Positions 1-64,000 of a DNA stretch of 64,000 bases are shown one piece after another. The notes below the pieces were generated by a model. That model was not told where the DNA came from. It ran no database searches and was given only the letters and a program-made list of their open reading frames with translations. The DNA lies in assembly GCA_026168455.1 (NCBI GenBank), contig CM047429.1, positions 34,952,066 through 35,016,065 of the forward strand, in the 5' to 3' direction. The stretch is from Theocolax elegans. Lineage: Eukaryota > Arthropoda > Insecta > Hymenoptera > Cerocephalidae. Positions within the stretch are counted from its first letter, which is position 1, and each line of letters opens with the position of its first letter. The translations under genes were made by a program, and so were the position numbers.

Positions 1-1113
1 GATATAACGGTAAGCGAGTTACCGATCAGGTGAGTAACTGAAAAGAGTATCGACAGCGCGGCGCGCGCGAGAATCGTGCGCAGTAGGGTATCGTTAGAGA
101 GTTCGCGCGCGATCGGCAACAACAAGGTGTGTTGACAATTGCCGAGTGATTTTTACGGGATAAAAAGTGATTAGACTGGTGCAGTTCGTGTGTGGGTGTG
201 AGGTTTTTCTCCCCACCAACCTCCACGTCGGCGTGCGGAGCAGCACGGCCCCGAGAAAGGCAGAAGGAAGGAAGCCAAGAGCCGGCCGCCTCCCCGACCG
301 TTGGAGTGAGAGAGAGAGATAAGCACGAGGACGAGCTGTCTCTCCTTTGCCCAGTCGTTTCCCGCCGAGGCGCGATATATAGACAAACGGTAAGTGGTGC
401 ACCACATTTAGACCCGCGTGTCTACTGAATATTTCGCGTCCCGATTTACCTGGTACGGTCCAGGTGAGGAAGCGTTCCTCCTTTCCCCCCTCTCGTGACA
501 ATACCCGCACGGATAGAAAGGTCGGTGGTTCGCGGGAACCACTTCACGAGAGAAGGCGCGCGTGACGTAGTAAGTTTCTACGTAAAAGCTCTCTACGTCA
601 GTGATTCATACGTCACACGGTGTGACGTATGCCATCAGGTTAAGCAGCCGATCATATCCGGATCGGTTGCTCGTAATCGACTGTTAAATAGATTTTAACC
701 GATTCTTTTCGCGCTGACCTCGGGGGTAGTCATCGGTACGACTCCCCGCAAATTGTTAAAGTTCATTTATTGTTTATTTATTAATATTTATTTGTTAATT
801 TAATAAATTGACTCGGCGAGACAATCTTTCTCGCCGATTAACAATAATATTGATTGTTGATAGTATTTTACCGGTTAACGTCCTATCCTACGAATACCGC
901 CCTCTCCGGTGTCTATCCTAGTTGGCAATTTTGGGCATAGGGCCCAACACACGGTATATAAGTCAAACGGAGTGTTTGACGTTGTTAACGGCATTGCACG
1001 GGAATCAAAGGGATTCCCGGCCGCATCGTGGGACTGCACACTTAAGGTTGGTAAGTTGGGACAGATTGGGCCTAACCGTGGGCCTTACGTATCCCCAGTA
1101 CCCACCCCGTTAC
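1..1113 (+). mobile_element. Divergent Gypsy-type LTR, probably solo, cut by the window edge
   Basis: This GC-rich then AT-rich stretch has the same order of landmarks as the complete LTR at 28372-29412. It opens with an ACGGTAAG-like start, then has purine-rich GAGAGAGA, a GTAAGTGGT-x-ACCAC motif near 390, a CGGCGAGACAAT motif near 815, an AATAAATT stretch, and a GTTACA end at 1108-1113. No primer-binding site or gag follows, so a solo LTR is likely. The short ORFs read from it are not believable genes. The relation is by eye; an alignment to 28372-29412 would settle it. Confidence 0.5.
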
Positions 1114-1136
1114 AATATATATATATATATATATAT

Positions 1137-2193
1137 GGGTGGTTCTCTGTGACATCGAAGATGAAAAAAATAAATATTGCTATAACTGTGGGAATATGTC
1201 TTAGAGGTATCCAGTAGTTCTCCTGAATTTTTTCAGATTTTTTCTGGGCCATTATTTTAAGTTACAGAGAGTCATTAAGTTAATATATAAACATCATTAT
1301 TACATTAACTGAATATACGTATTTAATACAAAAGATATATAAATAAATCGGATATATAATTATAATGAATAATATGATAACGTGACAGTGACAAGTTTGT
1401 GAAATCTAAACAATGTATTGCTGAATAATAATAATAATAATGTTGATACTTTTATAGTAATCCTTCAGATTAGTATTATAATTCTTGTAAGGGATGTAAA
1501 ACTAAAAATTCAGCATTATAAATGTTTAAAAATTAATTTTTTACATTTGTATAATAATATTTGTATTTTTAGCAGCTTACAGGGGATTAGATGGATACTG
1601 AAACAAGTGATGATACTTTTCTACCACTCCAAGGTAAGTGCACAAATTTTTTTGCAATGATCATGCTAATAGATTCATCGTTATAAGTCAACAAATATAC
1701 ATTTCTATTAATATTTCGGGCACTTTTCCCGGATATTTTGACCATAAGTGATCTTAATGATTTAGACCCACTCTGGAAATTTTTAGGCAGTTTCTAACTA
1801 TAAAAAGACATCTTTTAGACAGTATTAGGTTATCAGAGTCCGGAGCAGAATTGCTGATTTTCACTATTTAAGGTTTAAATGGCTTACAAGAGTGTGACGG
1901 CATACATTTATGTCTTTAAAAGTATTTTTAATGAAAAGTTCGGAAAATTTTACAAAAAAAGTGATACTTATGTTTTTAGTGAGAAATGCACCCCTGGGAG
2001 CTAAAAATTCATGAAAATGGGCATATAATGCAAAAAAGTGCTAAAATGTCAACATTGACTCTCTGTAACATAAAATAATGGCCCAGAAAAAATCTGAAAA
2101 AATTCAGGAGAACTACTGGATACCTCTAAAACATATTCCCACAGTTATAGCAATATTTATTTTTTTCATCTTCGATGTCACAGAGAACCACCC
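1137..2193. mobile_element. Non-autonomous DNA transposon (MITE-like) with 138-bp terminal inverted repeats
   Basis: The arm at 1137-1274, starting GGGTGGTTCTCTGTGACATC, reappears as its reverse complement at 2056-2193 with few differences. Both outer ends abut (TA)n runs (about 1115-1136 and 2194-2211), consistent with insertion at TA. The interior of about 780 bp is AT-rich, with no transposase and no convincing ORF. The superfamily is not assignable from what I see; TA targeting suggests Tc1/mariner-like mobilisation. Confidence 0.8.
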
Positions 2194-2213
2194 ATATATA
2201 TATATATATATTA

Positions 2214-2687
2214 CAGTTCTAAGAGGTTGTCAATAGAATAATATTTATTATCTTGTAATCACAATTGGCATACATTCTACTTAAAATAAAATTATTTCAA
2301 TCTTTATATAAAAAAAACGATATAAAAATAATATGTATATATCTAAATTAATGACGGAAATAAACTACAAGGAAATAATATTTTTTTATTATATAGAAAG
2401 GTCATGACAAGAAAGCATATAGTCATTTAAATTAAATAAATACGCGATTATTAAATTGCACACGAATAAGGCATATAAACAAAAAAAAATAGGGTCTTTT
2501 TCTCTTTACTCTTCTCGCCTAAGATAACAATGATATTAATTTACAAAGGAAAGTAAGGAAAAGGTTTAAATTTTTCAATGTCAGTTGAGCTTAGTCAAAT
2601 ATAAATTTAACTGCTATAAAAAAATGATTTACAATAAAATAGAATCATTGGAGTCTAACACATAACTAAACCTAAAACCCATATCCT
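2214..2687. other. AT-rich spacer, no gene seen
   Basis: Low-complexity AT-rich DNA between the inverted-repeat element and the 73-bp tandem repeat. I see no coding potential or recognisable repeat in it. Confidence 0.5.
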
Positions 2688-2988
2688 ATCCTTCCTAAGG
2701 AGTGCTCAATTGCACCCTTTCCTCCTCGTTGCAGTAAAAGCTCCAGCAACACGGTCACTTATCCTTCCTAAGGAATACTTAATTGCACCCTTTCCTCCTC
2801 GTTGCGGTAAATGCTCCAGCAACACGGACACTTATCCTTCCTAAGGAGTGCTTAATTGCACCTTTCCTCCTTGTTGCGGTAAATGCTCCAGCAACACGGT
2901 CACTTATCCTTCCTAAAGAGTGCTTAATTGCACCCTTTCCTCCTTGTTGCGGTAAAAGCTCCAGCAACACCGTCACGTATCCTTCCTA
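2688..2988. repeat. Tandem repeat, period 72-73 bp, four copies plus a partial
   Basis: The word ATCCTTCCTA recurs at 2688, 2761, 2834, 2906 and 2979. Each unit contains a TTGCACC-TTTCCTCCT block and a GCTCCAGCAACAC block. ORFs on both strands here only mirror the repeat. Confidence 0.9.
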
Positions 2989-3147
2989 CATACCGTTCAA
3001 AATGTAAACCTATGTAAATAATTACAACTGAACTCACCTTGACTCTAGTAATTCTGTTAATTAGTCATACTTTCTTACAGGACCCCCAGGTATAAATAAA
3101 TAAGGAGAGTTGGCATACTAGAAACAAAGAATCTCGCAGTAGACTCA

Positions 3148-3444
3148 ATGGATATGGGAGATTCTGTACAACATAATAACGATTGCAAAGAAACGAGAAG
3201 AGGCGGAAAGAAAAAGATTTTATCAAAACTAATTATTGAAAAGAGAACTTTATTAAAAAAATTAAGTAAAGTAAACTCGCAGTTAGCTTCCATACACATG
3301 TTGGATAAAGACGTGGACTCGAATTTAAAGTATAAAGAAATTTCCGATGTTGATTTTAATAAACAAATGCAGAAGAAATTTGATAAATTAATTAATTTCG
3401 CGGAAAAAGTTCAAAATCCAACTATTAATAAAAACAACAATTAA
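3148..3444 (+). CDS. Unrecognised charged, coiled-coil-like protein (98 aa), possible first gene of the virus-derived cluster
   Basis: The ORF opens with ATG at 3148 and ends TAA. It is Lys/Asn-rich, with a predicted helical heptad-like stretch (residues about 28-48, rich in Leu/Ile/Lys) and no Cys pairs or membrane segment. A 3'-splice-like TTTCTTACAG lies about 60 bp upstream, so an upstream exon is possible. It is on the same strand as the envelope and IAP-like ORFs downstream. I do not recognise the family, and it could be a fragment of a longer protein. Confidence 0.4.
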   Translation: MDMGDSVQHNNDCKETRRGGKKKILSKLIIEKRTLLKKLSKVNSQLASIHMLDKDVDSNLKYKEISDVDFNKQMQKKFDKLINFAEKVQNPTINKNNN

Positions 3445-3844
3445 AACCTTTTTGAGACTATAAGGGAGATTTTAAATAAATAATATTCGCAAGTTTGTAT
3501 AGTTTGATAAAAAATACAGTAAACAAAAAGATGTATAAATAAGATAAATCTACAATTGATACTGTAAGCCTTGTACAATTGTTTAGTCACTAGTTGGAAC
3601 AAATTAAAATAAAATAAAAAAAACTAAGAGAGGAAAATGAATGTGTGCCCATTGGTTCGAGTATGGTATAAAGTTTAATTTGTACATGATATATGTATGA
3701 GTATTGTGCGTGTGCACATAGCGCAAAAAGTTATAGTAAAAGAAAATAAACAATGAAAACTGATCTTCCTTCAATACATAGACTCAATCTTTTAATTAAT
3801 ATCAACCACGAATAAGCAAAGAAATTTCTGTAGGCTGCCTAAAG

Positions 3845-4555
3845 ATGAAAGTTGCACTTACCAAACGACAGCAACGCAAGAAAAGACAGGAGGAGAGAAA
3901 TAAGAAAGAAGGGGAAAAGGACCCATTAGAAAATATTATTAAATACGGAGTCAAATGTTTCCAAGATGAGGCCAAGGGAACAACTCTCGCTTATTCCCGA
4001 AGGCTAGCAAATGAAACAGAGTTTCTAACGTCTGTTATATACAATCACAGTTTAAGCTTTAGGTTGGCTATTAAAGAAGCCTACCTTAGCGCTATAGGTT
4101 TCAACGATTGCATACCTCAAAGGTTAAGACGATTTATAAACTTTAGAGCGCAACTGGAAATGCAACATCCGGATTACCCAGAAAAAAGTGACGACGAACT
4201 CGTAAATGAAGTAGAGAAAAGATATAGAGAAAGCTCCGCATTCATGGAACTAGGGAAAACGTATACAAAGTACTTAGAAATAAAAGAATATGGTGGTCAA
4301 GGATTTCGTGACCAAACGTACCATGGAAGGTGTAAATATTGTAAACAGAAAATTCCGGTGTGGCGAGAGTGCGCAAAATGCGCCAATTACTATCTACAAC
4401 GTCAAGGGGAAGGGATATATATAGAATTCATGGAGTGTACGGACGATGAACACCAACGACATCCAGAAGTAACATCCCATTGTCCGACTGGTTGTTTTGC
4501 GGGAGGTTCCTTAACCGTATTACGGGATGAAAGATGGTTAACGGGAGATTGGTAA
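3845..4555 (+). CDS. Intact unrecognised 236-aa protein with a Cys-rich, probably zinc-binding C-terminal half
   Basis: ATG at 3845 and stop at 4553-4555, with no internal lesion. Residues 1-25 are strongly basic (KRQQRKKRQEERNKK). The middle, about 35-150, is mixed helical. The C-terminal third has CKYC (about 166), then CAKC (about 179), a C-x5-H near 200 and a CPTGC near 216: two CxxC pairs spaced about 9 residues apart, followed by more Cys/His, which resembles a zinc ribbon. A basic N-terminus with a zinc module suggests nucleic-acid binding; that is inference only. An AATAAA lies about 70 bp after the stop. It lies upstream of two envelope-like genes on the same strand. I cannot name the family. 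Confidence 0.6.
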   Translation: MKVALTKRQQRKKRQEERNKKEGEKDPLENIIKYGVKCFQDEAKGTTLAYSRRLANETEFLTSVIYNHSLSFRLAIKEAYLSAIGFNDCIPQRLRRFINFRAQLEMQHPDYPEKSDDELVNEVEKRYRESSAFMELGKTYTKYLEIKEYGGQGFRDQTYHGRCKYCKQKIPVWRECAKCANYYLQRQGEGIYIEFMECTDDEHQRHPEVTSHCPTGCFAGGSLTVLRDERWLTGDW

Positions 4556-5046
4556 TGATAAAAGAACAGAGACGAAGGAAGATCGGAAAAACTATAACGA
4601 TAAGATAAATACAAGAATGTTAAATAAAATTTCTTTTTTTTCTTCTCCTGCCTATGTACCAAATCAAAAAGAAATAAAATAAAACAAAATCAATATAGGA
4701 AGGGGATTCTGAGTTCGTAAGCCTATACCTTAAGAGAAGGACGACACTTTCTGACTAACCTTTGTACTAACCACACTGCCCCAGGCAATTGTACAACAAT
4801 AAAAAAATACATACATAGTTTACTCCTATCATTTAGTTTAATTTATAGTATCATTGTTTTCGGTTTAAATTACAAAATAAACACACCTAGAACCGGCACA
4901 TATAAAAAAATAAGTACGCAAACAAGAAATTAAAAGCAGCGTTCGATAAACCAGAAGGATCCATAAAAAAAAAGAAAAAAAAAGAGAGACAGGGAAAGGG
5001 GCGGAAAGATTTATCGATATCTCTTTTACTTTTTCATAACAAAAAA
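4556..5046. other. Intergenic AT-rich spacer with purine-rich end
   Basis: About 490 bp without a gene. It contains several AATAAA words shortly after the preceding stop and an A/G-rich run (about 4966-5010) directly upstream of the envelope-like gene. Nothing else is recognised. Confidence 0.4.
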
Positions 5047-6737
5047 ATGAGGAACTTCAACATAATGTTTTTATCCCTCTTAACATTTTGTACGGGAAAC
5101 GAAGTAGAGCCAAAAGGAATCGAACTTCAACAAATACCTCCATCGGGTATATTCTTCGAACGACAGGAAGATGTAAAACTAACTCCAGTCGCGTGGAAAA
5201 TTATTATTAGCATGACTTGCATACATGAAGATATGAATCTAACGGATATTTGAACTACGTTTAGCGAACTGAAAAACGATTGCCCGTTAGGTCACGAAAA
5301 ATGTGAAGAACTGTTTGGAAATTTTAAGAATTTACAAGAAAAATATACTAGAACTTTACACATCTTAAACTCTACAGAAAGTACTTGCATAGACGTAAAA
5401 TCAGATTTGCATGAAAACGAGTTAGTACGTTATGACTTAGAAAGTAAATTAATTAACAATTACATAGATAGAATACTAGTAGGGGTTAGGACTAAAATAG
5501 TATTTATAGAAAGTAATATGATGGGAATTAATATATACATAGACAAAGCAAGATTGTATGATGAATTCAACATTATGCAAAAAATGAAGCAAATGAAAGA
5601 GGAAATTTATCTTGAACGATACTCGCAAATAATGAACAATATAAAGACTACGTTAGGAAGAATGTTGGACAACCAGATAAGCTACAGTGTAGGTACACTT
5701 GTTAATTTAGAAAAAATAAAAGAGCATCAAATGTATACTACTTTATTATCATCTAATAGTCTCAAACAAGTTGTTAATTACATCGAAAAATATGAGAAAA
5801 CCAATGAATTCCCGTTGAAAAGAGGAGAGGGAAATTTAAATAGACTAGCTAACATAACAAGCCTACATACTGGATACATCAATAATAAACTATTTATTCA
5901 AATAGAGGTTACCTTGGTTGAAAAATCTACTTACTCATTGTATAGGGTATCTCCTCTTCCAATTCCTCAAAACGTATATATCAATGAATCAAACATTGCC
6001 TATGTTGAACCCGAGAATAACATATTCTGCAACAAGAGGCAAATTATTACGGTTTCTCAAGCACCGACCTTAAGAATTGTAAAAAGTTTCAAGGAAAATT
6101 AATTTGCAAAAAAGAAAGACTGCATTTAAAAGCAATAGATAGTTGCGAATCGGAATTGATGTCTCAACCGTCTCAATGTAATTACCGTAACTGCAATATC
6201 AAATATAAAACCAATGCCAAACCAACGATAATAAAACTTGAAAAATTAAATAAAATATTATACTCAACGCCCATGACTACGAGAGTGTCGATTGGCTGTG
6301 ACGGTTTAACAGGGACGATCATACCGTTACGTGGAGTCGGAATAATACGCACAAAAATAAATTGTACGTTTAAAATAAATGGGGAAGTTATAAAAATACA
6401 TGAGGTACCAACGGAATATTCATATCACTTGTTATTTCCTCAGACGTCGTTAAATATTAGCAAACTATCAAATATCTTTAACAATACAAATACTAAAAAT
6501 TTATTCCATAAATTAGTTAAGCAAAAACACTCGGGGAATTTTTGGGATATGGAAAATTACTGTAGGGATAAATTGATCAATACGGAAAAAACCGCTGTAT
6601 TCACTACATTGTTTCTCATCTGTTTAATCACAGGAGTAGTTATATTTTTATTCATCGCGGGGATCTTCATACTTTTGTGTTACTTTAAAGAAATATTAGA
6701 TACCATTCCGGAAGAAATAGAAATCCGTTTCGAATAA
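5047..6737 (+). pseudogene. Broken F-type envelope glycoprotein gene (baculovirus F / errantivirus Env-like)
   Basis: ATG at 5047 begins a hydrophobic signal-like N-terminus, followed within 35 residues by a GIFFERQEDVKLTPVAWK segment. This has the layout seen near the start of F-type envelopes of baculoviruses and insect errantiviruses (Pfam Baculo_F type, class I fusion). The frame is interrupted by TGA at 5251-5253 and resumes in phase. The reading then shifts by one base near 6075-6095 and continues to 6737. The C-terminal part has many Cys, a strong membrane span (about 6595-6690) and a short cytoplasmic tail. I do not see a clear furin-type site. With two lesions it cannot make the full protein. 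Family membership is inferred from layout and motifs. Confidence 0.7.
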
Positions 6738-6807
6738 ACAAATAGGAAATAACTTCATAACTTCGTACAAGAACAATGAAAAGCATAGAAAATTATCTTA
6801 TTTACAG

Positions 6808-7428
6808 ATGGCAAAGAGATTATTCCTCCTGCTTTCACTCGTAAGTGTAATTAATTACTCGTCGGGACTTGACAGATAGACGAACATAGACGGATATGAC
6901 TGCGGGGAACAACTTTCAAATCTAACAACAATATCGTTTGTGGATGTTAAAGAATGTGATATACATGAACCATATATTAATGTAACAAAAATTTACGCGC
7001 AGTTACTATAATTGAACGATTACAGTACCACGCATGTATATAAATGCATAATAAAAATCACACGTACAGTTACACATTGCGGTATGCACGGACATGCATC
7101 TCGCGTCCTAAACGGAGAAATTAGTTATTGTAAAGAAATAAGTAGGGAGGAACCAATCGTGTTAGCGGGAGGGAACGATAATAGCGGAAATTGTATTGGA
7201 GGTTCATTTTCGGATTCATACGGTACCTATAAAGACGCCTATGTCGCAGGTCATGTTGAAATAACAATATACAATTACTATGCGGCTGTACATCTGGAAT
7301 ATAATAAAGTAAGATTAGACTCCGGGGTTACATGCACACTCGCGGATTTAGAATGTACAGATATCGATGCCTCACAAGTTTTCTGGGAAGCGCTTCCGGA
7401 GGATTCATGCGGAGTTAACAAATATTAA
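6808..7428 (+). pseudogene. Chuvirus-type glycoprotein, N-terminal part, two in-frame stops
   Basis: ATG at 6808 starts a typical signal peptide of about 20 residues. In the same frame there is TAG at 6877-6879 and TAA at 7009-7011; both would be single C-to-T changes of CAG/CAA. The ectodomain starts with a GYDCGEQ segment, then a DVKECDI segment and a HCGMHGHAS segment. This Cys pattern is characteristic of glycoproteins of Chuviridae (negative-strand arthropod viruses), also carried as env by some arthropod BEL/Pao elements. Reading stops at 7426-7428, where an internal deletion begins. Only the first third or so of a usual glycoprotein remains. Confidence 0.75.
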
Positions 7429-7480
7429 ATAAGATGGCATTAGGAGCTTCGGGAAGGAAGATAAACCCCAAAGAATTACT

Positions 7481-7891
7481 ATAGGAAATTTGTTCAACCA
7501 AGAAGCCTTGAATAACCTGGCTGTATCGACATTCAACAAACTATGGTCAGAATTTTTAACGTTCAGTAACATCTCTGCCGGTTTCATAGGATTTTTTATG
7601 ATATGTCGCCTCATCAAGCTAATTATCGATACGATTATGCATGGTTTCATGTTGCACGGAATTTACGCAATATGGAATTCAATCACTCAACTATTACTTT
7701 ATTTGGGAACGCAAAAGTTAAATAAAGATAGGAAGGAGAACGAAAAAAGGGAGGTTGAGATAGAGAAAAATGAAAAGAGCCAATTTATCACTTCCGAGTT
7801 TAAGACTGTAGATACAAAAATTTTAGAGAGAGAAACGTGTTTATATCCAATTTTAAAAATAAACAATGAGAACAGAGCAAATTCAATGTAA
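7481..7891 (+). pseudogene. Chuvirus-type glycoprotein, C-terminal membrane-anchor and tail fragment
   Basis: In a different frame from the N-terminal piece, an open stretch without a proper ATG (it opens around 7481-7490) encodes an FNQEALNNLAV segment, a Gly/Ile/Phe-rich membrane span, an amphipathic stretch with HGFMLHGIYAIWNS, and a charged tail of about 50 residues. This matches the order expected at the C-terminus of chuvirus-type glycoproteins. With the piece ending at 7428 it flanks a deletion that removed the middle of the gene. Confidence 0.65.
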
Positions 7892-7941
7892 TAATAACTC
7901 TCATTTTTTTTTACTTACACTCAAAATAGGAAAGCCAGTAA

Positions 7942-8256
7942 ATGAGGATTATACAAGAAGTTAAAGAAAGGAAAAATTTACCCTCTTACGATGGTGCGAT
8001 CAGGAAAAAACAAACCAACAGAAAAATACACAAAATGTATTACTTTAAAAAGATGTTTTACAGCATAGATCTGAACACTCCTTTATGTGGAACTTGCATA
8101 AAAACAAAGGCAGGAAAACCGATTATACAACACATAAAATTTAGAGACATAAATATGGATCTTGAAATTCAAAAATGTTATAACTGTAAAAAAAATATCG
8201 AGAAGCAAAAAATAAAAAAAATAATAATAAAATATCCACTCGAATTAGGGCAATAA
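7942..8256 (+). CDS. Unrecognised 104-aa basic protein with two CxxC pairs
   Basis: ATG at 7942 and stop at 8254-8256. It is Lys-rich, with CGTC near residue 53 and CYNC near residue 79, which could form one zinc site. The 3' end runs through A-rich homopolymers (about 8190-8235). There another frame opens and stays open until a TAG at 8328-8330, immediately before the IAP-like frame. It is therefore possible that this ORF and the next were once one gene, separated by a homopolymer frameshift and one stop; that is inference. Confidence 0.4.
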   Translation: MRIIQEVKERKNLPSYDGAIRKKQTNRKIHKMYYFKKMFYSIDLNTPLCGTCIKTKAGKPIIQHIKFRDINMDLEIQKCYNCKKNIEKQKIKKIIIKYPLELGQ

Positions 8257-8414
8257 TAGAACAAAACAAAGAAAGAGAAATCGAGATTGTTACTATAAAA
8301 AATGAATTCGAATTACAGAGAAATAATTAGCAAATTATTCCGTTGGAACCAATACAACAAGAAACGCCCATTTTTGTTGTCAAAAACGAAATAGACATCG
8401 AAAAACCAGAACAA

Positions 8415-9290
8415 ATGGCAAGTTCAAGTTCAAAAATGACGCAAACGGAACCTATGGAAATAAATAGAGACGAAAGACCAGAGGATATCGCAGAATCACA
8501 GAACGTTAAGGAAAGAAGTTGGCCCGAATTGGAATCCTTTCTGAGTGAACAAGAAGTTATGGAATTACTACAAAATGCGACCAGTGATATTTTTCCCTCA
8601 ATACAGGACGAAGAAAATAACATCCTCGTGCCAATGATAACACAAGAAGAGTTACCAGAAATATTAGAGATATTAGCATCCTTAGAAACTCAACTAGACG
8701 AGGTAGCCTATAATAATACAGAAGAGAAAGTAAAAGAAATAATTATGGATCTACAACAGGACTTTGATGAAACTGATTGCGGAGTAAATTTGTCGATAAA
8801 GAAAAATCGATTAGATACATTTAAATATTGGCCGCATGCCTTTATTTCAATCGAGGATCTAGCAGAAGCCGGATTTTATTATACGGGAGAGAACGACAAA
8901 GTAAAATGCTATATATGCGGTGTAGGAATACGAAAATGGGAAAAAACCGACGAGCCTATGGAAGAGCATCGTAGATGGTCGCCGAAATGTGAATTCATTA
9001 CAAAGAAGGAACGAGCAGAAGACTGTTGTGGAATCTATGACATGGAGAAATTGAGCAAAATAATAAAAGGTTCGGAACATGCCAGTTTATCGAAAGATCT
9101 TAAATGCAAAATTTGCAAACGTAGTCCAATAGAGGGAATATATCTTCCATACAAACATGCCTTAAGCTGTTTAACTTGTTATATGGAAACAAAGGAATGC
9201 ATGATTTGTAAAAGAGCAATAACGGAATGGTTAAACAAATACTTAGTAACAAAAAGAAGAGGTCGCTTCACAGAGATAGAATTCGCCTAA
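8415..9290 (+). CDS. IAP-like protein: one BIR domain plus a degenerate C-terminal RING (291 aa)
   Basis: The first ATG in the frame is at 8415. The frame is open back to a TAG at 8328 and runs to the stop at 9288-9290. Residues 1-130 are acidic and unrecognised. Residues about 132-197 form a BIR domain with the RLDTF-x2-WP start, an AGFYYTG core and the exact C-x2-C-x16-H-x6-C zinc spacing. Residues about 231-275 are a RING of the IAP type, but the Cys normally before xH (LPCxH) is Tyr (LPYKH), so one zinc ligand is lost. IAPs block caspases and ubiquitinate partners; here E3 activity is doubtful while BIR binding may remain. IAP genes are carried by insect hosts and by baculoviruses and other large insect DNA viruses. 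Its place in line with two envelope genes suggests viral origin or capture. Confidence 0.8.
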   Translation: MASSSSKMTQTEPMEINRDERPEDIAESQNVKERSWPELESFLSEQEVMELLQNATSDIFPSIQDEENNILVPMITQEELPEILEILASLETQLDEVAYNNTEEKVKEIIMDLQQDFDETDCGVNLSIKKNRLDTFKYWPHAFISIEDLAEAGFYYTGENDKVKCYICGVGIRKWEKTDEPMEEHRRWSPKCEFITKKERAEDCCGIYDMEKLSKIIKGSEHASLSKDLKCKICKRSPIEGIYLPYKHALSCLTCYMETKECMICKRAITEWLNKYLVTKRRGRFTEIEFA

Positions 9291-10692
9291 AATAAATCTA
9301 TACAACAATAAATATATGAAAATTGCAAACTATACAATTGCAGTAAATATTATAATAAGTGTAAACAAGAGTATAAAATATTACAAACACACATTATATA
9401 CAAGTATATATACTAACTAGATGTAGTAAATACAAACAAAAAAAACTATATGTATACAATATGAAAAATAATAAAGACTAACATTGTTATAAAACAGTAA
9501 GGAATATTTATTTTTATTATCCCTAACCATATGTAGAAATAAAAAAAAACAAACAAAACAAACAATTATTGTGGTAAACAGATTAAGAAATGTAAATAAC
9601 GTAAAAGAAAAATAATAATAAAGAGTAATATATAGAAATACTAACAAAAGTAAATAAGTATCCATAAAAAAGGGGTAGAGCTAATCTAAATAAAAAAAAA
9701 AAAATAGAAAAGAAATAGAGAAAAATATAAAAAAGGGGGAAGAAATGTAAAGAAAAAGAATAGTACAAGGACGACGGAGCAGCGCGGCGGGGAACGAAGT
9801 TTGGATCCCCGTAAGGATTCGATGCAAACCGCAATTCGAGCCTAGTTGCTGCGCTAAGCTGTAAGAGCATCGGTTGGCCTCGTAAGTGTTCGGGCCACTC
9901 TCCGACTCGAGCCTGGCGAGTTCGGCGGGGCCGACCATGCGTTGCATTGTCGACGTTTCGATATACTCTCTCTCTCTATCTCTCAAAAACGTTGTGTATG
10001 ATAGAAACTTCTTCTCTATCTTAGTATTTCATACATTTTTGTTTATTAGATTGTGTTAAGTACTATTGTTTAATTGTAATTGTAAAAATAAATAAAAAAA
10101 TAATAAGGTATAAAACAATTGTAAACTGTAAATAGCAACCAACATAACAATTTTAAAACTAATATTTCAGTATTTTTGTATATGTTTATTTTTTTTTCAC
10201 ATATCCCAACCCTGTAATAGGAATAATTCACTGTAGATCTGCGAATTATTCCTATCCTTTGGTTTAAGCACATTCAACAAGAGAAAACGCTGTAGATCTG
10301 CATCTTCTATGCGCCGTTGCTTGTACGTGTCAAACACGCCTTAGCTATGCGCATTTGACACTTCATTCTTTTTCTCTCTCTCCCATTGCTTTAAGTTGTA
10401 GCTTTTACCTCGTGTTCAAAAGCATCACGCGTAGAGTAGAACAGACGCCCCTCCTGGCGTCCCCTCTCTCTCCAGACGCGTGCCTACTGTTTGCGTTGGG
10501 GAAAACCCATACGCTGAGTACAAGCCCTGTCTGGCATCGACGCGCTCTCTCGCACCGCAGCGCTCGGCTCTGTGGAAGCGATCCGCCGCTCATAGCTCAG
10601 AAGCGGCCATATTGGGCCTGCTTCCCCCGCCAGCTCGACGCACGCGCACCCTAGTGTCCACGCATCGAGTTGAACAGTAGCCCTTCCGGCAT
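9291..10692. other. Non-coding: AT-rich, with two GC-rich islands
   Basis: Mostly AT-rich. Two GC-rich patches (about 9765-9960 and about 10420-10680) contain ORFs, but these are compositional and match nothing I recognise. A purine run with G5 (about 9733-9741) resembles a polypurine tract but no convincing LTR follows. There is a short direct repeat, CTGTAGATCTGC, at about 10232 and 10291. Confidence 0.4.
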
Positions 10693-10695
10693 ACA

Positions 10696-10700
<5 letters not shown>

Positions 10701-10741
<41 letters not shown>
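10701..10741. repeat. (TC)n microsatellite
   Basis: Uninterrupted TC dinucleotides, about 20 copies. Minus-strand Arg/Glu-repeat ORFs here are artefacts of it. Confidence 0.95.
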
Positions 10742-10742
<1 letters not shown>

Positions 10743-10962
10743 GGTGAATGAAGAAGGGAATGAAAAAGGGAAAAATAAAACACTCTATTATGAGCTTTAC
10801 AAACAAGTTTATTCCCTGTTAAATTTTTTAGTAACAATAAAAAAAAACAAAAACAGTACAAATCTGATCACCTTGTCACATTTCATCCTCGGATGATATA
10901 TCTATTATATCAATTATACGCAGCACTGGCGAATAGCAGGGAGATCCTCCCCGGTTGGACGG

Positions 10963-11457
10963 TCAGTAAAATGCGGCCGGAACTTCAGGCGCCTGCTCTG
11001 GTGAGGGAGATCTCGGCGAAAAATCCTCCTCCAGTGCCACCAAATCTTCCTCCCTCACCTCCTCCTCCTCCTCCTCTTCTTCCTTCTCTTCCTCCTCCTC
11101 CATCGCCTCCAACTCCTCCTCACCCATTTCCTCCTCGGATGACGATGATGAATCCGAAGCCTCGGAGCTCGCGGGCAACTCCACTATGGCCGCAAGATCC
11201 CGCAAAGATAAATCTAATAGAAGCAGAAGGGTGTCCACATCCAGAGGGACTCATTCACTTCTACACATGGCATTCAATTCCTGGGCAGCGGCTATGAACC
11301 AGCTCCAAACTTCAAATAGATCAGGACTAAATTCCCGATCATCACGTCGGCGCAAAGTCCACAGTACGAGCAAACGAGCTTTTTCGAACTCTATCCTGAT
11401 AACAGAGAAAAATACATACTTAGCATTACGGAAATAAATATAAAAACATACATGCAA
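10963..11457 (-). pseudogene. Unrecognised acidic protein remnant with one in-frame stop
   Basis: On the minus strand one frame runs from about 11457 to 10963 with a single TGA near 11253. Upstream of the stop is a basic/aromatic segment (LRRRDDREF ... VWSWF). Downstream there is a Leu-rich segment, a Ser/Asp/Glu block and a long Glu tract. The Glu tract is a (GAG/GAA)n expansion, so the frame is partly repeat-driven. Continuity across the stop is the main reason to think it was coding. No family recognised. Confidence 0.35.
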
Positions 11458-11543
11458 AAAAAATAAACATTCTCTTATATAAGAGATACACTATTTTCTT
11501 TTTCTTATTAGAACAAGTAAAAAAATAATAAACAACAAAAAAG

Positions 11544-11579
<36 letters not shown>

Positions 11580-12658
11580 CACTTACTTCGTAAAAAAATA
11601 GGGACGAGACTCCTCGGAGAAACAAATCGAATCACTGCCTGACGAATACTGACGAAAAAATGCAAGGAGCCACCCGTATTTAAAAGAAACCTTATGGCAC
11701 TAAGGGAAAATAATTTACTAGGGTATAGAAGATTACTTGGAAAATTTAAACGACCAACGAAAACGTTCATTATTGACAGAACTAGGAGAAGTACTTGAGA
11801 GTAATAAATAAGTCAAAGTGATTCTTTGTTTATAATAGCCGAAAGAAAAACTCATAACGAAAGCCTTGAATAGCTATATTCAACGTTTTCGTTACATTTC
11901 AGAAGGGGGAGGGGTGCGAAGAAATTAAATATTTCTTCGCTCCTACTAACCTTACTTTAAGAAAAGATTACTAAGCAGGTTACTGTAAGATGCACTAACA
12001 ATGTCCACATTGAAGCGAGGGTCTGTATTGCATAAAAATAATTTTTTTTCTCCCTTTTCCTTTTTCCATTTTGCTATAATAGTTCATTATGCTGCAATTA
12101 TTAATAGACTAAGCAAAAAATATGTATACTAATGGATAACTCTTAATCAGTATTTCAGAAAAATACGTAAGCATTCAAATATTATCAAAGAAAATTGTAA
12201 CTTTTGTAAAAAAAAATGGCTACGAGAACAAAAAATACAAATAACATATATTTTTAACATGAATTGATGTATACTAAAAATTAGGAGTAAAAACTAAAGA
12301 AGAATAAATTCTTTATATACAGAACACATTTAATAATAATTATACAATTTTTCGGAATATCTAGAATAAAAATTGTAATAATAAAACCCTTTTAATTTTT
12401 AGCTTTTATTTTTATAGGTGAACTATATCAATACTGTTAAACGGTTCGAAATAATGTAATAGATGTAAGAAAAAATAATAACAAACGAAGTTGAACTACG
12501 AAAGAAATAATTGTAATATGGTTTATAAAGCTCACCATAAGAAATAAAGAAAAATTAATCGAAATAATGTTTATAATTTAAAATTAAGTATGATATCTTA
12601 TGTCAAGAGAAATAATAATATAATAATAATATTGTTTAACGACGAGGGCGTCGTTTTT
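11458..12658. other. AT-rich DNA, no gene seen
   Basis: Contains an (AAT)n run at about 11547-11576 and otherwise low-complexity AT-rich DNA. A small hairpin with arms AACGACG and CGTCGTT sits at about 12637-12656, just before the polypurine tract. Confidence 0.4.
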
Positions 12659-13487
12659 AAAAAGGGGGGGAGTTGTCGCGTCCCGACAAAAATTATATTA
12701 TTATTTTTCGTACAAAAGTACTGCGTAGTTTAGAATAAAATTACGGCGTAGAAGAAAAACGAAATAAGGTTGATAAAGAATAATTGTAAGTAAATGCAGT
12801 AATATAAAATATAATTTATAGAGCTAAGGGACAGATTAATTTACGAGTGTTTCAAACGAAAAAGAGACTGATAAGTAGAGTTGAAGATATAATTCAAAGT
12901 CAATACGCATATAAGCGGGATCGCCGATAGTGAGATCGAAACGAAGGGTTACGCAAGAGTTTTTTTTGTACTGCACTATAAAATCAATGCTCGGAGAAGA
13001 GCCGGCGATGGGAAACATAGACTAGAAAATTTGAGCATTAGAAGGAAGTAATAAATTAAGCCGTTCTTTGGGTAATATCGCAGTAATAAAAGGGGGACAG
13101 CAAATTCTCCGAATTAACTACGAAGCGATACAGAAAATGCATGGGATTCGATAATTTTAATCACGCACATCTAACGGTCCAATCGGGTGCAAGCACAGAA
13201 AAATCGAGAACTACTTACACAATTTCCATATAAGGCAAAGTGTAAGACAAGGACAGATGCATAGATTTTCAGGGTATATAAAGAGGACCCAGAATAGACA
13301 CAGTCACTCTAATTTTTCATCTAAAGTTTTCATAAGGCGAAGCTCTGCTAAGACTTCGACATCTGGAAATCATTGGACTCCAACAGCATACACATGTAAC
13401 GTCGACGCCCGCAGGTCTAGCAGGACATTATCCAGCAATTTGACACTGCTATCCACGTTCGAGGCGGACCTTCGTTCCTCACCGTAT

Positions 13488-13494
<7 letters not shown>
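12659..13494 (+). mobile_element. Candidate LTR: polypurine tract then TGTCGCGTCCCGAC start, TATA box inside
   Basis: A perfect purine run with seven G (12661-12672) is followed by TGTCGCGTCC at 12674, the arrangement expected at a plus-strand 3' LTR. About 600 bp in, TATATAA at 13275-13281 is followed about 30 bp later by an ACAGTCAC initiator-like site, as in LTR promoters. The 3' end is not clear; the sequence runs into (CA)n(TA)n at about 13488-13534. I see no matching 5' copy in the window. If real, it could be the 3' LTR of an element covering upstream DNA. Confidence 0.45.
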
Positions 13495-13535
<41 letters not shown>

Positions 13536-13547
13536 TTATATATATGT
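13488..13547. repeat. Compound (CA)n(TA)n microsatellite
   Basis: CA repeats pass directly into TA repeats, with short interruptions at the end. Confidence 0.9.
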
Positions 13548-14359
13548 CTATATATTTGGGTACTTAAGGTATATTTTTTTCGGCTATCTATACGCTTGTA
13601 TTATTCGTAAAGGCAAACCTGATATTTTATGTTATTTCAATTACTGAACCAACCGTTTTCTCTTACAACAATTATTATTTGATACTGCAATTTATTAATA
13701 ATTATTATTCTTTGCATTGCATTTATTTGCAATATGTACAGTTTGAATTGTAATTTATTAAAAATAATTTATGTTTTCAACAATAGCAATTTTTAATTTA
13801 ATCTGCATTTATTTATAATAATTCTTATTTTGATTATTAATGTTTATAAAAAAAATAACCTTGTGTATATTTTATTCTATAATTTGTTAACGTGTTCGCA
13901 GTAGAATTGTTTGTTCAATCAAATTTAAAATTGTTATTTGACTTAAATAATTTTACGTAATTGTTAATAAAATAGTGTAATTTTATGTGTTTTTGCCCAT
14001 TAAAAAGCTGTAAGAATTTAGTTACAGGTGTTCATTTAAAGGAAAACAGCATATTATGATGTTAACATATTTAAATAAATAATGCATGATTAATACGAAA
14101 TAAAACATATATTATTTTATTTATCCCACAGTATATCCTGCATCTCTACTCTCAAAATAACTTCGCTCGCTACTCCCGGAGACGTAAGGCTAGTCCTAGT
14201 CAAACAAGAGCGAAAGGAACGCGAATGGTTTATTAACCATTGGCCTTCTTGCAACATTTTTTATGGTAATTGGTACAAGTCTGGAATTGACAATATAAAA
14301 CAATATTTTAAATAAAACAAGTATGTATTTATTAGAAACAAAAGGTTATTTAAGGAATG
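13548..14359. other. AT-rich DNA with one dispersed-repeat copy
   Basis: No gene seen. The segment at about 14192-14256 (TAGTC...CAAACAAGAGC, then an AATGGTT-TATT-AACCATT hairpin, then GCCTTCTTG) recurs in diverged form at about 60328-60392. Confidence 0.45.
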
Positions 14360-15935
14360 AATTTGATTATAATAATCAAGATAAATATATGGGCCCTGTA
14401 ACTAAAGGAAAAAATAAATTGGATATAATTATGGATTAGAACGCAAATTTTGAAAGAGGGTGCAATTCACGAATTGCGGGAGAAATGGAAGAAACAGGTT
14501 TTTATTTATATGCCACTAAAATTATATAAATAGTTGTATAAAATGAATAAAAATTAATAAAAAAATTTATTTATTTAAGAAGAAATTTTTATTACTCTAA
14601 AAGTACAAAATATTAATGACATATAGAACTTTTGGTGATATCCTTCGTCATTAAATAAATTAATTTTAAGAAGTAAAGTTCTATTTAGATCCGTTTAAAA
14701 TAATCTAAAATTTTAATAAGTTTTTACTAAATACTACAATTATGTATATGCACATTACTATTTTTGGTAAGTTAATTGGTCATTAACACACACACACACA
14801 CACGCACACATATTTATATATATATATATATATATATATCTATATATACAGCGGTGTAATATATATAATATATATATATATCAAGGTGCGCGGTAGCGCA
14901 ACCAACGCAAGTATAATGCGCGCTAGCACCTATTAGACATCTAACTGCACCTGCGGTTTTTTTATTTTTGAATATTAATATATAATATGTTATTTACGTA
15001 ACTTTTTATATCATATATTATTTCTTTTTTAATATTTTTTCAGTTTATTAAGTTTTCGATAAATTATTTAGTAATACTTTCAATAAAACTTCATGTAAAT
15101 ATCTGAGATGTCAAATTCTTTTACTCGGCTATGAATTTTTCGATATCTTTTTCGTCTCCTATATATATATGACTACTCGAAAAAGTTGAGACAGAGCTAT
15201 AGGGGAAAACGAAAGAGTGAGTGAGACACGCGTGATCTAGTTATTTTTTCATTATTATCTTAAACGGTCATCTTTTATCTTACACGGTCGTCAATCATCT
15301 AATTTGCCGAGAAGCGTGCGCGTAACAGAACCTGTCAGTGACAATTATTGGTTATGTTTAATGTTGATAATTTTAATTTTTGGTTTTGGACTACAGTTTT
15401 CACAGGTATGAAAGCTTCACAGAAATGTTTATTAATTATTCGAATAAATTATTTTAGAGAAGTTAAAAATATAATTATTTGTTAATAAAATTATTTATTT
15501 AACAATTTAGATTTTGGAGCCCAGTCGTCAAACATATCAAGCAATATTGAAACAACAATTCACTTCTGCAAAAATGTTTAGGAAAATGCCTGAAATTTTA
15601 CCAATACAGAAACCCATTCATTTAATTACTAGTAGTATGGTACATTTAGTAGACAATAGTTAGATTTAAGAGGACCTAGTGTTGGAGAAACAGAAAAATT
15701 TTTATCTACCAAAAAAATCAGGAGAAAAATAATGATTTTTTGCTGTGTTGTAAAATATAGCACCATAAATAATTGTTTATTTATACATAAAAACATTATT
15801 CGTCCAGAAAATAAGTCATTATAAACGTTTTTGAAAAAGTATGTATGTGTGTATGTATGTATGTAGTCAAGTTAATAGAATAACTCAGCCAATTTTGAAC
15901 CAATTTGGCTCAAATTTTTATCTTCTACATAAATA
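14360..15935 (+). repeat. 1.58-kb duplicated segment, copy 1
   Basis: Nearly identical to 16268-17839. It includes a short decayed coding-like stretch at its left end, a (CA)n(TA)n tract (about 14788-14838) and a GC-richer imperfect palindrome with GGTGCGCGG...GCTAGCACC (about 14884-14930). The two copies differ by a few substitutions and by microsatellite length. What the unit is cannot be decided from sequence alone. Confidence 0.9.
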
Positions 15936-15948
15936 TTTATTTTGAATA

Positions 15949-16267
15949 TTTGAAAGATGGTTCTATTAGAATATGTTTAGATGCCAGAAATTTAAATTTA
16001 AATTTAAAGAATGATTACGAATCTCCACCGGGAATAGAAGAAGTATTAGCACGATGTAAAAATCATGTATGGATGTCTAGTTTTGACATGACGGCTAGTT
16101 TTAACCAAATTCCTTTAGTAGACGATAGTAAACAATACACTGCATTTATATGTGATAATAAGGTATATGAATATAATGTAGTTCCATTTGGAATAAAAAT
16201 TAGCAGTGCAGCTCTTTTGAGGGGATTAGATAAAGTCATAACGGGATTAAATGATTTTTTATTAACG
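15949..16267 (+). pseudogene. Fragment of Gypsy pol (reverse transcriptase) between the two 1.57-kb copies
   Basis: This stretch matches 24588-24902 of the older Gypsy element essentially base for base. It encodes RT motifs including IRICLDARN and the SSFDMTASFNQIPL catalytic-Asp region, and ends before the FVDD box. Both ends join the duplicated segment with very short shared words, as in filler DNA captured during break repair or template switching. Confidence 0.9.
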
Positions 16268-17839
16268 AATTTGATTATAATAATCAAGATAAATATATGG
16301 GCCCTGTATCTAAAGGAAAAAATAAATTGGATATAATTATGGATTAGAACGCAAATTTTGAAAGAGGGTGCAATTCACGAATTACGGGAGAAATGGAAGA
16401 AACAGGTTTTTATTTATATGCCACTAAAATTATATAAATAGTTGTATAAAATGAATAAAAATTAATAAAAAAATTTATTTATTTAAGAAGAAATTTTTAT
16501 TACTCTAAAAGTACAAAATATTAATGACATATAGAACTTTTGGTGGTATCCTTCGTCATTAAATAAATTAATTTTAAGAAGTAAAGTTCTATTTAGATCC
16601 GTTTAAAATAATCTAAAATTTTAATAAGTTTTTACTAAATACTACAATTATGTATATGCACATTACTATTTTTGGTAAGTTAATTGGTCATTAACACACA
16701 CACACACACACACACACATATTTATATATATATATATATATATCTATATATACAGCGGTGTAATATATATAATATATATATATATCAAGGTGCGCGGTAG
16801 CGCAACCAACGCAAGTATAATGCGCGCTAGCACCTATTAGACATCTAACTGCACCTGCGGTTTTTTTATTTTTGAATATTAATATATAATATGTTATTTA
16901 CGTAACTTTTTATATCATATATTATTTCTTTTTTAATATTTTTTCAGTTTATTAAGTTTTCGATAAATTATTTAGTAATACTTTCAATAAAACTTCATGT
17001 AAATATCTGAGATGTCAAATTCTTTTACTCGGCTATGAATTTTTCGATATCTTTTTCGTCTCCTATATATATATGACTACTCGAAAAAGTTGAGACAGAG
17101 CTATAGGGGAAAACGAAAGAGTGAGTGAGACACGCGTGATCTAGTTATTTTTTCATTATTATCTTAAACGGTCATCTTTTATCTTACACGGTCGTCAATC
17201 ATCTAATTTGCCGAGAAGCGTGCGCGTAACAGAACCTGTCAGTGACAATTATTGGTTATGTTTAATGTTGATAATTTTAATTTTTGGTTTTGGACTACAG
17301 TTTTCACAGGTATGAAAGCTTCACAGAAATGTTTATTAATTATTCGAATAAATTATTTTAGAGAAGTTAAAAATATAATTATTTGTTAATAAAATTATTT
17401 ATTTAACAATTTAGATTTTGGAGCCCAGTCGTCAAACATATCAAGCAATATTGAAACAACAATTCACTTCTGCAAAAATGTTTAGGAAAATGCCTGAAAT
17501 TTTACCAATACAGAAACCCATTCATTTAATTACTAGTAGTATGGTACATTTAGTAGACAATAGTTAGATTTAAGAGGACCTAGTGTTGGAGAAACAGAAA
17601 AATTTTTATCTACCAAAAAAATCAGGAGAAAAATAATGATTTTTTGCTGTGTTGTAAAATATAGCACCATAAATAATTGTTTATTTATACATAAAAACAT
17701 TATTCGTCCAGAAAATAAGTCATTATAAACGTTTTTGAAAAAGTATGTATGTGTGTATGTATGTATGTAGTCAAGTTAATAGAATAACTCAGCCAATTTT
17801 GAACCAATTTGGCTCAAATTTTTATCTTCTACATAAATA
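16268..17839 (+). repeat. 1.57-kb duplicated segment, copy 2
   Basis: Second copy of 14360-15935. Copy 2 begins AATTTGATTATAATAATCAA directly after the pol fragment and ends at the word ACATAAATA, after which the flanks differ. Confidence 0.9.
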
Positions 17840-17934
17840 GAGAAGTAAACGTTGCTATTTTGGACCAAATTGGACGAATAGATATTAAACGGTAGCACTT
17901 TTTAACATGACGCTAAAACGTTTTTCTACGACAT

Positions 17935-17967
<33 letters not shown>

Positions 17968-18905
17968 ATAATCTTAAATATAGATATAGAAAATGTTTAA
18001 AAATAAATTTTTATGTACAATTAAATACTGGCAAGTTAAACGCATTGAAGTGTCAAAATAGTGCAAAAAAACGTTTTTTCTACTTTATAAAGACAAATAT
18101 TAATTGCACTGTAAAAGTTTAAATGTAAAAAATCTTTATCTTAATAAGATGAAATTTTTTTGTATACAACACTTTATGCTTAGATGAATAATTTCAAAGT
18201 TTAGTACAAAAAAACAGTTGGAGAAGCCTAAAATGTACAATAAAAGAAGCTTTTCAGATATTAACTAAATAAATATTGATTTCACGTAGAAATTTGAAAT
18301 GTAAGAAATGTTCATCACATTAAATGAAAACTTTTTTCTATTAAACATTTCTTCCTCACATTGATATTTTTCCTTATAAATGAAAAAAAATGATTAAAAA
18401 AGCGTAAAATGTACAAAAAAGACGGTTTTAGACCTTATCTAAATAAATATCGATTATACGTACAAATCTTAAAGGTAAGAAATGTTTATCACAAAAAAAA
18501 ACTTTTGTTTACCTTCTAATTGTTTTTGAAAATGTATATATGCTTGTACGTACTATGTATGTAAACAAGTCAATCGAAAAATTCAGTCAATTTTTTACAC
18601 ATTTGGCTAAATTTATTTTTATAGTAACTTTTTCATATATTCTAGTTGTGTCGAGGTATTATTAGCTTTACCTATTATAATATAATAGTATTAACATACT
18701 ATTTAGTATGAATTAATTCATATTTTCTGTAGTACACTTTACAGAAAAATTTTTACCTACCAAAAAAATCAGGAGAAAAAGAATGATTTTTTGATGTGTT
18801 GGTTAATAATCTTAATGAAAAGCTTTCTGCCTTGCCATATAAAAAATCCCAAGCTGCGATTATTTAGTTACTACATTACAAGTTTTTATTAACGTAACTC
18901 GATCT
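17840..18905. other. AT-rich DNA with decayed repeats, no gene
   Basis: Contains (TA)n at about 17935-17960 and diverged repeats of a motif also at the end of the 1.57-kb units (a GTATGTA run then TCAAT/GAA...TTTGGCT at about 18540-18610). ORFs here are short and Lys/Ile/Asn-rich, as expected by chance. Confidence 0.4.
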
Positions 18906-19960
18906 AACGATTTGTTCACGATGTATTAAGTGAAAACTTTTATATATATTTTTAGAAACTGTTTAATATAATCTATTCTCTTACAGAAATTACATTTTCA
19001 TCCTAAGTATTTAAAAAACTTATCATTTATTATATTAAATTTCTAACATCAAGTTTTATGAATAGAAAGTATTTTGAAATAACACCTTCCACGAAGGTGT
19101 GAGAATACGCAAGTATAATGATAGTTGTTAACTGATAAAATAAATATTTTCATTTCTTGCTTCTATCTTTTTTTCTACTTAGAAAAACTTCAAATGTTCA
19201 ACAACTTAAAATTTGGTATTAAAAAGTAGATAAATTGTTATTAAGAAGTTGTTTGAATAGAAAGCACTGAAATGAAGCGGAATAACCGACAAGTATTTTG
19301 TACCACATTGTAAATCTAATATTTAACTTTAATTATTAAGAATAAGATTAAACCATAATCACAGTATTCGCAAAAAGTTACTGCAATTGAAAGTACTGAA
19401 ATCAAAATAAAATTGTCAAGTATTTTGCGCTACATAATAATAAATAAATGTCTTAAATATTATATACCAATCTATTTTTTGTGCCATAGCAGCAGAGTGA
19501 CCAGTTGGCGATTTTTTTTCCTTTTCCCTCTTACGTATATTGATGTTTATTAAGCAAGAGCAACAAGGAGAAAAAATCGCCATCTGGCAATCCTGCATAG
19601 CAGTCTTAAGGTTATATAATCAAATAAATTTCAATCAATGTATGTATTTAAATAAATAAAATAATATAACTTCATATGTAAAATTTTAGTAAAATTTATA
19701 TGATAAATGTGTAGTATTTATTTGCAATCTGTTTAAATATGTGTGCTAACGGTTTTTGAATCTAGAGTTAAAAATTCATGATATCTTATTTGCAACTAAA
19801 ACTTATTTCGTAAACATTTCTAAGTGAGTAAATGTTGTCTAATAAAAGACGTGAGATTAGTTTTTTGAATAGTAAATAAATTAAATAAAAATAAATACTT
19901 ATATTTAAATTTTATTATAGAATTGATTCGATAAAAATTACATTATTTTCTATAAAGTAT
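18906..19960 (+). repeat. Left arm of a large foldback element (interrupted by Gypsy)
   Basis: Starting AACGATTTGTTCACGATG, this arm is the reverse complement of 38761-39701 over its whole length, apart from a 103-bp MITE plus its target duplication at 19493-19603. It continues beyond the Gypsy insertion as 38133-38292. Confidence 0.85.
19493..19595. mobile_element. hAT-type MITE, 103 bp, with 8-bp target duplication
   Basis: Ends are imperfect inverted repeats starting CAG (CAGAGTGACCAG / reverse of right end CAGGATTGCCAG). It is flanked by CATAGCAG at 19485-19492 and 19596-19603. The mirrored site in the right foldback arm (about 39112-39125) has a single copy of the target and no insert, which proves the insertion. 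Confidence 0.9.
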
Positions 19961-20007
19961 TGTGACGGGCATAACCATATATATAGATGGTTGGGCTCCA
20001 GTCACAT

Positions 20008-20088
20008 AGCGTAATAGCTCAAGCGATAGAGTGTAAGCGCGCCACGCAAGAGGTCCGGGTTCAAGCCCGACTCTCGGAAGATTTTTTT
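20008..20088 (+). promoter_or_regulatory. tRNA-like sequence with pol III A and B boxes and T-run, inside the LTR
   Basis: TAGCTCAAGCGATAGAG at 20015 matches a tRNA A box. GGTTCAAGCCC at 20058-20068 matches a B box at tRNA spacing. Seven T at 20082-20088 could end transcription. A D-arm (GCTC/GAGT with one wobble) and a CGGG/CCCG T-stem with a 6-nt loop form. The anticodon and acceptor stems do not pair well, so this is a tRNA-derived pol III promoter rather than a working tRNA gene. The same unit is kept in the 3' LTR at about 28014-28093. Confidence 0.6.
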
Positions 20089-20752
20089 AATTATTTAAAT
20101 TAATTTATTTAAATAATTAATAAATCAAAATTAATAAAATTTATAATTTTATTTAAAGATTTTTTTATTTTGCAAAATATACATATTCTGAAACTGAAAT
20201 ACGACTAAAATTAACTAAGTTGCAAATTTATATTGTTTATAGTTAATAATAATAAAATTTGAAATTATACAGTATATTATAATATTATAATATATAATTA
20301 TACATGATATATATATAAAAAATATATGTGAGAAAAGTGATAAAAAATAAATAAGTATTTGATCAATAAATTAAAGTAAAATGAATTCAAATTAAAATTA
20401 AGATTGTTTTTCACGTTTGTTAATTATTATATTAATATAAGATTCAGATTTTGAAAACTAATGTAAATTAATATAAAAACAGAGAGGTTGACGACCCTGT
20501 GCCAAAATTATATGAAACAACAAAGAAGATAATGAGAAGAGAGGGAAACCGAAAACTCCAGCTGTAGGTGTGAAGAAGTCCCCACCTCTAACCAAAGGTA
20601 CAAAACCGGCCGTCTCGCTGTCGAATTCAGCATTCGCCTCGAGCTGTAAGGCGAGGAAGGAAGCACCCTCCTCGCCAATTCTAGAAATAAATAAATTTTG
20701 TGAGTTTAATTAAACAGCTAGAGGTGTGATGTTCATTTAAAGGTACTTGGAC

Positions 20753-21094
20753 AAGATGGAATGCTGGAATCATTCCAATCTTTACCCAAGTCTTTTTATC
20801 CTTTAAAGCCAATTCCTTAGAATACATTCGGACGAAAAAGAGCGCTAGATTCGCTTTTTATTCTACCCGAATTATTCTAATTTTCCTTTTTTCCATAGAA
20901 AAATACTCAGATGATGTGGAATACTGGATTTATTCCAACATCTACCTGATTTTTTCACATAATATATTCACCAAAGAGTTTATTGGGCGAGGCCGAACGC
21001 TAGATTCGTTCGAACCTCTATCCAACCTCTGATTCCATTAAAATATCCAGAAATCGTTCTGGGATGAGAAGAAACACTGGATTTGTTTCTAATC
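20753..21094 (+). repeat. Array of five stem-loops with conserved CTRGATT-like loop, period about 78 bp
   Basis: Loops lie at 20764, 20845, 20924, 21000 and 21077 (CTGGAAT, CTAGATT, CTGGATT, CTAGATT, CTGGATT). Each is flanked by different but complementary stems: GGAATG/CATTCC, AGCG/CGCT plus A/T pairs, GGAATA/TATTCC, CGAACG/CGTTCG, GAAACA/TGTTTC. Outer stems (AAGAT/ATCTT, GATGT/ACATC, GAGG/CCTC) pair again after a small bulge, and each hairpin is followed by a CTAYCC-like word. Stem sequence changes while pairing is kept, which is covariation between tandem copies. The array lies between the probable promoter and the primer-binding site, so it would be in the RNA leader or tail. Confidence 0.75.
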
Positions 21095-21191
21095 TACCCC
21101 AGACGTTTTCACTTCATACATTTATTACGGTCCTGCTAAAAATAAATGTATTTTTATGTAAGGGATAAAAATAAGCCCGTTACATAAAAAT

Positions 21192-21210
21192 TGGCGATCC
21201 TGCCAGGATC
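21192..21210 (+). other. Primer-binding site of the older Gypsy element
   Basis: TGGCGATCCTGCCAGGATC lies a few bases after the LTR end. TGGCGA is the reverse complement of a tRNA 3' end in CGCCA, as used by several insect Gypsy elements with arginine-type primers. Which tRNA is inferred, not proven. The site is itself partly palindromic (GATCCTG/CAGGATC). Confidence 0.6.
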
Positions 21211-21403
21211 CGAATAAAATTTAAAATATAAATTTAAAAATATTTGTAATAATATTTAAATGATAAAAATGTAAAATATTAAAAACAAAATTAATAATAA
21301 ATTGGCAAAAACATTTAAAAATTTGAAGTTAAATTAGGCAAAATATTAGGTTTAAGTTTATGTAAAAATATTTTATTAGATTAAATTAAAGTAATTAGTT
21401 AAA

Positions 21404-22813
21404 ATGGCTGTCTCGAATAGGAGATCAGGATCATTTATGTTAAATTTAGAACAAGCTAAAGAACATAATGAAATAGAATCAGTAGATCAAATTCGATTAA
21501 ATTGGGAACAAGCAGTTACTCAGGAATTAAAAGATTTATTTGATAAAGATAATGAATTAGATAATAAAATTGATAAGTATGAAAATACCTCAGAAATAAT
21601 AAAAAAAGAATGTAAAGATTATTATGATGCTTTAAAAGAAAATTTCTCTGAACAACTAGATATTCTTTCACAACATGTAAAGACATTAGTGGAAGATAAT
21701 AAAATGAATAAACAAAGGATAAAAGTATTAGAATCCGAAAATGATGGATTTACACGTAGATTCTCTGAAATGAATAAGGAATTAAATAATTTAGAAGAAA
21801 TTATTAGGGATAAGATTGATGCAGATAGAATTGAACCAATAATAAATAAAATGATTATTGAAAATAATAATGTTTTAATTGAAAAAATTAATAAAATTGA
21901 AAATAATATAAAAAATAATACATTATTAGGGGTAAATTGTACTCAGTCTGAAAATAATCATTTTCGGGTAAAATTAATTATTCCTAAATTTTATGGATTT
22001 ACAAACGAAAGACCTATGCGTTTCTTGTACGAATTAGAAAAATATATAAATACGACTGCTTCTAATTTTGAGGAAGTCATATGTATTATTTCACAAGCAT
22101 TAGATAAATCCGCAAAAGAATGGTGGTATTTACAAGAACATGAGATAAATGATTTTAATGATTTTAAAAATAAATTCATAGAACGATATTGGAATTCTTC
22201 TACTCAACGGCAAACACGTAGGAATATTGAATTTGGGCAATATTTTGCAGGAAAAATGAGTAGGGTAGAATATGCTACACATATGCTTGGTTTAGCAAAA
22301 GAATTAAATTATGAATTAACTGAAGCTGAGTCAGTTGAGAAAATTAGTGAACAATATGAACGTTCTATTTAACATACAATTTTAGGGCAACAAAATAAAT
22401 CAAAAGAAAACTTATTAAAAATTTTAGCAGATTTTGATTCTGATTTTGATAAAAACCGAAAATACGATAAGATTACAAATCGATATGAAAACCATATGCC
22501 TACTCAACGCGAAGGGTATAAAACTTATGAAAATAAAAATATAAATTCAAATATACCAAAAGAGAATCAAAATTATACTGCATATCAAAATAAAATGCAT
22601 AGGGAAGGTTATCAAAGAAATAGCACGCCCATGATTAATTCTATACAAACATATAAAAATAAAAAATGTATTATTAAACAAGGATCGGAGAATAAAAAAC
22701 TAATTGAACAGACTGATAACAATTATGATAAAATTGAAGTCCTAGCAGATATACATAATTCGAATGATATTCAAAATGAAAAAACTAGTAGAGTATATAA
22801 TCAGGGAAACTAA
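21404..22813 (+). pseudogene. gag: gag of the older Gypsy element, one in-frame stop
   Basis: ATG at 21404. The frame would encode about 470 residues but is broken by TAA at 22370-22372 and resumes in phase to TAA at 22811-22813. Residues about 40-180 are a long charged coiled coil. A capsid-like region follows (about 190-320, including FYGFTNERPMRFLYELEKY and EWWYL). The C-terminal third is Asn/Lys-rich with no CCHC knuckle, as in errantivirus-like Gag. GGGAAAC directly before the terminal stop is a frameshift site into pol. Confidence 0.85.
22804..22813 (+). promoter_or_regulatory. -1 ribosomal frameshift heptamer G_GGA_AAC followed by stop
   Basis: In the gag frame the codons read cag-GGA-AAC-TAA, so GGGAAAC at 22804-22810 fits X_XXY_YYZ and lies immediately before the gag stop. 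The -1 frame starting at 22810 is the pol frame and stays open into the protease. Confidence 0.75.
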
Positions 22814-25800
22814 AAGGAGTTGTATTTTCCAACTCGGAAACCCCTTTAAAAATTAATGAAAATGCAACTGCAGGGAAAAATAATAAAGTAACTAAAAAAT
22901 TGAATACAGTTGAAAAAATAAATAAAGAAAATTTTATGATAAATACGATATATGAAGATCCACGTAAAGATCTAATTTACGATATTGAACCGGATAATAA
23001 TAATAAAGAGTTTGAAAATAATAATGCTATTACTTGTCCAGAAATTAAAATAAAAATTGAAAATATTGAAATTAACGCTTTAATTGATACAGGTAGTGAA
23101 GTTACTTGTATTTCAGAAGAATTTTATATTAAAAATATACAATCATTAGAAAAGATTCCTACTTTACCAATATCGGGAAAAATTATAAAAGGTGCTACCG
23201 GTTTAAAATCTACGCGAATAAATAAGCAAATACTAGCAAATGTTAAAATAAATAATTTAAAAACACAAATAATTTTTTAATTATACCGAAATTAGTTAAA
23301 TCATGTATTATCGGGTATGATACTCAAAAAGAATTAAAAATGTGTATGGATACTAAAAAAGAATAAATTACTTTTGAAATAGGGAAGGAAACAAGTAAAA
23401 TATCTTATAACTCAAAATTAATAAATAAAAATGAATATGAATCCTTAACTATTCAATATGATAATGGGGATGAAAAAATTAAAAATTATAAAATTGAGGA
23501 AAATTCAAAATTAGAAGATTTTCCGGATTATAATATAAAAACCGTCGATATTGACGAGAAAATTGCTTTGTGCAATCAAATAAATGATATGCAAAAATTG
23601 AAATTAAAAGAAGTTATAACATACTATAAAGATGTTTTTCAAGAAAGCCCTGGATTATTGCATAATTTTAAATACAAATTAGTACTAAAAAATAATTATG
23701 AGTATTATAAAAAACCATACCCGATACCGATTAAATACCGAGAACAACCCTATTAAAAATTATCACGTGATCATCACGTGAATAACTACGTGATTATCAC
23801 GTGATATATGAAAATTTTTATTTTTTTAAAAATGTAATCTTAGACACGGAGTTGATGGGATGCAATTTCACAGAAAGCGAACTGGCAATTCAGTTTTGAC
23901 AAAAAAATCCTTTATATGCCACATTATTAATATATGAGGCAAAGTAAAGGTATAGTATATGATCAAAGTCGCTTTTACCTTCCTACTTTGCCTCCATATA
24001 AGCCCTACGCGCACGCTAATCTATAGCGGGTAACTGGCAGCCACCTATCGGTCGTAACTGGTACTACCGTGAGCAAGTGCAGTAGTCATATTTCAAAACT
24101 GTTTCGACCGATAGGTGGCTGCCAGTTACCCGCTATAGATTAGCGTGCGCGTAGGGCTTATATGGAGGCAAAGTAGGAAGGTAAAAGCGACTTCGATCAT
24201 ATTCTATGCCTTTACTTTGCCTCGTATATTAATAACGTGGCGAATAAAGGATTTTTTTTGTCAAAACCAAATGGCCAGTTTAGTTTCTGTGAAATTGAAT
24301 CCCATCAACTCCGTGTCTAAGATTACATTTATAAAAAAACAAAAATTTTCATATATCACGTGATTATCACGTAGATATCCACGTGATAATCACGTGAAAA
24401 AATGGTCGAAAATCTCACGTGATTATCACGTGGATATCCACGTGATAATCACGTAGTTATCCACGTGATAATCACGTGATAATTTTTAGTAGGGAAGTAA
24501 GCATGGAAGTAAACAAAATGTTAGAACAAGGTATAATTCGTAGATCAAATAGTAATTTTATAAATCCATGTGTTATTGTACGTAAGAAAGATGGTTCTAT
24601 TAGAATATGTTTAGATGCCAGAAATTTAAATTTAAATTTAAAGAATGATTACGAATCTCCACCGGGAATAGAAGAAGTATTAGCACGATGTAAAAATCAT
24701 GTATGGATGTCTAGTTTTGACATGACGGCTAGTTTTAACCAAATTCCTTTAGTAGACGATAGTAAACAATACACTGCATTTATATGTGATAATAAGGTAT
24801 ATGAATATAATGTAGTTCCATTTGGAATAAAAATTAGCAGTGCAGCTCTTTTGAGGGGATTAGATAAAGTCATAACGGGATTAAATGATTTTTTATTAAC
24901 GTTTGTAGACGATTTGTTTGTTTTTTCTAAAACATTTGAAGAGCATTTGATACATCTTGGAATATTATTTAACCGATTAATAAAAGCCAATTTAAGGTTA
25001 AATTTTAAGAAATCAAATTTGGTTCAAAAAGAAATTAAATTTTTGGGAAATATTATTACATATAAGGGAATAAAACCCGATCCAGAAAAAATACAAAATA
25101 TCAAGAATTTTAAAGTACCTAAAAATGTAAAAGAATTGCAAGGTTTCTTGGGTTTTGTTAATTTTTATTCGAAATTTGCTAAGAATTATGCCCAAGAGAC
25201 TGTTCCATTGTTAAATTTATTGAAAAAAGATGTAAAATTTATATGGAAAGAAGAGCATTTTACAGCTTTTAACAAAATAAAGAGTCTTTTTAATGAAAAT
25301 GTAATTTTAAAAACAGTTGATATTAATAAACCGTTCATACTAACAACGGACGCGAGTGACATAGCAATTGCCGGAATTCTTTCTCAAATTGATGAAGAGG
25401 GCGAAGAAAGAATTGTAACTTGTATTAGCCGTACATAAAAAGCGAGCGAAAAGAATTATTTCACAACTGAGAAAGAATTATTTGCAATTGTGTGGTCAAT
25501 TCATAAACTAGATATATTTTTAAGAGGAACTAAAGAGCTTGTAATTCGAACTGATCATGAAGCTTTGAGTTTTTTGCAGAAAAGCAAATTCGGTAATTTA
25601 AGATTGACACGATGGATATTATCGATCCAAGATATTGATTTTAAATTAGAATATCTACCGGGTGTAAAAAATGCAGCTGCAGACTACTTAAGTCGAATGA
25701 ATGAAGATGATCAATGTAATATAAAGAACTCAGAAATTGTTATTGCAGCAATTATGAAACATGCAATTGATACAGAATTGATAAAAAATTTTAAAGATTT

Positions 25801-26998
25801 AATTAAAATACTAAATGAAGATGAATTATGTCTAAAAATTAAAAAACAAATAGAAAGCAATGAGAGTTTCTGTAGATTTAAATATATAAATAACTATTTG
25901 TGTAAAGTAACACATAGGGAAAATAAAATAGTAATACCAAAGTGTATTATAGTTAATTTAATACAAAATTTACGTATTTATTATGGACACGTTGGTTCAA
26001 GAAAAATTTATTTAATGATTTTGGAGTATTTTTATTTTCCCAAATTGCGAAAAATATGTGCAACAACGTTAAAAACGTGTGATATTTGTCAAAGGACTAA
26101 ATGTTTAACTGTATTATATAAAGAGGAAGAACAACCAATAATAATTGAAAAACCGGGTGATCTGTTATCCATTGATTTTTATGGTCCATTAATACCGTCA
26201 ACTAGAGGAGTTTGCTATATTTTATCCACTATAGATGTTTTTAGTAAATTTGTACTTTATCCTATTAAAAAAGCAAATACGGCAATTGTAATAAATAAAA
26301 TAAATAAATATATTATAGATATAGGTAAACCAAAAGCTATAATATCTGATGATGGGTCACAATTTACGAGTATTAAATGGGAAAATTATTTGAAAAAACA
26401 AAATATTAAAATGATATTTTCAAGTATAAGACACCCACAATCAAATATTATAGAGCAATCTCATAGAGAAATAGGTCGAATATATAGATCGATTTTAAAT
26501 AAGCATACTGGATGGGCTAATGAAATCCATTTTGTTGAAAATGTACTAAATAATGCGCATCACGAAACTACGGGCTTTCCGCCAGTAGAATTACAATTTC
26601 CAATCAAAAGCGAAAGATTTTGGAATAATTGTTTAAAATCGAATCCAATAAATATTAAAGAAGATTATGAGGACAAAATTGCAAAAGCAAAAGATAAAAT
26701 GCATAAATTCATCATAAATAGAGCGAATAATAAAAATGTAAATAGAAAAATATATAAATTTAATATAAACGATTTAGTGTTAATTAAAGCATTAAACGTA
26801 TCAAATGCGAATGAAAAGCGACTTGGGAAATTTATGTACCTATGCGAAGGTCCATATAGAATAATTAACAATTTTGGAACCGATACTGATTTGTTATTCG
26901 ATGACAAAATGAAGTTAGAACGGGGAAAATTTCATATTAATCAACTGAAACCATATTATATGGAAAAGGAATCTGAAAATATTTTTGAAAAGAATTAA
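22810..26998 (+). pseudogene. pol: pol of the older Gypsy element (protease, RT, RNase H, integrase), disrupted
   Basis: Protease: ALIDTGSEV near 23078. The frame breaks in a T run at about 23274, meets TAA near 23365, and is then interrupted by a 747-bp palindrome at 23748-24494. RT resumes with IRICLDARN, SSFDMTASF and FVDD (in place of the usual YxDD). RNase H has TTDASD, then TAA at 25436-25438, then TEKELFAIVW and RTDHEA. Integrase has an HHCC finger (H near 25989; CDIC near 26080) and D-D-E: SIDFYG, SDDGSQF (Asp-Asp instead of the common Asp-Asn) and the Glu in IIEQSH. The stop is at 26996-26998. Confidence 0.9.
23748..24494. mobile_element. 747-bp palindromic (foldback) MITE rich in CACGTG, inserted in pol
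   Basis: Ends CCCTAYTAAAAATTATCACG are inverted repeats. Arms of about 307 bp (left) and 390 bp (right) pair almost throughout, around a 50-nt loop at 24055-24104. The outer parts are tandem CACGTG-containing subrepeats (ATCACGTGGATATCCACGTGAT-like units), expanded on the right. Removing 23748-24494 and one AA leaves the pol frame continuous, so the target duplication seems to be only AA. No transposase. The superfamily is unclear. Confidence 0.9.
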
Positions 26999-27290
26999 CA
27001 ATAAAAAACAATGAAAAAAAAAAGAAAAAAAGAAAAAAAAAATAATACATAATAGTTTTCTGAAAATAATAGAATAAATTAAAAGTTGTCAAATTAAAGC
27101 GAATTTAATGATACAAAATAAAAGAGTGTTAGTAACTATGAAAATCAAAACAAAAGGTCAATCAACCAACGAAGTTTAAACACAGGGTGAGAAGTAAACT
27201 ATCCTTAATCCAGGCTTGTCAGTATCAGTTTAACTGTCTCCATAGTCAGTCAGGTTCAAACCGAAACGGATCTATAAAGAAAAAGTGAAA

Positions 27291-27728
27291 ATGCCAGATT
27301 TTACTCAAAATACTGAGAAAATTGCTACTTGTGAAGCTTCAACTCAAACATCTACTAATTGTGAAAGTGATGAAGAAGTGAAGTGGTTTCGTCATCATGA
27401 AAAATGTATAAGACTGATCCACCAAAAAAATAAATGGGTAACCAGTTTTTCCACAAGAATATGTAATGGTACTTATGTACAAACAAGAAAAGTAAAAACA
27501 AGAACGGTACCTTCACAAACATTTAGAGCAGAAAAAAGAAAATTCATAAGTGAAGAGATGGAGAAAGTGGAAGAAAAAATAAAAAATTTAGAAAAGAAAA
27601 TTAAGGAAAAACAAATAGAAAAAATAACACCAACATCGACGGATGAACTTGAAGAACTTTTCAACAGTTTAAATCATCCAGGGATGTCAGCAGAAGAATT
27701 TGATATCTTCATGACCCAACAAAATTAA
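27291..27728 (+). CDS. ORF3 of the older Gypsy element, 145 aa, function unknown
   Basis: ATG at 27291, placed where an errantivirus would carry env, but the product is short and has no signal or membrane span. The middle has a KWFRHHEKC segment, and residues about 85-120 form a Lys/Glu coiled coil. The frame is intact in an element whose gag and pol are broken. It may be a remnant or an accessory protein. I do not recognise it. Confidence 0.55.
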   Translation: MPDFTQNTEKIATCEASTQTSTNCESDEEVKWFRHHEKCIRLIHQKNKWVTSFSTRICNGTYVQTRKVKTRTVPSQTFRAEKRKFISEEMEKVEEKIKNLEKKIKEKQIEKITPTSTDELEELFNSLNHPGMSAEEFDIFMTQQN

Positions 27729-27864
27729 ACAATGTTGTTTGATTGATCGGTAAATAAAATATAATCTTTATATGTATATAAGAAAAGAATTGAATTCGTT
27801 TTATTAGGCAACTTCATATGATATTTTTTTTGGAAATTAATGTTATTTGATAGTCATAAAAGAA

Positions 27865-27962
27865 CACAAATTTAAAGGGGGGTCATATGGGGTATATAGT
27901 GATAGTTTTTTTTTCCATAAATTTGTGTTTCATTTATTTTTCACAAATTTAAAGGGGGGTGA
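27865..27962 (+). other. Duplicated polypurine tract before the 3' LTR
   Basis: CACAAATTTAAAGGGGGGT occurs at 27865-27883 and again at 27942-27960. The second copy, plus GA, abuts the LTR. A CATAAATTTGTGTTTC inverted partner lies between them. Confidence 0.8.
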
Positions 27963-28371
27963 TGTGACGGGCATAACCATATATATAGATGTATGGTTAG
28001 GCTCCAGTCACATAGCGTAATAGCTCAAGCGATAGAGTGTAAGCGCGCCACGCAAGAGGTCCGGGTTCAAGCCCGACTCTCGGAAGATTTTTTTAATTAT
28101 TTAAATTAGTTTATTTAAATAATTAATAAATCAAAATTAATAAAATTTATAATTTTATTTAAAGATTTTTTTATTTTGCAAAATATACATATTCTGAAAC
28201 TGATATACGACTAAAATTAACTAAGTTGCAAATTTATATTGTTTATAGTTAATAATAATAAAATTTGAAATTATACAGTATATTATAATATTATAATATA
28301 TAATTATACATGATATATATATAAAAAATATATGTGAGAAAAGTGATAAAAAATAAATAAGTATTTGATCA
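27963..28371 (+). repeat. 3' LTR of the older Gypsy element, first part
   Basis: Matches 19961-20355, including the tRNA-like unit, with a 5-bp difference near the start. It ends in ATCA (28368-28371), the target duplication of the nested element. The LTR continues at 37302. Confidence 0.9.
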
Positions 28372-29412
28372 TGTAACGGTAAGGTACTGTTTACCTCACC
28401 GTTTGACGAATTCGAGCAACACGAGCGAACAGTATCATAATGTTCGCATCGGTTCGAGCCGGCGAGATTCGGCTCGGTTCGGTTCGTCGTAGCTACACGG
28501 GCGGGATCAACTTCGCGCGCGAAAGATTCGCGCACGTACCTCATTAGAGAGGTAAGGGGGAGATTCGCGCGCACTGGATAGAGTGATAGCCACCTTCTGA
28601 CGTGACAGGTGTGATCCCCCCGCGTCCCGTGTTTAGCTTCGCCGTGCCGTGATTTGTGCCGTGCGTTTGTGTGCGTTTTGACTGCAGGCCGATCCTGCAT
28701 TTGCAGTGAGTGGTGCAACACCGTGCATCTACCGGCAGCCACACAACCCCGGTGCACGGGCGAGCGGACAATCCGTCCGACACCGCAGCGAGAGTGAGAG
28801 AGAGAGAAAGCAACCGATCGGCTGGTCGTTGTTTACCAACGACTACAGCAGCGTACAAAGTAAGTGGTACCACTTCACGCGATCGTGTTTTTATTCGCAC
28901 TTTATCGTGTGGCTTTATACCAGTCCCGTTGACTGGATATATTATTTTAGTTCGCGATATTTTCTTCCCCTCTCTCTACAAGTCGGCCGTTTACCGACTT
29001 GTAATAAAAGCGTAGACCTCGGCGACAATTAAATATTTTGTTTATTATTTATCTTTGCTTATTTATTTCAATAAATTCATATTATTATTAAAATTCAATC
29101 CGGTGTTCGATTAATTGAATTTAACCACGTACGATTCCTTCCGTAATCCTATGAGCTCGTATATTTCTGGTTGACAAGTGCTCGACGCGATATCCCTGTT
29201 TCGCGGTCAATTTCAGATTTGAATTTTACCTGGTTGTTATCTGAAACAGTAACTCGGTTTCAGACTAACATTTAACAGATTTGGTAGAACGGACAGGTAA
29301 CCGTCGCCGCATCGCGGGAAAAATATGTTTATTTAAATACGGTAAGTTTAACCGTACCGCTGAGCAGTCGCGATATTAAAATAAACATCCGTGCGGCAAC
29401 CAAACTGTTACA
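28372..29412 (+). repeat. 5' LTR of the young Gypsy element
   Basis: Starts TGTAACGGTAAGG and ends AACTGTTACA. It is purine-rich near 28795, with AATAAA-type words near 29070. ORFs inside it repeat exactly in the 3' LTR and are not genes. Confidence 0.95.
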
Positions 29413-29500
29413 TGGCGCCCAACGTAAATTAATAGATTGGGTTATTTTACGCCCAACGTTAATTTCCAAATTGCGCCTACGAGGCGCACAACGTAAATTT
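29413..29500 (+). other. Lysine-tRNA primer-binding site with two imperfect downstream repeats
   Basis: TGGCGCCCAACGT at 29413-29425 starts right after the LTR and matches the 3' end of insect tRNA-Lys(CTT) over 13 nt. Related words ACGCCCAACGTTAATTT (29449) and GGCGCACAACGTAAATTT (29483) follow at about 35-bp spacing. Confidence 0.75.
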
Positions 29501-30715
29501 TTAAATTGCGTTTTTTTGTGGTACGAGCTGCGCTTATATAGGTGCCCTTATAAACTAGGATTTTATTATAAACGGTAGTGAATCTAATTTAATTTAATTG
29601 ATTTTTGTTGTTATCAATTTATTTTAAATTTAATTTTTTCAAGTACGTGTGGATTTTACGTGTAATTTTCTATTATATACTAGTTACGTTAATTAGTATA
29701 TTTGTTATTACCGGCAGTTAGATTAATCGGTTCGCGATTAATTCTAACCTTTAAATTATTGTATTTAGACAATAATTTATAAGTTTGAACCGGATTTTCT
29801 TTTATTGTTGTTTAGTTTGGTTAAAAGAAATCCGAGGTCGGTAATAAGAATTTTTTTAATTAATTACACGTAAATAATAGTAAATTTGAATTTTAAAATT
29901 GAAATATAGATCGATTCGCCTTGAGGTCCGCAATTTACATACCGAGTCCCTAATTTCGAGTAGGTTAGTCGGAAAATCGGCGTTATTTAGTTTTCCGACT
30001 TAATAAAAATTGTAACACCTGTGCAAGGGTAAAGATTTTCTGTTTTTGAAGTTTGCTTGTTAAATTTATATTTTTGACAACGCGGACCGGCTCTCGCGTT
30101 ACAATAAAAATTGTATTATTATTTTTTTGTAACATTGCGATTGTAAGAGGTCACAGCGGCGTACACATTTAGTTGTTTAGGAATATATTTATATTTATTT
30201 ATCTATTTATTCAATTATTTATTTATTTATTTTATAATATATTCAGCGTGCGTTGGTGACCGAGAGCCGGAGTAAATTCGATTTTTTCGTATTTAGTCGG
30301 ATTTAAACAAATTTTTTCTTGTTTTTGATTTAATTTATTAACAATTCGTAAAATTTCTTTTTACGTTTAATATTGTATGTTTATTTGTTTTATAATAAAT
30401 TAAATTAATCCCGCGTGTAACATAGTTAATTTTTTTTTCTCCCGATTTGTTTGTAAAATTAATAGTCAAAAATATAATTCTTTAACTTAGTTTTTGATAT
30501 TAGGCAGGAAAGCAAATTTCAAATAGGTGTGCTTAATTTTTCTTCTTGTAATTATAAAGGGAAAAGAATTCATTCTTCAACTTAGTGGCCCAATAATTTT
30601 ATTATTTAAAGCCACCTAATAATTTGAAGAAAAGCATACCTTGCACAGGTAAAGCGAAAAGCGACTCAGTTTTTTTTGTGTAAATAATCGTAGCGGTAAT
30701 TTTGTTAAAATTAAA
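29501..30715. other. Untranslated leader of the young Gypsy element
   Basis: About 1.2 kb, AT-rich, between the primer site and gag ATG. No long ORF. It may hold packaging signals, but nothing specific is recognised. Confidence 0.5.
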
Positions 30716-32539
30716 ATGGCGGAATCGATGACCACGCAAGTCGATCAGTGGATTGGTACGCAATCCAGCGAACAGATCCAGGCGCACTTGGAGTCGTTAG
30801 AGATGCGTACAGACGGCTCTGTATATAAAAAAGCCGAACGACTCCAACAGTGGCTGTTGGGTAATTATACGGCTCAAGAGTTCGCAGCCGACACAAACTC
30901 AAATGAGGATCGTGTCAGGCGGGACAGGCGGAGGACAGATTGGTTTAAGTCCATGGTTGCCCAGAATCCGGAGATTCCGGACCCGGATTCTGACCCAGAT
31001 GTAGTAGAGGTGCTACAGAGGACTCTCGCTCTAGAAGTAGAAGATACGGACGAGCGAGAGGAAGATGGGCAGTCGGACACCTCCGACCGAGAAACCGACA
31101 AGGAAGAATGGATAACTTTGGTATCCCATACTGGCGCTCAGTTCGAGATACCAAAGGATTTTGCTTGGATGTTAGCGGAGCAAGTAAGTAAGTTATCCAC
31201 CTTGACGGAACGGGTTAAGGAGCTGGAAGTACAGATGCACACCGTCAACAGCAAGTTGGACTTGCCAAGCGGTGCACAAGCTTCCAGCACAAACAAAACC
31301 CGAGAGCCAACCCAACATGTCCAGTTCCAGGACACCTATACGTGTTACACCCTGGACGAGACGGACATCAGACCACAACACGTGCAGGTAGAGCCTGAGG
31401 GGTCTCAAGCACCTCATGCAGATGCTGGAGGAGCTTGGGGGAGGGGTGACACACGGAGACCGAGACAGCCTCCATGTTCAAGCTCTCCCTACCCTAATCT
31501 GAAGGACTTTTACGAGTCCGGCCAATCAGCGTCGAGATCGGCCGGGACACCGCGCGATGTTGGTGCGGTGGTTCGTAAGTGGGGAGTCCGATTCTCTGGC
31601 GACAAAAGCCAGAGTATCGATGCCTTCCTTGCGAGAGTCGAAGACTGTAGGATTCTCGCCAACCTCAGCGAGGACGAGGTATTGCCGTCCTTGTCCGAAC
31701 TTCTCACTGGAACCGCAGCTACGTGGTACCGGAATGAGAAGGACAAATGGCACTCGTGGCAAGATTTTGTGAAATCTGCCAAGAAATGGTACGGTATGAG
31801 CCAAAGCTTCCAGCAAAGGCTCATCGAGGAGTCCAATGCTCGGACACAGGGTGAGGATGAGCCGGTGAGAGATTACATCACCTGCTCAATCGCAATCATG
31901 CGAAAACTCAACCCGATCCCGAGCGAGTGTAGGCAATTGGACCATCTCTACCGTAACATGCTACCTCAGCTTCAGCGGTTGTTTAAGAGAGCTGAAGCCA
32001 AATCGGTTGAAGATTTATTGGAGCTGGCGATGGACGCCGAGCAAACGCTCGAGCGGGAAAAGTTATATCGACCGCCTCCGGCAGAGGAAGATTTAATGCT
32101 GCCGGAACTTGCTTACAAGGCAAAGTCCAAAAAGCGGTCGACCGCCAAGCCTAAGGTAGCAAGCGTGGCTAAGGAGGTGAGTGAGTCGAGTCGGGAAGAT
32201 CCGATTGAACGGCTCACAAAAGTCCTGGAAGAAACCCTTAGGACCATGCGAACGAGTAGCCAGACAGCTGGGGTTAAGGTGGATAAAGGTACGCCACCTA
32301 GGAAGAAAACCCACAAGTCTCCTCCTCGGTTTAAAAGGAGGAAGGAGACACGTAAAAGTCCCGATCGACGGTCATCGAGTGGTTCATCCTCGAAGCTTGG
32401 GGAATCGTCGGATTCAAGAAAGAAAATAAAGAGAAAAGAAGACTTCCCCAAGCCGATCAAGTGCCATACTTGTGGTAAGTTGGGGTACACCGTTAGGACG
32501 TGCCCTGACTGCGCAAAAAACGCGCGGGGAAGCGGTTAG
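30716..32539 (+). CDS. gag: Gag polyprotein of the young Gypsy element (607 aa)
   Basis: The ATG at 30716 follows the leader. The N-terminal 60 residues resemble a SAP-like helical segment. Residues about 85-145 are acidic, and about 270-460 are the capsid region (KWGVRFSGDKSQSIDAFLARVEDC ... TAATWY). A basic Ser/Lys/Arg tail precedes a single zinc knuckle, CHTCGKLGYTVRTC, near residue 590. The knuckle's expected His is Tyr (CCYC instead of CCHC). The ORF is intact. Pol follows in the -1 frame via an A_AAA_AAC heptamer at 32515-32521. Confidence 0.92.
   Translation: MAESMTTQVDQWIGTQSSEQIQAHLESLEMRTDGSVYKKAERLQQWLLGNYTAQEFAADTNSNEDRVRRDRRRTDWFKSMVAQNPEIPDPDSDPDVVEVLQRTLALEVEDTDEREEDGQSDTSDRETDKEEWITLVSHTGAQFEIPKDFAWMLAEQVSKLSTLTERVKELEVQMHTVNSKLDLPSGAQASSTNKTREPTQHVQFQDTYTCYTLDETDIRPQHVQVEPEGSQAPHADAGGAWGRGDTRRPRQPPCSSSPYPNLKDFYESGQSASRSAGTPRDVGAVVRKWGVRFSGDKSQSIDAFLARVEDCRILANLSEDEVLPSLSELLTGTAATWYRNEKDKWHSWQDFVKSAKKWYGMSQSFQQRLIEESNARTQGEDEPVRDYITCSIAIMRKLNPIPSECRQLDHLYRNMLPQLQRLFKRAEAKSVEDLLELAMDAEQTLEREKLYRPPPAEEDLMLPELAYKAKSKKRSTAKPKVASVAKEVSESSREDPIERLTKVLEETLRTMRTSSQTAGVKVDKGTPPRKKTHKSPPRFKRRKETRKSPDRRSSSGSSSKLGESSDSRKKIKRKEDFPKPIKCHTCGKLGYTVRTCPDCAKNARGSG
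32515..32521 (+). promoter_or_regulatory. -1 ribosomal frameshift heptamer A_AAA_AAC at the gag/pol junction
   Basis: In the gag frame the codons are gcA-AAA-AAC, a canonical X_XXY_YYZ site, 15 bp upstream of the gag stop at 32537-32539. The -1 frame is open from 32521 to the pol stop. Confidence 0.8.
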
Positions 32540-35500
32540 AGGGGACAACCGCATACCCCAAAGTACAGGGAGTCCCCAAGGAGGACAAAGGTCTGACTCC
32601 CGATTACCGAGATAGTCCAGCTGCAGTTAAGCAGAAAAGGAAAGGGCTGATTCCTGATAGATCCCAGGAAGTCGGAATGGATCCGGAGACCAACGATGTC
32701 CTAAAGTTAGTGACATCGAGCACTAGCCGAAGAAGCTATCGTCCTAAGGACGAGACGCGCTGGTGGTGTCAGGTTGACATAGATGGATTCCGGATCCGTG
32801 CGTTGTTCGATCCAGGTGCATCGACAACCGTAATGGGTCCGAGCGGTTTGCAGTTAGCGACCGCTCTAGGCAGGTCGCTTCTCGAGTTACGAGCTGGCAA
32901 TGCCAAGCTCGCTGATGGTAGTACTCATCCGTTGTGTGGTCACGTGATGCTACCATTTACTATCGGTAAAGAGACTCGAGAAATACGTGTTGCGATCATG
33001 CCGAACCTGGATGCTGAATGCTACATCGGAGTAAATTTTATCCGAGCATTCCGAGCCGTCCTAGACCCAGATTCCGACCGTTTATTCCTAAAGGGAACGG
33101 ATCAAGTCCTACAGCTGGAAGTGGCAAGTATGGAAAGTGGCAATGCTTCATTATCGTCAGCAGGTGTCGCTGACGTAACAGAAGTAGAGCGCACACAATT
33201 GCGCGAACTTCTAGACCGAGTGTTGTCCACAACCTTGCCAAAGATCGGCCGTTCTTACGATGTCGAACATATAATCGACGTCGGATCAGCCAGGCCGATC
33301 AAACAGAGGTACTATCCCGTCTCTGATAAGATTCGAGAGGAAATGCAACGTCAAGTTCGCGAGATGCTCGAGACTGGCGTTATTGAACCCTCGAAAAGCG
33401 GTTGGTCCAGCCCCGTGGTGATGGCGAAGAAGGGTGAGAATGCTAGGCGTTTTTGCATCGATTTTAGGAAAGTCAACGCTTTGACGAAACCTGATGCATA
33501 TCCTTTGCCATATATGCAGGATATCCTACGCAAACTCAAGAAAGCCCGATACATCTCCACGATCGACATGAACTGTGCGTATCACCAGATACCTTTACAG
33601 GTGGAGTCGCGCCCGATAACGGCTTTTACGGTACCTGGAATGGGTTTGTTCCAGTTTACTCGTATGCCGTATGGATTGGCAAATGCTGGCGCGACATTCC
33701 AGCGTATGATCGATCAGGTGATTGGACCCGAACTCGAACCGGTTGCTTATGCATATCTCGACGATATCATTATTGTCACTGAGACGTTTGAAGAGCATAA
33801 GCAATTGTTGATCGAGGTGTTAACTCGCTTGGCAGAAGCCGGTTTATCTGTTAACCGGGAGAAATGTGTCTTCTGCCAGCCCGAAGTGAGATATTTAGGT
33901 GTGCGAGTTAATCGAGACGGGATACGACCTGACCCAGCTAAAACGGAGCCGATTAAAGAATATCCGGCTCCCAAGAATTTGAAGCAGCTAAGACGGTTTC
34001 TCGGTATGGCATCTTGGTACAGACGCTTCATGCACGACTATGCTACCATAGCTGAGCCGCTAACGCGTCTGACCAAGAAAGACCAGAAGTATCTTTGGCT
34101 GGAAGAACAAGAGAGCGCTTTCCAGCAGCTTAAAGCTTTGTTAATGACAGCACCCGTTCTGCAAACTCCCGATGAGAATGGTGAGTATGTGGTCCAGACT
34201 GACGCTAGTGACACTGGTATCGGTGCAGTGTTGCTACAGATTGTCGGTGGAGAAGAGAGAGTCCTGGAGTTCGCCAGTAGAATCCTCTCGCCCGCCGAAC
34301 GCAATTACAGCGTCACAGAACGGGAATGCCTGGCCGTAGTATGGGCGATTAAGAAGTTTAGACCATACATCGAAGGTTACCAGTTTAAAGTTGTCACTGA
34401 CCATAGTAGTCTTCGTTGGTTATGCAATATTCGCAATCCAACGAGCCGGCTCGCCAGATGGGCGTTAGAACTCCAGTCTCATAACTTTACTATTGAGCAC
34501 AGGAAAGGAGCTCTAAACTACGTTCCTGATGCACTTTCTCGTATGTATGAGGAAGACGAGCCGGCCTTATCCTCCGTCTCTTGGAGCCAGACTACTAAGG
34601 ACCCCTGGTACCTTTCGTGGACCAAAGACGTAAGTGAGCGGCCGAGAGAATTTCCTGATTGGAAGATCCAAGGTGGAAACTTGTATTCGTATCGGGTGGA
34701 TACTGAATTGGATGATGCCATGGAAGATCAAGACGCTTGGAAGTTGGTCGTACCCGAAGAGCACAGGCAGACCATCCTCCGAGAATGTCATGATGATCCG
34801 GCAGCTGGCCATCTAGGTAGAGAAAAGACATTTGCTCGCGTGGCAAAGTTATATTATTGGCCACGTTATTATGCCGAAGTTGGCGAGTATGTACGCAAAT
34901 GTCAGGTGTGCCAGCAATGCAAGGTGGAGCAACGCCCTCCCAGGGGTTTGATGGGTAGGCGAGTGGTTGAAAAGCCATGGCAAGTGGTAGCAGGAGATGT
35001 TACTGGACCACTTCCCCGCTCCACACACGGATTTGAATATATTTTGGTCTTCCAAGATTTGTTCACGCGCTGGATTGAAGCAGTGCCGATCCGGAAAGCT
35101 AACGCTAAGACGATCGTGAAAGAGTTACACGAACGAGTCGTCATGCGTTTTGGCACACCGGAAGTATTTTTATCCGACAACGGCACTGAGTTCAAGAATA
35201 AGCTCGTAGATGATTATCTCGTGGAACGAGGAATATTTCATACAACTATTCCCCCGTACCACGCTCAGGCCAATCCCGTCGAACGTGCTAATCGGACGCT
35301 GAAAACGATGGTAGCGTCTTACATTACCGAGAAGCACAACACTTGGGACGAGAAGTTACCGGACCTTGTGTTTGCTTTAAATACGGCGGTACAGAGTTCG
35401 ACAGGATGGAGCCCGGCCATGTTAAATTACGGCCGGCAGCCTGAGCCACCCGGCACTGCTCGTCGAGTTCAAGACGAGCTGACTCAGCAACGTTTGGAAT

Positions 35501-36144
35501 ACCATCGTTTGCTTGAGTGGAGTGATCGGCTATCACGACTACCTGAGCTTCACAAGAAAGCTTCAGCTAGAGCTAATAAAGCTCAGGATAGACAAGCCGG
35601 TTACTATAATGCCGGGAGACGAGCGGCTTCTTTTGAAGTCGGGGACTTGGTATGGAAGAAGAACCGAGTCCTCTCATCCAGCGCACAAGGCGTCTCGGCC
35701 AAGTTAGTTCCAAAATACGTCGGTCCTTATTTGATCGTCCACAAATACGGCCCAAATACTGTTAAGATCCAGGATACTCAGGGACATGAGGAGAAATGCC
35801 ATGTCCAGTACCTCAAACCGTACTTATCGGATGACCATGGCGATGAGTACGGCCAAGAAGACGACATCGAGACCGATCTACCTACGAGGGAAGAGGAACC
35901 CGAACGCGATACGGTTCCTGCGAGCGAAGACGTCTCACGCGGCGAGACGCAAGCGAGCGCCGTTCCACGCGAGGAACGAGATAACGCGAACGTCGTGCCC
36001 CCCGTTAAAAGAAGTAGAGGTAGGCCGCGTAAAAACGCGAGGGTCGTCGCCAGACCGCGGGATCGGTCGACGGTAATTCCGACCGCTAGCCACCGCGGGC
36101 TAGCCAAACGAGGTAGAGGCAGACCACGACGGAACTGCAGTTAG
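32521..36144 (+). CDS. pol: Pol polyprotein of the young Gypsy element (protease, RT, RNase H, integrase)
   Basis: Made as Gag-Pol by frameshifting. The first in-frame ATG is 32677, and from there the product would be 1155 aa. Protease: ALFDPGAST, with Pro in place of the usual Thr/Ser of DTG/DSG. RT: FCIDFRKVN, STIDMNCAYHQIPL and AYLDDIIIV (YLDD). RNase H: QTDASDTGIG, TERECLAVVW and VTDHSSLRWL. Integrase: zinc finger H...H...CQVCQQC, then D-D-E in AGDVTGP, LSDNGTEF and PVERANRT. The C-terminal tail of about 100 residues is acidic then basic, and has two AT-hook-like cores, RGRPRKN and RGRGRPRRN. No env follows. All catalytic residues of RT and integrase are present. Confidence 0.95.
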   Translation, partial: RAGKRLEGTTAYPKVQGVPKEDKGLTPDYRDSPAAVKQKRKGLIPDRSQEVGMDPETNDVLKLVTSSTSRRSYRPKDETRWWCQVDIDGFRIRALFDPGASTTVMGPSGLQLATALGRSLLELRAGNAKLADGSTHPLCGHVMLPFTIGKETREIRVAIMPNLDAECYIGVNFIRAFRAVLDPDSDRLFLKGTDQVLQLEVASMESGNASLSSAGVADVTEVERTQLRELLDRVLSTTLPKIGRSYDVEHIIDVGSARPIKQRYYPVSDKIREEMQRQVREMLETGVIEPSKSGWSSPVVMAKKGENARRFCIDFRKVNALTKPDAYPLPYMQDILRKLKKARYISTIDMNCAYHQIPLQVESRPITAFTVPGMGLFQFTRMPYGLANAGATFQRMIDQVIGPELEPVAYAYLDDIIIVTETFEEHKQLLIEVLTRLAEAGLSVNREKCVFCQPEVRYLGVRVNRDGIRPDPAKTEPIKEYPAPKNLKQLRRFLGMASWYRRFMHDYATIAEPLTRLTKKDQKYLWLEEQESAFQQLKALLMTAPVLQTPDENGEYVVQTDASDTGIGAVLLQIVGGEERVLEFASRILSPAERNYSVTERECLAVVWAIKKFRPYIEGYQFKVVTDHSSLRWLCNIRNPTSRLARWALELQSHNFTIEHRKGALNYVPDALSRMYEEDEPALSSVSWSQTTKDPWYLSWTKDVSERPREFPDWKIQGGNLYSYRVDTELDDAMEDQDAWKLVVPEEHRQTILRECHDDPAAGHLGREKTFARVAKLYYWPRYYAEVGEYVRKCQVCQQCKVEQRPPRGLMGRRVVEKPWQVVAGDVTGPLPRSTHGFEYILVFQDLFTRWIEAVPIRKANAKTIVKELHERVVMRFGTPEVFLSDNGTEFKNKLVDDYLVERGIFHTTIPPYHAQANPVERANRTLKTMVASYITEKHNTWDEKLPDLVFALNTAVQSSTGWSPAMLNYGRQPEPPGTARRVQDELTQQRLEYHRLLEWSDRLSRLPELHKKASARANKAQDRQAGYYNAGRRAASFEVGDLVWKKNRVLSSSAQGVSAKLVPKYVGPYLIVHKYGPNTVKIQDTQGHEEKCHVQYLKPYLSDDHGDEYGQEDDIETDLPTREEEPERDTVPASEDVSRGETQASAVPREERDNANVVPPVKRSRGRPRKNARVVARPRDRSTVIPTASHRGLAKRGRGRPRRNCS

Positions 36145-36256
36145 TGTCCGGATTTTTGGACCAGGTTTTTTTTTGTATCTGTGTAGCCACTTCCCATCCC
36201 AAATTCGTCAGGGATGCAGAAACCACATCACGGGTATGTGGAATCTGGAAGGGGGG

Positions 36257-37297
36257 TGTAACGGTAAGGTACTGTTTACCTCACCGTTTGACGAATTCGA
36301 GCAACACGAGCGAACAGTATCATAATGTTCGCATCGGTTCGAGCCGGCGAGATTCGGCTCGGCTCGGTTCGTCGTAGCTACACGGGCGGGATCAACTTCG
36401 CGCGCGAAAGATTCGCGCACGCACCTCATTAGAGAGGTAAGGGGGAGATTCGCGCGCACTGGATAGAGTGATAGCCACCTTCTGACGTGACAGGTGTGAT
36501 CCCCCCGCGTCCCGTGTTTAGCTTCGCCGTGCCGTGATTTGTGCCGTGCGTTTGTGTGCGTTTTGACTGCAGGCCGATCCTGCATTTGCAGTGAGTGGTG
36601 CAACACCGTGCATCTACCGGCAGCCACACAACCCCGGTGCACGGGCGAGCGGACAATCCGTCCGACACCGCAGCGAGAGTGAGAGAGAGAGAAAGCAACC
36701 GATCGGCTGGTCGTTGTTTACCAACGACTACAGCAGCGTACAAAGTAAGTGGTACCACTTCACGCGATCGTGTTTTTATTCGCACTTTATCGTGTGGCTT
36801 TATACCAGTCCCGTTGACTGGATATATTATTTTAGTTCGCGATATTTTCTTCCCCTCTCTCTACAAGTCGGCCGTTTACCGACTTGTAATAAAAGCGTAG
36901 ACCTCGGCGACAATTAAATATTTTGTTTATTATTTATCTTTGCTTATTTATTTCAATAAATTCATATTATTATTAAAATTCAATCCGGTGTTCGATTAAT
37001 TGAATTTAACCACGTACGATTCCTTCCGTAATCCTATGAGCTCGTATATTTCTGGTTGACAAGTGCTCGACGCGATATCCCTGTTTCGCGGTCAATTTCA
37101 GATTTGAATTTTACCTGGTTGTTATCTGAAACAGTAACTCGGTTTCAGACTAACATTTAACAGATTTGGTAGAACGGACAGGTAACCGTCGCCGCATCGC
37201 GGGAAAAATATGTTTATTTAAATACGGTAAGTTTAACCGTACCGCTGAGCAGCCGCGATATTAAAATAAACATCCGTGCGGCAACCAAACTGTTACA
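36257..37297 (+). repeat. 3' LTR of the young Gypsy element
   Basis: 1041 bp, almost identical to 28372-29412 (for example C versus T near 36362 and near 37253). Preceded by CTGGAAGGGGGG. Confidence 0.95.
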
Positions 37298-37301
37298 ATC
37301 A

Positions 37302-38132
37302 ATCAATTAAAGTAAAATGAATTCAAATTAAAATTAAGATTGTTTTTCACGTTTGTTAATTATTATATTAATATAAGATTCAGATTTTGAAAACTAATGT
37401 AAATTAATATAAAGACAGAGAGGTTGACGACCCTGTGCCAAAATTATATGAAACAACAAAGAAGATAAAGAGAAGAGAGGGAAACCGAAAACTCCAGCTG
37501 TAGGTGTGAAGAAGGTGGGAGAGCAGTCCCCACCTCTAACCAAAGGTACAAAACCGGCCGTCTCGCTGTCGAATTCAGCATTCGCCTCGAGCTGTAAGGC
37601 GAGGAAGGAAGCACCCTCCTCGCCAATTCTAGAAATAAATAAATTTTGTGAGTTTAATTAAACAGCTAGAGGTGTGATGTTCATTTAAAGGTACTTGGAC
37701 AAGATGGAATGCAGGAATCATTCCAATCTTTACCCAAGTCCTTTTATCCTTTAAAGCCAATTCCTTAGAATACATTCGGACGAAAAGGAGCGCTATATTC
37801 GCTTTTTATTCTACCCGAATTATTCTAATTTTCCTTTTTTCCATAGAAAAATACTCAGATGATGTGGAATACTGGATTTATTCCAACATCTACCTGATTT
37901 TTTCACATAATATATTCACCAAAGAGTTTATTGGGCGAGGCCGAACGCTGGATTCGTTCGAACCTCTATCCAACCTCTTATTCCATTAAAATATCCAGAA
38001 ATCGTTCTGGGATGAGAAGAAACACTGGATTTGTTTCTAATCTACCCCAGACGTTTTCACTTCATACATTTATTACGGTCCTGCTAAAAATAAATGTATT
38101 TTTATGTAAGGAATAAAAATAAGCCCGTTACA
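37302..38132 (+). repeat. 3' LTR of the older Gypsy element, second part
   Basis: Corresponds to 20358-21184. It carries the five-hairpin array at about 37700-38043, with loop variants in the first two hairpins, and an extra GAGCAGTCCCC-like insertion near 37515. Confidence 0.9.
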
Positions 38133-39701
38133 GTATATATCTTAATAAGATATTTGGTATTCAAGTAAACAGAAATCGTATCTATTGTCTAAAATAAAAA
38201 ATTATTTCTACATTTCAAACTTCCATCAAGGAAGTGTCTTTTATTTATTCTTATAAACTAGGATAATACTTGCGCCACCCGTCTGCTAAGTGTTTTCAGG
38301 CACTATTTCTTAATTTTGTAATTCATTTGAATTTTATAATTTGGTTACAACAATTACCAAGTTGTGAGAAACTTATTTGATAAGAGCATTTTTATTTTTA
38401 TTAATTATTTTTTTAATAAATAATTATATGTATACAGTGGGTATAAAATGCGTTTTTTACTCACTCACGCGTTTTTTTTTCACCACCCAAGGTTATGCGT
38501 GGATGAATATGAACTCAGCTCACCTGACGCCAGCGCCATTAATACACGCATATTCTTGGGTGGCGAATTTGTGAAAATAACACTAGTGACTGCCCTTAAG
38601 CACTTAGCAGACGGGTGGCGCAAGTATTATCCTAGTTTATAAGAATAAATAAAAGACACTTCCTTGATGGAAGTTTGAAATGTAGAAATAATTTTTTATT
38701 TTAGACAATAGATACGATTTCTGTTTATTTGAATACCAAATATCTTATTAAGATATATACTTTATAGAAAATAATGTAATTTTTATCGAATCAATTCTAT
38801 ATACAAATTTAAATATAAGTATTTATTTTTATTTAATTTATTTACTATTCAAAAATCTAATCTCACGTCTTTTATTAGACAACATTTACTCACTTAGAAA
38901 TGTTTACGAAATAAGTTTTAGTTGCAAATAAGATATCATGAATTTTTAACTCTAGATTCAAAAACCGTTAGCACACATATTTAAACAGATTGCAAATAAA
39001 TACTACACATTTATCATATAAATTTTACTAAACTTTTACATACGAAGTTATATTATTTTATTTATTTTAATTACATACATTGATTGAAATTTATTTGATT
39101 ATATAACCTTAAGACTGCTATGGCACAAAAAATAGATTGGTAAATAATATTTAAGACATTTATTTATTATTATGTAGCGCAAAATACTTGACAATTTTAT
39201 TTTGATTTCAGTACTTTCAATTGCAGTAACTTTTTGCGAATACTGTGATTATGGTTTAATCTTATTCTTAATAATTAAAGTTAAATATTAGATTTACAAT
39301 GTGGTACAAAATACTTGTCGGTTATTCCGCTTCATTTCAGTGCTTTCTATTCAAACAACTTCTTAATAACAATTTATCTACTTTTTAATACCAAATTTTA
39401 AGTTGTTGAACATTTGAAGTTTTTCTAAGTAGAAAAAAAGATAGAAACAAGAAATGAAAATATTTATTTTATCAGTTAACAACTATCATTATACTTGCGT
39501 ATTCTCACACCTTCGTGGAAGGTGTTATTTCAAAATACTTTCTATTCATAAAACTTGATGTTAGAAATTTAATATAATAAATGATAAGTTTTTTAAATAC
39601 TTAGGATGAAAATATAATTTCTGTAGGAGAATAGATTATATTAAACAGTTTCTAAAAATATATATAAAAGTTTTCACTTAATACATCGTGAACAAATCGT
39701 T
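38133..39701 (+). repeat. Centre and right arm of the foldback element
   Basis: 38133-38292 is the inner part of the left arm and pairs with 38601-38760. 38761-39701 pairs with 18906-19960. The spacer, 38293-38600, is itself partly palindromic (CCACCCAAGG / CTTGGGTGG). Without the Gypsy insertion the element is about 2.6 kb with arms near 1.2 kb and no transposase. Confidence 0.85.
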
Positions 39702-39711
39702 ATATATATAT

Positions 39712-40568
39712 ACACTACCGGCCAATTGCTTTTGCCCACTTCGACTCAATTTTACCCGTTACAAAAAGTATCATAACTTGGGTAAAAATTGAGATAAATA
39801 ATCGTTCGACAGCTCATTTAAAAGCTTGAAGCAAGGGCTTTTTAACGGTTTACCGTCCCTATTTAAATTTTTTGTTTTTTAATGTTTTTAACATAAAAAT
39901 CAAAATGTATAAAATTCGGATTTTCTTGTTCGTCTTCATTTTAAAACTGCACTTCAACCACACATCGGAAAATAATTTTATAAAAAAAATTGAAAAGCTT
40001 GAATCAAGAGCTTTCGAATGCACTATATTAACATTGTTTTAAAGTCCTTTTTGCGTTTTGACTGGTGGTTTTCTTTTAAAACACGTCTTTTCTTCAACTT
40101 TATGTATCTCGGAAGGATTAAATTTAAAAAAAAATGTCTAGGAGAAAAAATGTTTGATTTTATCTTAAGATTATGTACAAATTTTTCAGATTGTTTAGAA
40201 TTTTTTTTTTTAATTTGATAAATGAATTGATTATAAAGAATTTTCTAAACTATACAGTTAATAGAATTTTAATAATTATTTTCTGTATATAGTGTATATT
40301 TTCTGTATTTGATAGTAAAGAAAACCACCAGTCAAAACGTAAAAAGGACTTTAAAACAATGTTAATATAGTGCGTTCGAAAGCTCTTGATTCAAGCTTTT
40401 CAATTTTTTTTATAAAATTATTTTCCGATGTTTGGTTGAAGTGCAGTTTTAAAATGAAGACGAACAAGAAAATCCGAATTTTATACATTTTGATTTTTAT
40501 GTTAAAAACATTAAAAAACAAAAAATTTAAATAGGGACGGTAAACCGTTAAAAAGCCCTTGCTTCAAG
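39712..40568. mobile_element. Tc1/mariner-like palindromic MITE, right end lost
   Basis: The left end, TACACTACCGGCCAATTGC, at a TA resembles Tc1/mariner-type ends. 39828-40075 is the reverse complement of about 40316-40568. The expected outer right end is replaced by the satellite that starts at 40569. Confidence 0.7.
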
Positions 40569-40974
40569 GATATCCCGGACATAATGAATTTATCCCGAAA
40601 TGCGTCAAAAATTCCCGAAATATCCATGATATCCCGTAATGACTGTAGCTAATACGGAATACCTCAGGGAATACTGAAACATCCAGGTAATCCCGTACTT
40701 AATGGATTTATCCCACTATACCTCAAAACTTCCCGAATTATTCAGGAAATCCCATAATTAGTGGAGTTATTACGTAACACCTCAAAAACTCCCGAACTGT
40801 TTACGAAATTCCGTAATTAGTGGAGTTATCCCAAAATACCTCAAAAATTCCAGAAATAGCCAGGAAACCTTTAATTAGTAGAGGTATCTCGGAGTACCGC
40901 TGAAATTTTCGATATAATAAGTAAATCCCATAATTAGTGAAGTTATAACATAATACCTCAAAAATTTCCCAAAT
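40569..40974. repeat. Diverged satellite, period about 59 bp, seven copies, ending in the gap
   Basis: Units read like ATCCCRTAATTAGTGGAGTT plus ATCCCGAAATACCTCAAAAATTCCCGAAAT-type continuation. The array runs into the N block, so its true length is unknown. Confidence 0.85.
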
Positions 40975-41074
40975 NNNNNNNNNNNNNNNNNNNNNNNNNN
41001 NNNNNNNNNNNNNNNNNNNNNNNNNNNNNNNNNNNNNNNNNNNNNNNNNNNNNNNNNNNNNNNNNNNNNNNNNN
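40975..41074. other. Assembly gap (100 N)
   Basis: Exactly 100 N, a placeholder length. Sequence on the two sides is unrelated (satellite / LINE). Confidence 1.
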
Positions 41075-42105
41075 CTTGAATCTGCATAGGATAGATTCTT
41101 GGGCAAAGAAAAACGGCCTATTAATCAATGCTGCGAAGACTAATGCAATTTGGTTGGGTTCAAGAGGTTTTATTAGCCGTTTGAGATGCACTGTCAATTC
41201 AGACATTAAAATTGGGCACGAAGTAATTTCCACTTGTGCAACACTGAAGTTACTTGGAATTACGCTTGATCCAACTCTTTCATGGCGAGAACAATGCACA
41301 GTCACAGCAAAAAAGTTCTACTCGTCCTTATTTCGCTTAAGAAAATACAGCTGTGCCTTGCTCAATAGTGTAAAGCTAACCCTAATTAAGTCATTGGTTT
41401 TCCCGTACTTAGATTATTGCCCGGGACTCTTTTTTGATCTCTCAAAGGAGTTATGTCTTAAATTATCAAGATGCAAAAATGCATCTCTTCGCTTCGTTAC
41501 TGGTTTAAGGAAGTACGAGCACATCACTCCAGTATATGAAGATTTACGGTTGCTCACCTACACTCAACGACGTAACTACCTCAGTATCTTCCAACTCGTG
41601 AGTGTCCTAAAATCGGATCAACCGTCCTATCTGCGTGAGTGCTTTCTGTTTCGTCCAGTAAACAGGTACGGTGCACTGCGTTCCTCGGAGTGGGATCTAA
41701 TTGTTAACCATGCGAGCACAGAATGCTACAGACTGTCTTTTGCCCTATCGGTGACACGTCTTTGGAACCAACTCCCGCAGGAGATACGGCAGTGCTACAG
41801 GTCGCAGGCGTTCAAGTCAAGGCTTTACGATTATATAACTGTTTGTGAATTAGCTATATAATGTCTGTGATAATAATTATCCCATGTACTGCTTTTATTG
41901 TAAATTATAATTTATTTTTATCTTTTATGTCATTTTATATCAGTTTAAATTCTATAGTTTTGTTTATACCAAGTTTTACTATGTTAATTTATTTTATGCT
42001 ATTAACTCAAATGTACATTATCTTGTAATTTTATGTAATTTTATGTAGCGGCTACCTAGGGCCATGAGCCCTTTGCCGCCAAATAAAGTATTATTCATTT
42101 ATTCA

Positions 42106-42108
<3 letters not shown>
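41075..42108 (+). mobile_element. 3' end of a LINE (CR1/L2/Jockey-like): C-terminal reverse transcriptase and 3' UTR
   Basis: The open frame 41076-41861 (261 aa, cut by the gap) starts inside the RT thumb (DSWAKKNGLLINAAKTNAIW) and ends with the post-RT segment LWNQLPQEIRQ...FKSRLYDYI, usual at the C-terminus of CR1/L2/Jockey-type ORF2. A 3' UTR of about 240 bp ends in AATAAAGTATTATTCATTTA and an ATTCATTC tail running into (CT)n. The catalytic RT core is not in the window. Confidence 0.85.
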
Positions 42109-42163
<55 letters not shown>

Positions 42164-42500
42164 GCACCTACGTTCCAGTACTCGAACGTCTAAGGACTGG
42201 TATAGCGCGATGTACACAACACCGATACTTCCACTCCTCGGCAGACTCTCTCTCTTTCTCTCTCGCGTTGTCTGCGACTCTTGCGTGCATCTAAGGGCTG
42301 GTATAGCGCGATGTACACAACACCGATACTCCCACTCCTCGGCAACCTCTCTCTTTCTCTCTCGCGCTGTCTACGATTCTTGCGTGCATCTAAATGGTTA
42401 GCGCATCCCTTGGTTTTGAGGCTGGTATGGCGAGACGTAAATAAATCCCTACCACGCCGTCTGCGTTGTGCGCTCTTTCTTTTAGGCATCGCTTCGGTAC
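42109..42500 (+). repeat. (CT)n followed by about 110-bp minisatellite units
   Basis: Units contain CTGGTATAGCGCGATGTACAC, CACTCCTCGGCA, TCTCTCTTTCTCTCTCGCG and TTGCGTGCATCTAA. They recur at 44415-44810, and in inverse orientation at about 47210-47690. Arg/Glu/Ser-repeat ORFs here are artefacts. Confidence 0.85.
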
Positions 42501-42589
42501 ACCTGTACTCTCTCCTACTAATTAGTTAAAGGTATATAAGAAGGAAAAAAGTAATGTGGTTATAGTGGAAGGGTAAATATTTGAATACT

Positions 42590-43471
42590 CTCATTTGATT
42601 CAATATTAAAAATTTATTTATTAACGTATAAAGTTTTCATAAAAATTACATTTTTTTATAGCCATCTTTTTTGGTATACTACAAGTATTTATACAAATTT
42701 TTTCACTGTATTTTTTCCATTGAGACTTGAATTTGTTTTCGTTATTTTTTTCTTGCTTATCTAGTAGAGGTTTGTGCTCCGGATTGGTGGTATTTGGACC
42801 CATGTTGATGTGAGTATTGAAATAGAATGAGTAGACTTGCTCGAGTAATTTGTATTTATACTATTCTTCAAACATGATAGCGTGTAGATTTTTTTAAATC
42901 AAGGGTAAGTCGAACGCGTAAATTTCACCCAACACAATTGGTAAATACATATACTTAAACCCATCGTTATCATCTTCGACCATTTTCTCGTTGACAAACC
43001 CTTCTATGTCAGCATACTGGGTTGAATAGTACTGTTTAAATACTTTATGATCTTGTAAAGTACTTTTAGCATTTTCATCTTCTTCCTTCCCAAGTTTATC
43101 CTTTAAAAATTACAATCGACAGTCCTATTAACTTTACCAACTATTTCTTTGAGTAATCCAAGATGCAAATCTATCAACCCGCTCTGGTTTCAAAGTCCAT
43201 CAAACGTTGATTGTTGCATTACTATAGCTGGTGGATTATGACGAAGTTTCATCTTCTTACAAGATGGATTTTCAGTTAGCGTTTCAATATCACTTTCTTC
43301 TATAACATCGTGATTATACTCTGGTCTCTCGTCGATGATAATTGCTCTATGACCGTATGACAATGTAACGCTTAAATCGCAATCAAACGACAATTTCTTT
43401 GTGTACATTAAATTCTGAGGACATAGTGATAAATTTACCTGAATCGCGTGAACAATTAAAGGAATACGCAT
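42590..43471 (-). pseudogene. Unrecognised minus-strand coding remnant, copy 1
   Basis: On the minus strand, 43471-43190 is open for 93 codons (contains SYGHRAIIIDERPEYNH and an acidic ESDIETL segment). Further coding-like frames lie at about 43080-42910 (ending in an LPIVLGEIYAFDLPLI-like hydrophobic segment) and 42803-42621. They are in different frames, so this is a decayed gene or separate exons. No family recognised. Copy 2 lies at 44900-45778. Confidence 0.35.
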
Positions 43472-43560
43472 TTCCCAACACCGTAAAAGAAATTTTTAAT
43501 ATTGAAGTTAGCGAGGCGATTCATTCAATTTTACAATCATTTATGAACGAAATAATGAAA

Positions 43561-44414
43561 TTACTTGGAATTACGCTTGATCCAACTCTTTCATGGCGAG
43601 AACAATGCACAGTCACAGCAAAAAAGTTCTACTCGTCCTTATTTCGCTTAAGAAAATACAGCTGTGCCTTGCTCAATAGTGTAAAGCTAACCCTAATTAA
43701 GTCATTGGTTTTCCCGTACTTAGATTATTGCCCGGGACTCTTTTTTGATCTCTCAAAGGAGTTATGTCTTAAATTATCAAGATGCAAAATGCATCTCTTC
43801 GCTTCGTTACTGGTTTAAGGAAGTACGAGCACATCACTCCAGTATATGAAGATTTACGGTTGCTCACCTACACTCAACGACGTAACTACCTCAGTATCTT
43901 CCAACTCGTGAGTGTCCTAAAATCGGATCAACCGTCCTATCTGCGTGAGTGCTTTCTGTTCGTCCAGTAAACAGGTACGGTGCACTGCGTTCCTCGGAGT
44001 GGGATCTAATTGTTAACCATGCGAGCACAGAATGCTACAGACTGTCTTTTGCCCTATCGGTGACACGTCTTTGGAACCAACTCCCGCAGGAGATACGGCA
44101 GTGCTACAGGTCGCAGGCGTTCAAGTCAAGGCTTTACGATTATATAACTGTTTGTGAATTAGCTATATAATGTCTGTGATAATAATTATCCCATGTACTG
44201 CTTTTATTGTAAATTATAATTTATTTTTATCTTTTATGTCATTTTATATCAGTTTAAATTCTATAGTTTTGTTTATACCAAGTTTTACTATGTTAATTTA
44301 TTTTATGCTATTAACTCAAATGTACATTATCTTGTAATTTTATGTAATTTTATGTAGCGGCTACCTAGGGCCATGAGCCCTTTGCCGCCAAATAAAGTAT
44401 TATTCATTTATTCA

Positions 44415-44416
<2 letters not shown>
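43561..44416 (+). pseudogene. Second, frameshifted copy of the LINE 3' end
   Basis: Duplicate of 41250-42108. Single-base losses near 43788 and 43960 split the RT C-terminus into three frames. The 3' UTR and tail are preserved. Confidence 0.9.
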
Positions 44417-44469
<53 letters not shown>

Positions 44470-44899
44470 GCACCTACGTTCCAGTACTCGAACGTCTAAG
44501 GACTGGTATAGCGCGATGTACACAACACCGATACTTCCACTCCTCGGCAGACTCTCTCTCTTTCTCTCTCGCGTTGTCTGCGACTCTTGCGTGCATCTAA
44601 GGGCTGGTATAGCGCGATGTACACAACACCGATACTCCCACTCCTCGGCAACCTCTCTCTTTCTCTCTCGCGCTGTCTACGATTCTTGCGTGCATCTAAA
44701 TGGTTAGCGCATCCCTTGGTTTTGAGGCTGGTATGGCGAGACGTAAATAAATCCCTACCACGCCGTCTGCGTTGTGCGCTCTTTCTTTTAGGCATCGCTT
44801 CGGTACACCTGTACTCTCTCCTACTAATTAGTTAAAGGTATATAAGAAGGAAAAAAGTAATGTGGTTATAGTGGAAGGGTAAATATTTGAATACTCTCA

Positions 44900-45778
44900 T
44901 TTGATTCAATATTAAAAATTTATTTATTAACGTATAAAGTTTTCATAAAAATTACATTTTTTTATAGCCATCTTTTTTTGGTATACTACAAGTATTTATA
45001 CAAATTTTTTCACTGTATTTTTTCCATTGAGACTTGAATTTGTTTTCGTTATTTTTTTCTTGCTTATCTAGTAGAGGTTTGTGCTCCGGATTGGTGGTAT
45101 TTGGACCCATGTTGATGTGAGTATTGAAATAGAATGAGTAGACTTGCTCGAGTAATTTGTATTTATACTATTCTTCAAACATGATAGCGTGTAGATTTTT
45201 TTAAATCAAGGGTAAGTCGAACGCGTAAATTTCACCCAACACAATTGGTAAATACATATACTTAAACCCATCGTTATCATCTTCGACCATTTTCTCGTTG
45301 ACAAACCCTTCTATGTCAGCATACTGGGTTGAATAGTACTGTTTAAATACTTTATGATCTTGTAAAGTACTTTTAGCATTTTCATCTTCTTCCTTCCCAA
45401 GTTTATCCTTTAAAAATTACAATCGACAGTCCTATTAACTTTACCAACTATTTCTTTGAGTAATCCAAGATGCAAATCTATCAACCCGCTCTGGTTTCAA
45501 AGTCCATCAAACGTTGATTGTTGCATTACTATAGCTGGTGGATTATGACGAAGTTTCATCTTCTTACAAGATGGATTTTCAGTTAGCGTTTCAATATCAC
45601 TTTCTTCTATAACATCGTGATTATACTCTGGTCTCTCGTCGATGATAATTGCTCTATGACCGTATGACAATGTAACGCTTAAATCGCAATCAAACGACAA
45701 TTTCTTTGTGTACATTAAATTCTGAGGACATAGTGATAAATTTACCTGAATCGCGTGAACAATTAAAGGAATACGCAT
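44900..45778 (-). pseudogene. Unrecognised minus-strand coding remnant, copy 2
   Basis: Duplicate of 42590-43471 within the tandem repeat; the 93-codon frame is at 45497-45778. As in copy 1, no recognisable domain. Confidence 0.35.
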
Positions 45779-45881
45779 TTCCCAACACCGTAAAAGAAAT
45801 TTTTAATATTGAAGTTAGCGAGGCGATTCATTCAATTTTACAATCATTTATGAACGAAATAATGAAATTACAATTACATAT

Positions 45882-46707
45882 ATGGAGAAGGAGTCCGAAG
45901 AAATGGAAAATAGTGATATTCAAATTATATATGAATCGGATTCAAATAAAGAAAATAAGTCGACGACAGTAAACAAATACGCGTATCAATCTACGTCCTC
46001 GCGCTTAAAAAGGAGCGAAATATTTTTTAAAAAACAAATAACGTGTCGGAAATATTTAATAAAATAGATAGAGTAAGTAAGTTAACTCGCGATATTATAA
46101 CGTGCATGAAAGAGTTAGATAAATGCGTGACGGCACGAAACAATCCGAGTACGTGCGTTCGACGATTCTTCACCTGGGGGCGTCTAATTGTGGCGGCAAA
46201 TAAAAAAATATTAAAAGCCGAACCATTTACATTGACAAAAGAATTTTTTAACAGCATTACAATTGTCAATGAACCAATGGACGATTATAAACCAATCGAA
46301 ATGATAAAGAGGAAGGATGTATATGTTCATCAATACAAATTGACAAAATTACAAGGATTTCTAAGTGGATAGTAAGTAAAATTTTTATTAATTTCAGAAA
46401 ATTTACTAATGTTCACTTAATTATAATTATACCTTTTTTTCTTTTTAGTTTATCGATGTTTACGGGTGACATGTTACAAATTTCAATAATTGACAATACC
46501 TTGGCAGTTACCAGTATGCTAAGGAAAAAACAACCATTTACGATAATTGCGCACTTTTGCGGGACCTTTATGGTGAAAACGGTTTTCACAAATTTATAAC
46601 CGAGGATAAAGTAAAAAATATAATTAAAGACGAACAAGAGATATATTTATTAAATAGAAAATATTGTATTCCTTTTTTAATTAGAGCATATTTAATATTA
46701 TAATATA
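45882..46707 (+). pseudogene. Unrecognised gene with one probable intron and two frame breaks
   Basis: ATG at 45882 opens an acidic start (residues 1-30, Glu/Ser/Asn-rich). The frame fails at an A run near 46030, and the next frame (46043-46372) continues with a Cys-containing segment (CVRRFFTWGRLIVAANKK). A good donor (ATA|GTAAGT near 46370) and an acceptor (TTTTTAG at about 46450) join in phase. A second frame change near 46505 opens a further 60-odd codons to a stop near 46702 (includes ENGFHKFITEDKVKN and a hydrophobic end). I cannot name the family. The consistent continuation over three pieces makes it a real, decayed gene. Confidence 0.5.
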
Positions 46708-47296
46708 ACGAAGTAAGAATATGAATAAATTTTAAACATATTATAAATTAAACACTCTATTACTTTTATTATTTAAAAATACTTAATTTTATTATCCTGT
46801 ACATTTTTACACGCATGTGGTATAATTTATAAAAATCAGTAGGTATAATATCAATAAGAAAAGAGAAGGAGAGAGATAAAAGTATTTATAATAGCGTAAG
46901 TATAAGCGCAAAAAATAAGACATGGATGGTCGAAAAATAGACATCGCTGCATCACTAAGAATAATACACATGGTAAAAGTAAAGTGTGCACGGTATTGAA
47001 ACTAAAACATGTGTTTCTTCTTATTATCTAAAACTAAGGCTTGCACAACGATGTATATCATGCATGTGTGCTATAGTGTCTCTTTATACCTTACCCAAAA
47101 ACTAAGGATTACGGTACACCATACTATAAGCGCACGAAATAGATTGCATAAAAGAGAGACCATTTCGGTATACCGATGCATTGTCTATAATAGATACGTC
47201 TCTGCATAACGTACCTACGCACGAACACCACGGAGACAGCGACATAGGGATTTGTTTACGTCTCGCCATACCAGCCCCAAAACCGAGGGCTGCGCT

Positions 47297-47534
47297 ATAC
47301 CAACCCATACCAGTCCTTAGATGCCCGCAAGAGTCGTAGACAGTGCGAGAGAGAAAGAGAGAGGTTGCCGAGGAGTGGGAGTATCGGTGTTGTGTACATC
47401 GCGCTATACTAATCCTTAGATGCCCGCAAGAGTCGTAGACAGCGCGAGAGAGAAAGAGAGAGTCTGCCGAGAAGTGGGAGTATCGGTGTTGTGTACATCG
47501 CGCTATACCAGTCCTTAGACGTTCGAGTGCTAGA

Positions 47535-47589
<55 letters not shown>

Positions 47590-47600
47590 TAACAATAGAC
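47297..47600 (-). repeat. Inverse-orientation minisatellite and (GA)n
   Basis: Two units of the same sequence as at 42170-42400, in reverse complement, each with GAGAGAGAAAGAGAGAG and GTATCGGTGTTGTGTACATC, followed by a (GA)n run at about 47546-47587. Confidence 0.85.
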
Positions 47601-47754
47601 GCGGCGCGCTATACCGGCCCTTCGGCAGACCTCGTAGGGAGGCGTGGTGGGGGTTTGTTTACGTCTCGCTATACCACCCTTTAACTACTGATGTGCTCTA
47701 ACTTACGTTATTTTTACCTTATATACAATAATATATAGATTTTATTTGAACCGA

Positions 47755-48175
47755 TGCGGTGGCGGAGTGGCGGAGACGCATCTCGGCCGGTCACGGAAGT
47801 TAAGCAGTATTGAGCGTGATACCCAAGTGGATGGGTGACGCTCTCGGTCGCTTGGCTTTCGTGGCGGGTTAGGTGTTTTTTCACACTTCACAACGTGAGC
47901 GGGAGGTGTGAAACATTGGGTTTCGGTGTCAAGGCCTACGCAATGTGACTTTGACACCCAAAAAGAATGTTTCGAAGACACCGGCTATCTCGGGTGAGGT
48001 TTTCCCTGCTTCACAGGTTTCCCTCATCCACGGGCGTAACCCCGGGCGAATGCGAGATGGTGGGGTTTTTAAAGGAGGGATAAAGCACCTACACATAGGT
48101 GGTAGGTGGACACCGTTAAAGTTCCCAGGGGATAAACGGTAGGAAGTGCCAGGAAAAGAGGGCACAAAAATCTAG
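47755..48175 (+). mobile_element. 5S-rRNA-derived SINE-like repeat, copy 1
   Basis: 47790-47850 aligns by eye to the inner part of eukaryotic 5S rRNA: GGTCAC-GAAGTTAAGCA, then GAGCGTG, then TGGATGGGTGAC and a C-rich end. That region carries the pol III internal control elements. Just upstream, TGGCGGAGTGGCGG resembles a tRNA-type A box. An unrelated body of about 300 bp follows, ending near AAAATCTAGAATAAATAGAA. The 5S outer stem is absent, so it is not a working rRNA gene. Confidence 0.65.
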
Positions 48176-49239
48176 AATAAATAGAATATATGGATTTTAT
48201 TACAATTAAAAAATAATAAATCTATTATAACAATTAAACACATTTTAAACCAAAAACTATTTAATCAAACTTAAGATATCCCTATGCTACCCAACGAGGT
48301 GCAAGTTAAATATAAGTTCCATTTATATAATAATATCTTTTTATTAATATATGAGCAATTTCACGTCAAGTGGTACGATGAAAATTTTAAATCGCTCCAA
48401 ATTTGAGACAGGCTGGAAATATCTTCCAAAAAATAGAAAAAAAATTTAGGTGCTAAAAATAATTTGCCTGAAAATTATACTACCATGAAAAAATGGAAAT
48501 TTTTCAATTTTTTAGAAAAAGTGCTATTTTTAAAGCCATTTATCTCAAAATCTATTGATTTTTTTTAAAAAACATTAAAAACATTACAAACAAATTTCCA
48601 TTTTTCATGGTGGAATAACTTTTAAACATATTATAAATTAAACACTCTATTACTTTTATTATTTAAAAATACTTAATTTTATTATCCTGTACATTTTTAC
48701 ACGCATGTGGTATAATTTATAAAATCAGTAGGTATAATATCAATAAGAAAAGAGAAGGAGAGAGATAAAAGTATTTATAATAGCGTAAGTATAAGCGCAA
48801 AAAATAAGACATGGATGGTCGAAAAATAGACATCGCTGCATCACTAAGAATAATACACATGGTAAAAGTAAAGTGTGCACGGTATTGAAACTAAAACATG
48901 TGTTTCTTCTTATTATCTAAAACTAAGGCTTGCACAACGATGTATATCATGCATGTGTGCTATAGTGTCTCTTATACCTTACCCAAAAACTAAGGATTAC
49001 GGTACACCATACTATAAGCGCACGAAATAGATTGCATAAAAGAGAGACCATTTCGGTATACCGATGCATTGTCTATAATAGATACGTCTCTGCATAACGT
49101 ACCTACGCACGAACACCACGGAGACAGCGACATAGGGATTTGTTTACGTCTCGCTATACCACCCTTTAACTACTGATGTGCTCTAACTTACGTTATTTTT
49201 ACCTTATATACAATAATATATAGATTTTATTTGAACCGA

Positions 49240-49660
49240 TGCGGTGGCGGAGTGGCGGAGACGCATCTCGGCCGGTCACGGAAGTTAAGCAGTATTGAGC
49301 GTGATACCCAAGTGGATGGGTGACGCTCTCGGTCGCTTGGCTTTCGTGGCGGGTTAGGTGTTTTTTCACACTTCACAACGTGAGCGGGAGGTGTGAAACA
49401 TTGGGTTTCGGTGTCAAGGCCTACGCAATGTGACTTTGACACCCAAAAAGAATGTTTCGAAGACACCGGCTATCTCGGGTGAGGTTTTCCCTGCTTCACA
49501 GGTTTCCCTCATCCACGGGCGTAACCCCGGGCGAATGCGAGATGGTGGGGTTTTTAAAGGAGGGATAAAGCACCTACACATAGGTGGTAGGTGGACACCG
49601 TTAAAGTTCCCAGGGGATAAACGGTAGGAAGTGCCAGGAAAAGAGGGCACAAAAATCTAG
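49240..49660 (+). mobile_element. 5S-rRNA-derived SINE-like repeat, copy 2
   Basis: Same sequence as 47755-48175, copied by the tandem duplication rather than by separate transposition. Confidence 0.65.
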
Positions 49661-49848
49661 AATAAATAGAATATATGGATTTTATTACAATTAAAAAATA
49701 ATAAATCTATTTATAACAATTAAACACATTTTAACCAAAAACTATTTAATCAAACTTAAGATATCCCTATGCTACCCAACGAGGTGCAAGTTAAATATAA
49801 GTTCCATTTATATAATAATATCTTTTTTATTAATATATGAGCAATTTC

Positions 49849-50226
49849 ACGTCAAGTGGTACGATGAAAATTTTAAATCGCTCCAAATTTTGAGAACAGG
49901 CTGGAAATATCTTCCAAAAAATAGAAAAAAAATTTTAGGTGCTAAAAATAATTTGCCTGAAAATTATACTACCATGAAAAATGGAAATTTTTCAATTTTT
50001 TAGAAAAATTGCTATTTTTAAAGCCATTTATCTCAAAATCTATTGATTTTTTTTAAAAAACATTAAAAACATTACAAACAAATTTCCATTTTTCATGGTG
50101 GAATAACTTTTAGGCAAATTATTTTCAACACCTAAAATTGTTTTTCTATTTTTTGGAAGATATTTCCAGCCTGTTCTCAAAATATGGAGCGATTTAAAAT
50201 TTTCATCGTACCACTTGACGTGTAAC
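49849..50226. mobile_element. Palindromic MITE, about 380 bp
   Basis: The left arm TTCACGTCAAGTGGTACGAT...CTCCAAATTTTGAGAACAGGC is reversed in 50082-50226, which ends at TGACGTG before (TA)n (50232-50258). A left-arm-only copy lies at about 48360-48620, cut at the tandem-duplication junction. Confidence 0.8.
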
Positions 50227-50258
50227 AGCCCATATATATATATATATATATATATATA

Positions 50259-50934
50259 AATTAATAAACAATAGTGAAATACCATACAATAATGCAAATT
50301 AAGTTAGAAAAAAATGCAAAATTGTTAATGAATATTCATTAAGAATAAAAGAATGAATGAGGTTTATTAATTTACATAAGATAAATAGTACAAAATACAG
50401 ATTATGTAATAAAAAAAGCTTAATATTATAAATGTTAAAATTTAATGGAAAAATATATTTTATAAATCAAGTATATGGGCATATCTCTGAAGTTGGGAAA
50501 ATTTACGAAAAAAAAATCAATTTTTTAAATCAAGTGGCACATCTTTTGTAGCTACCGAAATACGTTCTAAAGATGATTAATAATGATAATTTATTTGCGT
50601 TAACCATTTTTTCTTAACGCTGACTGACTAATAAAAAAAACTAAAATAAACTATTTTTTCTGAAGCACCGTCTTATGTAAGTTCAAATATACTTATGAAC
50701 TTTCATTTATACACATGCTGACACACCCACATACACCCAAACTCACACATACACACACACGCACGCACGGACACATAGACGCGCACACACACCTTCACAC
50801 ACACACATACACGCACAGAATCAGGTTGATTACAAGTTATTAAATTTTGTAAATTATTTATATATATTTTTAACAATATTATTGTAATATACAATAAGGA
50901 TTATAAATTAAATTTTCTTATAATGAAATAATGT
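50259..50934. other. AT-rich DNA with an AC-rich microsatellite, no gene
   Basis: Irregular (CACA)n with ACACGC/ACATAC variants at about 50712-50815. The GTATATGGGCATATCTCTGAAGTTGGGA-type sequence near 50470 recurs, inverted and diverged, near 58810. No coding. Confidence 0.5.
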
Positions 50935-51795
50935 TTATAAATATTTTGATTTATATTTACGTACCGGGCATAATCGCTTTTTAAATATCAATTCAGATTC
51001 TACAGTTTTGATTGTTCGCTTTTTGGCTACCAATTTTTCAATTTCATCAGATTGTTTTAATAGTTTATTGCTTTTGTAAATTTTATTTTCAAAGGACCAA
51101 TTACATGGTTTAAGGGCATAGTGTATACACGGTTGATCATCTAACCTATCAATTATACAAGAATAACAAGATAAATAATTCAAATACAACATACTTTTAT
51201 CCTTTTTATACCATAAAATTTGAAAAATTTGTGTTGTGTTTGGTATTGGTTTTAGAGAATCTTTTATTTTAAGGTCCACTTTTTGTATATCAGATTCTAA
51301 TACTATAAATATTTGAATTTTTTACGAGGTTTGTGAATCAACAATATTTTTAACGCATTCAGGAGAAATAATGTCGTTTCCTTGCGCAACCGCTCATCGC
51401 ACAAGCCCTTCACAGCACCGCCAATTCCATCGGCTACATTTTTTCCGTGACCGGGAGGTGTAAAATTCCACGAAGCATAATTTAAATTCTTCGTTTTCTG
51501 GCAATAATTTTGAAATAAAAAAAATTTGTCTTATTTTTGTATTGTGTAGACGGTCCGTCACTTTGAAAGTGTATAGCTGTGAAATTCGGCACATATTTTT
51601 CTATTATGTTAAAAACTGGTTTTAAGTGTGTCCATCTTGCAGCCGGATCGTGTCTAAGACAAAACGAAATAGTGCAAAAAGAAATGCAAACTATATTTTC
51701 TGATGATTGATTTTTAAAGTAAAATGCACCCAAATGCAATGACAATTGCGAAGCACCAAAGTGAACGCTCTGAATCTCCTTATTATTCTTGCAAA

Positions 51796-51980
51796 TATAA
51801 TTTTGTAAAAAATCAATTACAATAAATACTTCATTTTGTATTAAATGCGTGCGAATAGTCTCAAGTGCTTTATATTGATGTGTAGTAGTATAAACATGTT
51901 GCACATACTTAGGTATATTTAAATGAATCTCTTTTATTAAATCGTTTACACTGCAAACTATTTTTTCTTTAATTATTATT
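51796..51980 (-). repeat. 185-bp direct repeat flanking the insertion, left copy
   Basis: Matches 55545-55729 (right copy) apart from the first few bases. Both encode the same piece of the transposase-like gene, so part of the gene occurs twice around the inserted DNA. Confidence 0.9.
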
Positions 51981-55729
<3,749 letters not shown>

Positions 55730-56869
55730 AACGTTATATGTAAGGCTCTTTGCCCCTAACCTATTTACATTTCGTGTTTGCCATTTAAAGTAAGAAATAG
55801 AGTTTTCGTTGTTACCGTTAGTTACCTTTTTTTCTTTACATTTTACGCAATCTCCATAGTAACAATCTTTACTATTTATATTACATACAAGTGATTCTAT
55901 AAATGATACTGACGAGGCTTTGGTTAGTATCTTCAAAAAATGTAATTTTTCAATAAGAAACTTCATATTTGCATGAGTTACACATACAAGTATCCCTACT
56001 ACTAATTTTTGGTATTACAATCCAGAAAGGTTTTGCGGGATAGAATGTTAATCGGGAAATTTGTAATGATTCTTCCGAGTTAAATTTATTAAACAAATTA
56101 TCTATCGAATCAAGTAAAAATCTTTTTCTTTTAATAATTTTGTTCTTAGTTATTATATCTTTCGTTCCAGGAGCAATGGCTGAGTTTTCATCTTTTTCCA
56201 AAAAATTCTGAATACATTCATTTATATTTTTTCTAATTAGTTGTTTCTTAGTATTCGCGGTCTTGAAAATCATTGGCTTATTAGCAGAATGCATCGCTTG
56301 CATTTTATAACTAAGTGCTTTAAATCTTTCATTTTTCTGTACTTTTTTAATATTTTTCCTGATAAACTTTGTCTAAATGCTAACTTTTCAGGAGTACTGC
56401 GTAACTCATTCTTTTTATTTTTTAGTTGAAGATCTAAAGCTTTGTAATATAATAGTTCTTGTCTTACAGCACGGAAACCTTTTTGTTGAATCTTTTTTAC
56501 TTTTACTTTAATATCATCTTTATTTAATAGTCTATAATATTTATTTTTCCATTTGTGAATTATCCGAGTTTTCTTTTTTATTACAATTTCAATTTCACGC
56601 CTTAACTTTTCTATTGTTCTACGTAGCTTTGCTTCTCTCGCTTTGGTAAATTTTAGTGCTTTGGTGACTCTTGAAATATTTTCTTGAGAAGTCATTTCTT
56701 CAAATGTATCAGACAAGTGTAACACATTTAAACACACGTTACTCAGATTATTCGTTTCTATCAATTCACTAGGATCAATATTATTAACAATATCTTCATT
56801 TGTATTGACACTTACACTCTCGTCTATTAAACTATTCACTTCACTGTTTTTAATTAAAGGTTCCCTAAC

Positions 56870-57298
56870 ACAAAATCTCACGTGAGAACTCACGTAAGAT
56901 CTCACGTGAGATCTCATGCCAAAATCTCATCCGACTTTTCACTCGTACCGCTGCTTAAACTTCTAAAATAATAGGAAATCAATTTATGAATATGGTGAGT
57001 CACTTACTAAGTGATAACACCCCCCAGATAAGTCCAAAAATCGAGGTTTGAAAGCGTTTCAGACATATTTTCGATTTTTAGAAATTTCTCACGTGAGATC
57101 TCACGTGAGAAATTTTAACGATTGAAAATATTTCTAAAAATCGAAAATATGCTTAAAACGCTTTGAAACCTTGATTTTTGAACTCATCTGGGGGGTGTTA
57201 TCACTTAATAAGTGACTCACCATATATACATAAGTTGATTTAATATTATTTGAGAAGTTTAAGCAGCGGTCCGGGTGAAAAGTCGGATGAGATTTTGT
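56870..57298. mobile_element. Palindromic MITE with CACGTG-rich left end and centre
   Basis: Ends ACAAAATCTCA / TGAGATTTTGT. The two arms (TCCGACTTTTCAC...GCTTAAAC, then GTGAGTCACTTA...GATAACACCCCCCAGAT) pair around a centre AATTTCTCACGTGAGATCTCACGTGAGAAATTTT-like palindrome near 57083-57118. The left end has extra CTCACGTGAG units. It splits the N-terminal part of the transposase-like gene. Confidence 0.85.
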
Positions 57299-57740
57299 AA
57301 TAGGGTTGTTATTTCTTTTACTACAGATTTGATCGCTACTTTTTCTTTCACGTAATGAATATGAAGAATTAACATTCTGGCACATATTAGTATTAGATCT
57401 ACTATAATGATGTAAATAATTAGTATATTAGATTATGAAAAATTTATATTAATAATTAGCTTACATTAATTAAATTACATACACATTGTCAGAACAGTTG
57501 GAACGATTTTCAATCTTATCAATACGTTTATTTTCATTATAGATCTGTTTACGAAGAAGTTCCTGCTCTCGATGTTCACTTTGTTCTTTTCGCTTCTTCT
57601 TCATCATTTCACGTTTCAATAATTGCTTTAATTCTGCTGTTGCTAATGTATTTTTGTTATTTTTTTGTTTTTAATTATGTTAATTATATAATTAAATAGA
57701 ACAAAATTAAAATTTATTATTTATTACTTACTCATTTTAA

Positions 57741-58025
57741 TGTATATTAATTTTTTTCTATTTACAAGTATTAAAGCAGTGAATACATATAATAGCAGGT
57801 ACAGAACATCATGAGCACTGCCCGATAACTGATTGATAACTACACTTTACACAACGATTTCGATTGAAATGTTTGTAAGTAAACAGACATATTATAATAT
57901 TTCTCATTGCAATAAGTCTGTTTACTCCTATAAATATTCTAATGTAAATATTAGAAATATATGAATATGTGTGTGTGTGTGTGTATGTGAACTATATAAT
58001 ACACACACACATTTATATATATATC

Positions 58026-58057
<32 letters not shown>

Positions 58058-59598
58058 TAGGTAAACACAATAATGGATTTATTGGTAGTAAAGAAATTCG
58101 TCGAAGTATGTTAATTTTCAATTATTCATTGAATTTATTTATATTTACATACACCTTTAGCGTTTGATTCAATAATTATTTAAAGCGATTATTTTTGTTT
58201 ACATTTATAGCGAAGACAATTTATTTTAATATATTGATGTACTACAGAAAAAACTTAAATTTTTTATCGAATTACGATTTGATATGCAAACTTCATTTTA
58301 CGATATTTTTTTAAAAAATTAATGCACATCACTTTTCTTTGAAACAACTTTTTTATTTTGATAAAAGACAGGCCTCTCACCATTAATTTTTTTTAATATG
58401 AGAATGCTGACAATATTGCAACACTTTTAAGATGAAATTGCATGTTTTCAAAAAAAAGGCACGCTACTTTGTAGCGCTGAGATTTTTTATCTATTTGAGG
58501 CACACGTTTATAATCAGATTTTTTACATTTTATGTGTTAAAAAAAAGCTATACTTTAATTTCTAGCTCCATAAATAAAGTGCTGATAATGTTATTGGAAA
58601 AAAATGAGTAAAATTTGCCAAAAGTCACACACGATTTTTAGGATTTCTGTATGTTTAACATATAAATTTATAAAAATAGCAATTTAAATAAATGTAGTAA
58701 ACATTCCTAACATGTAACCTTAAATAGAATATAATTTTTATCCTATTTGCGCATTAAAATATTTATTTTTTTAAGTATTATTTAGCGTGTCCCACCCGGT
58801 ACGACAATTCTCCCAACTTCTAAGATATGCTCATATACTTAAGATAGTTAATTATAAAAATTTTCTTAATTATATTAAATATGGCAGTCGGTCCAACTCT
58901 GCTCCTTACACCGTGACACACTCACCTCCTTATTTACTTTATTATTTATGTTCGCAGTAAAAAAGATAGTATTTAACGTATTATTATTTGCACTTTTTGA
59001 AATAACATTTGTTTTAATCATACCTTTGTAAACAAAATCAAGAAAAAAATTGTAACGATTCTCGGAATAACATTCGGGCGAGCGGATAATTTTGGAGTCC
59101 TACAGAACGCCAAATAGACTGATCCGTACTGCGGTAGTGGGGAGCACGAAATTATAAAAGAGCGCCACCACCGGCCCCGTGGCTTTTTGCCGGGTCAATT
59201 GCGGCGCGGACAGTATCATTGTACTAATTCTCATTATTATTAAAGTTAAATTACATCTTTTAACGCTGCTTGTTATATTAATTTAACCCATAGGCCAGTA
59301 TCTTTTCCTACACCTCAATATTTTTTAATAAAAAATAATTTATTAATTCGTCACGATTATCTTGAAAACGTCTCTTTCGCGATAAATATTGAGTTTCTCG
59401 CAATCTAATTAATACTAAAATATTGAACCTTTCCTATTTTCAATTAAGCCCCTGCTAAATTTTCTAAAAACAAGCATTACTTTATTTAAAAAATTAAATA
59501 TAAGATCTTATTGACTAATCAACTATACATTATTGTAACAGGCATTTACTTAATTTGTAATTTTCACCCTCCATAGTTGAATTAGTAAATAGTCGATT
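57741..59598. other. AT-rich DNA, no gene; microsatellites and one possible LTR-like patch
   Basis: (GT)n at about 57968-57983 and (TA)n at about 58014-58052. A GC-richer patch, 59051-59225, starts TGTAACGATTCTCGG and has TATAAAAG at about 59154 with a downstream CAGTATCATTGTAC. It could be the start of a solo LTR, but no target duplication was found. Confidence 0.4.
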
Positions 59599-59635
59599 GT
59601 TAAGGGTCAATAATAAATAAATCCAATTTATTTAA

Positions 59636-59680
59636 GTGCACAACGTTTCGTCTGCTAAGTTTGCAGACCTCTTCAGGTGC
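59636..59680 (-). ncRNA. Hammerhead-ribozyme-like hairpin (degenerate)
   Basis: On the minus strand, CTGAAGAG is followed by stem GTCTGC/GCAGAC with a 7-nt loop, then GAAAC. This is close to the hammerhead core CUGANGA - stem II - GAAA. There is one extra G between the core and stem II, and a cleavage-site triplet in the right place was not established. Flanks GCAC/GTGC pair, giving a longer hairpin. Such motifs occur in Penelope-like and other retroelements. Confidence 0.35.
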
Positions 59681-60002
59681 TGAATTTATTGGACAAAATT
59701 ATAAACATTTATATCAAATTTTACAATACTTGTGAATTAAAAATCATATTTTACTTTAATATTGAATATATAATGTTACAGCCTAAGTGAGCTTCGTCGA
59801 ATAACTTTTGATACGAAATCAACACGATTATATTTATACAAAAACAAAGTAGTTGTGTGTTTACAAACTATACATCATAACATTTCTATATTGACGGCTT
59901 AAATATTGAGTATCTTCTATTCTGTTAATCGTCGAATTATGATGATTGATATGTACTGGCTAGCTGTAATCAACATCTCTAAACAGTAAGCCATCATTTT
60001 AA

Positions 60003-60142
60003 CCTTTAGACTGCCGGCATGGCTCATATATGAGCCACCTATGACCTTGACAACTACTCTAGAGATATGAGGTGTTTTTATGTATAAATTTTGCACATCA
60101 AAAATATCAATTTATAGGGCAAAAATGCCGGCAGTCTAAAGG
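60003..60142. mobile_element. piggyBac-type MITE, 140 bp, TTAA target duplication
   Basis: Perfect 17-bp inverted ends CCTTTAGACTGCCGGCA are flanked by TTAA at 59999-60002 and 60143-60146. Near the left end is a GGCTCATATATGAGCC palindrome. No coding capacity. Confidence 0.9.
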
Positions 60143-60428
60143 TTAATAAAGGAATTTATTTTTATATAAATAAGATAATGGTATTGCATTATGAGTTTAT
60201 ATAACTATAAGAATACCTATAAAAATATTGTATACATTACATCTTACATAAACTATGCAAAATCGTTTGATAAAATAAAGATTATTAAAATAATATATAA
60301 TTATACACAAATTCTGACAAAAGTTAGTCCTATAGTCAAACAAGAGCCAAGAACGCAAGTGGTTCATTAATCATTCGCCTTCTTGTACATGTTTTTTTGT
60401 GACAGTGTAGGTTTATCACATTAATCTA

Positions 60429-60475
60429 CATCTACATCTACATCTACATCTACATCTATCTATATCTATCTACAT
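60429..60475. repeat. (CTACAT)n hexanucleotide repeat with CTAT variants
   Basis: ATCTAC units in tandem, turning to ATCT/ATCTAT at the right end. Confidence 0.85.
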
Positions 60476-61900
60476 TAAGGTGCTTCATAATTTCCCAACT
60501 ATTCCGAATCCTTGAAATAAGCTTCCTAAAAGTTAACATATGTAAAAATATTGGTTTTCCACGCTTACTGCATTTATATAATTGAGATTTAATGATAGTA
60601 ACTTTAATTTAAAGATTTATTAAAAGCAGATGCTGTTTAAGCAAAATATCGATTTAGTGCTGTTTTCTCAACCAAATCGAACCTAATCACTCGCAATTGA
60701 TTTCTTTTTACAAACACTTAAACTTTTTCCTATAAATTTTGCTAAATAAGGTCTTCGTTCTATTTTGTACCCGTAAATAACGAATTTTTAAAAAATATTT
60801 TTATCATTTCTTCATAAAATATTTTATATATCGGGATACAAAATGTAAACTAAGATACTTTATAAAAAAAGTTATTAGCAAAGTTGTAGTACTTAATAAA
60901 AGCAACAAAATTAGAGTAATTACGTTGGATTTGGTACACAGAAACGAGAGTAATAGCTTACCGTGCGATACTTTTTAAAAAAGGAAGCTATTTCAAGAAT
61001 AATAATTAATCTACGCACACGATTCAAAGTTCTGTATCATTTCAGGCTTATTCTTGTCTTATAGTTAACCTGTCATTTAATAAAAGTATCTCGAATTGAA
61101 AATGCATGTACGTATGTCGTAATTAAATATATTTAAAATGTCTAATGATTTTTTGAAATTATGTTAACAAATTATGCAAAAAATTATATTTAAAATATAT
61201 TTATTGCTAAATAAATACTTGTTACTTATTATAAATAATAATTGTACTATATAAGGAAATTTGTATAACTATTTGAATTTACCGCGAAAATGTGAAAGTG
61301 TTTGGCGCTAGTCACCATTGCCGCTCGCAACAGATGTGTCGCGTGCCGCGTGCGTGCTCTTCTGTTATTGGAAGTACATCTTGTGATTAACGCGTTTAAC
61401 TAATCATGTTATCACTTTCAGTATTTCTAATATAGATATACTTTTTAAGTTTATAATATCAACAAAATTACAAGATTATATAAATTTATATTATTTTTCC
61501 AAAGATCATCAATATAATAAAGTTTAATGTTATAATTTAGATAAATATTTACCAATTAACCTTCAGATTTTCATCAAGTTTTAGTTTAAAATTAAGATAC
61601 TTTGTGTATTTTTTTTTATATCAGAGAATCAAACAATCAGCAAAAATTTAAATCAGAGTCTAGTCTGATGAAAGGAGTAGACAAAATCAATTTATAAGAA
61701 AAATGTATTTAATTTAGAACCTACATTATATTAATTACAAATTGATTCAATAAAAACAAGAATGAAGGAGTTATTAAAACATGTTTTTTTGACATAACAA
61801 AATAATTATTTCTTACGCATTTAAAATCCTCAAATTTCTATTTATTTTTATTACTCATAAACAAGAAGAGTTCAATTTTTTAATCATTTTATTTCTACCA
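60476..61900. other. AT-rich DNA, no gene seen
   Basis: A small GC-richer patch at about 61300-61380 has no ORF or repeat partner visible in the window. The rest is low-complexity AT. Confidence 0.4.
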
Positions 61901-62480
61901 GGGTTGTTATTCGCAAGCGTACTATTAATAGGCGTGAACCGCACGGCCTTTATAAATATAGCTTATACATAGTATGTAGTACCGATAACGGCCGTAAGGT
62001 GGCTACCCCCTTATCGCGCCGTTCCCGTTATCAAGATAACCGAGCGTCGTTATAAGTATAGGCCAGTTCGAGCGTACAGCAGCTCGCCTTCTCCCACTGC
62101 GGGAGTACCCTACCTTTCGGGGCAAATTACTGTACCATCTCTACAGTTCTTGAATAAGGGCGAATTTAAATTAAGATCACTTGTTGGTCATAATTATTAG
62201 CACCTTCTCCCTATCCCATCCATACGGTACGAGCTCACCGAGGCGATTACATTAGGCTCTCCTTCGAGCAGTGATGCTATCTCGACAAGACGAGTCGAGT
62301 CTGCGCAGTACATACGTGCGCGCATTGGCTGCCACTACCGCGCAAAGTTCAAACTCGAAACCCTTCCACAACCTTTACAATGAAACTATATATTGCTCCG
62401 TCGTCGAGTGGGCTAAGCGCTTACACGATATTGCTTCATTTTTTTTTCTATTTGTTTTTTATACAATTACTTCAACGCTT
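61901..62480. other. GC-richer island, possibly a degraded LTR
   Basis: CpG-rich DNA with TATAAATATAG at about 61952, a CCGATAACGGCC / GCGCCGTTCCCGTTATC imperfect inverted pair (about 61981-62034) and a CTCGCC...GCGGGAG patch. Composition resembles the LTRs elsewhere in the window, but no matching end or target duplication is visible. The ORF across it has no recognisable product. Confidence 0.3.
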
Positions 62481-63282
62481 TAATTTTTCTTAATGCATTA
62501 ATGTATTATACTGACTGAATATTAATAGCTTACAGATTTAATTATTATTAATATTAATGTGCTACTTATACTACATTTTCTGCTAATTTTAAAATCATAT
62601 CTTAATTATGTATCTGTATATAACATTATATTAAAGTATCATATTAAAATTAGTAGAAAATAAACTATAAATAGTACAATAATGTTAATAATTATTATAA
62701 ATATTAATCTGTGTAATACATTAATGCATTAAACAAAACTAAAATGTGTAAGAATCTACTATATTATATATTAATTGTAATTAGATAGTTTGATTGTTAA
62801 TTAAAAACAAAAATGTATATTAAAAAATCAAAAAATCTTTATCGATATCGTTTCCACACCACCATGCGGTAGATATCTCGGCGCATTTTTTTTTTTGAAG
62901 AGGAGATAACATTGATATTTAAATTTTTTTTTAAATATATTTATTACATAAATAAGAAATTATAAACATTGTTATTATAATAAAAATACATTTTTACTTC
63001 AATATCAATGTATTCTCGTCTTCTGTGGTATCCCCATGAGGTCTAATCCACTTTCGAATAAAAGTATAAAAATAATGTTTTTGCATATTATTAAATAATA
63101 CAATTACATTAAAAAAACAAATATTAATTTATGATTAAGAAAATTATTTACAAATTATCAATTTAAATTTCCGTCACACCAACTAAATATATATGAATAA
63201 AATATTAATTAAATTAATAACATTGAATTGAAAAATTGCAATATAAAAAATGATGTTCAAAGAAGGAAAGCTAATAATTGCT
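62481..63282. other. AT-rich DNA, no gene seen
   Basis: Includes an imperfect AT-rich palindrome around 62500-62730 (AATGCATTAATGTATTATAC / GTAATACATTAATGCATT), suggesting a small MITE with ends TTAATGCATTAATG. No coding. Confidence 0.4.
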
Positions 63283-63998
63283 TTAAGCCAAATTCATAGA
63301 AGCTGAAGTGCAATTAGATTTACGTTTATAAACATTAAAAGCATTAAATAATTCAAAATATCTGTCGGTAGCAACAAAATTAAGAGCATTAACTCCGCGT
63401 ACTGCAAAATACGATCGAATAAAACAAATTGCATTTAATAACGAAGAATCTAATTTATTACGTTTTTCAATTTTAACATCATTAACAATAGAAAAAATCC
63501 GTTCCGGTTCGGCATTAGAATGAGGTAATGAAAGTGCTGCATCAACTAAAATTTTTAAATTGGGAAATTCAAAGCCTGTGTTATCGTCGGTACGTATATC
63601 TGCTACTAGTTTCCAAAATAAATCTACTTGTAAATTACTATTAGAGTGCTTGTCATTGTCAGAAAAATAATTGGGCAAAGATCTCCATTCGTGAGCTAAA
63701 TTATTTATATCTATATTATCACATGGAAAATATGTGCGACATAAATATGTTAAATCAGGAATATTTGCAGTGCTCCTTTGCTCTTGGCTCAAAGCAATTT
63801 TCGGATCAAGAAAATTTAATGTACATAAAAAGTCGTTATTTTTAAAAAATCTATGTTTAATTTCGTGAACTGCAGTTAAATAAAATTGCAAACATGTTTT
63901 CCTAATTTCTATTACTTGATCCGATGGCATATGTTTCAAAAGGACTTCACAATCGGGACCCAAGTAAATTTCGTGAAGCGTTTTAAAGTCCTTCTCGG
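63283..63998 (-). CDS. hAT-family transposase, C-terminal part (continues beyond the window)
   Basis: The minus-strand frame is open from the window edge to a stop at 63283-63285; no start is visible. Residues about 140-195 of the visible part carry the hAT C-terminal dimerisation region: LVDAALSLPHSNAEPERIFS, then KRNKL and a final Leu/Ile helix (Pfam Dimer_Tnp_hAT). The catalytic Asp residues and BED finger would lie outside. No lesion is seen in the visible part, so it may be a recent copy or a domesticated gene. Confidence 0.8.
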   Translation of the reverse strand, partial: EKDFKTLHEIYLGPDCEVLLKHMPSDQVIEIRKTCLQFYLTAVHEIKHRFFKNNDFLCTLNFLDPKIALSQEQRSTANIPDLTYLCRTYFPCDNIDINNLAHEWRSLPNYFSDNDKHSNSNLQVDLFWKLVADIRTDDNTGFEFPNLKILVDAALSLPHSNAEPERIFSIVNDVKIEKRNKLDSSLLNAICFIRSYFAVRGVNALNFVATDRYFELFNAFNVYKRKSNCTSASMNLA

Positions 63999-64000
63999 TT

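What the first reader, a model, noticed from the sequence alone, without database searches (positions are those of the whole stretch)
3148..9290. Virus-derived cluster with two unrelated envelope genes and an IAP-like gene
Seen: six same-strand coding regions in 6.1 kb, including an F-type (class I) envelope remnant, a chuvirus-type glycoprotein remnant and a BIR+RING ORF. Known: F-type envelopes occur in baculoviruses and errantiviruses, chuvirus-type glycoproteins in Chuviridae and some BEL/Pao elements, and IAPs in insects and large DNA viruses. I know of no described element or virus carrying all three. Inference: either an undescribed virus or retroelement lineage, or successive captures at one site.
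Basis: partly seen in the sequence, partly recalled or inferred. Interest (0 to 1): 0.88.

Follow-up and report, generated by a model that had tools for sequence, protein, structure and literature searches.

The report
Giant retroelement with two envelopes
The cluster is the broken 3' half of a very large retrovirus-like jumping element, present in many copies in this probably insect genome, that carries two unrelated envelope genes and an anti-cell-death-type gene, a combination I did not find described in the papers I could read.

Summary
Window 2199-14292 is a 5'-truncated, broken copy of a 21-26 kb LTR retroelement with a Ty3/gypsy-type polymerase. I examined six other copies. All six have a perfect and different 4-bp target duplication; gag and pol domains were identified in the three that were scanned. 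The cassette ORF1, ORF2, F-type envelope, chuvirus-type class III glycoprotein (G) and BIR-RING (IAP-like) gene follows pol. ORF2, G and IAP lie in this order at 50 of 110 ORF2 loci. Compared with five copies, ORF2, F, G and IAP show dN/dS 0.24-0.39, so all four were under purifying selection while the element multiplied. LTR pairs differ by 0.1-1.6%, so some insertions look recent. F shows no furin site or fusion peptide; G matches its family end to end. I infer that G is the fusogen and F an accessory envelope protein, as GP64 and F-like are in group I baculoviruses, and that IAP blocks cell death. 'Successive captures at one site' is refuted. Chuvirus-type G on LTR elements is already published; I did not find G with F and IAP, but one key survey was not available.

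The parts
2199..14292 (+). 5'-truncated copy of the LTR element (5' LTR, gag and pol missing)
   Evidence: blastn of the window against stretches of six other copies: homology from 2199 to 14292 at about 81-98% identity
2687..2988 (+). 73-bp tandem repeat (4.2 units) between pol and ORF1; longer arrays in some other copies
   Evidence: Tandem Repeats Finder; direct repeats; multiple in-register hits in copies A, B and E
3148..3444 (+). ORF1, small basic protein (98 aa here, 91 aa in copies A, B and E), function unknown
   Evidence: a splice-acceptor-like site lies 78 nt before its ATG in copy A; no evidence of constraint
3845..4555 (+). ORF2, 236 aa, basic N-terminus and CxxC motifs, function unknown; open in this copy
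   Evidence: 153 matches in the genome; no homologue in the large protein collection; dN/dS 0.25-0.31 against copies A-E; fold not predictable from one sequence
5047..6737 (+). F-type (class I) envelope gene, broken here; 563 codons and open in 3 of 6 other copies
   Evidence: Baculo_F matches of pieces; frames; dN/dS 0.26-0.27 against copies A-E; no RXXR site, one strong hydrophobic stretch
6793..6807 (+). Predicted 3' splice acceptor ending directly at the G start codon
   Evidence: found in 7 of 7 copies, score 9.5-10.1; above the 95% level of random windows on the same strand (9.2-9.3) but below that of the other strand (10.3-10.4)
6808..7891 (+). Chuvirus-type class III glycoprotein (G) gene, broken and internally deleted here; 661 codons from ATG in other copies
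   Evidence: PF24664 matches; G search of own genome; deletion relative to other copies; dN/dS 0.25-0.39 against copies A-E
7942..9290 (+). IAP-like gene (CxxC region, one BIR, C-terminal RING), one 449-codon gene, interrupted here; one RING cysteine is tyrosine in this copy
   Evidence: BIR and RING matches; 449-aa frame in other copies; motif check; dN/dS 0.24-0.32 against copies A-E
9291..12658 (+). Long 3' region without a convincing sense gene
   Evidence: ORF listings; two antisense frames of copy B give only weak Pfam matches below cut-off
12659..12673 (+). Polypurine tract next to the 3' LTR
   Evidence: read in the window and in six of six other copies
12674..14292 (+). 3' LTR (TGTCGCG...TTGACA)
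   Evidence: homology to the 3' LTRs of copies A-F

Best explanation
The cluster is the decayed 3' half of a retrovirus-like Ty3/gypsy element of 21-26 kb (the longer copies carry insertions). The element has LTRs, gag with a zinc knuckle, protease, RT-RNase H, integrase, then ORF1, ORF2, an F-type envelope gene, a chuvirus-type class III glycoprotein gene and a BIR-RING gene, a polypurine tract and an LTR. Shown: this anatomy (pieced together from several copies), independent insertions with target duplications, and purifying selection on ORF2, F, G and IAP. Inferred: genomic RNA makes Gag-Pol, and the envelope proteins come from spliced RNAs that use acceptors just before F and G. G, the complete class III protein, is the membrane fusogen. 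F, without a recognisable furin site or fusion peptide, is kept as an accessory envelope protein, the division of labour of GP64 and F-like protein in group I baculoviruses. The BIR-RING protein blocks apoptosis of the producing or newly entered cell, so that the cell (for example in the ovary) survives long enough to pass the element to the germ line. ORF2 may be a regulatory or RNA-handling protein (a guess from its basic N-terminus).
For: LTR pairs with TG...CA ends and a polypurine tract; a 4-bp TSD in 6 of 6 copies, all different; gag, zinc knuckle, protease (weak), RT, RNase H in copies B, C and E taken together, integrase in C and E; RT closest to Ty3 among solved structures, E 2e-81. 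ORF2-G-IAP in order at 50 of 110 ORF2 loci, G-IAP at 74 of 93 G loci, other arrangements of G and IAP 0. dN/dS, window copy against copies A-E: ORF2 0.25-0.31, F 0.26-0.27, G 0.25-0.39, IAP 0.24-0.32, bootstrap upper bounds below 1. The strongest acceptor-like site in 7.4 kb of copy A is 9 nt before the F ATG (9-10 nt in 6 of 6 non-window copies; lost in the window copy), and one abuts the G ATG in 7 of 7 copies. F: no RXXR, one strong hydrophobic stretch, near the C-terminus. BIR and RING metal ligands complete in copy A. LTR divergence 0.0012-0.016.
Against: None of the six copies is open in gag, pol and every cassette gene. No transcript, protein or particle evidence. ORF1 shows no constraint (dN/dS 1.8, 1.8 and 3.9 against A, E and B, 0.39 against copy F, all with wide intervals). 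Against copy F the G interval reaches 1.00. ORF2 and IAP have no strong acceptor directly upstream, the G site does not exceed the other-strand background, and the donor is undecided. Full-length F gives no Pfam match. Absence of a furin motif does not prove absence of fusion. The window RING has lost a cysteine. The selection tests share the window copy and are not independent. The six copies were chosen for long G frames, so their intactness is biased upward.
Confidence: 0.6

Rival explanations
1. Same element, but F is also a working fusogen (cleaved by another protease or after uptake), so the two envelopes serve different cell types or stages.
For: F and G are about equally constrained against copies A-E (F 0.26-0.27, G 0.25-0.39) and both have a well-placed acceptor-like site.
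Against: F has no RXXR site and one strong hydrophobic stretch only, while insect ERV envelopes are reported to conserve furin site and fusion peptide (PMC12992720, passage).
Confidence: 0.2
2. F, G and IAP are passengers: the element spreads only inside the germ line, and the cassette is carried along or is now used by the host.
For: Many listed matches are fragments or have stops. No infection evidence.
Against: Four cassette genes show purifying selection between subfamilies, and the cassette is retained in young insertions (LTR divergence down to 0.0012).
Confidence: 0.17
3. Successive, unrelated insertions of viral genes at one chromosomal site.
For: The window copy alone is broken and lacks pol and the 5' LTR.
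Against: Same order at 50 loci, and 6 of 6 copies examined have their own target duplications.
Confidence: 0.01
4. Remnant of a non-retroviral virus (for example a chuvirus-like or large DNA virus) integrated once and amplified by segmental duplication.
For: G belongs to a chuvirus-type family; F and IAP genes also occur in baculoviruses (IAP recalled).
Against: gag, RT, RNase H, integrase, LTRs, polypurine tract and TSDs surround the cassette. Scans of viral contigs for G, IAP, F and ORF2 found no relative, though these reach close relatives only.
Confidence: 0.02

Closest known systems
Errantiviruses / insect endogenous retroviruses (Metaviridae: gypsy, ZAM)
   Same: Ty3/gypsy-type pol, LTRs, short TSD, F-type envelope gene downstream of integrase
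   Different: Here a second, unrelated envelope gene, a BIR-RING gene and two further ORFs follow pol; 21-26 kb; F without recognisable furin site and fusion peptide. The ICTV profile lists at most gag, pol and env (PMC7879559, whole text)
Anakin (BEL-Pao retroelements with chuvirus glycoprotein in mosquitoes; Dezordi 2020, PMC7642597, passages)
   Same: LTR retroelement with a chuvirus-type G as an envelope gene
   Different: Anakin is BEL-Pao; the passages read describe no F-type envelope or IAP, and the terms 'baculo' and 'IAP' occur 0 times in the main text
Chuvirus-type glycoproteins flanked by Gypsy fragments in Hymenoptera (Dezordi 2023, PMC10084718; abstract, introduction, methods and results read, not the discussion or supplements)
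   Same: Same G family next to Gypsy sequence; the named cellular relatives of this G that I could read are Hymenoptera
   Different: The part read reports mostly fragmentary LTR retrotransposons and mentions no F or IAP companions
Group I alphabaculoviruses (GP64 plus F-like protein; IAP genes recalled)
   Same: A fusogen beside an F-like protein without furin site (PMC4864199, passage); that GP64 is class III is recalled
   Different: Large DNA virus; GP64 is not the chuvirus-type G family (recalled); works like, not a member

Membership tests
Metaviridae (Ty3/gypsy) | LTRs with TG...CA ends and 4-6 bp TSD (as stated for most LTR retrotransposons in PMC12440569, abstract) | tested here: met
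   TSD in 6 of 6 copies; both LTRs full length in 4 of 6, 5' LTR shortened in 2
Metaviridae (Ty3/gypsy) | pol with PR-RT-RH-IN and a Ty3-like RT | tested here: met
   copies B, C and E scanned, RT against PDB; the protease match is below its Pfam cut-off, integrase is deleted in copy B, and pol is interrupted in each of these copies
Metaviridae (Ty3/gypsy) | PBS complementary to a tRNA, and polypurine tract | tested here: inconclusive
   Polypurine tract in six of six copies. TGGTGCATCGGCCGGGAA 26 nt after the LTR in 4 copies fits tRNA-Gly by recall only; no tRNA gene found in 13 stretches to check it
Errantivirus / insect ERV | F-type env downstream of integrase | tested here: met
   (pieces match, full-length queries do not)
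Errantivirus / insect ERV | Env with furin site and fusion peptide | tested here: not met
   no RXXR and one strong hydrophobic stretch in a 563-aa F; motif and hydropathy test only
Errantivirus / insect ERV | Position within the errantivirus clade of RT trees | not tested
   no reference RT set in hand
Chuviridae-type glycoprotein family (PF24664) | Full-length profile match above cut-off | tested here: met
   E 6e-220, 5-648 of 653
Chuviridae (as a virus) | L polymerase and N genes | not tested
   no dedicated search for L or N was made; gag and pol were found instead
IAP family | BIR with CX2CX16HX6C and C-terminal RING | tested here: met
   (copy A); the window copy has one RING cysteine replaced
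IAP family | Binds caspases or IAP antagonists and blocks apoptosis | not testable with these tools
   needs an experiment

The most novel reading that the evidence does not exclude
A 'complex' insect retrovirus lineage that independently reached the envelope arrangement of group I baculoviruses (a class III fusogen with a retained, non-fusogenic F-type protein) and also carries its own anti-apoptotic gene, with the cassette kept by selection for longer than this element family has existed.
Probability: 0.45. Interest if true: 0.87.

Novelty: new variant of a known kind. Interest (0 to 1): 0.74.

Why it matters
Envelope-carrying gypsy elements are textbook cases of a transposon becoming a virus by taking one envelope gene. 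Here one element keeps two unrelated fusion-protein families and a cell-death-inhibitor-type gene, with four of five cassette genes showing constraint. If right, it shows envelope replacement midway in a retrovirus, parallels the baculovirus switch from F to GP64, and gives a retroelement with an apoptosis-inhibitor-type gene, which I did not find described in the papers searched. With many datable copies in one genome, how long each gene stays under selection can be measured directly.

Tried and rejected
Protein search with ORF2: no homologue. IAP search: 4 distant hits with BIR and RING, best 45% identity over 18% of the query, only one with a named organism, a fish; not useful for origin. 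Structure of ORF2: pLDDT 39, not used. Viral-contig scans with G, IAP, F and ORF2: nothing confirmed. PDB search with G: no meaningful match. Rfam and tRNA scans of the window: nothing. Splice donor: several conserved candidates, none decisive. Search of the genome with the window F piece: not completed. Test of insect identity by an odorant-receptor family: not completed, so 'insect, probably Hymenoptera' rests on the named relatives of G. Chary and Hayashi 2025 on envelope-carrying retrotransposons is not held, so prior description there cannot be excluded. A single-site capture history and a non-retroviral virus were rejected by the LTR anatomy and TSDs.
Full report
What was claimed and what is there. 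The ORFs exist as described. Pfam confirms Baculo_F (6156-6737, 8.9e-7; 5407-6102, 5e-4, below cut-off), Monjiviricetes_fusion PF24664 (7012-7428, 5e-32; 7490-7891, 3.9e-21) and BIR plus RING (8343-9290, 4.8e-25 and 8.8e-8). F, G and the IAP-like gene are broken in the window copy, and ORF1 has a one-base difference near its end; ORF2 (3845-4555) is open over its full length.

It is a repeat. ORF2 has 153 matches in the same 658-Mb genome (150 of 195 first-look candidates scored), the G piece 270 (150 of 882 scored), the IAP piece 131 (126 of 213 scored); lower bounds by the tool's own statement. I used 150 ORF2, 93 G and 131 IAP rows; rows that cover only the first part of the G query, and rows not listed, were left out. 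Clustered to 110, 93 and 102 loci, 58 of 110 ORF2 loci have G 1.5-5.5 kb downstream on the same strand, 74 of 93 G loci have IAP 0.5-4.5 kb downstream, and 50 ORF2 loci have both. Other arrangements within 6 kb: 4 for ORF2-G, 0 for G-IAP.

Anatomy. Eighteen 10-kb stretches around six copies (A-F), most of them picked for a long G frame (a bias), were compared with blastn, each stretch on its own. Homology runs over 21-26 kb between LTRs; the longer copies carry insertions. Four copies (B-E) have both LTRs at about 1.73-1.75 kb; in A and F the 5' LTR is shortened. LTRs begin TGTCGCG or nearly so, and the ends read are GTGACA; a polypurine tract precedes the 3' LTR in 6 of 6. An 18-base sequence that fits a tRNA-Gly primer site by recall lies 26 nt after the 5' LTR in 4 copies. 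All six copies have a perfect 4-bp target duplication: CTCG, CCTT, GTGT, ATTG, AACA, GATG. LTR divergence is 0.0012-0.016; at an assumed 3e-9 per site per year this is about 0.2-2.7 Myr.

Genes. Upstream of the cassette, in copies B, C and E: Retrotrans_gag (weak, 0.0016), zinc knuckle, protease (weak), RT and RNase H; integrase in C and E, deleted in B. RT-RNase H is closest to Ty3 among solved structures (E 2e-81). Cassette: ORF1 (91-98 aa), ORF2 (236 aa), F (563), G (661 from ATG), IAP (449). In the six copies G is open in 6, IAP in 5, ORF2 in 4 and F in 3; none is open in gag, pol and every cassette gene. In the genome lists, 8 of the 93 G rows show a 690-aa frame and 19 of 131 IAP rows a 449-aa frame without a stop in the matched part.

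The window copy is 5'-truncated at 2199, beside a 1.1-kb element with 156-bp inverted repeats (1119-2211), and keeps the 3' LTR (12674-14292).

Selection. Nei-Gojobori dN/dS of the window copy against copies A-E: ORF2 0.25-0.31, F 0.26-0.27, G 0.25-0.39 (354 codons), IAP 0.24-0.32, bootstrap intervals below 1. Against copy F: 0.39, 0.38, 0.47 and 0.39, with the G interval reaching 1.00. ORF1 gives 1.8, 1.8 and 3.9 against A, E and B (intervals 0.5-4.4, 0.5-4.3 and 1.0-5.3) and 0.39 against copy F. Among copies A-E the counts are mostly too few to say much. IAP is about twice as diverged at synonymous sites (0.17-0.20) as F and G (0.065-0.084), which suggests recombination between subfamilies. 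These tests share one sequence and are not independent.

Expression. With a generic acceptor table, the best acceptor-like site in 7.4 kb of copy A is 9 nt before the F ATG; it is 9-10 nt before it in 6 of 6 non-window copies and lost in the window copy. A site abuts the G ATG in 7 of 7 copies (above the 95% level of same-strand random windows, not of the other strand), and one lies 78 nt before ORF1 in copy A. ORF2 and IAP have none of note. The donor is undecided.

Two envelopes, probably two jobs. F of copy A has no RXXR motif and one strong hydrophobic stretch, near the C-terminus. Insect ERV envelopes are reported to conserve furin site and fusion peptide (PMC12992720, passage), and the F-like protein of group I baculoviruses lacks the furin site while GP64 does the fusing (PMC4864199, passage). 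G matches its family over its whole length; chuvirus glycoproteins are called type III fusion proteins in PMC13172572 (passage). Hence the inference that G fuses and F assists. This is not shown.

Relatives and age. G has 176 relatives at E<=1e-5 among 7993 scored candidates (120 listed). The named cellular ones that I could read are Hymenoptera, and there is 'Hymenopteran chu-related virus OKIAV146' at 46%; one bee protein carries RT-RNase H domains together with G. In a FastTree of 116 sequences G sits in a group of 8 with support 1.0 together with unnamed contigs. The same genome has many other G genes (68 scored of 1607 candidates, 12 of the 68 from this family) and F genes (72 scored of 480), and among these top rows no F lies within 20 kb of a G; this family's F does not appear in that list. 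The one host-like IAP locus fetched has repeats 35% and 48% identical to the element's BIR, so that locus is not a recent source; other host-like IAP loci were not compared. One decayed locus (C7, about 19.91 Mb) has an ORF2 relative at 45% and, 6.8 kb downstream on the same strand, a BIR relative at 38%; this hints that the cassette predates the family, from a single locus.

Literature. Searches. Chuvirus-type G on LTR elements is published for mosquito BEL-Pao (PMC7642597, passages) and, with Gypsy fragments, for Hymenoptera (PMC10084718, abstract to results). PMC13172572 (passages) speaks of gypsy and BEL elements with type III fusion glycoproteins. Also seen: PMC12440569 (abstract), PMC12859917 (passages), PMC12992720 (passages). 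I saw no element with both envelope types or an IAP in what I read. The survey by Chary and Hayashi is not held, so this is not a claim of absence from print.

Noticed in passing
window 1119-2211: 1.1-kb element with 156-bp, 99% complementary inverted repeats at the 5' break of the window copy; related sequence also lies in an insertion within copy D.
   Followed up: partly
window 2687-2988: 73-bp minisatellite between pol and ORF1 whose number of units differs between copies.
   Followed up: partly
window 21404-27728: Another gypsy-type element (gag, protease, RT, integrase) with a small extra ORF at 27285-27728 after pol; an RT piece nearly the same as its own lies at 15905-16336.
   Followed up: partly
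window 30716-36642: GC-rich gypsy-type element with a 607-aa gag ORF and a 1155-aa pol-like ORF (pol not scanned); near-identical antisense frames at 28221-28757 and 36208-36642 suggest its LTRs.
   Followed up: partly
window 53100-55570: About 2.4 kb of TA dinucleotide repeat.
   Followed up: no
L021 (copy E): A second, partial LTR lies upstream of the 5' LTR with the same short left flank, as if duplicated locally.
   Followed up: no
L038 and L039 (C7, about 19.91-19.92 Mb): Decayed, divergent relatives of the BIR and of ORF2 in the same order and strand, possibly an older sister element.
   Followed up: partly
window 9291-12658: 3.4 kb after the IAP gene without a convincing sense gene; copy B has antisense frames of 93-180 aa in the equivalent part.
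   Followed up: partly
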